A DNA stretch of 64,000 nt from Capitulum mitella (Eukaryota > Arthropoda > Thecostraca > Pollicipedomorpha > Pollicipedidae), in contig CP099846.1 in assembly GCA_030062745.1 (NCBI GenBank), positions 27,859,201 to 27,923,200 of the forward strand, written 5' to 3'. Position 1 is the stretch's first letter, and every line of letters begins with the position of its first letter. Positions 1 to 64,000 of this stretch are shown here, in pieces. Under the pieces are notes generated by a model, which was given only the letters and a program-made list of their open reading frames with translations, made no database searches and was not told the DNA's origin. Position numbers and translations under genes: made by a program.

Positions 1-1635
1 ATCTACTATCCGCTTTGTCATATCGCTCTATCACTAACCAGTCTGTCACCCGGTATGAGAGGCCAAAAAGTGATGAGTCACAAGCCGGAAAGTGACGTAC
101 GACAGATGAAAACAGGACATGTAAGAGGGACAGTGGCGTGTGACAGGACGAACGGAGACGCATGACGGCCCAAAGATGCGTGACCGACTGCGCAGACTTC
201 GACACCACACGGTGACGTATAGCAGGCCTGACAACGACGTGCGAGCACCCGTGACAGACCAGACAGTGACGAGTGGGGCCGGAAGGCACGGCGTGAGCGT
301 CGTAGCGTCGGCGGACCTCCTGGTAGCGTTCTGACACGCGCCAGGGGTCGCCGCGGCCGGGAAGTGGCTGGGACCGGAGCGCCCAGCCGCGCCGCCGGCG
401 GCAGAGCGGCCGCGATCCGTTCGCCAGCGTTCGGCCCCGACGAGCTGTCGGCGGCCGCGGCCGAGCACGGCGGCGCCGGCGGCGGCGCGCCGAGCACGGC
501 CATCCGCGCCGGCCGCCGTAAAAACCGGCGAGCAAACAGTCGGCCATCTCCAGGCGCGGTGACATCACCGGGCAGCGGCCGGCACGCACGCGCCGCGCCG
601 CCCCCCGCCAATCCCCTACATCTGGCAGCGCGGCGCGGCCGGCCGGACGGCCGTGCAGCGCCGATCGCGCTGCAGATAGCGCGGCGGCCGGCGATGAGAG
701 GAAACGCGCGCGGCCGCGGAATCCGGTCGGGCCGCTGTCGGCCATAGTAACGCAGCCGCTGCTCGGCACGAGGCGGCCGCCGCCGCCGTCCAGACAAAGC
801 CACCACGTGGTGCGTCCAGACGGTCGGGTTAACCGCCGCGCCACGCGGGAACTGGCCGGGCCGCTCGTCGGAGTAAACCAGCGAGACCGATTCAGGCGCG
901 TGAGGATGCCGTCAGCAATCGGCGTCGATTCTTTTTCGCGGATGCGTGCTTGCAAGCGGATATTGTCGCTGTCAGTCCGAATCCCACCGGATGTCACCAC
1001 TTTTGCAGCCTTCATAGCACATCGCACAAAACATCGGCTGCGGTCCACTGCTTCACGACTTCGTGATAAGCCCGCTTACGAGGCTTTTAGGTGCAGCATT
1101 GGCAAACTGCTGGATTGTTTTCCGGGAACCTGTTGGTAACTGCAAACATTTTCCTGTTTATAGTTTGTTAGGGCTAGTGTGACGCAACCACGACACAACC
1201 AAAAGAATTATAAAAACAACGTAATGGTCACACCCAACGCGACCGACTTCTGCAGGACAAGACTGGCTGTCTTAGAAGATTACTGAAACAGTAGTGACGA
1301 TCGTCCCCCAAGCAGAACGACTGCGGTACAGGGCGGAAACGCAGACGAAGGCGAAGTCCCGAAGCCGAAATGATCCATTGCCGCCGTCCACGTCCGCAGC
1401 GACAGACATGACGCCCATTTCACATCTCGAACACCAAACCCAATACCACCGCAACGCCCAACAGGAGCCTGATACCCCTGGTAAGTCACCCAACACGTGA
1501 GCCTCAATGCATCGCCATGACGTCATCGTAACGCCATGCTCTAGTTCACGTAGTCTGCAAGTTTAAGTCCACACAATCTCTGTCCAGATGACGCACTGCA
1601 CAAGCGCGTCTGCCACACGCACCGCTCCCGCGTAC
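1..1635. other. Probable intron of the Sec14-domain gene; no gene seen
   Basis: The only exon recognised nearby ends at 1636 on the minus strand with a good donor, so this stretch should be intron, with the next exon to the left of the window. I looked on the minus strand for the rest of the Sec14 domain and found none. Positions 60-330 hold loosely repeated GTGACG/GACAG motifs and 360-800 is dense in CpG. The ORFs in the CpG-dense part are arginine/alanine-rich composition artefacts. Confidence 0.5.
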
Positions 1636-1816
1636 CTGGGTATCTGGTACATGTACTGCATCAGCTGGCAGAGGTCGTCGTGGCCGGTGCGGTCGCGGCG
1701 CGCGCTGGCCGGGAAGGTGAGCACGGGCCCGCCGCGGGGGTCCCGCGCGCCGGTGAGCAGCGCCACCCGGTCCCGCAGCAGCGGCATCACGTCCACCGCC
1801 CGCAGGCCGTCCATGG
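1636..1816 (-). CDS. One exon of a Sec14/CRAL-TRIO domain protein, probably TRIO/Kalirin-type Rho GEF (partial)
   Basis: This 181-base exon encodes about 60 residues starting MDGLRAVDVMPLLRDRVALL and including RDPRGGPVLTFPA and LMQYMYQIPR. The pattern of a leucine-rich helix, then GxRDxRGGPxLTFPA, then a helix ending in IP is the start of the Sec14 (CRAL-TRIO) domain at the N-terminus of TRIO and Kalirin. These are multidomain exchange factors for Rac and Rho that guide axons and shape the actin skeleton. The exon has a pyrimidine-rich acceptor (AG at 1817-1818) and a GTACGC donor (1634-1635). Two bases precede the ATG codon and two follow the last full codon, so the flanking introns are in phases 1 and 2. 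The ATG may be internal rather than the start. Neighbouring exons are not in the window or were not found. SESTD1 or another Sec14-spectrin protein is the main alternative; GGPVLTFPA favours TRIO/Kalirin. Confidence 0.62.
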
Positions 1817-4379
1817 CTGCCGAACAGAGGAACGGGTGACGCGAGGGGACCGAGACGAAGACACGAGACGAGGTCGAGACGAGGTGGGAGATAAGAACAG
1901 GAGCAGAGGACCACACGGTCATCGCAGGCATCACGTGAACCGGTCGCACATCGTTCGTGCTGTGGAAGAGAGGACGATACAGTCAACAGAGGCGCCACAC
2001 CCACCGCCTGCAGGCTGTCCGTGCTGCCGGCCAGAGGACGACACAGTCAGATAGACGTCCCTGCTGCCCAACACATGACGACAAGGGCAGCAGGGCTGGA
2101 TGACATTCAGTCGGCGACATCGATAAACGACGCGCCGGAGGAAGGCGGCTTCCTCTTGGTCTGCAGCGATACAAGGCGGTGTCAGAGTCGGCAGCGGGGG
2201 CGTGTCAGACCACACAGTGCCAGTCAGCGGCGGAGGACGCAGGCCGGAGCGGACCGTGACAGTCAGCAGAGGTGGCCGGAGAACAAAACACCGTGGCACA
2301 GTCAGCAGCCGTGGGCGCACACCACAGCCGACAGCGTCAGAGTCAGCAGAAGTGGACGAAGATCAGTGCAGACGGCTTCAAAGCCGGCGTCGGTCGCAAC
2401 TTTGACCACGTGGCGTAGGATCAGCGTTCGTCGTACGTCAGACCGGGAGGGGTCAGAATCAGGTCGCAGGTCACACCGGGTGCCGTCAGCATCAGCGCCG
2501 GTGGCGGGTCAGCACGCGGCGCCCGCACGTCGTCTCGCCGCCGCGTCACTCGACACGGGACGGGGCCGCGGCGCGGCGTATAAACAAGCGGCGTCGCCGG
2601 CCGCCGGACAGAGGTCGCGCATCGGGCCCGGACACGGGACATCAGGCCGGCCGGCCGTCCGGCGGCTGCGGGCGGTCCGCCGCGGCCCGCCGGCCCGCGG
2701 CCGAACGACGAAAACGGGTTATAGCCGCCACCACCTATCTGGACAGTCAAACAGATAAGCCACTCCATTCTCACACCCCAGTGATAGTGAGCGGGTAAAG
2801 TCAGTCTGTGCAGGCACGTGCGGGCCGGAAACACCGGGCGCGTCGACGACCTGGGCGTGCCTTAGCCCTGAACCGCACGTGGCAGCGGCATGTTTTGTTG
2901 CCGTGTGCCCAACCTTTACAATTATAGTTCGCGTCACGAGAAAACCTATCCTAAATGCTGTTTTAAACACCAACTCAAACATTTCTTGAAACGTCGGCAT
3001 CCTGGCAGTGCGTGACGTACATTAAGGGAGTGACGAAAACAAATGTATGTGTGTGTGTGTCATGTATTCATGCGCCCGTTTTCACACATTTCTTTTTTCA
3101 TGACGATACCGACGTAACAGCCAATGCACTGCGGGAACCCTCAAATCTATTATAATACAAAACACTAATAAGAGTAGCTCTAAATAAGAACGCGGCGGAA
3201 ACAGCAATACTAAAGCACTGTAAAGCGATTAAACCCATTATCCAATTTCACTAAGGGATAACATCTATAGCCCGCGTCGGCCATCTGCTCGTTCCGTGCC
3301 CACTTCCACTTCATGCATGATTCAGCCGGGCCGGGGCACGGCGGCGACACCTGCGCTGCCGTCCGGCGGCCACTTGCCCGCTCCGTCCGGCGGCCACTTG
3401 CCCGCTCCGTCCGGCGGCCGGAGCGTCGTGACGCCGGCGCCGGGCGGCCGCGGTCCGGCGCCGCCCGCCCTCGGCGGCCGGCCCGCCGCCACACAATGGA
3501 CAGCCTTTACGGCCGGTCACCCCCCCCCCCCCCCCCGGACGTGAGGCGGGACAGCCGGTCTGACTGGACAGCCGGACAGCGCGGACGGAACGGACAGGCA
3601 CGGGACGAACGGCCGGAGGGGGTGGGGCCGAAGCGCAGCCGGACAAGCCAACATCGCGTGGATTGACGGACTGACGCACTCACTGGGTAGATGAATGAAT
3701 GAATGAATGGATGAATGGATAAATGGCAAAATGCTTGTCTGGCTGACGGACTGAATGACTGATTCAAGGATTTGTTAACTGACGACTGACTGCTTACTGA
3801 TAAGTGAAAGACGAAGTGGCATACGACACAAATGAGGTCGCCGAGGGCAACCGGGGAGTGAGAAGCGTGGCGCATTCAGCCGTCCGATCGGTCACGTGGC
3901 TCCATATCATCCCCGGCGATGCCTCAGGCTGTCACTGAGGCATCGCCCGGCGTCACATCTTCGCTACGACATAGCAACACCGACTTAACTGGTTTGTACC
4001 TTAAAGTTTAATGGCTTGGCTATCCCGTCGGCCAGCGCCGGCGGTGCCAGTTCGCGCATACTGGGATTTGGCGATCTCTGATGTTCCTTGAATGGCCCGT
4101 TTTATAGGCAGCTTGTGATACCAATATACCGCGCCGGCGTAAAAATGTGGACAATGTTAGGTCCACGCCGCTAACAATAGCCAATAACGTTGTTCTACGG
4201 ATCAGAAGACAATGGAGTACAATTCCAGATCCGAGCAAAGCTGCATGGCCGGTTGAGACCCGGCCTGAGGTCCCGTCCGACCAAAGGTCACCCAGACCGA
4301 CTGTTCTCATTTGACCGCCAGTCACCCAAGCCGGCCGCTCTCATCTCATCTGACTGCCAAGGGCGCCGGCCCAGGCGTC
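1817..4379. other. Intron or upstream DNA with degenerate minisatellites
   Basis: No exon is recognised. From about 1965 to 2460 a loosely repeated motif (ACAGTCAGCAGAGG and relatives, roughly 40-50 bases apart) forms a decayed minisatellite. The stretch 2480-2720 is CpG-dense. A TG run lies near 3045-3060, and a (TGAA) microsatellite at 3691-3726. Long reading frames here carry arginine-rich, low-complexity translations and look like composition artefacts. Confidence 0.5.
3359..3420. repeat. 24-base tandem repeat, about 2.6 copies
   Basis: Two perfect 24-base units (3359-3382 and 3383-3406) are followed by a partial third. The unit begins CCGTCCGGCGGCCACTTGCC. It sits in a GC-rich stretch with no recognised gene. 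Confidence 0.9.
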
Positions 4380-5215
4380 GGCCTAATCTTCCCTCAAAGC
4401 GCTAATCTCCGGCGCAGCCCCGCGACGGCGGAGAAACCTGCGTCGCCGCGCCGCTGCAGGCTCCAGCGGACACGGCGCGCGGCCGCTCACACGCCGCGCC
4501 GCCTCGTACGCCGCCGCCGCGCCGCGACGGCCGCAGAACGGCCGGGCGCCGGCGTGACGGCCGGCTCCGGAGGACGGGGGCCGCGGCTCACAGCGAGCGC
4601 CGCCGCCGCCCGCCGAGCCGGCCGGCAGCGGCCCGTGCGATCCGGGCGGCAGGTGGTCCGTCAGCGGCGGCTGCGGCAGCCGCCAGGGCCGGTCCCGTCG
4701 ACAGGCCCGCAGCGGACCGCAAACGAGCCCTCAGCGCGCCCCAGGCGGCGGCCGCCTCTCGTCACCCGCCCTCCCCCGCCGCGCCCGGCGGGCCGTCACG
4801 CCGCGGGGCGCGCCGATGGCGAAAGCAGGCGGCGCTCACGCATCTCACGCTGGAATGTGAACCGTTACATTGCACGGGAACGGCCGGGAAAAACGCCAGA
4901 TGAGGATTCGGGCGGCAAAAATGGGCCCGGCTGCTGCGCGCCGACCGTGGCCGGTTCCCAGGCGCCGGCCTGCAGCCGAAACTGCGGGGAGCGCGGCGGC
5001 CGGCGGCCGGTTCCACGAACCACCCGCCGCCGCCACCGCCGCCGCCGGCCATTACTATTATTACCGTCGGCGGTGTCGTCGGCGCCGACGGGCGGCCCGT
5101 CGGCGCGTCGTCACCTGCGGGCGGGGCGACACGCGCGTCGTCGCCGGCCGAGCGGGGACGACGTGCCAGCGCTGTACCGGCGGCGCGCCGTGGTTTTCAC
5201 GTAACGCGGCGTACT
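4380..5215. promoter_or_regulatory. CpG-dense GC-rich block
   Basis: Over 800 bases are extremely rich in G+C and in CpG, with simple GCC/CGC runs. A 297-codon plus-strand frame crosses it but its translation is almost all R, A, P and G, with no domain. The block could be a promoter-type island, but no first exon with a convincing donor is seen. Similar blocks lie at 7590-8410 and 58440-58870. Confidence 0.3.
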
Positions 5216-5279
5216 GGCTGCGAGCCCCGGGCAAGCCACAGTGACGGCACGGGGGAGGAGGTGGAATATGGGACAGGAT

Positions 5280-6641
5280 TAGGGCCGAGAATTCGGACAG
5301 ACTTTTGGATATGAATATTCGGACGGGTGCACTCGAACATTCGCATCGAATGTTCGAATCTCTTGAAACTCATGCCACTTCGTCCCAACAGGTATGCGCT
5401 GAACAATATGTAAAATCACGCATATTTCCGTCAAAAATTACGGGACTTAAAAACTGCGGCCGACGTCAAACGCCGGGCAGACGGAGGCCGGGCGCCGCCG
5501 AGACAGGAGAGTAACATACCGTGAGCGGTACAGAGCACTCTGATTGGCAGTCATGCTGCTGGGTAACCTGAAGTGCAAACCATCAAGCCCACACGATATG
5601 GTGTTACGGAATGATCAGCTTGAGAAAAATAAATATGGGAACAGACAGAATATCTTCGCTTGCTCCACGCCAGCATGTCCACTGACACTATTAGCACAGG
5701 ATTGGGTTCCGCTGGGCCTTTGGCACTGTCAGTAACTACTTGGTAACATGTATTTGCAGCATCGGCCGCAACGCGCAATGCTGGTGAACGGACCACGCGC
5801 CCATTTGCTTCTATTCAAAGAAATAAAACATAGTCAAGATCGTTCTAAATACAATGTGTTCTAAAATTTATCGTAACAAAAATATGAATTTTATTCGCCA
5901 AGATAGCCTTAAGACAGACTTACCTTTCCGCAGTTTTTCGATTCCATTTTGGGCCAATATATAATAAATGCCCGTGCTATTCTTATGAAAGCAAGGTATT
6001 TCTCGCATGGAAAATCAGCATATGTGCAAGAGCTCACTGCACGAACGCCAGTTAATGTACTGAGTGGCCAGCTATTTCCCTGCATTCGTCTCAACAGACA
6101 AAAATAAAAGAGACAACGTAAACAAGCTCATATGTACTTTACGGTGGCGTACAGCTTCCTTCACCGACTGATATCCACCCAGGGTCTCTGCCCACCGTTG
6201 CCAGACACGGCGCAAATGCGAGATGACTCTTCGAGGCTACTCGTCGCCCCACGGACAATGATACGCAGATCAATTCCCAGTGAGGACCAGGCGGAGCATA
6301 TCTCAATGTTATCCCCCGCATTGTTCCTATCCACGCTTCTGGTACACCTTGTGGCACGATGTCTGGAAGCCAAAATAACGCTAGACAATGGCCGAATTAG
6401 CATCCCGATTGGTTACGCATGATATGGCTCGCATATTTCTTCTGATTTTGCAGCGAAACGTTTGTCTGGTTTCGAATCTTCAGTTGTCATTCGAATATTT
6501 GGCGAGTATTCGGATGACGAAAAAACAGTTAACCGAATATTCGCCGAATATTCGGATCTTGAAATCAAGATTCGAACACTCGCCGGGTACGAATATTCGG
6601 CCGAATACTCGAATCGTCCGAATCCGAATTCTCAGCTCTGC
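5280..6641. mobile_element. Candidate non-coding hAT-like element with AATATTCG-rich ends
   Basis: The left end reads GGGCCGAGAATTCGGAC (from 5282) and the right end, read on the minus strand from 6640, CAGAGCTGAGAATTCGGA: an imperfect terminal inverted repeat of about 17 bases. Subterminal parts at both ends are packed with GAATATTCGG and CGAATATTCG, themselves palindromic. Flanking eight-base sequences CAGGATTA (5274-5281) and CAGGATAT (6641-6648) match at six positions, which fits an old hAT target duplication. No transposase frame is seen inside, so it would be non-autonomous. The exact left base is uncertain by one or two. Confidence 0.5.
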
Positions 6642-6648
6642 AGGATAT

Positions 6649-8706
6649 CACAGGAGACGGGGACGTGAAGTGGCGGTGCGCCTGAACGACCGAAGCCCCA
6701 CATTCAGCGCACAGAACGTGCCCTGAATTTCGACGCCACATCGCCCAGTTCACAGCGATCGCTCCACCAGCCTAGCGTGACGCTGTCGATCTGTGCCGAG
6801 ATGGTTTCGTTCAAGACCACGCGAGACCACAGGGAGACACAATGCGGAGCGGACGGCGTCAGAAATTCTGCCCACGACGTTCCCTGAAGCCAACCGCACT
6901 CCAACCCAGTCATTTCCGACATCGGGCCGACGACATCTGTAAGTCTACTGGGAGTCTCCCAGCCAGGTAAACACCCTCGGCGGCATTCAAACAACTTCCA
7001 CGTCTTCACAAAGCCAGACTCATCTCGACATGCCGCTCCCCCCACTTAAAACACGGCTCCACGGCAGCTGACGCTGGGGCCGGATGCACCGAGCACTGCG
7101 GAAGCCGTCCGGTTCGCCGGGGCGGCCAATCCGAGCAGGCCCGTCGACGACACAATGAAAACACGCGGCGAAGAAATCAGAACATGCCGAAGTCCAGGCC
7201 CCTCTCGGAGCAATGCGCCCCGCGTAACACTAGACAGAGGCCAATGGGGCCCGCTCCCCGGGCAGAGGTCAACGACCTCGAAACTGCGGACTTCTCCTCC
7301 GGTCCGAACTCATTTCTGGGAATCACAGCGTCACAAGCGCTCCCAACGAACGTTCACACCATGACTTTCGCCCTTAAAGGAAGTGGATCTGTCGCTTATA
7401 TAAGCGACAGGGCCAAAATCCCACACATTTCACATCCGTCTCTTGGGATACATGGGAGGGATGGACTACGTCCCTCACATCTGAGTGTGCCCAATGTGTG
7501 GCCAATGTGTGGGACGTAGCCAAAGGGCCACATCCTACGTATTTCATATCCTTCCCTTGTATAAGGGAGGGACGTGAAATGTTCCCATGTGCACCGGCCG
7601 CGCCGGGTCGGGTCGGCGTGGTGGGATCACGTCCCGGTGTGTGGCGGCCGCGCCGGGGCCGGACAGCTGCGCCCTGTCTCCGGCTGTCGGCCCCGACGGC
7701 GGCGCCGTCACCAGCCCAGACGTGACGCGCCTGCCTTATGCGTGGGCGGCGCCGGCGAGCGCGGGCGGCGTGGGAGGCCGACTGGCCCGGAGATCCGAGC
7801 CCGCCAGGCGTCCCGGAGTGGCTTCGATCCGGCTGACCGCCCCGCGGGTCCGACGTCCCACTCAGCTGCGAACGACGGTCGGAGCTGTCGCCTGGTCCGC
7901 GAGAGACTGCGCCGTTACTGGCCAGCGCGTCACGCGAAGGGGCAAAACATTCCATCTTCGGTCCGAAACGGGCGGTAACAGAGGGACGGACGACCCAGCC
8001 GGGGCCGGAGCCGGATCGGCGGCCGCGGCGGTGCCCGGCCCGCAGCCGACCCAAGCCGGCCGCCAGGCGGGCCGATCCGTCATCTCCCGACGCAAAGGCG
8101 GCCGGCCATCGGTCTCCGGCGGCCGTTGCAGGCCGGCAATGGAGCCGGCCGGCCGGGCGCCGCCCTCCACGGCCCGGCCGGCCGGCTCGGCTCGGCGCAG
8201 ACGCGGGCCGTTTCGCGCGCGCCGCGCAGCCGCCGCTGATCCGTCAATGAGCGGCGCGCTCGAGGGCTGGGGAGGGTGCAGCGGACCCTGCGCGGCGGAC
8301 GGCGGCCGCTGCAGCCGAGCTGGCGACGGCGGGTGGCAGCCCGGCCACCCTTGCCGAACGCGACGGGCGCGCAATTGCGACGTCACGTGTTCAGCGGTAT
8401 GGGCGGCTGCTGCGACAGAGAAATTAACTGGCCCCACCGCATGCTTACGATTGGATCTGTCTGGGCTAGCAGATCATCAAATTCTCTCAGGAGCACTCAA
8501 GACCATTCCGACACACCATATTTGCCCAAAGTAATAACAGTACTGGGAAATATCGCGACCTTATCGAACAACTTATCGTGACCAACTGCTCGAAGGAACA
8601 AAAGCCGTCAAATCCAAAGGCTAAGCGCACTTCCTGGGATCGGTGACCCATCGCCCGGCTACCTTAGAAGGCTTTGTAACACTGACCCGTCATCAGGCAC
8701 TGCATG
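6649..8706. other. No gene seen; palindromes at 7.4-7.6 kb and a CpG-dense block
   Basis: No exon is recognised between 6649 and 7380. A palindrome cluster lies at 7389-7590 (separate entry). From about 7590 to 8410 the DNA is CpG-dense with GCCGG runs and only low-complexity frames. From 8410 to 8706 the composition drops to average and nothing is recognised. Confidence 0.45.
7389..7410. repeat. Perfect 22-base palindrome
   Basis: The two halves, CTGTCGCTTAT and ATAAGCGACAG, are exact reverse complements. About 150 bases to the right lies an imperfect relative, CCCTTGTATAAGGG. Between them the minus strand repeats a pattern of GATxTGAAATxxGTxGGATxTxGGCCC, spaced by roughly 100 to 130 bases. 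The cluster may be the end of an uncharacterised short element. Confidence 0.8.
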
Positions 8707-9009
8707 GACCAGGGTTGGAAAAGCTGTTTTTTATGTTGAAAGAACACCGAAAAATATGTGTTCCAGACACATTTTATACTCCAAAAGTTTGATCTTGTGC
8801 CTCCATCAAAAGCTACATTATAAGCATGTTGACAAAAATATAGTTGTTCAGGTAAATGACTGATTCCATTCACTGAGAAGCAGGTATGTTGTCACAACTG
8901 CTTTACATCAAGAAAGCCAACTTAAATCAGCACTACGCTTTGCAACATCTTGCACTCCAAAACAAACATAATACTCCGACACCAAGGACAAAAACAAACT
9001 ATCAACCCT
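8707..9009 (+). repeat. Dispersed repeat, copy 1
   Basis: This stretch aligns over about 300 bases with 12796-13103 in the same orientation. Shared blocks include CCAAAAGTT, TTGTGCCTCCATCAA, CATTATAA and AACTTAAA. The copies are well diverged. No coding content is seen and the repeat class is unknown. Confidence 0.8.
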
Positions 9010-10470
9010 AGTACGGACTGTAAGGACCGGAGCTGGTCGGCGCCGGCGGCTGAGACTCACATCCGTCACGCCCGGGGCCCCGGGACGCCCATCGGTACCG
9101 CTCGGAGAAGCTGACGCGCAGCTCGGTCCCCTCTCGACAAGCTGGAGCGCAAATCAGTCCCAATCGGAGACGCCTGGGCGTAGCTCGGTCCACTCGAAGC
9201 TGCGGCGCAGGTCGGTCCCGCGCGGTCACGCCGAGGCACAGAGCTATCCGCCTGCCCGGAGAAACCGTTCCCAGGCGTCAGCCGGTGACCGCAGCCGTGC
9301 CGGGCCGGGCCGCCGACCGCGACACCGGCGGCCGCGCGAGATGATTCTCACACGTCGGTGAAAGGGTGCTCACGCCTCGGTCGCTGCGTCTCCGGCGCCG
9401 GCCCCCGTCCCCCACAAAACTCGCAATTCTGCGGCTCGGCTGCGGCCGCGGCCCGCGCGCGCCCAGCTGGACCTGTTCTGGCTGCGTAATGGTCTACCAG
9501 TCAGGCATGTATTCGGCCCGCTGAGCCGGCGCCAGGCATCCATTTTTAAGTTCCGGGCTGACAGGATGGAAATAGCTTTCACGGGCTTCATAATCGACGC
9601 GTTGCCCTGTGCTACGCGAGTTTTCCGCGGCCTCTCTCCGTGCGATGGCACCTGCGCTGCAGCTGACGCCCAGCTGGCGCGGCACGGAGACGGCTTCTTT
9701 TTAAATCCGCCCGATCCACACAACGGCGTTTCGTCACAACGGTCGGATAGCGGGTAAAACATAAGAGGCAGTTCGAATAGCCAATCTGAGGCGTTTCACG
9801 TGCCGTACCACGGCGCTGTGCCCATGCGAATCACCGTCCACGCCATGCCAAGTTTCCCATGGGCTCTACAAAGACGCGGAAGCACACTGTGCACGAACAC
9901 ATACCGGAGAAATCCAGAGCTCCACGCACGTCTCCGCGGCCGGACACTCTCAGCACCAAGTCCACCCGAACGACCCCGTAATCAGTCACCAGTCAGCAGA
10001 CGGACGGGCCAAAGGGCAGGAGACAATGAGCGGGCATGATTGACGGCCGGGACCTGACCATGCCTCACAAACGGGGGCCGAGCGGCCATCTATCTGGCCG
10101 GCCGCTACATTCCGGATAAACACAGATGGCGCGGCTCTGCGCGGCCCAATAAACCGCCGACTAATGGCATGTATACACACGACACTGCACAAACAGGACG
10201 CGCTACGGACGCCCGGCCCGCGGCGGCCGCCCGTCCGCGGAAAGACGCTCCTCCCGGCGCGGCGGACGTCATCACCGGGCGACCCCGTCCCCGGGCCCCG
10301 CGGCCACGACGGGCCACAGCGACGTCATCTCCGGCCGAGCCGAGACGGGTTGGTGAACCCGCGCGAGCCGCCGCCGCGCGGCGCCAGGACTCAGGAGAAC
10401 TCGCTGGGCGGCTCGGTTTCCTGGCGGCTGATCGCCGATTAAGCCGACTGTAAAAAATCAACGTTTCCTT
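9010..10470. other. GC-rich stretch with decayed minisatellite; no gene seen
   Basis: Positions 9050-9290 contain a loosely repeated motif around AGCTCGGTCC every 40 or so bases. The stretch 10200-10440 is CpG-dense. A 223-codon minus-strand frame at 10105-10776 has no recognisable domain and runs across both GC-rich and AT-rich DNA, so I do not call it a gene. Confidence 0.4.
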
Positions 10471-11568
10471 GGAAACGTTTACTCTCAGGAGATGGCTTAC
10501 TGCACATGGCCTTCTGACGGCTACCACGCAGCTCCACGTGGCTTGTGATCCATGACACGAGAGGATAAAACTGTCACGAAACGTGAGCTGACCGACTGCA
10601 CGTTGCCTCTGGAAATGTATAATGAAAAACGAATATCCCACACCAAGGTCATGCATGCAATCGACAGGAAATGGACGTAAATACTGAACCATTATTGGAG
10701 AGCGGATAAGCAGTTGGGTACACAGAATGCCCCATACGTCTCTGTAATTTTCGGCAAAATGTAATATAATATGCATGTTCTAATTAACGTCGTCCCCCTC
10801 AACGGCAGGGGGTCGACGATCTTTCGCCAGATCCAATGGTGAAAGTGGATTTGGTTGCCAAACAGCGATGGTTAAAAGGATGTTGCATGGGAAGAAGGCA
10901 CTTTTTCTAATTTTTGAACTTGCTCTGTTTCACGCCAACACGGATGATTCTGATAGGAAATTGACGCAATGCAATGGAATAGCACTGTCTTTGACCAGTA
11001 TAAGTACTTGATGCAGTTGTGTACCTTTGTCATTTGGCCCATTTGGCAGGTCTGCAATCTGCAGGATCCAAATCTGAGAATCACATACTGCACTGCACTC
11101 TTTATCCCAACTAAGGTTTCCTAATGGCATATGGTGCCAGATGCTGCACCACCCAAACTGCTTGGTGACTGTTAGAGGTCACTTCCATGTACAGCCATTG
11201 ATAAAATGTTCCATATCCCTCAGCTGAGCCAGCCCCATTCACAACCATGCAAATGCACAGTGCACAACTTCTACAATGATATTCCCAGCACAACGTCTCA
11301 GCCTCCAAACACCAGAAATCATACTGATAATGCAATGGTCCAAATTCATGGCATTTCATGAATACAGTGGCTCCCATCAGTCTTTCCCAAGAAACTATAC
11401 CAACCAGCCTCTTCCCAACAGTAACAAAGGATATAATTATCATACTCATGGTTGAATGATATCAGTGGCATGGGACAATGTAGTATACCCATACCATTAC
11501 CATTTTCAATAATGAATGACTTATTCTGGACTTCCACACTCCTGAAAGAGCTGAAGCTGTATACACCG
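10471..11568. other. No gene recognised
   Basis: Composition falls gradually from GC-rich to AT-rich. Minus-strand frames at 11111-11449 and 11346-11690 encode a few hundred residues without a recognisable domain. A short hairpin, GTCCCCCT pairing with AGGGGGTC, lies near 10793-10816. Confidence 0.4.
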
Positions 11569-13316
11569 TTTTCTGCTCCCATGCACAACAATTTGCTTAA
11601 GCAAGGCCTACAAGTGTGCAGACTAGCATCTTCTGTTATCCTATCACCCATCATCATCATCATCCCATCACTACCAAAGTATATGAGCACAGCCCTAACA
11701 CAGAATAAAGGCCTGTCACACAGAAAGCCAGGCTAGGACATTTTCCAACATATGCATCAGTGTCAGCAAAACTTAAAATCTCCAAAAATTTCCCTTAAAC
11801 AAAACATGAAGTGAAAACAACAGAAATGAAAAACTATCACACAACTGATATCAAACTAGGTTTGATTTTCTTGTATCCTTCCTTGGTCTGGACAGGAACA
11901 TTTTCTCTGTGTGGACAAGAACATTTTCTCCAAAGCAATAATTACACTACTGTGGCTTTTCCAGGGCTGCAGATACTTTCCATCTCTTTCAGTCTTGGCA
12001 GTTTGGTGGTAATGCTGGGTCACAATTTGCCCTGCAGGATTAAGATCACAGTTCCTTGCAGTACCCACTTATCACTTTGGAAGTCATATCCTATTATAAT
12101 GTGCCTCCTTCCTTCACAAACATGCATTATCATTCCATATTACAATGTTGCAAGATATCTGACATAATACTTGTCAATAATCATGCAACATTATTCCTGT
12201 TGCCTCACCTCAGGATTCCTGAGATATATACATCATCAACACTCATGGTATAAAGATGATGTACCACTAAATACAACATCAAAAGTCCCTACATTTTTGT
12301 GGAGGAGTTTGTAGAGATACAGGTATGTCATTAATCATTAACAGAAATAAAATGATCCAACAATGACATATCAAACATATACAGATTCCTAAGTACAACA
12401 AAAAATGGCAGGATGTGGTAACATATAACATGCATCCTGAATGCTTACAGCAAGTACCAAAAAACAACAATAAAATATCAAGCAGTCCCATGTACAAGTG
12501 ATCCAAGCAGCCACAACCATATGAGTAATCAAAACATTAGCTAAGCATGGGTTAAATCAAGTCAGGTAGTCCAATTTTTATGCACCTCAAGCACACAATA
12601 TCATTCAAGTGCAATTTTGTATAGTTAATTCTGGAAAGTTAGTCTCAGTAAAAACAGAAACTATACCAGTAGTTCAAGCAAGGCACTTATGCAGTAGCCT
12701 GCCAACTATGACTGGTTTCAGGGACAATGTGCTGATGTAATACCAATCACTCAGACAACTGACTGACTCCATACAACACACAAGACTTGGCCCAAGACCA
12801 AGGTTGGAAAAGATCTTGTTTTCTGGTGTTGAAGAACACCAGAAAATATATACTCCAAGAACATTTTGTATTCCAAAAGTTCAATTTTGTGCCTCCATCA
12901 ACAAGCTGCATTATAACCATGTTGACAAATTCCTAATTCTGGGAGCAAATGGCCATCTGCATCCAGTAAGAAACATGTATGATATCACAACTGACTTACA
13001 CCAAAAATGCTAACTTAAACCAGTATTACTCTTTGCAAAATTTTGTACTCCATAACAAAAATTATACTCTGACATCAAGAACCAGAATCAAAATTCCAAC
13101 CCTGCCCAAGACTTTAGACATCTGAGCCCAAGAGCCTAAGTCCTAACTCAGAAACAAACAAACAATACCAATCACTGGCACAGTTCAGAGCCCTGGTTTA
13201 TCTGGGTTATGCCATGGTTTTCCAAATCTGCCAGTGCACACACAAAAGCATGCAACAGAAAACTGACAACATGCTTCCAAGATTCCCACCATGACCAAGA
13301 TCCTAACCAAAGGCAT
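11569..13316. other. CpG-free block 1
   Basis: By eye there is no CG dinucleotide in these 1,748 bases, while CA and TG are common. The block is AT-rich and holds the second copy of a dispersed repeat at 12796-13103. No exon is recognised. Complete loss of CpG is the expected scar of long-standing germline cytosine methylation; flanking DNA is CpG-dense. Confidence 0.8.
12796..13103 (+). repeat. Dispersed repeat, copy 2 (inside CpG-free block)
   Basis: This copy aligns with 8707-9009. Where copy 1 has ACACCGAAAAAT and CTCCGACACC, this copy has ACACCAGAAAAT and CTCTGACATC, so two CpGs appear as CpA and TpG here. Both ends fade out without a clear target duplication. Confidence 0.8.
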
Positions 13317-14827
13317 CGGTGCACAAACTTGTGGCCCCGACAAACATCTGCTAGAGTTTGAGTCTGGCTTATGCAACAGAATGAAAAAAATTTAACAGCA
13401 TCAGAAACAGGAAAAATTAATGATGCTTTCTGGGCAAAATCATTGCAATCATGATGAATATGTCAGAAAACCATATTTCAATGTTTCTGTAATGAGTAAA
13501 TTGCAACTGTTTTTAATGGTCTCTTAACCCAAGACATTTTACAAGATACCAAACAGATGTGTTATTCAACATAAAGAATGTGTACATTTGCTCATTTTAG
13601 AGTATGAGGGTAGTGCAACACAACATCATCCTCTTTATACAGCTTTCCCCCTCATCAGTACTGCTGAACTAAGATTATTCTTATTCAGCTTGATAGCATT
13701 TGCCGGTGGGTATGCTAAACTGGTACTTGCTGAGGATTTGTAGTACTTTCATATCTAAAATAAACAGGTATTTATGTTTGGGCCAGAGGCAAGAAAAAAA
13801 GTCCAAAAAAACAGCAAATACCATATTATGGTTAATTCACAGTGGCATGGTAATGCAGTGGATGTAGTTAAAAAGCACATCAGTGCATATCAGACTCACC
13901 TCTTAGACAACAGGGCACGAATGCGCGGAAATTCCTATTTGTCGTCTACACTACCACAAAGATTAGAACTGACACCTATCTCGGCGCACATCTTGCACCG
14001 CGCCAAAACACGTAGATTTCAGTGTCGGCGAGTTCCGAGATCACTTTCACGCATCCACATCGAGTCTAGAGCATTTAGATACGTCCCAGATAATGCACAT
14101 GTCCCATACAGTTGGTCAAAGCCGTTACGAGCCGCGGTTGACAACGGCGTCTCGAGCCGAGCCCGTCACGACCGAACAACAACAAACACTACCCAATCTG
14201 ACGCACCATAGAGGTCTCAATAAATTGCTGCCATATGGGCATGGCAGGTAGAGTATTTAGCCGCTGCGGTGTAAATATGTAGTAGGTTTAGTAGTGTGAC
14301 AACGTAGAGGATTTTGTTATCTGCGAACGGGAGTCCGGACTCTATATTTGAGTCATGGCCGGAACCGAAATGTAAGAAACAAGGATGCATGGAACCCAGG
14401 ATTTCAGAAATTGCGTGGCGGCTGTTTTTCCCAGCGAAGACGTTTTCAAGTAAACAGATGTATAGCTGGCTGCTTGAAAGCCCGTATTCCGTTGACTTAA
14501 ACTGCCAATTGTTATGCAAAATCTCTAAATTATATGGATAACAGAGGCCATAATTGCAATGCTTTAAATTTCGTACAATTGAATGTCATTCACCTGAGTT
14601 CCGTGCTTGCATTATTTTAAGCAAACAGAAAGCGGAAAACAGAGTTTCAGCGGCTTTCTCACGTTGTTCACCCGACAAATAACGCATTAAAGGTGAAAAT
14701 CCGTTTTTTTAATAAAAAAAAAAATACAGAACAAGGAAATGATAGCACTTCCACCAAAATCCCATTTCCAACCTGCAAAGACATTTACCTTTCTGTGTAG
14801 CTCAAATAAAACGGACACCTGCCATTC
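13317..14827. other. No gene recognised
   Basis: CpG reappears from about 13920. A 145-codon plus-strand frame (13774-14211) has no recognisable domain and no convincing splice or start context. An A/T run sits near 14705-14728. Confidence 0.4.
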
Positions 14828-15402
14828 GTGGATACTCTGCTATATCGAGCTGACAGCAAGCTAAAAAGGAATATAAACATCAAGCCAATGACATCGAATG
14901 TATTCTTAAAATATGAATCACACCACCCATCAGACATGAAGGGTTGTCTAACAAAACGCCTCACGAATAGGACTCATGGCATATGCCGGAACAACGAAGA
15001 TCTGAGAGAACAACTTAAAAAATATGAAAAACATCTTCCTATCGAATGTCAACCCTAAAACAGCTCATACGAAGGGTAGTAGCACGAAAGACACCTCCAC
15101 CAGTCCCATGTACTGCCGAAGCACCAAAAACACCGGACGCAACAAGATGAATGTACATTTCCACTGCGTGGGTCAAAAGATTGAGTGAAGCTATTTCCAG
15201 ACTCCTCCGGCCTCATGGTATACGGGTGGCACGCCGTTCTAGCAGTTTGCGCGAACGGTACGTGAAGCCTGAGGATCCCGTGTCTCGAGGACAGGTAAAG
15301 GGCGCTGTGTACAACCTATCTTTCCAGTGCGGGGCCAGTTACGTTGGTAAGACTGGTCGGCCTCTCATCGTCCTGAAAGACCACCTTGCGGACTTAGGTT
15401 AG
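14828..15402 (+). mobile_element. Penelope-like retroelement fragment (end of RT, start of GIY-YIG nuclease)
   Basis: Two pieces of reading frame are recognisable. The first (14828-15055) reads YESHHPSDMKGCLTKRLTNR and continues with a CRNNEDL segment, the helical region after the reverse transcriptase core of Penelope-like elements. The second (15151-15402) has RLLRPHGIRVARR and then GAVYNLSFQCGASYVGKTGR, the linker and first strands of the GIY-YIG endonuclease domain (Y..L and YVGKTGR). These elements copy themselves through an RNA intermediate and use the nuclease to nick the target. The fragment is broken by stops and truncated at both ends; the catalytic arginine helix is followed by a stop at 15400. 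A short hAT-like element begins 20 bases later. Confidence 0.75.
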
Positions 15403-15422
15403 GGTGCATGTACATCTCAGCC

Positions 15423-15691
15423 CAGGCACGTAGCCAAGGGGGGCCGTGGGGACCATGCCCTCCTCCTGAGCCAGCTGGTCTGCACTAGATATTTGGCGAT
15501 TTCGCAAGAATACGGAGTAGTGATTGTATATATGATGCAAAAGCAAACATTATATGTTTTTCCTGTATGTTAAATATGAGGTCAGTTACATCTTATTGTT
15601 GCTTTTTCCCATAAATTTTGTTATATCAAGCGGCATATGGCAAAATTTGTCATTTCCCCCCCCCCCCCAGAAAATCCTCACAACGTGCCTG
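15423..15691 (+). mobile_element. Short hAT-like MITE, family A, copy 1
   Basis: The 269-base element starts CAGGCACGTAGCC and ends ACGTGCCTG. It is flanked by TCTCAGCC (15415-15422) and TTTCAGCC (15692-15699), an eight-base duplication with one mismatch, as left by hAT transposases. It contains a run of C near its right end and no coding frame. A second copy lies at 37575-37848 in the opposite orientation. Confidence 0.85.
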
Positions 15692-15718
15692 TTTCAGCCT
15701 CTGCCGTTAGTGAATTCC

Positions 15719-15994
15719 TTATTCCTTAGGCGTTGTTGCGACGGAATATGCACTGTTGCGCTTTCGAGTGAGATCCATGTTTACAGACCGAAAGTACGCG
15801 CTTAGGTCGTTGACGTTTTTAATGCCTGAACGAACTGATCCACCAATAATTTTCCGGCCGATGATATAAGAAATGTCGGTCAGGTCAGAAAACAGCTGCA
15901 AACCAGGCACGTAACTCATTGCTTTGGTCATGACGTTTGGTGATTGGAACGCCGGGGTCGTAATGACGTAATGTTCTGAGCCCATTTCATACAT
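15719..15994 (-). other. Unrecognised 91-codon open frame
   Basis: The translation (…VITTPAFQSPNVMTK… FSDLTDISYIIGRKIIGG…) has normal protein-like composition, unlike most frames here, but I do not recognise a family. It lies between two hAT-like MITEs and could be a fragment of an exon or of another mobile element. No splice signals decide the matter. Confidence 0.2.
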
Positions 15995-16086
15995 CTTAAC
16001 ATGCGCCAGCCTGCCTGTCTCGTCCTTTGCGCGAAGTCAGTATGTGTGATATTGTTAACGTACATTTTTTACTGCGCACTCAGCAT

Positions 16087-16494
16087 CAGGAGTGTCGATT
16101 TCTGTAAATGATTGGGAGGAGCCGAGCCGAGAGCCTGACAACCTAACCTTTGCCCAAATGTCGGTTTCTTAACAGACTTAGCCCAATTTATTTTTGGCAA
16201 CGGAAATTTATAGGTTTTTTGTTACTATTTATCAAATAAAAAACCGCATTTATCCCCATGCATATAGGTGTATATAAACAGGCATAAGGTAGAAAGACAG
16301 ATAGATTCACCGCTTTAAACTTTATTCTTTACTTTCTACCTATCTCTTATATATTGTGGCCATTCTTTTCGGTACTACTACTCATGTCCTCTTAAAACTG
16401 GCAGAAAGTAATGGGGACCAAAACTAACATGGGGGCCCAAATCAACATTGGGTGGGCCAGGGCCCTCTCAAAAGAATGCGAATCGACACCCCTC
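16087..16494 (-). mobile_element. Short hAT-like MITE, family B, copy 1
   Basis: The ends are CAGGAGTGTCGATT at 16087 and, on the minus strand from 16494, a matching GGGGTGTCGATTC. Flanks CTCAGCAT (16079-16086) and CTTATCAT (16495-16502) agree at six of eight bases. Internal blocks such as AAATAGTAACAAAAAAC and TTGAGAGGGCCCT are shared with the copy at 29195-29623 in reverse orientation. No coding frame is present. Confidence 0.8.
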
Positions 16495-16502
16495 CTTATC
16501 AT

Positions 16503-18086
16503 GTCTCAAATAATCATATGGCATAACTGCAGGATCGATAGGTACTATCGCGTATTGCACGCCTTTCACGTCAGCTTTGTGTCATGCATGCCTTAACTGC
16601 ATAATATTTATATGTACGTGCCATCAACTGCTTGTTTATTTTAACAACTGCCGCCTTTTTATGCTCTTCAATCTCTGATCTTGTTGACGCACGCGGACAA
16701 AGTTATGCCGAAAGATGTGGGTTTTAAGAACATCAAATCCATTACACACGCTTCTGTTTAGAAAAACTTGACCAGTCCGTTATATGCTACCTGCACTTTG
16801 CAGCCACCGCCCGAACCTTTTCGCAGTCCCAAATGAAAAACTGAGAGGTCTCTACCATGTTGAGATCTTCCCAAGTCTTCCTTTTACTCATGAAAGCGTA
16901 CAGCGTCGGCTGATGACGTTTTGTTTTCGGTCGGCGCCGTCGCTGCAACCAAACGTGGCAACCGGAACCAAAACGTTTTTCCTTACCACTTACGCATACG
17001 AATAGTCTGCAGTTTGCGTTACCCGCTGCGCTAGCAAATGCTTCCTTTCTTTGGCCCTCTCCGCCTCCACTTTCAGTGTAGGTTTGTCATCGTTCTGTTC
17101 GCTGTTTCTTTTGCATTGAAAGGTCTGGTTTTTGCTTTTGTTTTCACACTTACATACTCTGACTATTTTGCAACAATGGCCAAATGGCAAACAAACATAT
17201 TGCATGTCCTCAGTGTTGAAAAAGTCGGACGGCTACCCTCCTCCCAGTCGGAAAGCTGGAGGGGCTGAGGCCCCCTCCTCCTGCCTAATGACTCCCGCGT
17301 CGCTGGTCATGGCCTCGTAAACGTGGCCCTCTCCTCAGTACGCCAACAGTACACGACGGTGGCATCCAAGTTCAAGGATTTTAGTTGGTATTTGATTCAC
17401 TTTACGGTGGTCAGTTATGCACAGGTGACTTCAACGCCAGCGCTGGTGGAATAAGCCTTTTCATAAAAAGCAGAGAGAGGGGGTTTCTGCATAGAGCGGG
17501 GGAGGCCAGAGGAGTTCAGCTCAACTCAGTCTTTAAGGCAGAAAGCACCAGTCAACCCAGACTGGATTTCCGATCGCGCGAGGCGAGCAGACGGAGGTGC
17601 GTTTACGTAATGCAGGAGACACGTCGGGGCAGCGATGATCGCTTGACGAGGCGACGGCGGCGCATTTCGATAGCAAGAGTTCGTCGCAGCGGACGGATAC
17701 CTTGATCCAGCAAGGTATACGTCCTGACTCGCACTGAAACGCTCGTTGCGTTTTGGGGGATTCCTTGCAAAGATTTATGAACCCGAAACCAAACGACAAC
17801 TTGTAAGGCTATTTTCCATTCAATATTTAAGCCCCTTTGACATACATCTTCCAAAACGCTTTGGTTCCAAATTTCTGTTTCGACATATTTTCACTGGTAT
17901 ATACCACATTTTGCCCTGTAATCGCCTTTTAGAAGGCGCGGACCCCGCAGAGGTGTTCTGGATTCCCGATGGTGTGGCGGGTGGACGGCATTACGTCACG
18001 CTTGTGGGAACAGAGTAATCATCGCAGGAGGCTGATTCCCGCTTACGGGTTCTGAGGGTCTTGATGTGTTGCTGGCGATTGAGTAG
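16503..18086. other. No gene recognised
   Basis: Composition is average, with no convincing exon. Short frames on both strands lack domains. Nothing repeats elsewhere in the window that I could see. Confidence 0.4.
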
Positions 18087-18475
18087 TACAGTCATCCCTC
18101 GCTACTTCGCGGTTCATTTATCGCGGCCTCAGTACATCGCGGATTGTTCAAAAATATTCATCAAAAACTCAAAGTTGAGGAATTATGGCGCGAAAGTTGC
18201 CCGCACGCCAGCAGAAGGCAGGGAGTGCCCACACAATTCAAAATCCACGTCTCTGATTGGCTGGCTAGCATCCCGCCATTTGATATCTCTCCCGACTCGG
18301 GAATCTCGCAAGCTGATTGGCCTAGACGTTTCCCCCACCTTCGCTTTCATACCCAGCGAAGATGAACGCGCTCATTCAAATCAATGTTTGAGTGATGCTT
18401 AGTCTCGAGGTGTGCTAATTTTTGCTGTTCTCTTGTGTCCCTTTGTGCAAAATAGTGCTTGTGACGCCCTTGAAA

Positions 18476-18736
18476 ATGGCTCCTAAACGTCCTCCACACT
18501 CTAAATCCTCTAGTTGGTTGGTTGGTTATTGGGGCTTAGGGGCGCACCGACTGCAGGGTCATTCGGCGCCCACTAAATCCTCTAGTGAACCCAAGAAGAA
18601 GAGAAAAATGATGACTGTGAACGAGAAAGTTAATTTATTGGACAAGCTTAAGGCAGGCCATAGCTATGCGTCTGTTGCACGCCATTACGGACTGAACGAA
18701 TCGACGGTTCGCTACATAAAAAAAAAGATGAAGTGA
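18476..18736 (+). pseudogene. Tigger transposase, N-terminal helix-turn-helix part
   Basis: The frame begins MAPKRPPHSK and holds a psq/CENP-B type helix-turn-helix (KVNLLDKLKAGHSYASVARH, then YGLNESTVRYI), which binds the transposon ends. After an A run near 18719-18728 the frame is out of register with the rest: reading one base over gives a continuation (DEVNIRKTASISFSEDTK) that runs to a TGA at 18780-18782 just before the long frame. So one frameshift and one stop separate this domain from the catalytic part. A 58-base retro-insertion with its 14-base duplication adds 24 codons in frame near residue 13. Confidence 0.85.
18515..18572 (-). mobile_element. 58-base truncated retroelement tail inserted in the Tigger gene
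   Basis: The insert begins TGGTTGGTTGGTTATTGGGG and ends GGCGCCCA. It is flanked by perfect 14-base duplications CTAAATCCTCTAGT (18501-18514 and 18573-18586). Read on the minus strand it ends in AACC repeats, as do the 3' tails of some LINEs and SINEs; the longer relative at 41490-41640 ends the same way. Confidence 0.85.
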
Positions 18737-18786
18737 ATATCCGTAAAACTGCCTCGATATCGTTCTCCGAGGACACTAAGTGAGTT

Positions 18787-20445
18787 GTGACTTCTCGTAA
18801 TAAGCGAAATGTGAAAATGGAGAATGCCTTATCAATGTGGATATCGGACTGTCGGGAAAAGAAGGTTAGTCTCGATACCAATATGATTCGGACTAAAGCC
18901 AAAGCCCTGTATGATAGCCTCGTTCCTGAAGGAGAGTTGAACGAAGACGACGACGGTGATGACGACGACGAAAATGAACCTCAGCCTAGTACCAGTGCCT
19001 CGAGTGATCCTACCCCACGAGAAAAACGTAGTTTTGTTGCCAGCAAGGGCTGGTTCGAGAAATTTAAGAGGAGATTTGGTCTTCGAAGCGTTCCTTTGTA
19101 TGGGGAGGCCTCCTCGGCAGACCAAGAGGCAGATCTTCGTTACGTCGAGGAAGAGTTTCCGAAGATAATTGATGAGGGTGGTTATCTCCCGGAGCAGGTC
19201 TTTAACATGGATGAGACTGGCCTCTTCTGGAAGAGGATGCCGTCCCGGACGTTCCTTTACAAGGACGAATTGAAGAGGCCAGGGTTCAAGGCCCACAAAG
19301 ATCAAGTGACTCTTCTCATGTGTGGGAATGCTGCGGGCTTCATGCTCAAGCCCGGCTTAATTTACAAGTCCCTGAATCCTCGGGCTTTGAAAAACAAAAA
19401 CAAAGCCATGCTGCCCGTCTACTGGATGCACAACAAAAAGGCATGGATAACAAAAGCCCTCACACTCGACTGGTTTGTAAACTGCTTTATCCCGCAGGTG
19501 AAGCTGTACCTCGCTGAAAAGGGGCCGCCCTTTAAGGTCGTCCTCTTCATGGACTGTGCAGGAGGACATGCAACTAGTCCCCATTATGACGGGGTCCAAG
19601 TAGAGTTCCTGCCCCCCAACACCACTTCCCTTATACAACCCATGGATCAGGGGGTCATTCGTGCCTTCAAGGCCCTTTACACGAAGTCAACGATGGAGGG
19701 CCTCATCTCCTCCATCGACGAAGACAACGTGGCCTTCAGCCTGAAGAATTATTGGCGGGGATACAACATTGCAACGTGCCTGGTCAACAATCAGAATGCT
19801 CTTAATGAGATGAAAAAGCAGACACTGATTGCAAGTTGGAGGAAATTGTGGCCAAAAAACGTCACCCATGCTTACGTAGGATTTACGCCTGACGAAGTTC
19901 ACCACTCCGCCGTAGATAAGGCTGTGAGGCTGGCTCGGTTGGTAGCCACTGAAGGGTTCTCCGACATGACGACGGAAGAAGTGAACACACTGATCGAGTG
20001 CCACTCGAACCCCCTAACCGACGAGGAACTCGTCGAAATGACAAGATCGGCAAGTGAGGAAGAAGAGGAGGTAGCTGACGACGGTGACAACAACGAAGCT
20101 GAAGAACGTGGCCTTACCTTGGAAAACCTGCAAGAGCTCTGCAACATAGCACGGACTCTGCAACAAAGGGCCCAAGAAATCGACGACAACATGGTCAGAG
20201 CCGTAGAATTCAGTAACCGTATTGACGGTGTAATGGCGTTGTACAAGGGCATCTTTGCTCAGAAGAAAAAACAACGGTCACAACTTCCCATCACGGTGTT
20301 CCTTGTGCGCCGAAAACGTTTTGCAGAAGCTCTTTCTGCTGCCTCTACGCCGCCTCCTGCAGCTACCCCAGCTCTATCCGAAGCTGCCCGCGACGATCCA
20401 GCGCCCCTAGCACCTGAAGATGAGGCGTCATCTGAGGAGCAGTAA
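18787..20445 (+). pseudogene. Tigger transposase, catalytic part (552 codons, open)
   Basis: The frame holds a second CENP-B type DNA-binding region (MENALSMWISDCREKKVSLD and following helix) and then the DDE nuclease that cuts and rejoins transposon DNA. Acidic residues stand in FNMDETGLFWKRMP (about residue 142), LFMDCAGGHA (about 256) and QPMDQGVIRAFK (about 287), matching the Tigger/jerky pattern, with the last two about 31 apart. PSRTFL, PNTTSLIQPMDQG and the acidic C-terminal region are as in human TIGD1-like proteins. The DNA reads LFMDCAGGH where relatives usually have LxIDNAPGH, so the asparagine after the second aspartate is changed. The start codon given is only the first in frame; the true protein began at 18476. 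It ends with an alanine/proline-rich tail. Without the N-terminal domain in frame it is probably inactive. Confidence 0.9.
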
Positions 20446-20933
20446 AGTTCTCATTAACCTGTGCAGTAAATCATCTTCATCTTCTTCACCTCCATTGTAC
20501 TGCACAGGTGTTTCATCGACATTTATAAAGATCAAGCAAAGAGAAGCTATTGTCAGAGGCGAGTTACGTGCCTTGTTATAAAAGAAAAGCTGTTATAAGA
20601 ATAAAAGAATTCTAAAAACATATTTACAATATGTACACTTTAGTTACATCTGCGTATGTTACACACACACACGTTTCATATTTATATTATTTATACATTA
20701 TTTTATGTATGTTATTTATTCTATTAATATTTTATTTACATGTTTGAAACTATTCTTTAATGTTCTAATGATAACATATGCACTTATATGGTTTCCTATA
20801 CACTTATTGATATTATTCATACACAAAAAATGTACGTATGTTAAAAATTAGAGGGTGACACTATTTCGCGGATTTTCACCTTTCGCGGAGGGGTTTAGAA
20901 CGCATTATCCGCGAATAACGAGGGATTACTGTA

Positions 20934-23900
20934 TATCAGCGGACGGTTACCAGCTTACGAGGAATTGTATTGTCCTGTGCTGAAACGCGCCTTGTGTTAC
21001 GAGGTGAACTGTTTCTTTTGAAGATCCAAAGAATCCGACATGAAACGAGGGTTTGATAAGATGCACGTATGTTCGAGGTAAAATGAAACTTTTGACGTCT
21101 TCGGTGCACACATGTGCCAGCCATCTATCGGTTCAATTCCGATTCCGACACATTCTGATTTTCCATTTATTGATTCTGATCCTGATTCGGACCAACACAT
21201 GCATTCTTGGTGCAAGTAAAAAAGGAAAAAAGTGACGTCGTCTGACAGGGAATGGACGGGGGCACTGCGGCGTCGTGACTTGCGACGCATTAGGTGCCGG
21301 CAGCGCCATCCCACCGGGCGCCGCCACCCCCAGCTGCAGGTGACGCCACAATCGCGGCCGTACCGCCTGTGTCGGGAGGATGTCACGTGCAGCGCCGGCT
21401 CTCGAGTCCACTGGAGACCAGCCGAGTCGGACGGCCGGCTCTGGACTCGAGGTTACAGGCTCGAGACGAGGTCACAGGCTCCAACTCGGCCTCCTGCTGG
21501 CTGCCGCTCCAGGGCATTGACTGGGCGGGGCACCGTAGTGTGGGATGGGGCAGGCTACTCAGCATGGCCCCCGACTCCCGACCCTCCCGACCCAATGCCC
21601 TACGAACTGTCGTGCGTCGGGCTGACCCGGGTTAAGGCGGTTGGCCCGCACAGAGTCGCGGACGCAGGGCCGAAGTGGGCACACCATAAATGGCGCCCAG
21701 CCGTGCTGATATTTGCATGTAAGGACCAACAAGGACACGGGAAGAGATTGCAGTCGCCAGAAATACAGCACGTTTTCCCCGGATACTGATGGCTCATTTC
21801 TTTCGCCCTTCAGATGCCTACATCCGAAGACTGTATTTGCATCCTCTGCATTTTGCAGGCCCACATGCAATATGTCGTGATCTAGAACTGCGTGCACGTG
21901 ATTGATCGCAACATACGTACGCAATGACTGAACTGGTAAGACGCCTTGACGGGCGCCTGAAGGATGAGGTTTACTTCTTTCCTACTCACGTCATCACTTT
22001 CCCTTATGCATTCCTCGTACACAAACACATTTACTGATTTATCCATGTTATCACTGAGCTGTTCAACCCAACCCGTAGAGAAATGGGTCGAAACATTAAA
22101 ACATTATTTCCGGAATAAATATCGGGAAAAAGAGCTTGCAGTTCCACGCATTACTAAAGGAAACATACAAAATAAAAAAACTGAGCTGCCCGGCAGCGAA
22201 AATTTCATGATTCGTTGCCCAGTGGTTGGGAAGTTATTATATCGTACTCCTGAACTACCATTTCGCCTTAGCCTCCCGAAGCGTTAACTGCCATGTCGTT
22301 TTGAGAGGCTACAGCACACCGCAAACGACGTGGCAAGGCGGGTGTTCAGTGTGATTTTTTCTGCACGTTGAAGTAAGGGTCCACTCGGGCTTCGGCTTCA
22401 CTCGTAGGCTCGTAAACACCTGTTTTTTTTTCTCATAAATGTCCAAAGGCTTCAGAAAATGAAATTCATTAAGTACTGTATTCTGTAGACGTACGTTGAT
22501 ATAAGGCAACTCGTGGGCCTGTGCCGACCAATGAACGCAAGTGTTTGTGGCCAGTGTCCGTTCGTTGGTGCGGCGCGGCGTCATCCAACAGGTACGCATA
22601 CATCCGAGTAGAACACACGGAAAAATCGCATGAAACACAGCTGAACCTCAGTAAATGAAAAGTTTTGATACACAGCACAGATTACAGATCGGCCTCTAAT
22701 GCTACAGAACGCAGCTTAACCACCTCAGTTCAAAGCACATACTATGGCGGAACATCAGTTTTAACTGTGAGATGCCCTGAGTTGGTCTATGTTTTGCTGA
22801 CCACTAGCTTCGTGTCAAAACCCTGATCTCATCACGCTCGAATATTCGTTGCGCTTCAGGGAAATGGTAAAATGTCCACTGTACCTCGTTTCTTGACGTC
22901 ACGTAAAGGCTCACATATTTGGCCTGATGGCGCTCCATGGCTAATACGTGACGCAACGTCAGCTGTATCTCGGCGTCCACGCGAGGACACAGTAAATATG
23001 GGCGTCCACGTGAGATCAGCTGTGTCCCTCGTTCCGTGTAGGTAAGTAGTTTTCTTATTTCCTTGTGTTGGCCCCCCACAGTGATCATATGTCAGATATG
23101 CTGTTGCTTTCTAGTGCAGCTGTTTCGCGTTGCCGAACATGAGGATTTTGTCTGTGCAGGTGGAACGGTAGACATTCATGTCTCGTGCTCTGGAGGCTGG
23201 GAGGCTCGTCTTTCTGTCAGTCGTCAAAACTTTCTCCCGTCCTTACGCCCAAACGGGGAGACAGATCGGGATGTGGATCGGGCCATTCCGAAGGTCTCTC
23301 GCGCGACCGGTGCAGTTGTTGGTGTTTATCGCGCTTCAGTTTATCGTTGGTGCTCGCGGAACGTTCAGTGTCATTTTGCCCCGAAAGGAAAGTACGGAGA
23401 ATGAGCGCACCATTCACCCAAAAGGACCCCAAAAAGTTATGCGTGAGAATATCTAAAGCTCCGTCACGTGAGAAACTACGGCTGTTCCACTACCTACCGC
23501 CTAGTGGGTCAGACGGCCGCCCTGTATTTTAGTGAAGTACCTCGCACCACGTACATGAAAGCTGTGAAAACATATATTTGGCGATCACATTTTCTCTCAC
23601 TTCTGGGGTCAAACTTATCACAAAGAACGGGTGGAGTTTTCGTGCTGCAGTGCACATCTTCCCTCGTTAGCCTTGCAACAACACAAAAGACGGCTGAATA
23701 CTTTAACCAGTCTGTTCGTTAAAGTCAGTTCCTTCTCAAATCACTGCGTTGCCTGTCTAACTATGAGACGAGCGCAAGGAAGCCGTAAATGAGGTTAGTG
23801 TTTGACCGTCATCTCCAATATTTCGGATCAGCCCGGTAACAGACATTCGATATGCGCAAATCCTGCTACTTTATGTCCATGTCCGCATTTATTGGTGCAG

Positions 23901-24209
23901 AAATACACATCCAGGCGTACTGCGCGCACAGCATTTCGTGGTAGTCCATACTCACGGTGAACGTACCAAAAACCTATCCGTATCAAATTTATGTAAGCCC
24001 AACTGTACGGTTCCAAAAGGTATCATGTATTACATACAAACTATGCATACCATTCTGAAATGACCAGAGTATTATGCAAACACAAACCAGCTTGTGAGAA
24101 CAGTTAACCTCCCCCCCCCCCAAACACACAAATCTAGGCTTATTTTTCAAGCTACACGAAACCTTGACAGTCGAACGGAAGCACCAGAGGTAGAGCAGCT
24201 CCAGTCAAA
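20934..24209. other. No gene recognised
   Basis: More than 3 kb without a recognisable exon. The stretch 21230-21640 is GC-rich with a small repeat of GAGTC/GAGACGAGG motifs around 21397-21475. Frames of up to 185 codons there are arginine/proline-rich. A C run is at 24110-24120. Nothing else is seen. Confidence 0.4.
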
Positions 24210-26079
24210 TCAAACTCTTCCGAACACCGTCAACCTTTTCATTGGATGATTTTCCACAAACTCACGCAGGATGACCTTGGGATCCAGCCTTCTTGCACGA
24301 TCGCCGTGCATGGCGAGGACGACCAGGTTTGACAGCCTCCTCTGACTCATCGTAGATCGCAACGGCGTCTTGATCCGGTACAAGGCGCTGAACGAACGTT
24401 CCGCCGACACACCATTCATGGGAACGGCCGTGATCAGAGCTGCCAGGCGCAGCACCTCCGATAGCATCTCTTGGCACAAGCGGCCCTGGCTCATGATGAC
24501 GTCCACAACCTGGTTGATTGAGTTAGCTGGTTGCGGCACTGTGGCACATCGGCGCATGGAGGCCAGCTGTATGGCCAGAGCATCAGGGTCGATGTCTCCT
24601 GAGCTATCCTCGTTGACGTTGGTTTGCGATGACGTCAGAACTTTCCTGACTTTCCTGACATTGTCAGGGCTGATGTCCGCTTGTCTCCCTAGTAGCAGGT
24701 CCTCTAGCTGTTCCAGACGTTCCAGACCAGGCTGCTTGAACCGCCGCCTGACTTCATTTGTTACCAGGTCCATCGCTTCGAAAAAGCAGCGTCTCAGCAA
24801 GTCTTTGGCGGTGAAGACCGTTGGCACTGCTGCATTTTCATGGTGCTCCAGTCGCTTAGGCGGGCGAACTGGACGTGGGTCCTTTGGTGGGTCGATGGGG
24901 CTGCCAAGCGTCCGGATCTTGTCGTGGCGTTCTAGCCACAGCTCCTCAAAGCCGAACTCGCGCAGATTTTCCAGCGTGCTGAGCAGCATCGTAGCCCCCT
25001 TGCGGACATCTCCGCGGTTGACCCCAGGGCGCTGCAGTGCCTTCGCAAAAAAAGCTCACATGGGCCGAACATCCGCTCGCACATCATCAGAGGTAGTACG
25101 GTCTCAAAGCTCCGGAGATGAGAGAGATAGCCTTGCACTCTGTGACAGACATCCGGCGACGCGGACTTGTCTGCGTCCACATCTTCCAGTGTCAGAAGAA
25201 TTGTGTCATATTCCTCAAGAAATCGTCTGACAGCCAGACATCTCACAGTCCACCTGGTGAGATAGAGGGATATGAGCTTGTGCGGTGTGGCACGATGCAG
25301 TCCCGCGTCGTCTTCATCGTGTTGCAGGCGTAGTTCGAGAAGATGGTCCCCAAACAGCTGCTTCCTTTTCGTGGTCTTGAGTATTCCAACCACATCCCGA
25401 ACGGTGTTCAGAGCATCAGCAACCTGGGACACTTCTTTGGCCTCTTCCACGACGGCCAGGTCGAGGGAATGATTTGCGCAATGCACGAATATTGAGCGGG
25501 GCTGATCTTCGATGAGTCTGGCCTGCACTCCGAACACTTTTCCCGACATGTTCGATGCTCCATCAAAACAATACCTTCTTAGCTTGTCCATTCCGTACAT
25601 GGTGCGCCGTAGGGCGTCCTTTAAGGCTTCGTACAGAGCTGCAGCCGTCGAGCCAGGCACCTCATACAGGCCAAGGCAAGCTTCTTCCACGACTAACTTT
25701 CCGTCACATATCTGACACATACGCTGAACTGGTCTTTGGTAGCCTGCTCTGTCGTCCCATCTGCAATCACTTCATAGAACATACTGCGTAGAGCTTGTTC
25801 CAAAATTTCGCGAAGAACCATCGAGGCCATGATTCTGATCAGCTTGTCTTGGCATTCGTGAGACAAGAAATTGCTCTTTTTCTGCAGCCACGATTTCACC
25901 TCGGGGCTTATCATGCTTCTTTCGTCTAGCGTAGTCATCAAATTCCCGCCGTCATCGTCGTGGCCGCGTAGGGCTGATCCAGATCGCGCCAAGCCTCGGA
26001 GGACGCAGAAGCACGCTCGCACCCCAGTTCCCAGTTCTTCAGTTCGCACCGCTACGCACCCCAGTTCAACCACGAACAT
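24210..26079 (-). pseudogene. Decayed hAT transposase gene (DUF4371/ZMYM1-like), three frame pieces
   Basis: Three overlapping frame pieces in order on the minus strand make one hAT protein. Piece 1 (26079-25693) has FYEVIADGTTEQATKDQFSV, which carries the first catalytic aspartate. Piece 2 (25720-24932) has RRYCFDGASNMSGKVFGVQA, then HCANHSLDLAVVEEAKEVS and LTRWTVRCLAVRRFLEEYD, all typical of the RNase H-like core in DUF4371 elements. Piece 3 (24989-24210) ends in VSAERSFSALYRIKTPLRS and SQRRLSNLVVLAMH, the hAT dimerisation domain. Frame changes fall near 25700 and 24950-24990. The N-terminal zinc-finger region is not seen. No clear terminal repeats were found; a CAGGGGCGGC on the minus strand at 26462 is a possible 5' end. 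Host genes of this type exist, but the breaks argue for a dead transposon. Confidence 0.85.
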
Positions 26080-26604
26080 TGGCTGTCTGCTAAACGAGCG
26101 CGGTTGTAGGTTGTGGACAGGCTATTGTTTTTTTTATTTCATGCTTTTGAAAATACAGCAGAATCGCTCTCTGCTAAACAGTATGCAAGCACGTAACTTT
26201 GAAACTTGCGCCAGTTTCGATTCATCCTCACCCAACCGCAGTTTACTGAGCTACCATATTTTACTGCCATTTTAGGAATGCGGGCAAAAGTACTTCATTA
26301 TCAACACTTATGCAGTTGCCTATGCAGTGCGTGCGATACAGTTTTTTCGACTTCAGGAGTCAAGATGGGGGGCGAAAAGATAATTTTACCCCCCAACGTT
26401 TTCCCAGGGGGGGGGGGGGCGGCTGCCCCCGCTGCCCCTCCCCCTAATCTGCCGCCCCTGCCTGGACGTCTCAGGGCTTTAGTAGTTTCAGAGTACCCTC
26501 ATGTCGTCCCAGGGGCCCCTATTGTTAGAAACCGCCAGTTAACAGTTTCGAAAACCACTCGCCAGCAGTCTCGATGGACCCCTATTGTTACTTACGTGTC
26601 CTTG
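26080..26604. other. Flank of hAT gene; G/C runs and a short direct repeat
   Basis: Contains a G run at 26407-26419 and a twice-repeated CCCCTATTGTTA (26518-26529 and 26580-26591). The minus-strand CAGGGGCGGCAGATTAGGGG near 26462 looks like a hAT terminus, but no matching left end was found. No exon is recognised. Confidence 0.4.
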
Positions 26605-27400
26605 TCTCTGGGGAATATTTTTGACGTCTCAGGGACCCTCTGGCAGTTGCATTGAAAAAAACTCTTGCAGGTCTCAGGGTCCAATCAGATAAGATAGAAT
26701 TAGCCTCTAGCTCATAATATCAAAAAAAGAACACGAAAACAGATTAATCCAACATTTCGGCCACGGACATTCGTCAGGGACAAAAACACTGACATCGACG
26801 AATACGAAAAATAACATGTCCGTGCAGGAAACGTGCATCCATCGTAGTACAACACCATCATATAACAAATCCAAGGTAGAAAGACCGTGACAATCAACGA
26901 CGTAACAATAACTACGATTACTGGTAACCTCTGGTATGGGAACCACATAACTACTGATATTGGAGTGGAAGTAACAGATGCCAGGATGAAATACTGGTAT
27001 CGAATATAGGCCTTGCATTACGAATTTCAATCGATTTCGTGATTTTGAGTTCTGCTACGTCCTTGCAAGTCGGGATAATTTCAATGGGTAGAAATTTACA
27101 TATAATGTTCACATGTGGGTGAGATACTCGAAAATGGCCACCCAGGGGTGTGTTGCTAGTTTTGTTGTTGGCTTTCTTCAAACGTTCATTGTAGCGCTCC
27201 CTAATTCTACATTTACTTTCCCCAGTATAGCTAACGACACGAAGAGCGCGCAAATCACGGGTAATATTGTAAACGGCTTTCTTGACATGACATCTCCCCC
27301 TCAAACCCGCCTCGCAACAGTGACAATGACGCTTTTCCCCTGGACAGGTAGGGGCATCAAGGACAGAGGACGTTGGTATGCGAGAGAGTCTGCTGCTTTG
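26605..27400 (-). mobile_element. Penelope-like element 3' part, left arm of an inverted pair
   Basis: On the minus strand a frame (27304-26951) reads RGRCHVKKAVYNITRDLRAL, then VVSYTGESKCRIRERYNERL and PLGGHFRVSHPH. That is a GIY-YIG nuclease preceded by a cysteine/histidine cluster (CHCCEAGLRGRCH in the same frame upstream), as in endonuclease-bearing Penelope-like elements. The outer non-coding part (26605-26950) is shared with the other arm. The reverse transcriptase is missing from this copy. Confidence 0.78.
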
Positions 27401-27449
27401 TCCATGCCATCTTAGCGTTTATGTTCGATGCTTTGACGATCGCGTTGAC

Positions 27450-28308
27450 CCGTCTGGCAGACATATCGTCAATGAAAGGAAGGCAAACATAGGTCGTGTT
27501 GGAGAGACGTCCAAACATAATAAGCAGAACCTCTCTCGCACATTAATATCCTCTGTCCTTGATGCCCTTCCCTGTCCAGGGGGAAGCGTCATTGTCACTG
27601 TTGCGAGGTGGGTTTGAGGGGGAGATGCCATATTAGGAACACCGTTCACAAAATTACCTGTGGTTCGTGCGTTCCTCGTGTGGTTAGCTTTATGAGGGAA
27701 ACTAAACGTAGCATTAGAGAGCGGTACAATGAACGTTTGAGGGACGCCAACAACAAAACTAGGAGCACACCCCTGGGTGGCCATTTTCGAGCATCTCAAC
27801 CGTCTACCCATTGAAATTATGCGGACTTGCAAGGACGTAGCAGAACTCAAAATCGCAAAATCGACTGAAATTCGCAACGCAAGGCCTAACGTCAACACCA
27901 ATATTTCATCCTGGCATTTGTTACTTCCAGTCCTATAGCGGTAGTTATAGGGTTCCCATACCAGAGGTTACCAGTAATCGTAGTTATTGTTATGTCGTTG
28001 GTTGTCACGGTCGTTCTACCTTGGATTCGTTATATGCCGGTGGTTTACTACGATGGATGCACCTTTCCTGCACGGACATGCTATTTTTCGCATTCGTCGA
28101 TGTTGGTGTTTTTGCCTTAAAAAAAATATCCATGACGAAGGTCCGTGGCCGAAATATGGGATTAATCTATTTTCGTGTTCTTTTTTTTTGATATTATGAG
28201 CTAGAGGCTAATTCTATCTTACCTGATTAGACCCTGAGGCCTGGAAGAGTTATTTCAATGCAACTGCCAGAGGGTCGCTGAGACATCAAAAATGTTCCCC
28301 AGAGACGA
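27450..28308 (+). mobile_element. Penelope-like element 3' part, right arm of an inverted pair
   Basis: The plus strand repeats the left arm in mirror image: GLRGRCHIRNTVHKITCGSC, then SFMRETKRSIRERYNERLRD and PLGGHFRASQPS (27608-27814), followed by a 3' region reaching a shared AGCTAGAGGCTAATTCTATC near 28200 and homology until about 28308. The two arms are clearly diverged, so they are two copies or an old palindrome and not a recent duplication. The reverse transcriptase is absent. Small indels break the frame after residue 68. Confidence 0.78.
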
Positions 28309-28310
28309 CA

Positions 28311-28759
28311 AGAAGGACAAGAAGGACTCATGCCCCCCCCCCCCCTTGGCTACGTCCCAGAACCTGGGCCTACGCAGATGGTTAGGTGACGAGAGGAGTA
28401 ACCATCGCCGAGAACAACACAAATTGGTTTCTGAAGACAGCGCATTTTCGTGGAATTCGAGGGAAACGCCCCCTCCATACACGTTGCAATGTTTCGTGAC
28501 GTGATCATGGAGCGACTGAAATGATTCCGGAAAACGAGCAAATACGGCATCTTGAAACAACTGTCAGCTGCTGGTTGCTGTGCTGAGCGGCACAAGTAAC
28601 TTCTGCGTGGAGCTGGATTAACTGTTGCTCACGGCATCCGACACACATCCGTGAAGTAAGCGGTTTATCTGACGTTTTGTGTAGCGATGGGCTCCGATTT
28701 CAGTGAAATCATCGCATATGATCAATTTTACCATAACATTGACAAATCTGGTGAATGTG
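28311..28759. other. Unassigned flank with a family A MITE-like end
   Basis: A C run followed by CTTGGCTACGTCCCAG (28346-28361) resembles the right end of the family A hAT-like elements. Its partner end was not found. The remainder to 28759 shows nothing recognisable. Confidence 0.35.
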
Positions 28760-29194
28760 TTTCAATATCAGGCCACTTTCAAAGTCAAATTCAAAGTCAA
28801 ACGAAGGGGAACGCTAGAACGCCCAAACTTAGCGGCAGAAGTTACCAAAAATGGAATCCAACTACAGCCGTTGAGACTTTCGAGGTCAAATTCCAGGTCA
28901 AACGAAGGTGAACGCTAGAACGCCGTATCTCACCCGCAAAGTTTTTTTTTTACCGTTAAGAGTTGCCAAAAATGACGCCTAAAGACAGCCAGTGTCAAGC
29001 TATAACTTCAGTCTTCGGTTCCGGCCCAGTAACGGTTGACCTTCGAGGTCAAACTCCAGGTCAAACGAAGGGAAATGCTAGAACGCCCAGATCTATCGGG
29101 AGAAGATGCCAAAATAACACCAAAAAATCCAGTGGGAGGATTTCACCTCAGTCTCGGATTCGGGGCAGGTAGCAGCTGATCTTCGAGGTCAAAG
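28760..29194 (+). repeat. Tandem array of about 150-base units rich in AGGTCA, forward arm
   Basis: Diverged units carry GAGGTCAAA, CCAGGTCAAACGAAGG, GCTAGAACGCC and AAAAATG-rich spacers, recurring every 140-165 bases. About three units lie here and one more after the MITE (29624 to about 29800). Many units contain paired AGGTCA half sites as direct repeats six bases apart. Confidence 0.8.
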
Positions 29195-29410
29195 CAGGGG
29201 TGCCGATTTGTATTCTATTGAGAGGGCCCTGCCTCTCCATTTCCCCTCAAAGTTGATTCGGGTCTCTAAAATGTTGGTTTCGGCCCCCCCCCCCATATTT
29301 TTTAAGGGAAATGGCCATAATAACGAAAGAAACGGCCGCAAAGGATAATGAATTGACAGCAAGTATAGGATAAAGCATAAAATGATGTATCTATCTTTCT
29401 GTTTTCTTTC

Positions 29411-29462
<52 letters not shown>

Positions 29463-29623
29463 TACATGTATTGGGATATATACAATTTTTCATTTCATAA
29501 ATAGTAACAAAAAAACTTATAAATTTCCGTTAGTCGAAACAACGTGAACTAAATCCGTTGAGAAACCCACATTTGCTCGGTTCACCCCCCAGCCCCCCAG
29601 TATCACAGAAATCGGCACCCCTG
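29195..29623 (+). mobile_element. Short hAT-like MITE, family B, copy 2
   Basis: A 429-base element with ends CAGGGGTGCCGATTT and AAATCGGCACCCCTG, exact inverted repeats of 14-15 bases. Flanks GGTCAAAG (29187-29194) and GGTCGGAG (29624-29631) match at six of eight. It has landed inside a tandem repeat unit and itself contains a (TA) microsatellite at 29411-29459. Confidence 0.9.
29411..29459. repeat. (TA)n microsatellite
   Basis: About 49 bases of TA with a TG interruption near the left end, inside the family B MITE. Confidence 0.95.
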
Positions 29624-30470
29624 GGTCGGAGTCGACGTCAAACGAAGGAGAATTCTAGAAAGGCCAAACTTTAAACTTACTTTTAAACTTACCGGCGAAA
29701 GTTAATTTGCACCCAGCTTTGGCGGAAAAATAGTTTAAAACGGCACGAAATGACAGTTAACATAGACATCTAATCTCCGACGTTAACATCGCATTCACGG
29801 TTGATCTTTACGGACGTTCCAATAATAGCGTTTCCCTTTGTTTGGCCCGGAATGTGACCTCGAAGGTCAACCGCTACCGTCCTCGAAACCGCGAATGACG
29901 TTAGATCTTCACAGTGGCTGTCTTTTGGAGCTAGTTTTGACAGCTTTTGCCCGTAAGTTTAAGCTTTCTAGTGTTTCCCTTACTTTGACCTGGACTTTGG
30001 CCACGAAGGTCAACCGGTACCAGACGGAAAACCGAGACTGACGTCAGATCTTGACCCTGGCTATTTTTTTTTAGCATTTTTGACGGTATTATTTTGGCAA
30101 TTTTTGACGGTGCGTTTGGTGTGGTACGTTCGAGCGTTTCCATTCGTTTTTTTAGGGAATTGGGCCTCGAAGGTCAACCGTTAACGGGCTCGAACCCGAC
30201 TTCAACGTTAGATTTTGACAATGACTATGTTTTGCCCTCATTCTTAGCAGTTTTTGCCGATAAGTTTGGGCGTTCTAGCGTTTCCCTTAATTTGACCTGA
30301 AATTTGAGCTCAAAGGTCAACCGCTATAGTGGTCTTGAACCCGAGGTGCACATTAAATCTTCACTCTGGTTATATTTTGGTGTCATTTTTAGCAATTTTT
30401 GCTGGTAAGTTTGAGCGTTCCAATGTTCCCCTTCGTTTGACCTCGAATTTGACCTCGAAGGGAACCTGGT
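29624..30470 (-). repeat. Tandem array rich in TGACCT, reverse arm
   Basis: From about 29800 the same units run in reverse: CGTTTCCCTT, TTTGACCTGGAC and CGAAGGTCAACCG recur near 29862, 30006, 30169 and 30315. The array therefore forms an inverted pair with 28760-29194, with a turn-over point near 29800. About four units are in this arm. No coding content. Confidence 0.78.
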
Positions 30471-31500
30471 ACTGAAAAATAGACATCAGACTCGTTAACC
30501 TCATTGTGAAACTGATCATTAGAGATAATTTCATTGGGGTCGGAATAAGTCGCTAAATAAATCGCTAAATTTCATATCGTCGCATTCATTCTTTTCATTC
30601 ATTCATAAATGACTTTTCCTCACGGACATATCGGGCACGGCCTTCTCCCGCCAGCAGGGGTTCACCTTGAGGCGTGGTTTGAATGACGTAGCTAAGAGCT
30701 AACGACTTGGTTCATATTCGTTAGGCTTTGATTATGAACCTGATGGGACCAAAACGTGGATGAAAATCAATATATCTCACAGATGACAGTCCCGAGGCTG
30801 ACGTAAGAGAAGATAACGAGCCTTTTGTTTGATGCCATTTGTGGTGTTCGATCCATCACCGTCGTATTTCACCTCCGCCAGGGGAATGTAAAAGGTATGC
30901 ATCCCCTAACTTTTGTGGAATCCGACTCATTCTTTTCATTCAACGCGGATAAACATTGAGTGATCAGGAGTGCATACAAATCTAAATCATCCTCCCAATG
31001 GGTATCTTGTTGCCTCAAGAGCCTGCAGCTGCGCCTGACCACCACGTTGCCTTTAAGAAAATATGAAATACTTCATTGATGTATGGAAGGATAAAATCTG
31101 ACTCTGAATAAAAGATCGGTAATTGTTTGTATTTACCTCCTCGAAAAATAAACGAAATTAAAATGAAGATTTGGTCAATGACGTATTTTGGTCTGCGGAT
31201 GCCTTACCCTTCGGCTTGCTCTCGGCGATCCTCAACGATATCCTCGGCCTTGTACGAAGATCACGTCATTCGTTCCGTGACGTTGAAGCGTAGCATGAGT
31301 ATTGTGGCGTCCAGCGGCGCATTCTCCAGTTTAGACTACGGTATAAACATGCCGATATTGAAATCATCCATGAAAAGGTGAGATATGCTCTGAAGTCGTT
31401 TTTCCAGTATTCTGTGGCTAGTGAGCGCTCGGGAAGTGCATTTTTTTGTTACTTGGTGATTGCAAGACATTTTCAGCGCTTTGGAGACGCGAAGAGTACG
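30471..31500. other. No gene recognised
   Basis: Average composition with scattered ATTCATTC motifs near 30580-30610 and 30930. Nothing recognisable. A 201-codon minus-strand frame (31336-31941) starts in the CpG-free block and ends here; it has no domain I know. Confidence 0.4.
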
Positions 31501-33324
31501 TAATATTTCACAAGAATTGGCCACTGTGGCTGTTTTTCTTGAAATAAAAAGAAAATGCCATATGTGGGTCTTCAATATGAGTTGTAGGCTAGGTGTATCC
31601 CTAACTTCACAAAAATTTACATTGTGCCTATGGCAAAGCATGAGAAGAATAGGACTTGAATTGGCATGTACCTCCCAAATGATTTTGGAATTTTGCTCTT
31701 TGGGAACCCTGGTAACCATTGAGTGAAATAGATACAGCATCATCCTGGTGGTGTGCATAACTTGTGTTGCCATCTTTAGACTATATGATGCACCATTATG
31801 AAAGTAACCAGTGCTGTAATATATACATGCATCAAATTCATTAAATTTGCATTGCAGTAAAGAATAAAGTGATATTTGGCTGCCAAAAAATGAATTAACA
31901 TCAGTTTTCACACAGTCAGTAGAATTAATTGAAAACAACACCAGTTTTTCTATTTTATGACTCCTTCAACCATGTAAATTGAGCATACACAGGTTGAAGA
32001 TCAGAGCAGACAAATATAGATCATTTCTATACTGTTGTCTTCAAATCTAAACCAAGATGACTCATACTTTTGTACTTGGGTTGCTGTCTGCTGGCAGCTG
32101 ATTGTCAGTTTGGTTATGAGTTTGGAGCACCATTTTGTGACTGGAAGAGGTCATGGGCATAGCTTTAGGCAAGAAATTTTGGAAGTAGCTCATGCCAGTA
32201 TAGCTAAGCATTTGATTGCTCAGTTTAACATATCTGCTGATGTATCAGTGATAAAATTATGCTGAAGATGCATGCCAGTTGAAACTCCTGGAAATTTTGA
32301 AAAAAGTTCTCCCAAAAAGTCCTTTTTCTGTGTCTTCTTGACAGGAATCAATCAAATCTGAATCTGGAAAATGTGGGAAGTTTTGATGAGATCTGTGTGG
32401 GATAGAACTGAGGTGACTGTTTGACTGATGTTAAGGTAGCAATTACAAATGTGGCCAGAATTATGTACATTGGGTAGATAATTGTGTTTTGTGACAGGGG
32501 ATTGGACTGTGAGGCACATAACCATCATCATGGTCCAAAAAAGCTATCAACAAGTTGGAGCAGCATCTCTGAGTCATATTTGTCATAACTGTATGATATG
32601 TCTTATTTTGGTTATCAGGGGTGAATCATTCTTCTGTATAAAATGCAGATATAAGAATCTGATAATTGCTTTGATGCTTGGTTATGTGCATTGTAGGGTT
32701 TCTGGTATTTGAAAGTATGTATAAGAAGATAAAAATATGCCTTTCCTTACAAGTGCCATGAAGGAGGAGTCAGGAAATAAGAATAAAGTAATATCTGTGA
32801 CAGCTCTAAAGATAACTGATGCATTTTTTACATGCCCAAATCCTTTGGTAATGTAGAAGTAGCATTATGGTCATTATATCAGAAAAAATCAAAAGAAAAT
32901 AACTTGCCCCCTATTCCAGCCATAGGTCTTTTTCCAGAATGCATATTAAGTCCCCAAATGCTAATGAATGTATGCAGGTTCATTGTTAATAATGCCACAT
33001 GGTTATGTTAGTTGAAAGGTCCACAGTGGTGTCAGTGGAATGCATGCAGCCTAACAAAATGTTGGAGCTTGGAAGGAAATACTGTGTTCAGCTGTTTTTG
33101 TCTCTTGTTTCCTTTGTTATATTTAATGCATGAAATATTGCATGCAGTAAGGCCCTCCAAGCAAAAGTGCATCAGTGCAAACAAGATGTGACATGGCTAG
33201 CTGGGGACATTGTCCTGCTAAGGCAAGAGTCTATCATATGATGCTTCACATTATTGGAAAAAACTGAGCCAGAATTTAAAGGTGATATTCCAGTGGCTGG
33301 ATACTCTGCTTCTGGACCATTTTA
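31501..33324. other. CpG-free block 2
   Basis: By eye, 1,824 bases contain no CG dinucleotide. The left boundary is abrupt: at least four CpGs lie within 31470-31500. The block is AT-rich with abundant TG and CA. A minus-strand frame of 201 codons (31941-31336) overlaps its left end but resembles no family known to me. Confidence 0.8.
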
Positions 33325-34154
33325 CGCTTCAGAAATGTTCATTTTAACCCACCACTGACTGGGTGGGGGGGGCAGATAAACTTCCCCCCTGAGGTTTTTC
33401 TGCAACTGAAGGACTGCAAGAGGCTGGACAAACACAGTGCCATGGAACGTCATGTACCTTTTACTTGATCATTTTTATGCCTTGTGTCAAAGTTTTGACC
33501 TCAGGTCAAGTCGGGTGCCTGGCCTAGGTAAGGTCAAATGGACCCATGTCCAAAAAAAGTTTAGCACTCTGTAACTTTTTTGGGAAACAAGAGGTCACAA
33601 TAATACTTTCAGGGATTAATCATCTTGATAGATGCAACAAATCTGCTATCTCAGATTTTTGGAATTTTCTGGGTCACTGACCCAAGGTCAAGCCCGTTTT
33701 TAAGACATGTTGTTTTTCCGGAAATCGGCGGAATTTTCCTTAACATTTTTAGTGTGGAGTGAAGCAGACGTCTAGTTACCGTCAACGTGCAAAGTATCAA
33801 TGATTTTCAACCTTTGACCCCAGGTCAGGTCACAAATAACTGTTGTGAGCCAAAATGTACCACCGGCAAAATCAGCGACGAATTGCTCAGAATGGGTAGA
33901 AAATGGCAGAACTGACTTGCACATATGTAAGTAATATCAAGAACCTCAAAAAGTTTTAAAAAATTGCACATTAGTAATATCAAGAACCTCAAAAGGTTTT
34001 AAAAAATTGCACATTTCGGAAATAAACAGGCTCTCGTGAATAAAGCTCCGCCATTTGTGTAGATTGGTAACTAATGAATTGTTTTCAAAATTTAAGTGTG
34101 AGAAACCATCACAAGAATCACTAAGATCAATAAAATTTACATGTATAGGCTTAT
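33325..34154. other. AGGTCA-rich DNA and a 43-base tandem duplication; no gene
   Basis: The stretch 33480-33850 has paired motifs such as TTGACCTCAGGTCAAG, TGACCCAAGGTCAAG and TTTGACCCCAGGTCAGG. A 43-base unit beginning AGTAATATCAAGAACCTC is duplicated in tandem at 33930-33972 and 33973-34015, nearly identical. A short G run lies at 33363-33372. Confidence 0.7.
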
Positions 34155-34628
34155 GTCGCGAAAATAAAGGAACGCTAAAATTAGTTCCCGTTCATTTCGT
34201 TGTTCTGCGTACGGCTGCGGCGCCCGCTGACAACCGGCGTGAAAATTGCCGTGTTTTTAACTCAACGTTTCGGCGTATATATTGAACAAATCTTAGAAAT
34301 TAGACGTGCATCGACATTTGTGGACCTTTACTTGTGTGCTGGTGCCTTTACCAATGCCTTATTAGTCACAGCCCTTGAGATTCAAGCCGTTTCTCGGTCT
34401 CATGCAGTCGGATATGAGAAAAAATATATAGGTCGTAAATTGCTTACATGTTATCTAAAACCAAAAATGAGACCAGTGTCGAGCTTTACTCGTCACAAGC
34501 TTTCCAACGATGTGCTTATTTTCATCCTGCGACAAACCGCTCGTGAGTTAGAGGTAACGTGACGAGAGGTAACGTTGACCACCCAGTCGGGCGTGATCGC
34601 CGCCGACCGACGGTCGTGCGCGGGTTAA
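34155..34628 (+). repeat. Dispersed repeat, copy 1 of an inverted pair in the window
   Basis: Begins TCGCGAAAATAAAGGAACGC and ends GGTCGTGCGCGGGTTAA. It aligns along its length with 63525-64000 in reverse orientation, at roughly 80 percent by eye; shared blocks include AACTCAACGTTTCGGCGTAT and CTCATGCAGTCGG. It has no convincing coding frame and its left border may lie further out. Class unknown. Confidence 0.8.
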
Positions 34629-35539
34629 GGTTTATCGTAAAAACTGGAAGGAAAGGACATTGCTGTAATGGGACCCCAGCAAGTTTGAAGAATATTTTGT
34701 CAAAAGCAAACTAATGGCCAATTTTGTACACGTATAGCCGTTTTTAATATTTACATTCAGTTTTTTATCCAGTTCACCCTTTCCTTTCTGGTGCGACAGC
34801 AGCAAAAATTGTAATATGGCTAATTTATGTCCCAAGCAGACATGGGCCTGGAATCTGGATCCCAGTGAAAGCTCATTACTTCAGTTTTGAACTGACCCCT
34901 TCTCCGACCTGAGCGTGTTGTTGCGTCATCTCGGAAACGTGCCACGCAAGAGCAAAGCGCGGTACCCAGATGATGAAATGCTTACCCTGGTCAACTTCAA
35001 ATCAGACGCAAAGCCAGGACCAGTATAACTCGTGTTCGATCGGGATCCGGGCGCGGTCTTGTCTGGAGAGCTCTTGCAGTTGCCCTGGACGTGGAAAGCA
35101 TTTCAGGAAAATGCAGTGTGTTATGTTGGTGGGGTTTAAGAGTATGTATTTCATTATGTAAAAATCGATGAAAACTTGAGCTTTTATGTCTGGCTGGAGT
35201 TATGTCATGCAGTGGTACAGCATGGGACACCTATTCTGGTCAACTCATACTTTCCTACTGGTCCTCTGGTCAACTCCCACCATTCCATTCTGCTTAGCCA
35301 TGATATTATTCATGCCCGTGCTTACAAAGGTTGGATCGGTTGTGGTTCATATTTGCCCTTCAGCTAATTTACATCCATGAATGTTTTTGTGTCAGTTGGT
35401 GTTGATCGAGCTTCGCGGAGCCTGCTGCGACTGCGGATGTTATTCCGTGTGTGAGAGCGGCATGAATGGCCTTAGAAGTCCATGAAGAATGTTGTTGATA
35501 CTTGCCAGACTGATGGCCGTGCGGTGAATTAATACGTCG
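34629..35539. other. No gene recognised
   Basis: Average to AT-rich DNA. A small repeat of CTGGTCAACTC at 35235 and 35267 is the only pattern noticed. Confidence 0.4.
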
Positions 35540-36010
35540 GGAGGCCTTTGCTGGCGCACGGCAGCCGCCACGTACGTGCATGGCCAGCGGTGTGTGGGAG
35601 TGGCCAGCTGACCGGGCTGGAAATAGCCGCGCCGCTGTCGGGGCCGGAGCGCGACCTCAAGGTCACCGCCGCTGGCTTTGTTGCCGGCCGCTGACGGCCG
35701 CCGCCGGCCGCGGCGGGCCCGTCAGTGTTGTGTCCGGCCGCCTGTGAGTGGGTCGCGCCGCGCGTGCCGTTCGTCCCGCGCGCGCCGAAGTCCGGCGGCG
35801 GGGCGCGCGCCGGCCCTTCCGCGCGCTCAAGGTCGCGCCGCTGCTTCCTAGGTGGTCGCGCGCTGCAAGCGGGGTGTCGAGCGGGGTTGCAGGATCGTGC
35901 GGGATGGTCAGGTCCCGGGGCGTCGGGCGGTGGTGGGGGCAGGCGTCTCGGAGCGTTCGGAACGTCGGACGGGGCACTTCGGAATTTCCCCGGATGACGC
36001 TCGTTGTTCG
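35540..36010. promoter_or_regulatory. CpG-dense block
   Basis: GC-rich with very frequent CpG, crossed by a 243-codon minus-strand frame that is proline/arginine/alanine-rich and without a domain. It may be a promoter-type island. No matching first exon could be tied to it. Confidence 0.3.
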
Positions 36011-36828
36011 TGTCGACATAACGTAAACATCGGAGGTCTGTCAGCACAGTTCCGTCTTCCACTGGTCCAAGGCTCAGCCGAGAGAGGCTCTTGACAACGT
36101 TCCGGGGCGCGCTGTTTGCGGAAGGGACCAAAGTTCGTGGTCGGCTCGAGTCTGGCAGAACGCTGTCCGGGCGCGAGTGTGCTCGCCTGGCGGGTCGCGA
36201 AGGTTCTGACGCTAACTTCCCGGGCGGGGCATTGTCTACGTCGGGACGCCTCGGGGTCATGTAATGTGCGTGTGGATAGGATTGTGCTGTACTTCAGGCT
36301 TTGTTAGTGCGGACTGTAGCCCTGCTCACAGCTTGAGTAGGAACGTGAATCTTCGTCACGTTTAGCGGAAAGACTGTGTTCCTTGAGCAAGCGTGGTATC
36401 GGCAATCCTTGTATAGGCTTAAACCATTAGATTTTTCCGTCCACCCCCCAGGCTTAGAAGCTTAAAGGAGTTTGACTTTATCTGAGTTCGCCGTCTCCAG
36501 TATCGGGTATTGTAGGGAGGAATGAATGTCATGGTATTAATAAGGGATTAATCCTTCCCTGAATTTACGTTGATGTTTTTAAGTTGTGTTACTATTTATA
36601 CGCGGATTAGTTCCCGGTAAAGAACACCATGTCGCCTTGTGGGCTCCCGAACGTATTCTGCCAATTAGTGGTCGATATGTTAGTGGTACATCGGGGAGTT
36701 TTGGTTTATGGGATGGTGGGCCGTCATGATTTATTGACATGTGCTGTTAGTGTTACATATTTATGTTACATACTTTGTTTATGCGATTCTTTTGCTTGTC
36801 GATGAGCAGCATATAAAGAGCCGTCAAG

Positions 36829-36902
36829 ATGGATGTGGATCCCGACGTTTGCTTTCACGACGAGAATGGAAACATACGAAAACACCAGAACAGTCACGTC
36901 AA
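36829..36902 (+). CDS. Candidate first coding exon of an unknown gene
   Basis: An ATG in good context (TCAAGATGG) opens a frame of 24 codons reading MDVDPDVCFHDENGNIRKHQ and then NSHV. It ends at a strong donor, AA|GTGAGTAT, in phase 2. Without splicing the frame would stop at once. No protein family is recognised and no following exon was identified. A TATAAA lies only about 16 bases upstream, too close to serve a start site before this ATG. Confidence 0.3.
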
Positions 36903-37269
36903 GTGAGTATCTGAACGCCACCACTGCTAATGAATACGGTTTGGGCTACTGACGATACTTGATTGCGACTTGGTGACAGTTGGAGAGAGTAACGACAGAG
37001 AACATGTGCGCCCAAATGCTAACCAGACCACGCGAAGCGAAGTCACAAGTTTATGTGACATTCCTGTACTTTTTGACCTGCAACGCAGTTGCAACAGGCG
37101 TGTTCTGAGACGCGGAGATTGACCCGTTAAGGCCTTTTCTCGCCATGCAGTGCTGCAGGACAGATTTTTCCCAAGTCTGGGGACGACTTCTTTGTCCTCC
37201 CCCACCCCACCCCATTCACCGCTTCCGCCGTCCCGCCCCGCGTCGGCGTCTCGGCCTGGTGTCGCCGTA

Positions 37270-37407
37270 ATGGTCCGATGCCTGGGCGGCGTAGCCTGGC
37301 GAGTTGTGCGCCGGGCAGCTGCCCTGCCGTCTGGCACACCGATCACTCCCCGTACAGCGCGTGTGCGCTGTTACTCGGCGCTGGCGGGGGGCCAGGCGGC
37401 GCCGCAC
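37270..37407 (+). CDS. Candidate first exon with mitochondrial-type presequence
   Basis: The ATG opens MVRCLGGVAWRVVRRAAALP, followed by SGTPITPRTARVRCYSALAG, then GQAAPH and a donor GTGAGC at 37408. The segment has many arginines, no acidic residue and amphipathic spacing, with an RCYS motif as often found near presequence cleavage sites. Exon length 138 is an exact number of codons (phase 0). It lies in GC-rich DNA that could be a promoter. I could not link it to a later exon, so the product is unknown. High GC alone could yield arginine-rich frames, so this is tentative. Confidence 0.3.
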
Positions 37408-37574
37408 GTGAGCGGCCGGCGCGTGACGGACGGGCCCGCTGGCGGTGCTGGCCGCGCGCCGGCCGGATGGCGCCTGTCCTCGCCATCGGAGGACGGCGAC
37501 CGACAGCGTATCGCGAGGGCGCCGGGTTTTTGTCCGTCCGCCATCCGTTGTCGGGGGACTGGGTGTGACCACAT

Positions 37575-37848
37575 CAGGCACGTAGCCAGGATTTTCCTGG
37601 GGAGGGGTAGTTGCCAAATTTCGTCGTATGAGAGTGGCATATGACGGAATTTATGGGGAAAGCGGCAATTTCTTGTGATTGACCTCATATTAAGCGCGCA
37701 GGGAAAACAAAAGTATGATATGTGCTTTTGCAGCACATGAATAGTCACTATTCCGTATTTCTACCAAATCGCTAAATATCTAGTGTAGACCGCGTGGCTC
37801 CTGGGGTGGAGGGCATGGCCCCCACGACCCTTCTTGGCTTCGTCCCTG
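37575..37848 (-). mobile_element. Short hAT-like MITE, family A, copy 2
   Basis: A 274-base element beginning CAGGCACGTAGCC and ending GGCTTCGTCCCTG, flanked by GACCACAT (37567-37574) and GACCCCAT (37849-37856), one mismatch in eight. Reversed, it aligns along its whole length with 15423-15691, sharing CTAGATATTT, TTAATATGAGGTCA-type and CCCATAAATT blocks. No coding frame. Confidence 0.88.
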
Positions 37849-37856
37849 GACCCCAT

Positions 37857-38570
37857 ATAGATTAACGGCATACACATATCAACCTCGGAGATACGAGGGA
37901 TTTGCCTTCGCTCAGTTCTCCCTTTTCCGGCTTAAGTTCCGAATGACAAGAGACAAGGACTTTAGATTGTTGCTACCTACGCGGACCAGAAGAACAGGTC
38001 TACCTTTTGTTAGAAATAGTGGACCAAGTGAGCCGTCACATCGCCATCAACTGGGCGTTGACTTGACCAGATTTCAGGGGTAACCTGGACGCAAACAGAT
38101 TGGACCCAGTGGTGAAGATGAGGTGAATTTCGTGGGCCCAAGGGTGAAAATGAGGTGAACATAAGGGTCCCTTGATGGTGCCGTGCGTTGTATGAATATT
38201 AACCGTGATGAACCCTAAGATAAAAAGCATTGTGAATAATTGGGGAATACAAAAATCGCAGTTTAAGCCACTGAGGTTTTGGGTTTTAGCATGAGTGTAG
38301 CCATTGGAGAGTGCTGAGGGGGCCGTTGCTGTTTTTTTCCAGACTTGGGGAGATGTGCATGTGAAAATTCTGCAATTATGCTTGTATGCCTTCCCCGCCA
38401 TCTACCCAAACAGTTGTCTGTGGCGTAAAATCCTAGTGACGCCTGTGCGTAATTGGCTGAGATGGGTTGGGATTAGTCAGAATGGATTCGTCCCCGCCCT
38501 GGGGGGGGGGGGCATATTCATTCAGTGGGTAGTCAGGACGTGGAAGAGCGCACGCAACTGCGCATCCCTG
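37857..38570. other. No gene recognised
   Basis: Average composition; a G run of ten at 38501-38512. Nothing repeats or codes recognisably. Confidence 0.4.
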
Positions 38571-39420
38571 TACCGGCAACACCCAGGTGCGGGTCCGTCT
38601 AGATCCGGGACAGTCCACGGGGCCAGTTCGGGCCCCCCCGGCGTCCCCCGGCCGCCAGACACGGAGAGGGCGGGTCACCACTCCCGACCTTTGGCCCGCT
38701 GCCGGCACGTCCTGACACCAACGACTGGGGCCGGTCGGGTCCGTCACGCAGCCGACCGCCGCCGCGGCCCTTCGCCGAGGCAGGCGGCGCGTCCTCTGGG
38801 GCCGCTGTTCGCCGAGCAGCCGGCGCTGTCCGCAGACCCGGGCCCGGCCCGCCCGCCTGCCGGCAGTGATTTGATGGCAGCACGCGTCAGTCTGCAGCGG
38901 GGCTTCCCAGCCCCAGGGTCATCGATTCGGCCGAGACCGCGTCGATGGTGGCCAGCTGACGGGCCGGACGACGCGGCTCGTCGGCTGGCGGGACGCCCAT
39001 CGACCGGGTCGCCACCCCCCGGCGTCCCGTCGCGGTCCCCTGGAGACTCCCCCCGGCAACCCACCGCAGTTCCGTAGAGATCCACTGCCATCCCCCGGCG
39101 TTCCACCGCCGTCCCAGGGAGACCTAGCGCAAACCCCCGGCGTCCTGCCGCAGTCCCCTGGAGACCCACCACCGCCCCCGACTTCTCATCGCAGTCCCCT
39201 GAAGACCCACCGCCACCCACGGCGTCGTACCGCAGTCCCGTTGAGACCCACCGCAGCCGCCGCCGCCCCTCCCCCTGACAATCCACTACAGCCGCCCGAA
39301 AACCCACCGCAGCACCCCAGCGACCGATCACAGCCCTCGGCGACCCACCACATCGACCGACTGCAATCGATCCCCCTGCCGCCGACCCGCGCAGAGCTGA
39401 ACATGCCGCGTCCTGCCCCA
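38571..39420. repeat. GC-rich stretch ending in a decayed minisatellite
   Basis: From about 38990 to 39330 a motif of CCCCCGGCGTCC, CCGCAGTCCC and TGGAGACCCACC recurs with a period of roughly 35 bases, at least eight times, much diverged. Frames over it in all phases are proline- or glycine-rich artefacts. The part before 38990 is CpG-dense. Confidence 0.65.
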
Positions 39421-41489
39421 GAAGTTGGAGGCCGGAGAGAGACCCTAGGCATTGTAATGTTACCAAATCAGAAACTTAAGTGTAGTAGGCATCTCTCCCA
39501 AGCGTGATTACGTAGTATTTTTCGTTTTAATTTGATAGTTGGTGTTTTATTACCTTTCAAACGATTGTGCTAGTTGTGATGGCCAACTTATGCCTTCAGT
39601 GACAGTGTAAAGTCAGTTCGGTGACGTGTTTATTTAGGTCACTAATGGGACTGTCAGGACGTTCAGCGAGGAAGTTTGTTTCCTTACTTCCCGTTAACCA
39701 TGCGTAACGTGGCTATTGTGATGGTGCCGCAAGTACGAGTGGACTGACAGTGATCGAAAGGCAACGACGCCGCTGTCCGGAGGAGTTAACGCCTCAGTGA
39801 GCGGGGCACCGGCCTGGCCCACGGGTGTCACGGACCCCGGCCTCGAGCGGAGACTGTGAGGGGGGTGTGGCAGCTCCTCTATAGTTGGGGGAGGGGGGAA
39901 AAGAAGCATCTTGGGTCAGTTCTTTCTGGTCGGCGCCCTTAGGGTCAGTGTTAAATTTCCAAAAAGTTGGGAGGGCCGCTGCCCCCTCCCCCTGCCTCCC
40001 GCTTCTCGCATCCTTCAGCCTACGTGTGGGCCTGTGGTGCTCAGTAGGTGGCTGTGTTCCGGATAGTTGACGTAGAAATTTTGTATGGAACGGGTGGTGG
40101 TCGGGCTGCGATTTTAAAACACGTCACGATGAATTTCAGAGGCGATCGATCAAGTGGTTGAAAACCGCCAAATCGGGTGAAAGGGCATTGGTAGTTCTTG
40201 AATCCGTGGCGGTGATTTACTGAACTGCGCTCCTGCGACCGAAACCTGTGGTGAGTCTGACTCTCAGAGTGTTCACGGGCACCGTCACGAAAAGCGTGAT
40301 GACGGTCCATTCGGCGACGCGCATTGGTCGGGCAGAGCGGGTTTCCAGCGTGGTCCAGTCAGTGGTGCGCGATGGTCCGGTGTGGCGCGTTTGCATGCCC
40401 GCCCACTGGCTGCCGTCCCGGTCCGGTGGCAGCGGCCGTGCCAGACTGCGGCGCTATCGATTGGCGACCGAACCCCAGCGCCGGCGGCCGTCCCACCTGG
40501 GGACGAGTGCTGACTCACGTGGCTTACCCGACACGCTCCTGCTCCCAATCGGCGTTCGTCGGCAAGGCCGCTCTACTGCGTTGCGGAGAGGTCGGAAACG
40601 ACGTTGTTGCTGAACGTTGTTCGGGAGCAAGAAGTAGCCGAGGAAGTGGGCCAAGTCAGCTGGCGCGTGCGACCCCGGGACGCCGGCGCCAGGGCGCGAC
40701 CCGTCAGGACCGGCCGGTCGCCTGGTGTGCGCTGCGCCGGTCTGGCCGACGGCAGCGGGCGGCAGGCTACTGCGCAGCGCCTGTGAGACGCTCGGCCAGC
40801 CTCCGGGACCGGGCGCCGGCCCGACCGGCCCGCTTAAGCCGCGCCGTGCTGCGGCTGGACCGTTACCATGCTGAATGTCGGCTCCTGGCTTTAGTCCGGC
40901 GCAGAGCAGAAGGCGGTCGGCTGGGAGTGTTGGAGAGGTTGATGCGTTTTTGTAGTGAAATGCTGCGGAACGTGAGCGGTGTTTTGTTTACGGGACTGGC
41001 CGATTGTTTCCTCGAAAGTGGCACATCGTATGCATGCAGCGGTTCGATGTACATTTCATAGGACACTCAGTCTGTTGCATAACTGACTGGGAGTACTTCG
41101 GCGGCTGCAGTACTTTTGTTCTAATTTAAGAAGCCCGCATCCGAGTGCCACTCCTGTGCTGAGCATATTTACACTCTTCGTGTTTTGCAGATTACCGCGG
41201 ATCGCGAAGCCGCAGCACGCGGCTTCGGAAGCCGAGCCTGGTCGCTGGGCGAGGCAGCCGTGATCTTTTGCCGTCGATGCTGGCAGCGCACACCTGCACG
41301 TGTGGACCGGCACTTCGATACCCAACTGACTGCGTTTTCCCTCCCGTTTCAGCATGAGCATGCCCCACTACAGCGTTCACGTGGGGGCAGGGCGGCAGCA
41401 CTGGGTTTGATGCCCCCCATGCCGCCAGAACTGTGTTTTGTAACGAAGAGGGCAGCGGCGTGGGGAAAACTTCAGAGCCCTTTCTGCCA
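39421..41489. other. No gene recognised; CpG-dense at 40.4-40.85 kb
   Basis: Plus-strand frames up to 245 codons (40324-41061) cross a GC-rich stretch and are arginine-rich without a domain. A region before 39900 has average composition. No exon is supported. Confidence 0.4.
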
Positions 41490-41640
41490 AATCAACTAGT
41501 AAGTGGCTGTCGGCGCCGCCGTTGTACTTTGGCTGGGGACAGCACCCTGTCCTGATGTCAGGTGCCAGGCAACCTTGGGATGGGCGCCGAATGACCTTGT
41601 GACCTTGGTGTGCCCCTAAGACCCAATAACCAACCAACGA
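41490..41640 (+). repeat. SINE/LINE-like 3' end with AACC tail
   Basis: The right part reads GGGCGCCGAATGACCTTGTG and on to CCCAATAACCAACCAAC. Its last 60 bases match, in reverse, the small insert inside the Tigger gene (18515-18572). An AACC-type tail and 5' truncation in the other copy point to retrotransposition. The left border is not certain. Confidence 0.65.
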
Positions 41641-44129
41641 GGCAACCCTGGGAGATGATTTGCCGTCTGTTATGAGCTATGGAAGTCGTCATGAAGCCAG
41701 GGTAATATGAAGGATTCGTAAAAAGAAGTTGCGTGGTAGCCTCTCTTACCGGAATTAGGTCATGAGCACATGTGTTAACATTAATATTTGGAACAGAGAC
41801 ATGATTCGGTCGTTTAAAGTTCTATGATGTAATCATGCTGTGGTTTGCACCAACGAGCTTCATCTGACAACATTTTAAAAATCAGATAAGGCTAAACATA
41901 CTTAACGCTATTGAGATTGAGATTGGATTGAGAGCACAGTGATTGGAGTGGCTGGGTTTATATGATGTGTACTTCGGCATAAGACTGTTTCTTATTCAGT
42001 ATTTGTCTCTTGGTGCCCTTTTTCTCGCCCTCGAGAAAAGTGCGTGGTCGTTAGGGCAGGCTTGGAACCAATGCATTTTCTTCAGAAGTCTTAAAAATAC
42101 CACTTGGCCAAAGCGTTAAACACAGGGGTCTCTGCTAACCGCGGGCGCCTCCCCTGCGTGGAGTTTCTCCGGCCATGTGGAGTTTGTCGTTTTGACGCCG
42201 GTTCAAGATATCTCTGGAGATGGCCGCAGTTCGGAAATTTGATGCGATGGCGACGACGCCGAGTCGGTTCGCGCGACCTCCCTTGATAAACACGTCTCCG
42301 CTGGCGGCACGGGCGACGTCCGAGACGCAGGCGCCAGTTGGCAGCCCGGTAGGATAACTAGGATAACCGGGACACCCCGTTGCCGTATTTGATCCTCACC
42401 CGGCTCAGTCGGCCGCCCGCGCGGGGATGGATGACCTTGGGCGGGAGCCGCCGAGCCGAGACGGCCTCGTGTTGCAGAACCTGCCGACACTGGCGGGTCG
42501 ATGGCCGCTCCGGCGCACCGGCGGCCGGGCTCTGCTGGTGGGACGCGGACGGCCGGGGCAGAGGGCGATTGGTGTGTGGTTTGCTTGCGCTGACGCGGGC
42601 CTCACCGACGACTTTGGTTAGAGCAACTGTTTATTGCCCTCCCGATGCGCAGTCAGAACTTGGAAACGATGTCACGGACTTGTGGGATTACGGATAATCC
42701 TTGTATCGCTATGAGCAGCCGTGAAGTAGTTCGTAGACTAGAACAAAGACTGGGGTTCGTGGTTTCAGTTGAAAGGGTCATTACACAGACGATTTCCCTG
42801 GAAACGTTACCAGCATTAACCCTCGTCAGTATTCGCCTGTGGCCACATTCGACGGAGGAGGGGTACAACCCCAGCCATTTCCAGACAGAACTCGATCAAC
42901 ACGAAACTGAAACGGGTGTGCAGCTTTATCGTTCATGTGCAGAAGAGTATCCGGTTGGGCCCTTTAAGTCACGCAGTGACCTTGAATGCTAGCTCAAAGA
43001 AGGCCTCGTCAGTTGATGCTGGTTTCCATTGGAACCTGTGGTACTTGGCCTATAGGGGCGCCTGTAAGGGGCTCTGAGGTGACTTCTGACGATGATTAGG
43101 GACTGAGTCCACTATTTCCTTGCGATTCTACGCTTCCAGTTGTGATGTCAATCGAAGTGAAAAGGACCAGTGACCCCAGTTCATGTTTTTGTGTTAGATG
43201 ACCTTGGCCCATTTGAGGACTGAGGTGCGTAGGTCGTTCGCACCATGCTTGACAGCCATGCGTAATACTTGTAAGGCATAGTGCAAAACAGGCCGAAAAC
43301 TTCCGCTACACGGTGCCACGACGGACCGTGGCCACATCAGGATTTCTTCGTATCCCGCCCTCGAAACAGATGGTCATAGTTCCATGACAATAGAGATATT
43401 GACTTCAAATTTTCGGTGAGTATGTAAATACGTTTAAAACATAGCAGTGCAAAATTTCAGGTCAGTCGTTTTAGTCCTTTTTATGCAGCTTGTGAAAAAG
43501 TCCGCACCCTGCACTGGCTTGGTAGGGTTAGCGGAATTTCCGGAGACTTATCCAACCTTTTTATGGTAACTGCATTCAGGGAAGACGATTCCAGACGTTT
43601 CCGCGCAACCGCGGGCGGGTAGACGCGTGATTCTCGGATTGAACATCTGTCAGGTTTTTCCGTTCTCCGGCCGCTGTTGTTCGCTGTTGCCATGGCGACC
43701 GAGCAAAAAGTGGGTTGCCTATTGGTCCGTGGTGGCCGGGAGGCAGCAGGCTCCGTGGGTGTTGCCAGGCCAGTCTGATCTTTGTCAGCCAGGCAGGGAC
43801 TGTTGCGCAGTTCTCCCTGCCGGCCGTGAAGCGGAGTGAAGCGCCCCGGGAAATGGATGTTTGCTGTCACTTCTTGGTCGCGCCCAGGGCCGGCTGAGGC
43901 CGAGGCTTGTTTTTACGTTTGCTGGAAGACGGCAGCGTCTCGTGGCGATTTCGTATCGTTTGCTGTTCTTCCGGAATTGGATTTTTCTCCCGGGGGTCCT
44001 GCTCGTTTCAATGTCCGACCCTTCCGCGTCAGAGTTGGATTACCTCTGATCGGTGAGCGGCGTGCCGTAGAAGCAGAACAGCCTGAAAACCGTCAGCTCT
44101 CTCCGAACTCCGGCCCTCTGCCCCGTCAG
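41641..44129. other. Upstream of the antizyme exons; no exon identified
   Basis: The 5' exons of antizyme must lie to the left of 44130 but I could not identify them. A 115-codon frame at 42645-42992 has no known domain. A possible short intron, GTGAGCGG at 44053 to AG at 44128-44129 (77 bases, with a pyrimidine-rich end), would place coding sequence just before 44053. Confidence 0.35.
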
Positions 44130-44380
44130 CCGCGCTCGCCGCCCGCGACTGGGCCCCCACCAGCCGGAGCGGCAGCCCCGCTGCCGGCCGCTCTGACGCC
44201 TCGGCCGCACCGCCCGCAGGAGAATGAGTTGGCGAACATCGACGACAACCAGCCGGTCCGGCTCAGCGTCACCATGAGCCTGACTTCGGCGCTGGACGCG
44301 CGCTGGGAGGCCGTGCTCTGGCGGCGGCGACTCTACGTGCAGGTGCCCACCGGCCTGCTGCCGGACGGCTCCAAGGAGGG
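44130..44380 (+). CDS. OAZ: Ornithine decarboxylase antizyme, penultimate coding exon
   Basis: Antizyme binds ornithine decarboxylase, blocks it and delivers it to the proteasome without ubiquitin, and so holds down polyamines. This exon reads (in ORF2 frame) LSVTMSLTSALDARWEAVLW, then RRRLYVQVPTGLLPDGSKEG, aligning with the fly-type antizyme region ending LYVxLPxDLPDGGKEAF. It ends at a GTACGT donor (44381) in phase 2, which joins exactly to the last exon as GG|A. The 5' limit is inferred from a pyrimidine-rich acceptor (AG 44128-44129). Antizymes are made by +1 ribosomal frameshifting, usually at UCC-UGA. I do not see UCC-UGA here in the right register. UGA codons in the register that could precede a +1 shift into this frame are at 44084-44086 and 44225-44227. 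The residues before about 44240 are proline/alanine-rich and not conserved. Confidence 0.85.
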
Positions 44381-44494
44381 GTACGTGTCGCACCGCCGCG
44401 CCGGCCCGTCACCCGCGCACGCACACAGACAAATGTCGCCGCATCGTTGGACACTGGCAGGGGTGTGGTCGGTCGCAAGCCGGGCGGAAGGTAT

Positions 44495-44812
44495 GTGCAG
44501 GATTCCAGGACGAATGTCAGGCTCGTTATTTGCTGCACGCTTGGCGCTGCACGGACTGGAGGCTGTTCTTCGTGGCCCCGTTGAAATTGGACAGGACGTC
44601 GTATTTGAATGAACGCTGAGTGCTGTATCACATCATGCGGTACACAAAGACGTGTTGTGTTGTGTGCAGGATTCCAGGACAAATGTCGGACTCGTTATTT
44701 GCTGCACGCTTGGCGCTGCGCGGACTGTTCTTCGTGGCCCCATTTAAATTGGAACAGGACGTCGTGCTTGAATGAACGTTGAGTGCCGTATCACATCATA
44801 CGTTACGCAAAG
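44495..44812. repeat. Two-copy tandem duplication, period about 169 bases
   Basis: Unit 1 starts at 44495 and unit 2 at 44664, both with GTGCAGGATTCCAGGAC and both ending in GTATCACATCAT followed by a GTAC/GTTAC and CAAAG motif. The copies differ by substitutions and small gaps. Confidence 0.88.
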
Positions 44813-44989
44813 CTGGGGTACTTAAGTAACATCCAGAAGGTGGTCATGGCTTTGGAGAGTGCAGTGGACTGGAAGTCTGTGAAGTCTTTGTCGTCAGCCT
44901 TAAGTTCAAAGGTAACGTTGATATCCCACGATCCTAGGCCGGACCTTGCATGACGTCCCTCCTACCTCTGACCGAAGGTAATATCCTCA

Positions 44990-45265
44990 CTCCCTGACTA
45001 GACCTTACATCCCCAGCTCCCTGGCTGGACCAGACATTCCCCAGTGCCTGACTGGGCCTGATATCCAGTTCCCCGGCTGGATCTGGCATCCCTGTTCCCT
45101 GGCCGGACATGACGTCCCCAGGTCCCCGGTTTGACGTGACATCCCCTGCTCTCTACCCGGGTCCGACATTCCCTCTCCCCTGCCGGGCCTGATATCTCCA
45201 GCTCCCTGACTGGATCTGACATCCCCTCCTGCCTCGCTGGACCGGACATTCCGGCGCGCCGGCGG
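44990..45265. repeat. Decayed minisatellite, unit about 30 bases
   Basis: CCCTGGCTGGA, CCTGACTGGGCCTGA, ATCTGACATCCCC and relatives recur about nine times with heavy divergence. It lies wholly in the antizyme intron. Confidence 0.7.
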
Positions 45266-47043
45266 GACCTAACGTCCCCGGCCGCCGGCCGGCCCGGCGG
45301 AGAGACGCCTGTCAGCTGGCGGCCGCCTGTCCTCCGGCCGGGGACATACACACTGGCCGGCCAGACGGTGTAAACATTCTGAGGACTGGCCGCGTGCCGG
45401 ACACAGGCGGCGACACAGACAGACAGGACGTCGGTATATGGCGGGGAGTGGGACATCTGCCGCACGGACTGCACGCCGGGAAGGGAGAGGGTGGGGGCAG
45501 CGTGAACCGTGGGTCGTGGAGGTGGAGTCGCGAATGGGACATGGCACGCGCGTCGGGAGCTGCTCCGTATCGTTTGTGCTGTCGAGGTGCCGTTCCCAAA
45601 GTCCACTTGGTCGAAGAGATAAGATGTACTGCAGAACGGTTTAAGGTAAACAACGATAAAGCAGTCGCGATGGTGCGACACACGGTAATTCCCGAGTGCA
45701 ACTTGAAACTAGAGCAATCCGGCCGGTGCTGGTCTTGACACATCCAGAACTCCACGTTCCTGAATCGATCCCGGCCATACAAGGCGGGCGGGGCGGGGCC
45801 CAGGCCGTCGCACGAGGGACGGGACCCCGTCGTGGCCGGTCACGCTCGGACACGCCCGCTGCCGCGCTCCTGTCGTGAGCGTTCACGAAACCTCAGCTGT
45901 CCGGCGGCCCGCCCCGCGGCCGGCCGGAGCCGTCCCCGGCCGGCGGCGGCGCTGCGACGTTGGCAGCGCGCGGCGCACGGCGGCCGGCCAACGGCGGCGC
46001 CGCGGCCTGCCGAAATAGCGGGCCGGCCCGGCCGGAGGCGCTGCGCGTCCGCGGTCGCCGGCCCTGTTGTCACCCGCCGCGCCGCGTCGCAGCTGGGGAG
46101 GGGGGGGGGGGCGCCTGCAGCCGTGGCGGGGTCGCCGGGGTTCATTTGGTACTTTGGGACTGAAGTGTGAATGGTGTGGGTTGGAGCCGTGGTCGCTTCG
46201 TGCTTTCGCACTGCAAGCTGCGATACTGCACACAGACAGTGTAAAGAAGCGACGATCGGGGTTTGCTGTGCTCGCTGCCGTCTTGTGGGGCGCTCGGCTC
46301 GCATTGACGCAGTATCGGGCGTCTTGATGCCTGATAAATCAATGCGCGGTCGCGAGTCCCCGTGGGCGGCGGAATCCCGGACCCTTGTGCAATATGCCGC
46401 CGTCGTCTCACCGGTCGCTACCTCTCTGCCATTGTCTGTGACCTGGTGACGTCTGTGCCTACATAAAGTGTGAGGTGGCCCGTCTGGTTTGCCGTACCGT
46501 GCAGCGAACTCTCCACCGTCAGTTCTTTTGATGAAGTCTGGCGTGGTATGCCCGATGTGACCTCCGTTTCGTCCTTTGTCGTGAGCCGTCTCCCCCTGTC
46601 GTCAGCGTTCCCGGTCTCGAGGGCTCTGTTTGCGCTGGTGACGTCAGCTCGTGTTGTAAGCCGCCGCTCACGGCTTCTTAGTCAGCTCGGAGCGTCAGAG
46701 CGGTGGTCGATACGACCTGTAGCGACCCTGGCGCCGTCTATAGTGGCGACACGTGCGGCGGGCCGATCCAGTCCGTCCCTCTGCTGCCGCGCACTGCCTT
46801 TGTGACAGTCCTGCGCGTCATGGTTGGGAAAGCCGCAGTTCACTTCGCGGTAGTGTCAGGCGGGTTGCGCGCTGTTTCTGTACTGCAGCCGGCCTCTATC
46901 TTCCTCCAGCCTCGTCTCTGAGGAGTCAGGCAGTAGTGCCGGGAGTTTGTATCCCCCAATCCGCGGCAGTTGGGCGGCCGCGTGCGTCCGTTCGCCGTTC
47001 GCCGCCGTTGCCGCCGTCCTGACCCGCTGCCCCGCCGCCGCAG

Positions 47044-47245
47044 ATTCGTCTCTCTGCTGGAGCTGGCCGAGGAGACGCTGCAGGCCAGCCACGTGATCAT
47101 CAGCCTGCGCAAGGACCGGCCCGACCGAGCGAGCTTGGTGCGAACCTTCATGTTCCTCGGCTTCGCGCCGATCCCGCCGGGCAGCGACATCATCCCGGCC
47201 AGCGGCGACCAGGACAACCTGTACCTGGCCTACGCCATCGAGTAG
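47044..47245 (+). CDS. OAZ: Ornithine decarboxylase antizyme, last coding exon
   Basis: The exon starts with A, completing the glycine codon from the previous exon. It reads FVSLLELAEETLQASHVIIS, then LRKDRPDRASLVRTFMFLGF and AYAIE before TAG at 47243-47245. FVxLLExAEExL, DRAxLxRTFxFLGF and the final LxYxxE segment are the most conserved part of antizyme, the face that contacts ornithine decarboxylase. With the previous exon it gives the complete ORF2 C-terminal domain at normal length. There are no breaks. The C-terminus stops at IE, without the short acidic tail of vertebrate OAZ1. Which paralogue it is cannot be told; arthropods usually have one. Confidence 0.92.
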
Positions 47246-47593
47246 CGCTCCGGCTGCGGCGCGGCGGCGCCGCCGGCCGGCCGGCCGGCGCCCCGCGGCG
47301 CGGCGCGCGCGACCGCCGGCTCTCATGACGGGGCAGCGTCGCCCCTGAGGCTCGGGGCGGCGGGCGCGCGCGGCGGCGCGGCGGCGGCGGCGGGCCGGTC
47401 GGCCGGCGGCGCCACCCAGCGACGGTCCGGCGCCCGGCTGCTCGCCGACGGTTCGTCGATTCGTCCTCTGGTCGACTGTGCAGTGTACCAGTGTTGGGTT
47501 CCCCTCGGTGCGCCAACCGGCGGAGAGCGGCGGGCGCGACCGGTGGCATCGGGGCGGCCCGGCGGCGCGCGGCCGGCTGCCGCTCGCACCGGG
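47246..47593 (+). other. GC-rich 3' flank of antizyme, probably 3' UTR
   Basis: It is very rich in GCC/CGG runs, directly after the stop codon. No AATAAA occurs here; the first seen on this strand is near 49085, well past the pentanucleotide array. Confidence 0.4.
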
Positions 47594-48235
47594 CCTTTGT
47601 AGTCTGGTGTGGTCCGGCCCGGTCTGGTCTAGTCTGCTTTGGCCTGGTCTGACGTGGTCCGGTTTGGTCTGGTGTGGCCTGGTGCGGTCTTCAGTTCATT
47701 CTGATCTGGTCTGGTCGGGTCTGGTCCAGTCAGATCTGGTGTGATCCTGTCTGATCAGGTCTAATCTGGGCCTGCTTGGCCCGGTCTGGTCTGATGCGGT
47801 CCGAACCGATCAGGTCTGGTTCGGTTCATTCGGGACTGATCTGGTCCGTTCAGGTCCGGCGAAACCCTTTCATTGCCGGCTTGGGCCGATCTGTTGGAAC
47901 CGGTCCTGCCACTTGAGTCTGGTCTGGTCCGGTCTTGCCTGGCCTAGCCTGGCCTGGCCTGGCCTAGCCTGACCTGGCCTGGCCTGGCCTGGCCTGGCCT
48001 GGCCTGGCCTGGCCTGGCCTGGCCTGGCCTGGCCTGGCCTGGCCTGGCCTGGTCTGGCCTGGCCTGGCCTGGCCTGGCCTGGCCTGGCCTGGCCTGGCCT
48101 GGCCTGGCCTGGCCTGGCCTGGCCTGGCCTGGTCTGGTCTGGTCTGGTCTTGCCTAGCCTGGTCTGGTCTGGTCTGGTCTGGTCTGGTCTGGTCTGGTCT
48201 GGTCTGATTCGGCCTAGTCCGGCTGGCCCAGTTTG
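47594..48235 (+). repeat. Pentanucleotide array (GGCCT)n and (GGTCT)n with degenerate left arm
   Basis: From 47594 to about 47916 the DNA is a degenerate mixture of GGTCT, GGTCC and GATCT. From 47917 to 48206 it is almost perfect: mainly GGCCT units to about 48130, then GGTCT units with one TGCCTAGCCT interruption. Array units differ by C/T transitions at one position. The plus strand is nearly free of A over the core. It lies 350-960 bases after the antizyme stop. Confidence 0.95.
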
Positions 48236-50379
48236 TCGGGGAAGCCCCGACGGTTTTGGCCGCTGCTCTCCGCTGGTTGTGCTGTCATCAGGTTAGATTA
48301 CAAAGTTCTATAGATACAGCTTAAAACCAACACAAATGCTCATAAAAATGATAAAATATAAAATCCGGGAACGGACTGCGTCCTTGGTGATGGGCCAGTT
48401 CGAACCCACCAAAAAAATCCGTATCACATCGGTGGTTTGGTCCATCCCATTCCATGTATTTTGTCCTGTGTTTTATCGTGGGTAACTTTTGGGCGGCAAC
48501 GCTTTCTTGCTGGATGACGATTGCTTTTGTTCGGTGTGTTTGCGACCGCCATCCTCTCGCTATCTTCGCTTCCGTCGGAACTAGCCTTGAGAATGTGTCA
48601 CGTTACGATCACAACCCGAATACAAAATTAGAGAAATAGCGCGTTGTTTTCTGTCGTCGCACTGCCGGCCGGCGACGCTCGTGCGGATACGCTGGGAAGC
48701 TGCGTGCGGACGTGCTTCCCAGGACGGTGGGCTGCAGGAATCGTGCCGGTGTCGCGGCAGGCCGATCCGGCTGTCCCGGGCGGACTCGCTTCTCGGTGAC
48801 GGGGCACGGGTCCGCGGGCGAACTGCGGTTCGCGCTGTGGGATGACGCTGGCTGTCGGCTGCACGGAGTATTTCTGCCGCAGAATTCGGTGCCACAGCCA
48901 CAGCTGCAATGTCGAATGCTGCTGTGAGGAAATGAGGCGCTGGCCGCCCGAGACGCAACGAAGTGCAGGTGGATTGATGCGATTTCGGTGCAGTGCAACA
49001 GCAGCGTACTGGGATTTTGAGGATTTCAGCTCAAGTGTGTCAGACTCCGGAAGCAAGCATATCTGGTAAGGAATCAGGAAATGCAAAATAAACGTCAATT
49101 TCTCGGGACTCCGTTGGGAATGAGATGTTTAATTCAACCGTCTATGACGTCCGGAAGTGGCACATTCAAACACGAAGAAATACTCTTAACACCAAAATGA
49201 TTACGTGCTGTCATCTGCCTACCGCCGTACTGAAATTCGATCGGAGGGCTGGGGTCCGTGAATCCGACGCTGAACATGAATTTGTCACTAAGTCGCTGTC
49301 AACTACAGGAGTTCCGTGATGGCACGTTTCCTGAACTGCAAAAACAAAAACCTTTCAGAGGTCACAGTTCTAAATGAAGCGGAAACATCCCAACACCACG
49401 TCAATGGACGAGCCCAAAACTACATTTGACCTAGCTTAGGAAAATCTTAGGGTGTCATTATCCTTGACCTGAACGTTATACGGCATGCATAGCTCACAGA
49501 CACCGGGGGTTAAAAATGTAGCGCCGTGCCGACCCCGGTAGCGTTTATAGATCCCACAGCCCTACGAGGCTGCATTGGCCTGAATGGTTCCGCCCATCAC
49601 GCGTCAAATTACAGTCAGCCTTCCATTACGCTGGAGAGCTGCTCCCCCCCCCCCTTCCCCTCCGGCTGGCTGTTCAGAAATGAACTAAAAATGGCTCCCA
49701 CGCCCAGTCCGGAAGTTCCGCCGTCAATGGCGACCATCCCCAAATCCGGACTTCTGGAGGTCACAAATCTTCGTGTACAAAAGTATTGTAACCGCCTTGA
49801 TGTGCGCATCGCTGAATACCTGATTACATTAGCTATTTCTGGGTCGCAGTGGTCGGCGACCCGGTCGCCGAATACGGATGGGAATCGGACATGGGGCTGA
49901 AATTGCTCTAACTATGAAGGTAAGTAAATTTGGGATCAATACCAAAACATGTTAACGTGGCGCAATCGCGACAAAATATATAAATGGATTCTAAAAATAC
50001 GTTTTCTGTCGTGGTTCGAAAATTTCATGGGTCCGCGTGGGCCGGCGTGAAGATTCTTATACGGGTTTGTTTTTAACTGCGTGAAGTACATTATTTTTCG
50101 CCAGTCCGTGCGGATTTATGCAGTTTTTGTAAGTATCAGCATGAGCCCACCATGGGAAATACAAATGCTCCATCCCTGTCAGGCCTAACTCCACCAAAAA
50201 GGACTGCCTCCATCCTTGCTCACTTGTTTTGTCAGTATTCATGTATGTGGGTTTGCCATATTTTATGTCAGAGCTCTTCAGACTACAGAATATGAATAGG
50301 TTTTGTTAAATTTGTTTTTAGCCAACAGCTTTGTGTGAGTCTGTAGTAAATTTGTGTATTCTACAACAGCATATGTACG
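48236..50379. other. No gene recognised
   Basis: Average composition with a GC-rich patch at 48660-48850. Frames on both strands have no domain. From about 50115 CpG becomes rare. Confidence 0.4.
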
Positions 50380-51636
50380 TACATATGAAAGTGACATGTA
50401 CATACATACATTATGTCCACATATATCCATGTTTGTATATGCACCCATATGCTCATGCACATACATTTATGTTGATGCCAACATGTTTTGAAGCACAAAA
50501 GGGCTGTTGATGCAGTTCTACAGCTTTCACTTGTTAGCATTTAGGACACAATGTTTTTTTTCAATATTTGACCTATGTTTGCCTATTGAATCATTTTCCC
50601 TTTACTATTATTAGCTCTGCTGTGCATTTTTAGGATTTTTTGAATCAAAAATATGCTGACAGTATTGTAAATTCATGCTCACCTAACCTAAAACATGATG
50701 TGGAAAACCTAAAACATCAGCCATTTCTTAGCCATCAGATATAGGCAATGATCTGTCAGGCCTGCTGATTTGCTGCCCTTAAGGGAAGTGGTGTGTAGAG
50801 CAGACTGTGAATGGACAACTGTGTACTGACATTGGTTATTCCTAAACTGTAAACTGTACTGTCCTGCACAAAACAAAACTGCTTGAAAATGGCTGTGGTT
50901 GTGTCAACTATTATCACCAAAAATGGCTGCATGCCTCTCAGAGTTCTAATCATGAGGACACCAGGCTTAATGCCAAGAACACCCATCATTCATGAAGTTC
51001 TAAAAAGCTCAGCTCAGGAAAGCTTTTAGATGCTCATAGCCAACTTAGAGGCCTGTCCCAGTGATGAACAATGCCATTGTAGGAGCTGATCAGGAAAAGA
51101 AACCAAGCATCTTCAAGGTTTGGGCATCTGTAAACATGAAAATTAAGCTTGCAATAGGGATTTCACACTAGTTGCAGCCAAGGTTAAAATTTTGTTTTGC
51201 AGCCTGAGGTTGATTAGAACAGAATGAAAAATGGGAACATGACAATCATGTAATGGATAGGTTTGTGCTACATGCAGAAGGCAATATTCAGAACAATATT
51301 TACAGGTTGGAGATCCAGACTTATCTGTAAAGCTGAAACCTGAACTGAAGTTTCAGAAACATCACCTTAATATTTTGGGATGGATAGTGGATTGATAATG
51401 TGTGATAAAGCATGTGAATCATTAATAGGCATTAGTATAACAGGGGAGTTGGATGAATGTGTGGAACAGGACTTTTCTATATGTGAAAACAAAAGAATGG
51501 ATTTCACCCAGTATAAAACTTTTGACATCAAAATATCTTGAGGTCTGAAAACTTTGAGAAATACTCAAGATTCCTACTTTGGTTGTGGCTTTTTAATGAA
51601 ATGTTCTGTAGGTACCCTGCCCCAGTGCTGCATGTG
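50380..51636. other. CpG-free block 3
   Basis: By eye, 1,257 bases without CG; only one CpG (50378) lies between about 50120 and 51636. AT-rich, with TG/CA common. It ends about 220 bases before the USB1 start codon, where CpG-dense DNA begins. No exon is recognised inside it. Confidence 0.8.
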
Positions 51637-51860
51637 CGAATAATGGACGTTTTGCACAATGCAGATTGTACCCAGTTTTCAGCCAAATGTTGTTTTTTTA
51701 ACAACCATTCATATAGTTTCTGTATCAGCAGGCAATAGGACTGGCTGCCATTCCAGCAGCACCAGCCGCAGATCTACCTGATGCCGCCAGTGCCACCCCA
51801 GCAGGTGACGGGTGCCACCTGTGACCCAGCCCTACCTGACTCGGGCTCGGCGCGGCCGCC

Positions 51861-52373
51861 ATGTCACGGTGCGTGCAGGTGTCGCCACCGGCGGCCGGGC
51901 GGCGGCCGGCGCCGCTGGCCGCGCTGCAGCAGTACGGCAGCTCGGAGGACTCGGACTGCTCCGACATGGAGGTGGACGTGGAGCGGCTGGCCGGCAAGCG
52001 GCGGCCGGCCGGCGCCGCCCCGCCGCCGCCGTCGAAGCGGCGTCGGCAGCCGCTGCCGCCTGCCGGACGCCGTGCAGGACATGTTTGGCGCGGCCGCAGC
52101 GGAGGTCGAGGACCGGCCGGAGGCGCACCAGGGCCGGGTCCGCGGCTTCGCGCACGTGCGGGGCAACTGGGCAACGTACGTGTATGTGCCTTTCGCTACC
52201 TCGCCGGTGTTTGAGTCGCTGCTGAAGAGTTGCCTGGTGATTTGTGAACCTCTGGTGAGGCTGACCGCCCAGGAGGATTTTCACGTGAGCCTCACGCGGA
52301 CGGTGGTCCTCAAACACCACTGGATACAGCCGTTTGTTCAGTCCGTCAGAGAAGCTTTGGACTCGTTCGGAAG
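51861..52373 (+). CDS. USB1: U6 snRNA phosphodiesterase USB1, exon 1
   Basis: USB1 (Mpn1) trims the 3' oligo(U) of U6 snRNA in the nucleus and leaves a protecting 2',3'-cyclic phosphate. The start codon has a strong context (GCCGCCATG). The N-terminus reads PLAALQQYGSSEDSDCSDME, like the acidic start of animal USB1, and a basic KRRRQ stretch follows. The conserved part has LPDAVQDMF, HVRGNWATYVYVPF and FHVSLTRTVVLKHHWIQPFV, with the first catalytic HxS motif (HVS, 52282-52290). These two parts are in different frames: one base too many lies in a CTGCCGCCTGCCGG stretch at about 52048-52066. Dropping one base there would make the whole gene 286 codons plus stop. A GC-rich assembly error or an allele-specific break are both possible. 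The donor is AG|GTGAGC, phase 2. Human USB1 has 265 residues. Confidence 0.9.
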
Positions 52374-52759
52374 GTGAGCCACCTCAGGCAAAAGTACTGC
52401 ATTGCTCACTCAATTCCCCGGGAGCTCGTGTTTACTGGGTTGCGAAATACAAATAATTGTGCAGGGGTTTTAATAAGAGAATTCGAAGAACAAAGAAGAG
52501 CATAAAATTGTTACTTATATGACTTTTGAATGGCGGAACTCTGAGTTTCTCCGAACAGCTATGGGTGAAGGAAGGGGGGGGGGGCATTGCTACTAACTGA
52601 TACCACATATATCATGGGCGTCACGCATTACGCTAATCGTCATCACGGAGCACAGTTTTTGATGAGGATACCTCCTCATGCCATGCCTAACCGTCAGCAT
52701 ACTGCCTTCCCTGTCTGGTGACAGTCTGCTCTCAGTGTGTAGCGCAGCTGTGTCGTTAG

Positions 52760-52919
52760 CTTCCAGCTGTCGCTCGGCCCGTCCAGAGTGTACGTCAACG
52801 ACGAGCGCACGCGCACGTTTCTGGGGCTGACCGTGGCGGCCGGCGCGCACGCCGTCGCAGACCTCAGCAGCCGCCTGGACCGCTGCCTGGCCGAGTACGG
52901 CCTCCCGCCGTTCTACCAG
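52760..52919 (+). CDS. USB1: USB1, exon 2
   Basis: The exon begins with C after GTTAG, completing a serine codon from exon 1, and reads SFQLSLGPSRVYVNDERTRT, then FLGLTVAAGAHAVADL and YGLPPFYQ before a GTACGT donor (phase 0). VYVNDERTRTFLGL corresponds to KIYTNQEKTRTFIGLEV of the human protein. The upstream AG at 52758-52759 was chosen over a later CCAG (52765-52766) because only it keeps the frame and the conserved phenylalanine. The intron before it is 386 bases and has an ordinary donor. Confidence 0.92.
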
Positions 52920-53402
52920 GTACGTCACCAAAGCGCCGCAGTCTTCTCGATGGTTGTTGGCGAGTATGCGGTGTAGTGTGGCTTGTGACTAAGAGCCGGG
53001 GAGTAAGCAGAAGACCACATCAAAGTGTCGTAGTCTTGCAGTGTAGTCCAGCGTTTTGTACTATGTGTTTTGAATTCATTTGGATGCTTCGATATATGTT
53101 TTAGTGCCCCATGACTGCTGTTTGCGTGCTTGAAAACGAAACTAACCAGTCGTTATGGTTGCCCAAATGGGACGTTACCAACGTGGCCAGGGTATAGTTC
53201 AAGGTCCAGTCGGTAAGCCCAGCGCAAGTACCAACTAACTGGCGCACTGACCGTTGCCGGAGTAATTGTCAGAGTGGCACCTCGGGCGCCAGAGTGGCGA
53301 AACCAAATGAAGGGAAATGCTGAATGACGATGATGATAGTGCTAACGACGAAATAAAACCGTGGTCTGTCGCTCCGCTTCACCCGCCGTGACTGTGCCTC
53401 AG

Positions 53403-53591
53403 GAGGGCTCGTTCCACCTGTCGGTGGCGTGGGCGTGCGGCGACCGTCGCGCGGCGCTGGAGCGGCTGCTGCCCGAGCTGGACACGGCCGTGGCCGGGTA
53501 CGCCGCCCAGTCGCCGCTGGCCTGGGACGTGTCCGGCCTGGTGTGCCGCTGCGGCAACAGGACGTTTGACGTGCCGCTGGCGGGCCGGTGA
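53403..53591 (+). CDS. USB1: USB1, exon 3
   Basis: The exon follows CCTCAG and reads EGSFHLSVAWACGDRRAALE, then the second catalytic HxS motif lies in FHLSVAW (HLS, 53415-53423). It ends LVCRCGNRTFDVPLAGR with TGA at 53589-53591, matching the human VRCKSGNKFFSMPLK end. After removal of the one extra base in exon 1, the two catalytic histidines fall at about residues 141 and 229, the same spacing of 88 as H120 and H208 in human USB1. The preceding intron is 483 bases. The gene converges on FBXO25/32, whose stop lies 1.46 kb downstream on the other strand. Confidence 0.93.
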   Translation, partial: EGSFHLSVAWACGDRRAALERLLPELDTAVAGYAAQSPLAWDVSGLVCRCGNRTFDVPLAGR

Positions 53592-55049
53592 CGGCCGAGA
53601 CGGCCGGCCCGCGGACGGCGGCGGCTGTCGGTGACCGGCCGCGCGGTTCGGCGGCTGTTTGTGGACGGGCTGTGTTCTCGTGGTGTCCTGTGACGTGACC
53701 GGGCGTCAGCGGCCCGACCACGGACGCCGCCGAAACTGTTCCTCATTCATTGCGCAGCCAGCGGGCGTTGTTCTTCACTTATAGCGCGTTTTGCGGCGAT
53801 GGATTGCTCATTGACAGAAAAGGACGTGGTCATGCTGTTTTCTGTTGCGAGCCTCCCTCTTTGGGTCAGGCATGCCTCACCATCTTGAGCCTGACGTCCA
53901 TGCTCCGTCAGCGCACATCCGCACCCAAGCGGGAGATATATTGCGTAAAAATAGAATCTCAAATGAAACCATATCACTGGTGCGGGTGCCCGCTGAGGGT
54001 CCGCGAGAGTGGACGTGGAGTGAGGTGGAGTCGGGGACTGAAGGCGCTGCCGTCCGCCCCCGACTGTCTCACTGCCGGTGCTCCGGCCCGTCCGTCTGCC
54101 GAACACAGTCTGAGAAACGGCCCAGATCATCCCGAGTCGCTTAAAACAACGCAAAATATTGCAGTGACCGCCTGCCGACCGCTTTCGACCGGTGGATTTC
54201 GCTCACGCCGCTGAGTGGCCGAATTATGCGCTGCAATCACGTCCGGCACTCGTGGTCGGTCTCACGTCTGCGCGTGCACGCAACCCGACAAATCTACCAC
54301 GCGAATACACTACGCTGCCGCGCGTCGCCGCCCGCACGCAACATGAACCGGAGCCGATTCACTCCGGAGACTAGGTCGTGCCCGGTCAGCTGCGGTCTGT
54401 AGAGGCAGGCTAGACTTGCCCGCCGTACCGCAGATCACCATTGGTTGACATTGGCCATCACTGACAACATCTCTCACCAGACATCGTGACTTCGTTGGCG
54501 CCGGCGCTTAAAAACATCGGGCACTGAGCTTCCAGAGCCACGCGCTTCGAGTGTCGGTAGTCATTGACAATCGTATTCTACGTACTCATAAATCCTACAC
54601 GAGAAACAAAAATAGAAATTCACAGTGCAGAATAGACTAAAATATTGCTCGCAAATGCAAGACGCACATTACATCCACTACGTTCACATCAAATGCTAAG
54701 TAGCTGCGTCATGGATTGGGAAAACCGCACGCCATTTAAAACCTGCTCCTATTGCAAACGGGAATACCATCGCAAACTCATCAAGATGAAAAACAGACGC
54801 CGATAAAACATCCAACATAAAGGCCAGATTAGGAACAACAGCGATGTAACAGAGCAAACCAGCTGCCTTCCACAGTCGTATTGTCCATCGGACGCGCCGC
54901 GCGGCCTCCGCGTGGGTCCGAAACGTCCCCATTGCCAGGGCGCACGCCCAGTGACGTCACCAGTTGCCAGGGCGGACGGTCGATGACGTGCCCGCTTGCC
55001 AGGGCGGCCGGGCGCTGAGTATCTCGGTCGGCGCCAGCCGGCGGCCGGC
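53592..55049. other. Intergenic DNA between convergent USB1 and FBXO25/32
   Basis: The first 110 bases are CpG-dense, then composition is average. No AATAAA is seen for USB1 on the plus strand, nor TTTATT (the reverse) for FBXO25/32, so the 3' ends may use variant signals. No exon recognised. Confidence 0.5.
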
Positions 55050-55256
55050 TCACAGCGAGAAGAAGGTGAGGAAGGTGAGTGGCGGAATCGGGATGTAGTA
55101 GCGGTTGCGCTGCTCGGCCGTCAGCTGCGCCTGGTTGATGGTGCACGGGTGGCCGTAGCACTTCCAGAAGAGGCAGCGGCACGCGCGGCACAGGTGCACC
55201 ATCTCGGCGTACTCCTCGCGCAGGCCGTAGAGCCGGCGCAGGCGGTGGTACAGCGT
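55050..55256 (-). CDS. FBXO32: F-box protein FBXO25/FBXO32 (atrogin-like), last exon
   Basis: On the minus strand the exon follows CTGACAG and reads TLYHRLRRLYGLREEYAEMV, then HLCRACRCLFWKCYGHPC and PIPPLTFLTFFSL before TGA (55050-55052). The cysteine pattern LCRxCxxLFWKxxxHPC corresponds to LCKHCHILSWKGTDHPC of human FBXO32, and the end resembles its INLFKF. The protein is a substrate receptor of an SCF (Skp1-Cullin-F-box) ubiquitin ligase; the vertebrate homologue atrogin-1 drives muscle wasting. The exon is an exact 69 codons, phase 0. An arthropod single gene is ancestral to both FBXO25 and FBXO32, so the symbol is by homology only. Confidence 0.9.
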   Translation of the reverse strand, partial: TLYHRLRRLYGLREEYAEMVHLCRACRCLFWKCYGHPCTINQAQLTAEQRNRYYIPIPPLTFLTFFSL

Positions 55257-55703
55257 CTGTCAGCCGAGGCGTGCATGGTGTCAGGGCGGCGACGGCCCGG
55301 GCACGGTGCCGAACGCCGCTCGGAACAGGCTCAAGCTCGCGGGGGTGGGCCGATGCGCATAGTGTTGACGCAGCAACTAACGCCAGAGACCATCCTGGCT
55401 TCATCCCAACATAAGCAAGGATGTTTCCGAAAACTGCATGTGATCGATGCCGTTCCAGAAAAACTAGGTACACGGTGTTAGACTTGATAATTATCGACCT
55501 ATCACCGACGTCAGCAAAGGCAAGTTTCTTTACAACACGTCGCTGTACACACACACCACGGCAAAATGCCGGACAACAAAAAATTTCCGCCCCCCCCCCC
55601 CACATTCCAACATTCCAACACCAGCCACGTAGTGTGGACACACCGTGCAACGGCGCAACATCACAGCACGTCATCCAAGACCCCGTCCCGTGCCTCCACT
55701 CAC

Positions 55704-55995
55704 CTGCCAGTCGACGGGCTGCGAGGAGAGCGCGGCCATGGTGCCCGAGGCCGGGCCGGCGGCGGCCAGCGAGCCCTGGATCTGCTGGCCGCTGAAGTGG
55801 TACTGGCACAGCTGGCGCCAGATGCGGTTCTCCTCGGTGATTTCGGCCAGCACGCTATAGGCCTGCGCCGAGCTGGCCAGGTCGCGGTGGTCGTTGAGCC
55901 GCAGCACCACCTCGCGCAGGCACTCGGGCGGCAGCCGCTGCAGCTGGAACGGCGCGCCGTCCAGCTGGATCTGGCCGGCCACCGCGCGGATCCGG
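55704..55995 (-). CDS. FBXO32: FBXO25/32, F-box exon
   Basis: It reads RIRAVAGQIQLDGAPFQLQR, then LPPECLREVVLRLNDHRDLA, then EENRIWRQLCQYHFSGQQI and PVDWQ. The F-box, which binds Skp1, spans FQLQRLPPECLREVVLRL through IWRQLCQYHF, as in human LTFTDLPLCLQLNIMQRL through LWKKLCQYHFS. I chose the acceptor CCTGCCGGCAG| (AG at 55996-55997) because it completes the AA| codon of the previous exon. A later-looking acceptor at 56019 would break the phase and add eight residues absent from relatives. Donor CAG|GTGAGT. The intron to the next exon is 447 bases. Confidence 0.88.
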
Positions 55996-56720
55996 CTGCC
56001 GGCAGGCGGCGCCACCGTCTGACCCACAGGCAGAGGCTACACGGCCCTGCACGGCTTGAACGAGACTGACGGTCCGCTTCTACTCTTGTGCAGTTCAAGA
56101 CGGGAAGGGGATGAGGAGAGTCACAGGCCGACGCGTCTTCCCACCCACGACGGGCAAGTTGGAAAAATCGTTCAGTTTTACGTCTATGTTGGTAAATTCT
56201 ACTGACGAGCATGGGGACTTTCGGGCATGACGGAATCATGAATCACTACACTACAGGAATCACTACACCATGCCGTCCGTCTTATGCACAACATAACGTA
56301 ATCAGGCCAAGTAAGGTATGAAACCTAAAAACAGCCTCAACCCATCCCTGTCAGCTGTCTGACGCGAAAACATAGGCAGATCTAGCAAAACATTTTACAT
56401 ACTGGCGCATGGGAGCAAACGCGTCTGAGTTGAGAATGCGGCAGATTCAAAAGCCAAAATGGCCCTTGGTAGTTCAAACGTTCTAAACACTACTCTCATT
56501 GATCATCCCTAAACCACGCCATGAAACCAGATAAGCGCTCCAGGATGCTATTTTTCTTTATATGCTTCGACCGTTTTGGGAGGGGAAAGTGCGTTTCAAC
56601 ACCAAAATCGTTCAGTCGCAGTGCATAGTCATCATACCGAGAACGCCCAGAATATGAGTAGTTACTTTGCAAAAGCATGCTATTGTCTCTCCGCTTTGAA
56701 TTCGGCGGTTGCAAACTCAC

Positions 56721-56856
56721 TTGATGGCCTGGTGATGCTGCTCCCAGAGTGGAGAGGAGCCCAGCTGCTGACCGAAGCAGTAGTACTCCATCAGCATGAT
56801 CTTCAGGTTCTCCAGCATCTGGTTCAGCACGCGCAGATTCGACTTGTTGCTAGACA
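56721..56856 (-). CDS. FBXO32: FBXO25/32, middle exon
   Basis: Reads VSSNKSNLRVLNQMLENLKI, then MLMEYYCFGQQLGSSPLWEQ and HHQAI, a helical segment before the F-box that matches IRLIRELLQTLYTSL and METILHWQQQL of the human protein in position and pattern. The acceptor is TTCTTCCAG| (AG at 56857-56858) and the donor AA|GTGAGT; entering phase 1 and leaving phase 2 both fit the neighbours. Confidence 0.87.
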
Positions 56857-57362
56857 CTGGAAGAACAAGAGTCAGACAGCTGATTAATATCAAACGCCTG
56901 TTGTACAGTTCAACTGTTGTATAGTACACTCGTACACCAAACAAGACTGTTTGCTTTTCCATAAGCCTCACTTTCCTCACATTCAAACTTAAATCTCCGA
57001 AAGATGTCTGCCTTGTTGTCCTGTGTTCGAAGAGACTGCAACTGTTCCCAAAGTAAATTTCGTACAGGAGCAGCGGGAAGAATGGGCTTACCGTGCAACG
57101 TTCGATGATTGCACAAGGATAAACATGATCAACACACACCAGCTGATCGGGAGGGGGCGCGACGGAGGGGGGAGCGCTGGGGCCATGTCCCTCCCCCTTT
57201 TCGTTGGAAAACCAGGGTCAAAACGTCTTGGTCCTCTTTGTTCGAAGGAAATCGCATATACTCTATTCCCGAGACTAAATGCCACGGGAAATCAGACTAT
57301 AAGAAAAGCATTTCGGTTGCCGAATCATCGAACCGGGCCCTCAAAGCGGCTGTCGCCCGCAC

Positions 57363-57549
57363 CTGTGTGCGCGAGCTCCTCCAGCAGCGAGAAGACGACA
57401 CGCTGCGCCGTCCCGGACAGCGACATCACGCTCTCGTTGATCAGCAGCTCCAGCAGCTTGCACACGTAGTTGAACCGGCGCGTGTCGTGCAGCGCGCTCT
57501 TGAAGTCCAGCCGCTTGATGACATCGCTGAACCCCGTGTAGCCGCCCAC
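57363..57549 (-). CDS. FBXO32: FBXO25/32, exon with conserved helical core
   Basis: Reads VGGYTGFSDVIKRLDFKSAL, then HDTRRFNYVCKLLELLINES and VMSLSGTAQRVVFSLLEELA. RLDFxxAxxDxRRFNYVxxLLELL and SLSGxAQ are nearly invariant between this exon and human FBXO32 ([31 protein letters not shown]), which makes the family call firm. The acceptor is CCGTCCGCCAG| and the donor ACAG|GTGCGG, phase 1. The intron upstream is only 116 bases. Confidence 0.92.
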
Positions 57550-57665
57550 CTGGCGGACGGAAAGGGAAGCTTCGGTCCGGCGAGCTGCCCCTCGAGGCGC
57601 GCGGCTCCGGTGCGTGATCGCAGCGGCGGCGTGCACAGCTCGAGACCGGCCGTCTGGTGACTCAC

Positions 57666-57730
57666 CTCTCGGGACGGTTTGACTGTGATCTGGCAGTGCG
57701 GCGGCGGTGAGTAGCTGACAGCGTTCGAGC
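57666..57730 (-). CDS. FBXO32: FBXO25/32, upstream exon; 5' end of gene not found
   Basis: A 65-base exon between CTCCCCAG| and GAG|GTGAGT reads SNAVSYSPPPHCQITVKPSR and E, continuing in phase 0 into VGGYTGF. The motif ITVKPSRE before GGYT is what I expect of the arthropod protein. Two extra bases at its start require a phase 1 donor upstream. The first exon, expected to encode a start like MPF..DWRSPG, was searched for on the minus strand to 64000 and not recognised, so about 60 residues are missing. Confidence 0.75.
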
Positions 57731-59425
57731 CTGGGGAGACAGGACAGAAGTGTCAGAGGGCAGCGGCTTAAGTCTGACACGGGGAGGGACAAAGGTGTCA
57801 ACGGAAGTCAACGGCGCGTGGCGAGCCGGACTGAATATTCCGGCTGGCGGTATGTTGGGTGTCTCATCCTCATGACGAACGACGAAATCAGTAAAGGACC
57901 CAAACAAGCAGCGGTTGCGACTCTTTTCAATGTATCGTACGCAGTGAAGGGATGGCCGCATGCATGACCGCAGTTCGCCAAAAGCCCAGCAACAGACAAC
58001 GACTGTGCCAACCATGGACAGCTCACTGAAGGTTCAAGGATGAGGGCGCAACACAGGATGACGTAAGCATGACAGATCCGCGCAACGTTGCAAACGTTTT
58101 CACGCTTCAGTGCACGCCCCTGAGCAACGGGATGAAGAGCATGCTGACATGTCCAGCACTGTACAGGGCTTTAGCAGACTGGTTAGAGGCAACTTCTTGA
58201 TTGTTCAAAGGCTCGTTTCAGCTTGCAGTGACCCCAGACAATCCTTCTTCATAAAAATAGGCAGATAAGTATGCACTCAATACAAGCTACTCCTAGTAAA
58301 ACGAAATATCGACCCTTTCGTTACCGTTCAATACGCGTTAATCGAAGGATTTAAAAACACCACACCTGCACCCTGGCTTCATTCTTAGCTCATAATAGTC
58401 ACAGCCCCGGCATTGCGAAATCACGGCCATCGCCCAGCAACACGCTGACAAACTCACGGCGCTCCGTGACGCAAACGCGCCGGCGTCACGGTCGTGAGCC
58501 GCGCGCCGCGGTCACGCGGCCTTCTGTCTCGTGCACGACAGCAAATCGCCAGTCAACAATGACGCAACGCCGATGCAGCCGGCCCGCGAACGGCGCGCAC
58601 AAGGCCGTCTGATCTCCGGTCGTCACGGCGCCGGCCCCCCGCAGCCCGCGGCGGCCACGGCCGACCCCCGGCGAGCGGCGGCGGGCCGGGCCGACACAAT
58701 GGCGCGCCGCTTCATTCGCCGCCCGCGGGCATGCATGGCGTGCATCCGAGAGCGCCGCAGCCGTTTGGCGGACGCCCGGCGACGCGGCGCGGCGCGCGGC
58801 GCCGGCGACCGTTACAAACGGTCCCCGTCTGCCGCCGACGCCGAGCAGGCGCCCGGTCTCCGTCAGAGACAACCGGTGCTCTGAAGGTGTGCTCATATTT
58901 ACCGACGTTGGAACAGGGAGGGGACAATGGGGACGACCTCCGCCCAATTTTTCTTAAATTTTGGCACGGTTCGGCGGTGTAGTATGATAAAACTTGACTC
59001 TGAATCTGCAACGACTTCCCAATAAAAACATGATTTGCTTTGCATGTCATTACGGTCACTCATGCTTGCATCTCCTAGTAACGCGCCAAGCTATAACTTA
59101 GATCGCCTTCTGAGAAATAATATAATAATGGCCACAACTAAGACGAAGCTAAATCCAAGCAAGACCGGAAGACCATCTACAGTTGCAAATCATTGTTTCC
59201 TGGGTCACGGTAGTCGATGAATACGCTGCGGCGCGGTGATCAATGGAAACCGTCTCCTTCGGGCCCATACGGTGACCAGCATGCACAATAGCCATACATC
59301 ACCATGACATCAAATGTCGTAGCCAACAGGACACACATCCTGCTCCGACCGATTGCGCAACGTTCCACAGTCAGCTGGCGGCATTTCTCGGTGCGATAAC
59401 AGCAGTTTTTCTTCACGTCTTCCTG
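57731..59425. other. Upstream of FBXO25/32; CpG-dense block at 58.44-58.87 kb
   Basis: No exon is recognised. The CpG-dense block 58440-58870, about 0.7-1.1 kb upstream of the first exon seen, could be its promoter, but no start codon fits the expected N-terminus. Remaining DNA is of average composition. Confidence 0.4.
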
Positions 59426-59830
59426 CCTCTAGACGTGGAAGGTATGTCGCTGGACACAAGTCTGTCACGGTCCGTGACCCATAGACCAGCAGCTTGTAAT
59501 TGCCAGTCCGCTCGGGACCACCAGTCGGCTATCATTAGTCTGTCAGGGACCAGCAGTCTGCAATCACCAGCATATACGGATGCTGGTGCAATCCTGCAAT
59601 CACGAATCTGTCCGAAACCGGCACTCTGCAAGCACCATCTGTCAGGGACCAGTAGCCAGAAATCACGAGTCTTTCAGCTCCATCAGTCTGCAGTTACCAG
59701 TCCGACAGGTTGCACGGCAAGTTGTGAGCTCCGGGCCGTCGGCGCGTCACCACCAATCACCCGCGACTGTTTGCCATCACTCGGCACCAGTCATCACCAG
59801 TCTGGACCAGCAATCTGACCAGACAAGCAA
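59426..59830. repeat. Decayed minisatellite (CACCAGTCTG motif)
   Basis: Motifs ACCAGCAGTCTGCAATCACC, CAGTCTGTCAGGGACCAG and relatives recur roughly ten times with variable spacing of 30-45 bases. Similar motifs (ATCACCAGTCTG) continue to about 59830. Confidence 0.75.
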
Positions 59831-62685
59831 TCAGCGTGCCCGGGCCGTCGGCGCGGCGTCGCCAGTCAGCCGTGACCGCCTGTCGCCGGTCGGCCGGTAA
59901 CCGGCGGCCGGCGGCGGCGCGCGGCGCCCGCCGCCGGGGGACCGCCGCAGCAAAGGCCGACCGGCCGGCCGGCCCCGGCAGCCGGACCTCGGCCCGCTGC
60001 TCAAGGAGAGTCCGCCACGCCCGGACCGGCCCGGCGCCGGAACGCCGGCTCCGGCCCCGCCACGCGCCGCCGCAGCTCGCGCTGTCCGGACGTCCCGACG
60101 CAGCCAAGGAGCTTTTGACCAGGTCCGCCGGAGAAGAGATTTGAATAGGAGGGCGCCGTTACCAGCCAGTGGGCCGCAGCAGTTTTGATGCTGAATTTTG
60201 GCATCCATGTACGCCTTCGGTAGATAAAGGCTGAGTAATAAACTGCAACCTTGCAGTCACGCAATGCACCCGCGACCCAGCTCGCTTGTGACAGCCTTCG
60301 CGCCATGGTCCGTACTGTAGGTCGGCGTCCATGGCAGTCCCTTTCCTGGAGGACTTGGTGCTACAACACCGTGAATGCATTGCATGGAAATGTTCCAACA
60401 ACATTCTGTTCTCGTTTTCGTTTAAATAATTTTGAGCCCCATTTGGTGGGACGCATATATATTCTAGTGATGTATGGTCCCTACCAACGGAATATAAAAT
60501 GACGCACCTGAGAAAAAGTCATTTTAGCAGATAACGTTAATAAGTCTGAGCGATGACGTTGCCACAAAAAACAAGGCTAGTGTCTCAAAATCGCCTTGAA
60601 AAAACGCCAGCTGACCTCGCTCGCACCTTGTCCCTGCCATGCGTGAAAGGGACTCGCGGTGATCTGGTACGGCGAAGCGCTGACGGACTGCTGATATGTC
60701 GCTCCACAGCCGTTGTGGGCCTTTCGTGAGTGTATACATTTACGCACATACAGACAGAGCGACCACTATGCGGCTGGAGGTCTGTCCCGATCGAAGGTGA
60801 GTGTCGCGACAAATAAAACAGTCAGATAATTTATGCAATATTCCCTGACACCGACCCCGCGTCCAAAATAAAAAAACTCCCTTACGGCACGAGGATTTTC
60901 AGTCGCCTTCGCCCGCTGAAACAAGAGCGAAGTGCCGACAACAGCCCGCGATTACCAGAACCTCTCGTGTCCGACTGGTCACGGCAACAGTTCAGACGTG
61001 GGCTGGCCACAGCAGCAGCTCAGACGCCCGGGAAACGGACCGTTTCCCGACGCCGGACGTGCGGGCCTTTCCCTTTCAGCCATCAGATGACCGCCGACCA
61101 CCGCGGTCGGCCTGCCGTCGACGACAGCGAAAACGGCGCGAGCGGCATCAGCGGGCGGCCGACGCCATCTGCTGCGTCGGCCGAGAGGGCACCCTCCATT
61201 CGGCACCGCCCCGGGCGCCGCCGCCGGGCTCATTATGTAATCCTGGTCCGGCAGCCGGCCCGTTCATCACCTGAGCGGCGGGGAAAGTGATAAGCCGCCA
61301 TGTGCGCGCGTGCGTTCCTCGGGGAATGGGCAGCGTGATGACCGGGAAGGCCTGAGGCGGTGCGTAAAGCGCACTTGATGGTTAGTCCTCATGTTGGGAG
61401 CACAACGCCGTACGTCTGAGATGGTGCGTAGACACATTAATGGCCAATGCCTATGTCGGGAGGACAACCTTGTGCACTATCCGAAGTCACAGGGCGAAGT
61501 GTCAGCCTCCTGCAGGAAAAGCATCGCCATGGCGCGTAAAGCGCCATCGCCGTAACCCCCAATTAAGTAGTTATTTTATGGGCGTAAGCAGAAAAGTACC
61601 GACCACTGATACGACGACTACTACCATTCCACCTTTCGCCTAAATAACGACGTGCATTGAAACTAAAAACCCAAGGTTTGCTAAGTCCGGAAGAGGCGAG
61701 ACGCCAGCGCAGATTTCGAGGCCATTTTATCCACGTAACAGTCTTTTCTGTGCAATTCCGGAAAATGCTTAGGCAATAAAGTGAAAAAGAACAAGGCAGA
61801 ATCAATATATATATAAAAGAGAAAACATGATTCCCAGCCTCCCCCATTCCTACGTCTCCATTAAAATTATGTACAATGTAACTATTCCGGTACACACCTT
61901 CCACAAAGACTCCGTCATGTACTGACACTAGCCAACAATGAGCCATGCCCTCACTCAGTCGCAGCCAACGCCGACCAACACAGTCTGCGAGAACGCCGTC
62001 AGCGCCACCTTCAGAAGCTCCGATCAGGGTGGCTCTCCGTCGGTCGCGTCGGGACCGACGCCACCGTTCGTCAGCGGGAATTCCGCCGGATCGCCGGGTC
62101 GCACGTGCTCAGTTTGGCACGAGGCCCTCCGTCGCGGCGCAGCACAACGCATTTGGCAGCGGTTTCGCGAGGCGCTGCGTATTTAGACTTCGTTGGGCTG
62201 TTGGACAAAGGGAAGTTCGCCCGAATTGGGCCGGCTGGCCCCCGGCTGCTTGTGTTGGAGCGCGGACAACGAAGCACCGCGTCCAAAATGACGCAGAAGG
62301 TTTCCTAAGAGTCAACGAACTTCGGCAAACAGACGTAGCTAGTCACCAGGGACAAACAAACTGACGCCTTCGTCTCAATGCTATACAATATCTTACTTCG
62401 ACTGCACGAAGGATACGCGGGACAGTTACCCGCCATCTGGGGTCGCAATGACAAGACGCCGGAAAACTATCGGCTAGGGTGCATCCAGAGCACTCGTTTG
62501 ATCGTGGATCGCTGGATCGTGTGCTTGTTGATTACAACATAACCGTTCCATTTTCACCATATCAGTCCCATCGTTTTCACTCGGCCGTCCGGCGGCAGGA
62601 TTACGTGGTCTGCAGTGCACATGACGCCAGTTCATTCACGAGCCGCCCGTTCACCAGCAGTGCCCGCGTCAGCGACCGCTCAACG
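59831..62685. other. No gene recognised; CpG-dense patches
   Basis: CpG-dense patches lie at 59830-60110 and 61100-61260. A pair of similar stretches TGATGGTTAGTCC/TTAATGGCCAATGCC near 61375 and 61437 suggests a short decayed repeat. A (TA) run is at 61806-61816. No exon is supported. Confidence 0.4.
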
Positions 62686-62955
62686 TGAGCCTCGCCACAG
62701 GGCACAGCTCCGAACTAGGACGGGACAAGTCGGCCGGGAAGTTCAGCCGGGACAGCTAAGCAGGGCCAGCTCAGCCGGGGCGGCTGGCCGGGTGAGTCTA
62801 GCGGGACAGTCCAATCGGGTCAATTTAGCTGTGCCAGTTCAGGAAGGACAGTTTGGCGGGAACAGTTCGGCCGGGACAGTTCAGACAGAACAGTTCAGCC
62901 AGAGGATTTCAGCCGGGGCAGACCAGTCCAGCCGGGACAGTCCACCTACCTTTGC
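62686..62955. repeat. Short-unit minisatellite (GGGACAGTTCAGCC)n
   Basis: The unit, about 15 bases, recurs about sixteen times with substitutions: GGGACAGTTCAG, GGGACAGTTCGGCC, GGGCCAGCTCAGCC and so on. The frame across it (AGTVQTEQFSQ…) is a by-product. Confidence 0.85.
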
Positions 62956-63524
62956 GCTGTCCGAGGCCGGCGGCCGGGATCGGTCGCGGGCGTGACTTGG
63001 CCGGCTGGCCGCCGCGGACGCAGTCATTCTCCTTGTCCTCGTCCGAGGAGCTGCGAACGGAGGAAGCCGTGAGGAGCGCGGCCGTGTCGGACGGGTGGGG
63101 CCTGGTCACGCGACGGCTCGGTCTGCGACGGCCGCGATGGAAATGTGAAAGAGGTTTGCGGTCTGGGAAACACAGCTGACTGGGTGGGCCCACGGCACAG
63201 TAACTCCAAAGACGGAACGGTGGAAGCCATGAACAGCTTACATGGCTTCGAGATTTATGTTTATATTTAGTTCACATCCCTACCGTGTTAACTCAGTCTG
63301 TTTAGTGCGCCTTCAGTCCACAGCCAAGACTCTTTTTTCTTCCCGATGGTGTTTTTCAGCATTACACTTGTTGGACCGCGGATAACAAGAATCCGTCGCG
63401 GGCCAGTTGAGAATCGTCCGTCAGTCGCTTCAGCGATCGCTAGAGACTTCCGATTTTTCTTTTCCTTGGGGGGGAGGGGGCCACATGGATTTCGGACCGT
63501 TTCTTTCCAGTCATTGCCATATGC
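62956..63524. other. No gene recognised
   Basis: GC-rich to 63130, then average. A G run lies at 63470-63480. Nothing recognisable. Confidence 0.4.
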
Positions 63525-64000
63525 TTAACCCGCGCACGACCGTCGGTCCGTCCCGAACACCGGCGACTGGGGGGGGGGGCAGTTGACTGCCCCCCCCTCT
63601 AACTCGCGAACGGTTGGTCGCACGATAAAAATAAGCATACCGTTGGAAAGCCTGTGACGAGTAGAGCTCGAAACTGGTCTCATTTTTAGTTTTAGATAAT
63701 ATTTAAGCCAATTTACGCCCTATATATGTTTTCTCATAGCCGACTGCATGAGACCGAGAAATGGCCTGAATCTCAAGGACTGTGACTAATAACGCATAGG
63801 TAAAGGCACCAGCGCACAAGTAAATGTCCGCGGATGCCGATACACGTCTAATTCCCCCAGATTTGTTCAATATATACGCCGAAACGTTGAGTTAAAGACA
63901 CCGTAATTCTCCCGTCAGCCGTCAAGTGTGCGCCGCGGCCGTATGCAGTACCAAATTGACGGGAACTAATTTTGGCGTTCCTTTATTTTCGCGAAAAAAG
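63525..64000 (-). repeat. Dispersed repeat, copy 2, cut by the window edge
   Basis: Begins TTAACCCGCGCACGACCGTC and runs off the window. In reverse it aligns with 34155-34628. Relative to that copy it has a GGGGGGGGG / CCCCCCC insertion at 63569-63598 that makes a small hairpin. Confidence 0.8.

What the first reader, a model, noticed from the sequence alone, without database searches (positions are those of the whole stretch)
11569..13316. 1,748 bases without a single CpG inside CpG-dense DNA
Counting by eye, no CG dinucleotide occurs. At the local base composition several dozen would be expected. Flanking DNA within 1-2 kb is extremely CpG-rich. Spontaneous deamination of methylated CpG is the known cause of such loss, so this looks like a sharply bounded, long-methylated domain, more extreme than the partial depletion usual for methylated invertebrate gene bodies. 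It may mark the body of a transcript that frames and motifs do not reveal.
Basis: partly seen in the sequence, partly recalled or inferred. Interest (0 to 1): 0.7.

Follow-up and report, generated by a model that had tools for sequence, protein, structure and literature searches.

The report
CpG-erased start of a gene body
In what looks like a barnacle genome, the first two to three thousand bases inside some genes have lost almost every CpG while DNA on both sides keeps a full complement, which is best read as the scar of long-lasting germline DNA methylation at the start of transcribed genes.

Summary
The count is right to the base: window 11569-13316 has 0 CpG where about 61 are expected. 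It is the core of a larger domain, 10966-13917 (5 CpG, observed/expected 0.046), one of three such domains in the window; the other four segments sit at 0.99-1.19. TpG and CpA are raised by about the amount of CpG lost. The genome (477 Mb, 16 contigs) has DNMT1-type, DNMT3-type ADD and MBD domains. CCT chaperonin genes and a cereblon-like gene show what the domains are: about 1.7-3 kb at the start of some gene bodies, ending abruptly. In two genes a coding exon inside has 0 CpG while the next exon, outside, has a normal number. Here the sense strand is probably minus: a strong splice donor at 13899 opens into the domain and strand skew agrees; a kalirin/TRIO-like exon lies about 9 kb downstream. 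It looks like an unusually complete, 5'-confined form of invertebrate gene-body methylation. Methylation itself was not measured, and 2 of 5 CCT genes examined lack such a domain.

The parts
11569..13316 (.). reported CpG-free stretch (0 CpG in 1748 bp)
10966..13917 (-). whole CpG-erased domain d1 (5 CpG, O/E 0.046); sense strand most likely minus
   Evidence: segmentation; skew in minus-sense orientation G over C +0.165, T over A +0.111
13894..13902 (-). strong 5' splice-site-like donor (11.5 bits; first intron base 13899), 18 bases inside the right edge of d1; probable end of a CpG-rich first exon
   Evidence: prediction from sequence, no transcript
12796..13113 (.). copy of an about 300-bp interspersed repeat inside d1; 0 CpG, against 1 in a copy at the edge of another erased domain and 2-7 in the 11 other distinct copies compared
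1635..1817 (-). coding stretch like the N-terminal part of kalirin/TRIO (E 1.3e-14 to PDB 7ur2, kalirin); the coding match found downstream of d1 on the minus strand
   Evidence: its link to the donor at 13899 is inferred
31500..33694 (+). second erased domain d2 (3 CpG, O/E 0.038)
   Evidence: sense strand from the donor
31375..31383 (+). donor (10.7 bits; first intron base 31378), 122 bases before d2
44241..44390 (+). weak match to ornithine decarboxylase antizyme (best E 0.011), upstream part
47036..47233 (+). ornithine decarboxylase antizyme coding stretch (PF02100, 43 bits, cut-off 24.2)
50112..51766 (+). third erased domain d3 (3 CpG, O/E 0.049), ending 294 bp before the first HVSL/USB1-like match
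49917..49925 (+). donor (12.5 bits; first intron base 49920), 192 bases before d3
52060..52368 (+). HVSL (PF09749; USB1-like) coding stretch, 94.5 bits; its open frame reaches back to 51739
52731..52922 (+). next HVSL coding stretch, 58.3 bits

Best explanation
The stretch is the core of a roughly 3-kb domain at the start of a gene body that has been methylated at CpG in the germline for so long that nearly every CpG has decayed to TpG or CpA. The domain begins just inside the gene, at a CpG-rich, presumably unmethylated first exon and promoter on the right (about 13.9-14.3 kb). It runs leftward along a minus-strand transcript and ends abruptly at about 10.97 kb. In the same genome such domains cover introns and coding exons alike over about 1.7-3 kb and then stop. 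Shown: the CpG loss, the edges, the TpG/CpA gain, CpG-free coding exons inside two such domains, and methyltransferase-type domains in the genome. Inferred: that methylation caused the loss, that transcription places it, the minus-strand sense, and the link to the kalirin/TRIO-like gene.
For: Zero CpG against 61 expected. Excess TpG+CpA is 66/kb in d1 and 56-67/kb in four other domains, against 11/kb in an 180-kb background that holds 65.5 CpG/kb. Pooled over five domains, O/E per 100 bp steps from 1.27 to 0.00 at the start and from 0.04 to 1.02 at the end (edges were set at CpGs, which sharpens the first bins; bins 200-600 bp inside the start rise to 0.19-0.43, in part from an insertion in CCT2). 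PF00145 matches at two loci: one about 18 kb from DNMT1-RFD matches on the same strand, the other best matched by DNMT2; one DNMT3-type ADD match and 9 MBD matches. CCT2: intron 1, set by codon continuity (ATG|GTGAGT ... |GCATCTCTG), is the erased stretch except its first 86 bp and an insertion. CCT7: 2557 bp, O/E 0.07, ending about 90 bp before its first coding exon found. A cereblon-like gene beside a domain of the genome sample lies on the strand the 5' model requires; its 2647-bp domain (4 CpG) holds a coding exon with 0 CpG of 9.2 expected, while the next exon, about 540 bp outside, has 19 of 20.5. CCT3: exon 2 inside, 0 of 2.3; exon 3 outside, 22 of 19.7. A donor of 10.5 bits or more opens into all 3 window domains between 200 bp outside and 20 bp inside an edge; chance for three about 1.4e-4 by random placement.
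Against: No methylation or RNA data. Donor cut-off and distance were chosen after seeing the sites, and the d1 donor lies 18 bp inside the domain. The kalirin/TRIO-like exon is about 9 kb beyond d1 and the antizyme about 10.5 kb beyond d2, so both gene assignments are loose. No Pfam family matched in or near d1. Two of five CCT genes examined (of 11 places with PF00118 matches) showed no domain in the stretch fetched (CCT1, CCT5; the outermost 1 kb of CCT5 is low, 0.00-0.66), and CCT3's is weaker (O/E 0.25). Exon 1 of CCT7 was not found. No PF00145 match lies at the DNMT3-type ADD place. Acceptor-like sites near the downstream edges are no better than chance. Skew in d3 is not significant, and flanks outside domains are often skewed the same way. 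The published arthropod pattern is exon-enriched, whereas here introns are erased too.
Confidence: 0.8

Rival explanations
1. Methylation marks the first intron as such, from the first 5' splice site to exon 2, rather than a stretch at the start of the gene.
For: The CCT2 domain ends at exon 2 and the CCT7 domain about 90 bp before its first coding exon found; d3 ends 294 bp before the first HVSL match; donors sit next to the window domains' starts.
Against: In the cereblon-like gene and in CCT3 the domain runs through a coding exon, which is itself CpG-free, and ends inside the next intron. Acceptor-like sites at the ends are not above chance.
Confidence: 0.12
2. The domains are old methylated transposon insertions, or foreign DNA poor in CpG from the outset.
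For: Sharp edges, low GC (38-39%), and an interspersed repeat inside d1.
Against: Outside the repeat, 10966-12790 found no second match in the genome (the tool skips very common words); the three window domains share no sequence with each other; coding exons of conserved genes lie inside such domains; the TpG/CpA excess matches the loss. A palindromic insertion in CCT2 intron 1 keeps its CpGs within an erased stretch.
Confidence: 0.03
3. Selection against CpG in a regulatory element near the promoter, without methylation.
For: Position near the promoter; loss nearly complete.
Against: Loss runs across 2-3 kb, both decay products are raised, and it extends into protein-coding sequence.
Confidence: 0.03

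Closest known systems
Invertebrate mosaic gene-body methylation with CpG depletion (e.g. marbled crayfish, PMC6172769; copepod Eurytemora carolleeae, PMC11706791; passages of both)
   Same: CpG lost or methylation found in bodies of a subset of genes, with DNMT1 in the genome; in the crayfish housekeeping genes are favoured.
   Different: Here loss is near total (O/E 0.04-0.08) over a short 5' stretch and then absent. [quoted passage not shown] In Eurytemora, coding sequences average 0.5 and housekeeping-type genes have the highest values.
5'-confined gene methylation in some arthropods (Planococcus citri, Nicrophorus vespilloides: largely the first three exons; PMC7343188, passages)
   Same: Methylation confined to the start of the gene.
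   Different: That survey finds methylation higher in exons than introns in most species, with little difference in two crustaceans. Here introns are erased as fully as the two exons seen.
First-intron methylation in vertebrates (Anastasiadi et al. 2018, seen only as a citation in PMC10294446)
   Same: Same position in the gene.
   Different: There it is reported to go with lower expression; the genes here are mostly of housekeeping type, and the erased stretch does not always stop at the intron.

Membership tests
Invertebrate gene-body methylation (CpG-depletion signature) | CpG observed/expected clearly below the genome level | tested here: met
   0.046 in d1 against 0.99-1.19 in the four unerased segments of the window and 1.00 in 180 kb of background
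Invertebrate gene-body methylation (CpG-depletion signature) | Matching excess of TpG and CpA | tested here: met
   56-67 per kb in five domains against 11 per kb background
Invertebrate gene-body methylation (CpG-depletion signature) | Lies within transcribed gene bodies, promoter spared | tested here: inconclusive
   Met by coding continuity for CCT2, and the cereblon-like gene and CCT3 carry coding exons inside; for d1 only a donor, strand skew and a distant exon
Invertebrate gene-body methylation (CpG-depletion signature) | Preference for conserved, broadly expressed genes | tested here: inconclusive
   3 of 5 CCT genes examined show a domain, one of them weak; antizyme, HVSL/USB1-like and cereblon-like genes lie downstream of domains; homeobox genes were located but their DNA could not be fetched, so there is no contrast set
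Invertebrate gene-body methylation (CpG-depletion signature) | Genome encodes CpG methyltransferases | tested here: met
   DNMT1-type catalytic and RFD matches. DNMT3 is uncertain: an ADD match without a PF00145 match beside it; the second PF00145 locus is DNMT2-like
Invertebrate gene-body methylation (CpG-depletion signature) | 5-methylcytosine present at the CpGs in germline | not testable with these tools
   needs bisulfite or nanopore data
Arthropod exon-enriched methylation | Exons more affected than introns | tested here: not met
   domains made mostly of non-coding DNA stand at O/E 0.04-0.08 and the two exons inside are also CpG-free; the loss is so complete that a preference in methylation itself could be hidden
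Transposon-targeted methylation | Domain coincides with a multicopy element | tested here: not met
   10966-12790 found no second match; window domains share no sequence; only 12796-13113 is a repeat

The most novel reading that the evidence does not exclude
This lineage lays down a saturating, germline-stable methylation domain of near-constant length (about 2-3 kb) that starts at the first splice site of a subset of genes and stops abruptly whatever exons or introns it meets. It has erased CpG so completely that the methylated gene set and the domain edges can be read from sequence alone, and the N-terminal coding exons caught inside have been forced into CpG-free codons.
Probability: 0.35. 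Interest if true: 0.6.

Novelty: new variant of a known kind. Interest (0 to 1): 0.45.

Why it matters
If general, this genome holds an almost binary fossil record of germline methylation with edges readable to tens of bases, without bisulfite data. That makes it possible to test directly what starts and what stops gene-body methylation in arthropods (distance from the promoter, first splice site, nucleosomes), and how strongly methylation rewrites the codons of N-terminal exons.

Tried and rejected
Transposon or foreign origin: rejected. Rfam families and tRNA genes in the window: none found. Coding domains inside d1: no Pfam match on either strand; in the PDB only the minus strand of 1-13901 was searched, and its one hit, kalirin, lies outside d1. 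PDB searches of the plus strand covered 33601-48600; besides antizyme they gave one chance-level match (E 0.049). A strictly first-intron mark: first favoured, then dropped after CCT3 and the cereblon-like gene. The repeat inside d1 as a clock of deamination: only one CpG site is common in the family and copies outside carry just 2-7 CpG, so it is weak support. Acceptor enrichment at downstream edges: none. Strand skew as a general test: G over C is positive in sense direction in all six domains so oriented and in the cereblon-like one, but significant only in some, T over A is negative in CCT3, and flanks are often skewed likewise. L018's domain: no gene found, only a mariner-type HTH in that stretch. 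A contrast set of homeobox genes: not obtained. Literature: no paper of the library holds both 'Capitulum mitella' and 'methylation'; barnacle + DNA methylation + CpG gave 7 papers, none about a barnacle methylome by title; first intron + DNA methylation + invertebrate + CpG depletion gave 0.

Full report
Observation. Window 11569-13316 contains no CG; the neighbouring CpGs start at 11567 and 13317. Shuffling its bases gives 61 CpG on average and never fewer than 38 in 2000 trials. A two-state segmentation of the window finds three CpG-erased domains: d1 10966-13917 (5 CpG, O/E 0.046), d2 31500-33694 (3, 0.038) and d3 50112-51766 (3, 0.049). The other four segments lie at O/E 0.99-1.19. The reported stretch is therefore real, exact, and one part of a repeated feature.

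Where it comes from. The window lies in a 477-Mb genome of 16 contigs, the first of 45.5 Mb. That fits the stalked barnacle Capitulum mitella or a close relative: published assemblies have 463 Mb, 16 chromosomes and a longest one of 45.43 Mb (PMC8416341, passages), and 512 Mb (PMC11331182, passages). This identification is an inference from chromosome number and size.

Mutational signature. In d1, d2, d3 and the CCT2 and CCT7 domains the excess of TpG plus CpA is 56-67 per kb, against 11 per kb in an 180-kb background that holds 65.5 CpG per kb. The net gain of about 45-55 per kb is of the size of the CpG density that would have been there. This is the known signature of decay of methylated CpG. 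The genome has related machinery: PF00145 at two loci, one about 18 kb from DNMT1-RFD matches on the same strand of C2, the other closest to DNMT2; one DNMT3-type ADD match, without a PF00145 match beside it; and nine MBD matches.

What the domains are. I looked at chaperonin genes (PF00118; matches at 11 places; 5 examined, the CCT numbers being my assignment from recalled sequences). In CCT2, exon 1 ends ...ATG|GTGAGT and exon 2 begins |GCATCTCTGAACCC (M-ASLNPV...). The intron between them is erased from 86 bp after the donor, apart from a palindromic insertion that still has its CpGs and a few CpGs near the end. CCT7 has a 2557-bp domain (O/E 0.07) that ends about 90 bp before its first coding exon found; an exon 1 was not found. 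CCT3 has a weaker domain (O/E 0.25) that includes a coding exon and ends in the following intron. CCT1 and CCT5 have none in the 6.5-7 kb read, though the outermost 1 kb of the CCT5 stretch is low. So 3 of the 5 examined show one, one of them weak.

A test that could have failed. One of the two erased domains in the genome sample (L011) lies at the right end of its stretch. If domains sit at gene starts, a gene to its left should be on the minus strand. The only Pfam matches of that stretch, a LON-type domain (27.8 bits, cut-off 28.7) and a Yippee-type domain (21.1, cut-off 26.6), are both on the minus strand and in the order expected of cereblon (recalled); the plus frames give nothing. The domain is 2647 bp with 4 CpG. 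It contains a coding exon with an ATG, 0 CpG of 9.2 expected, whereas the following exon, about 540 bp outside, has 19 of 20.5. CCT3 shows the same contrast: 0 of 2.3 inside, 22 of 19.7 about 300 bp outside. Coding exons are thus erased when inside, and the edge can fall within an intron: the unit is the start of the gene body, not an intron.

The window's three domains. Each has a strong donor opening into it near one edge: minus 13899 for d1 (18 bp inside the edge), plus 31378 for d2 (122 bp before), plus 49920 for d3 (192 bp before). Random placement gives 0.052 per domain, about 1.4e-4 for three (thresholds set after inspection). Apart from transposases, the conserved genes found in the window are a kalirin/TRIO-like exon on minus at 1635-1817, antizyme on plus at 44.2-47.2 kb and an HVSL/USB1-like gene on plus with its first match at 52060. 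Pfam was run on all six frames of the whole window, the PDB on parts. Each gene lies downstream of one domain on the predicted strand. The link is close for d3 (294 bp) and loose for d1 (about 9 kb) and d2 (about 10.5 kb). In d1 the minus-sense strand has G over C +0.165 and T over A +0.111, the usual direction in transcribed strands (recalled); 0 of 96 unerased 2-kb windows reach both 0.15 and 0.08 with like sign.

Comparison with what is known. Gene-body methylation of housekeeping-type genes is common in invertebrates, also in a crustacean (PMC6172769, passages). [quoted passage not shown] Extensive CpG depletion is reported from a copepod, with a mean of 0.5 in coding sequences, 0.09-0.80 among 80 ion-transport genes, and the highest values in housekeeping-type genes, unlike here (PMC11706791, passages). 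What stands out here is the combination: near-total erasure, non-coding DNA as much as the exons seen, a length of about 1.7-3 kb, and abrupt edges with unerased coding exons nearby. I call it a new variant of a known kind.

Limits. No methylation, expression or population data. Four domains are closely linked to a gene (d3, CCT2, CCT7, cereblon-like), two loosely (d1, d2), one is weak (CCT3), and two have no gene identified (L018, L008). The donor and orientation tests are small and partly post hoc. Only the 5' parts of the CCT genes were fetched, so they do not test for domains elsewhere in those genes, and no contrast set of tissue-specific genes could be read.

Noticed in passing
window 18784-20442 (+): Open frame of 553 codons between stops; DDE_1, Tc5-type HTH and CENP-B_N matches occur in the piece of the window that holds it (1-21402): probably a pogo/Tigger-like transposase without a stop.
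   Followed up: no
window 24213-25771 (-): Two long minus-strand frames that look like hAT transposase remains; a hAT dimerisation-domain match lies in the piece 21301-42702, its exact place not located.
   Followed up: no
L041 about 1680-1990 (CCT2 intron 1): A palindromic, MITE-like insertion keeps its CpGs although it sits in an erased domain: probably young, and a good place to test current methylation.
   Followed up: partly
window 47919-48206: Array of a CTGGC pentamer, 57.6 copies; its CpG-free gap of 280 bp is a trivial result of the repeat unit.
   Followed up: no
L018 8879-10000 and L008 1464-3129: Further CpG-erased domains (O/E 0.05-0.06) without a gene identified beside them; L008 was not searched for genes.
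   Followed up: partly
window 44241-47233: The antizyme's two matched stretches lie in different frames on the plus strand; whether the programmed frameshift known for antizymes (recalled) is present was not examined.
   Followed up: no
window 51861-52060: An ATG at 51861, just past d3, opens a frame other than that of the HVSL match at 52060; whether a small intron or an assembly error lies between was not examined (read by eye; match).
   Followed up: no
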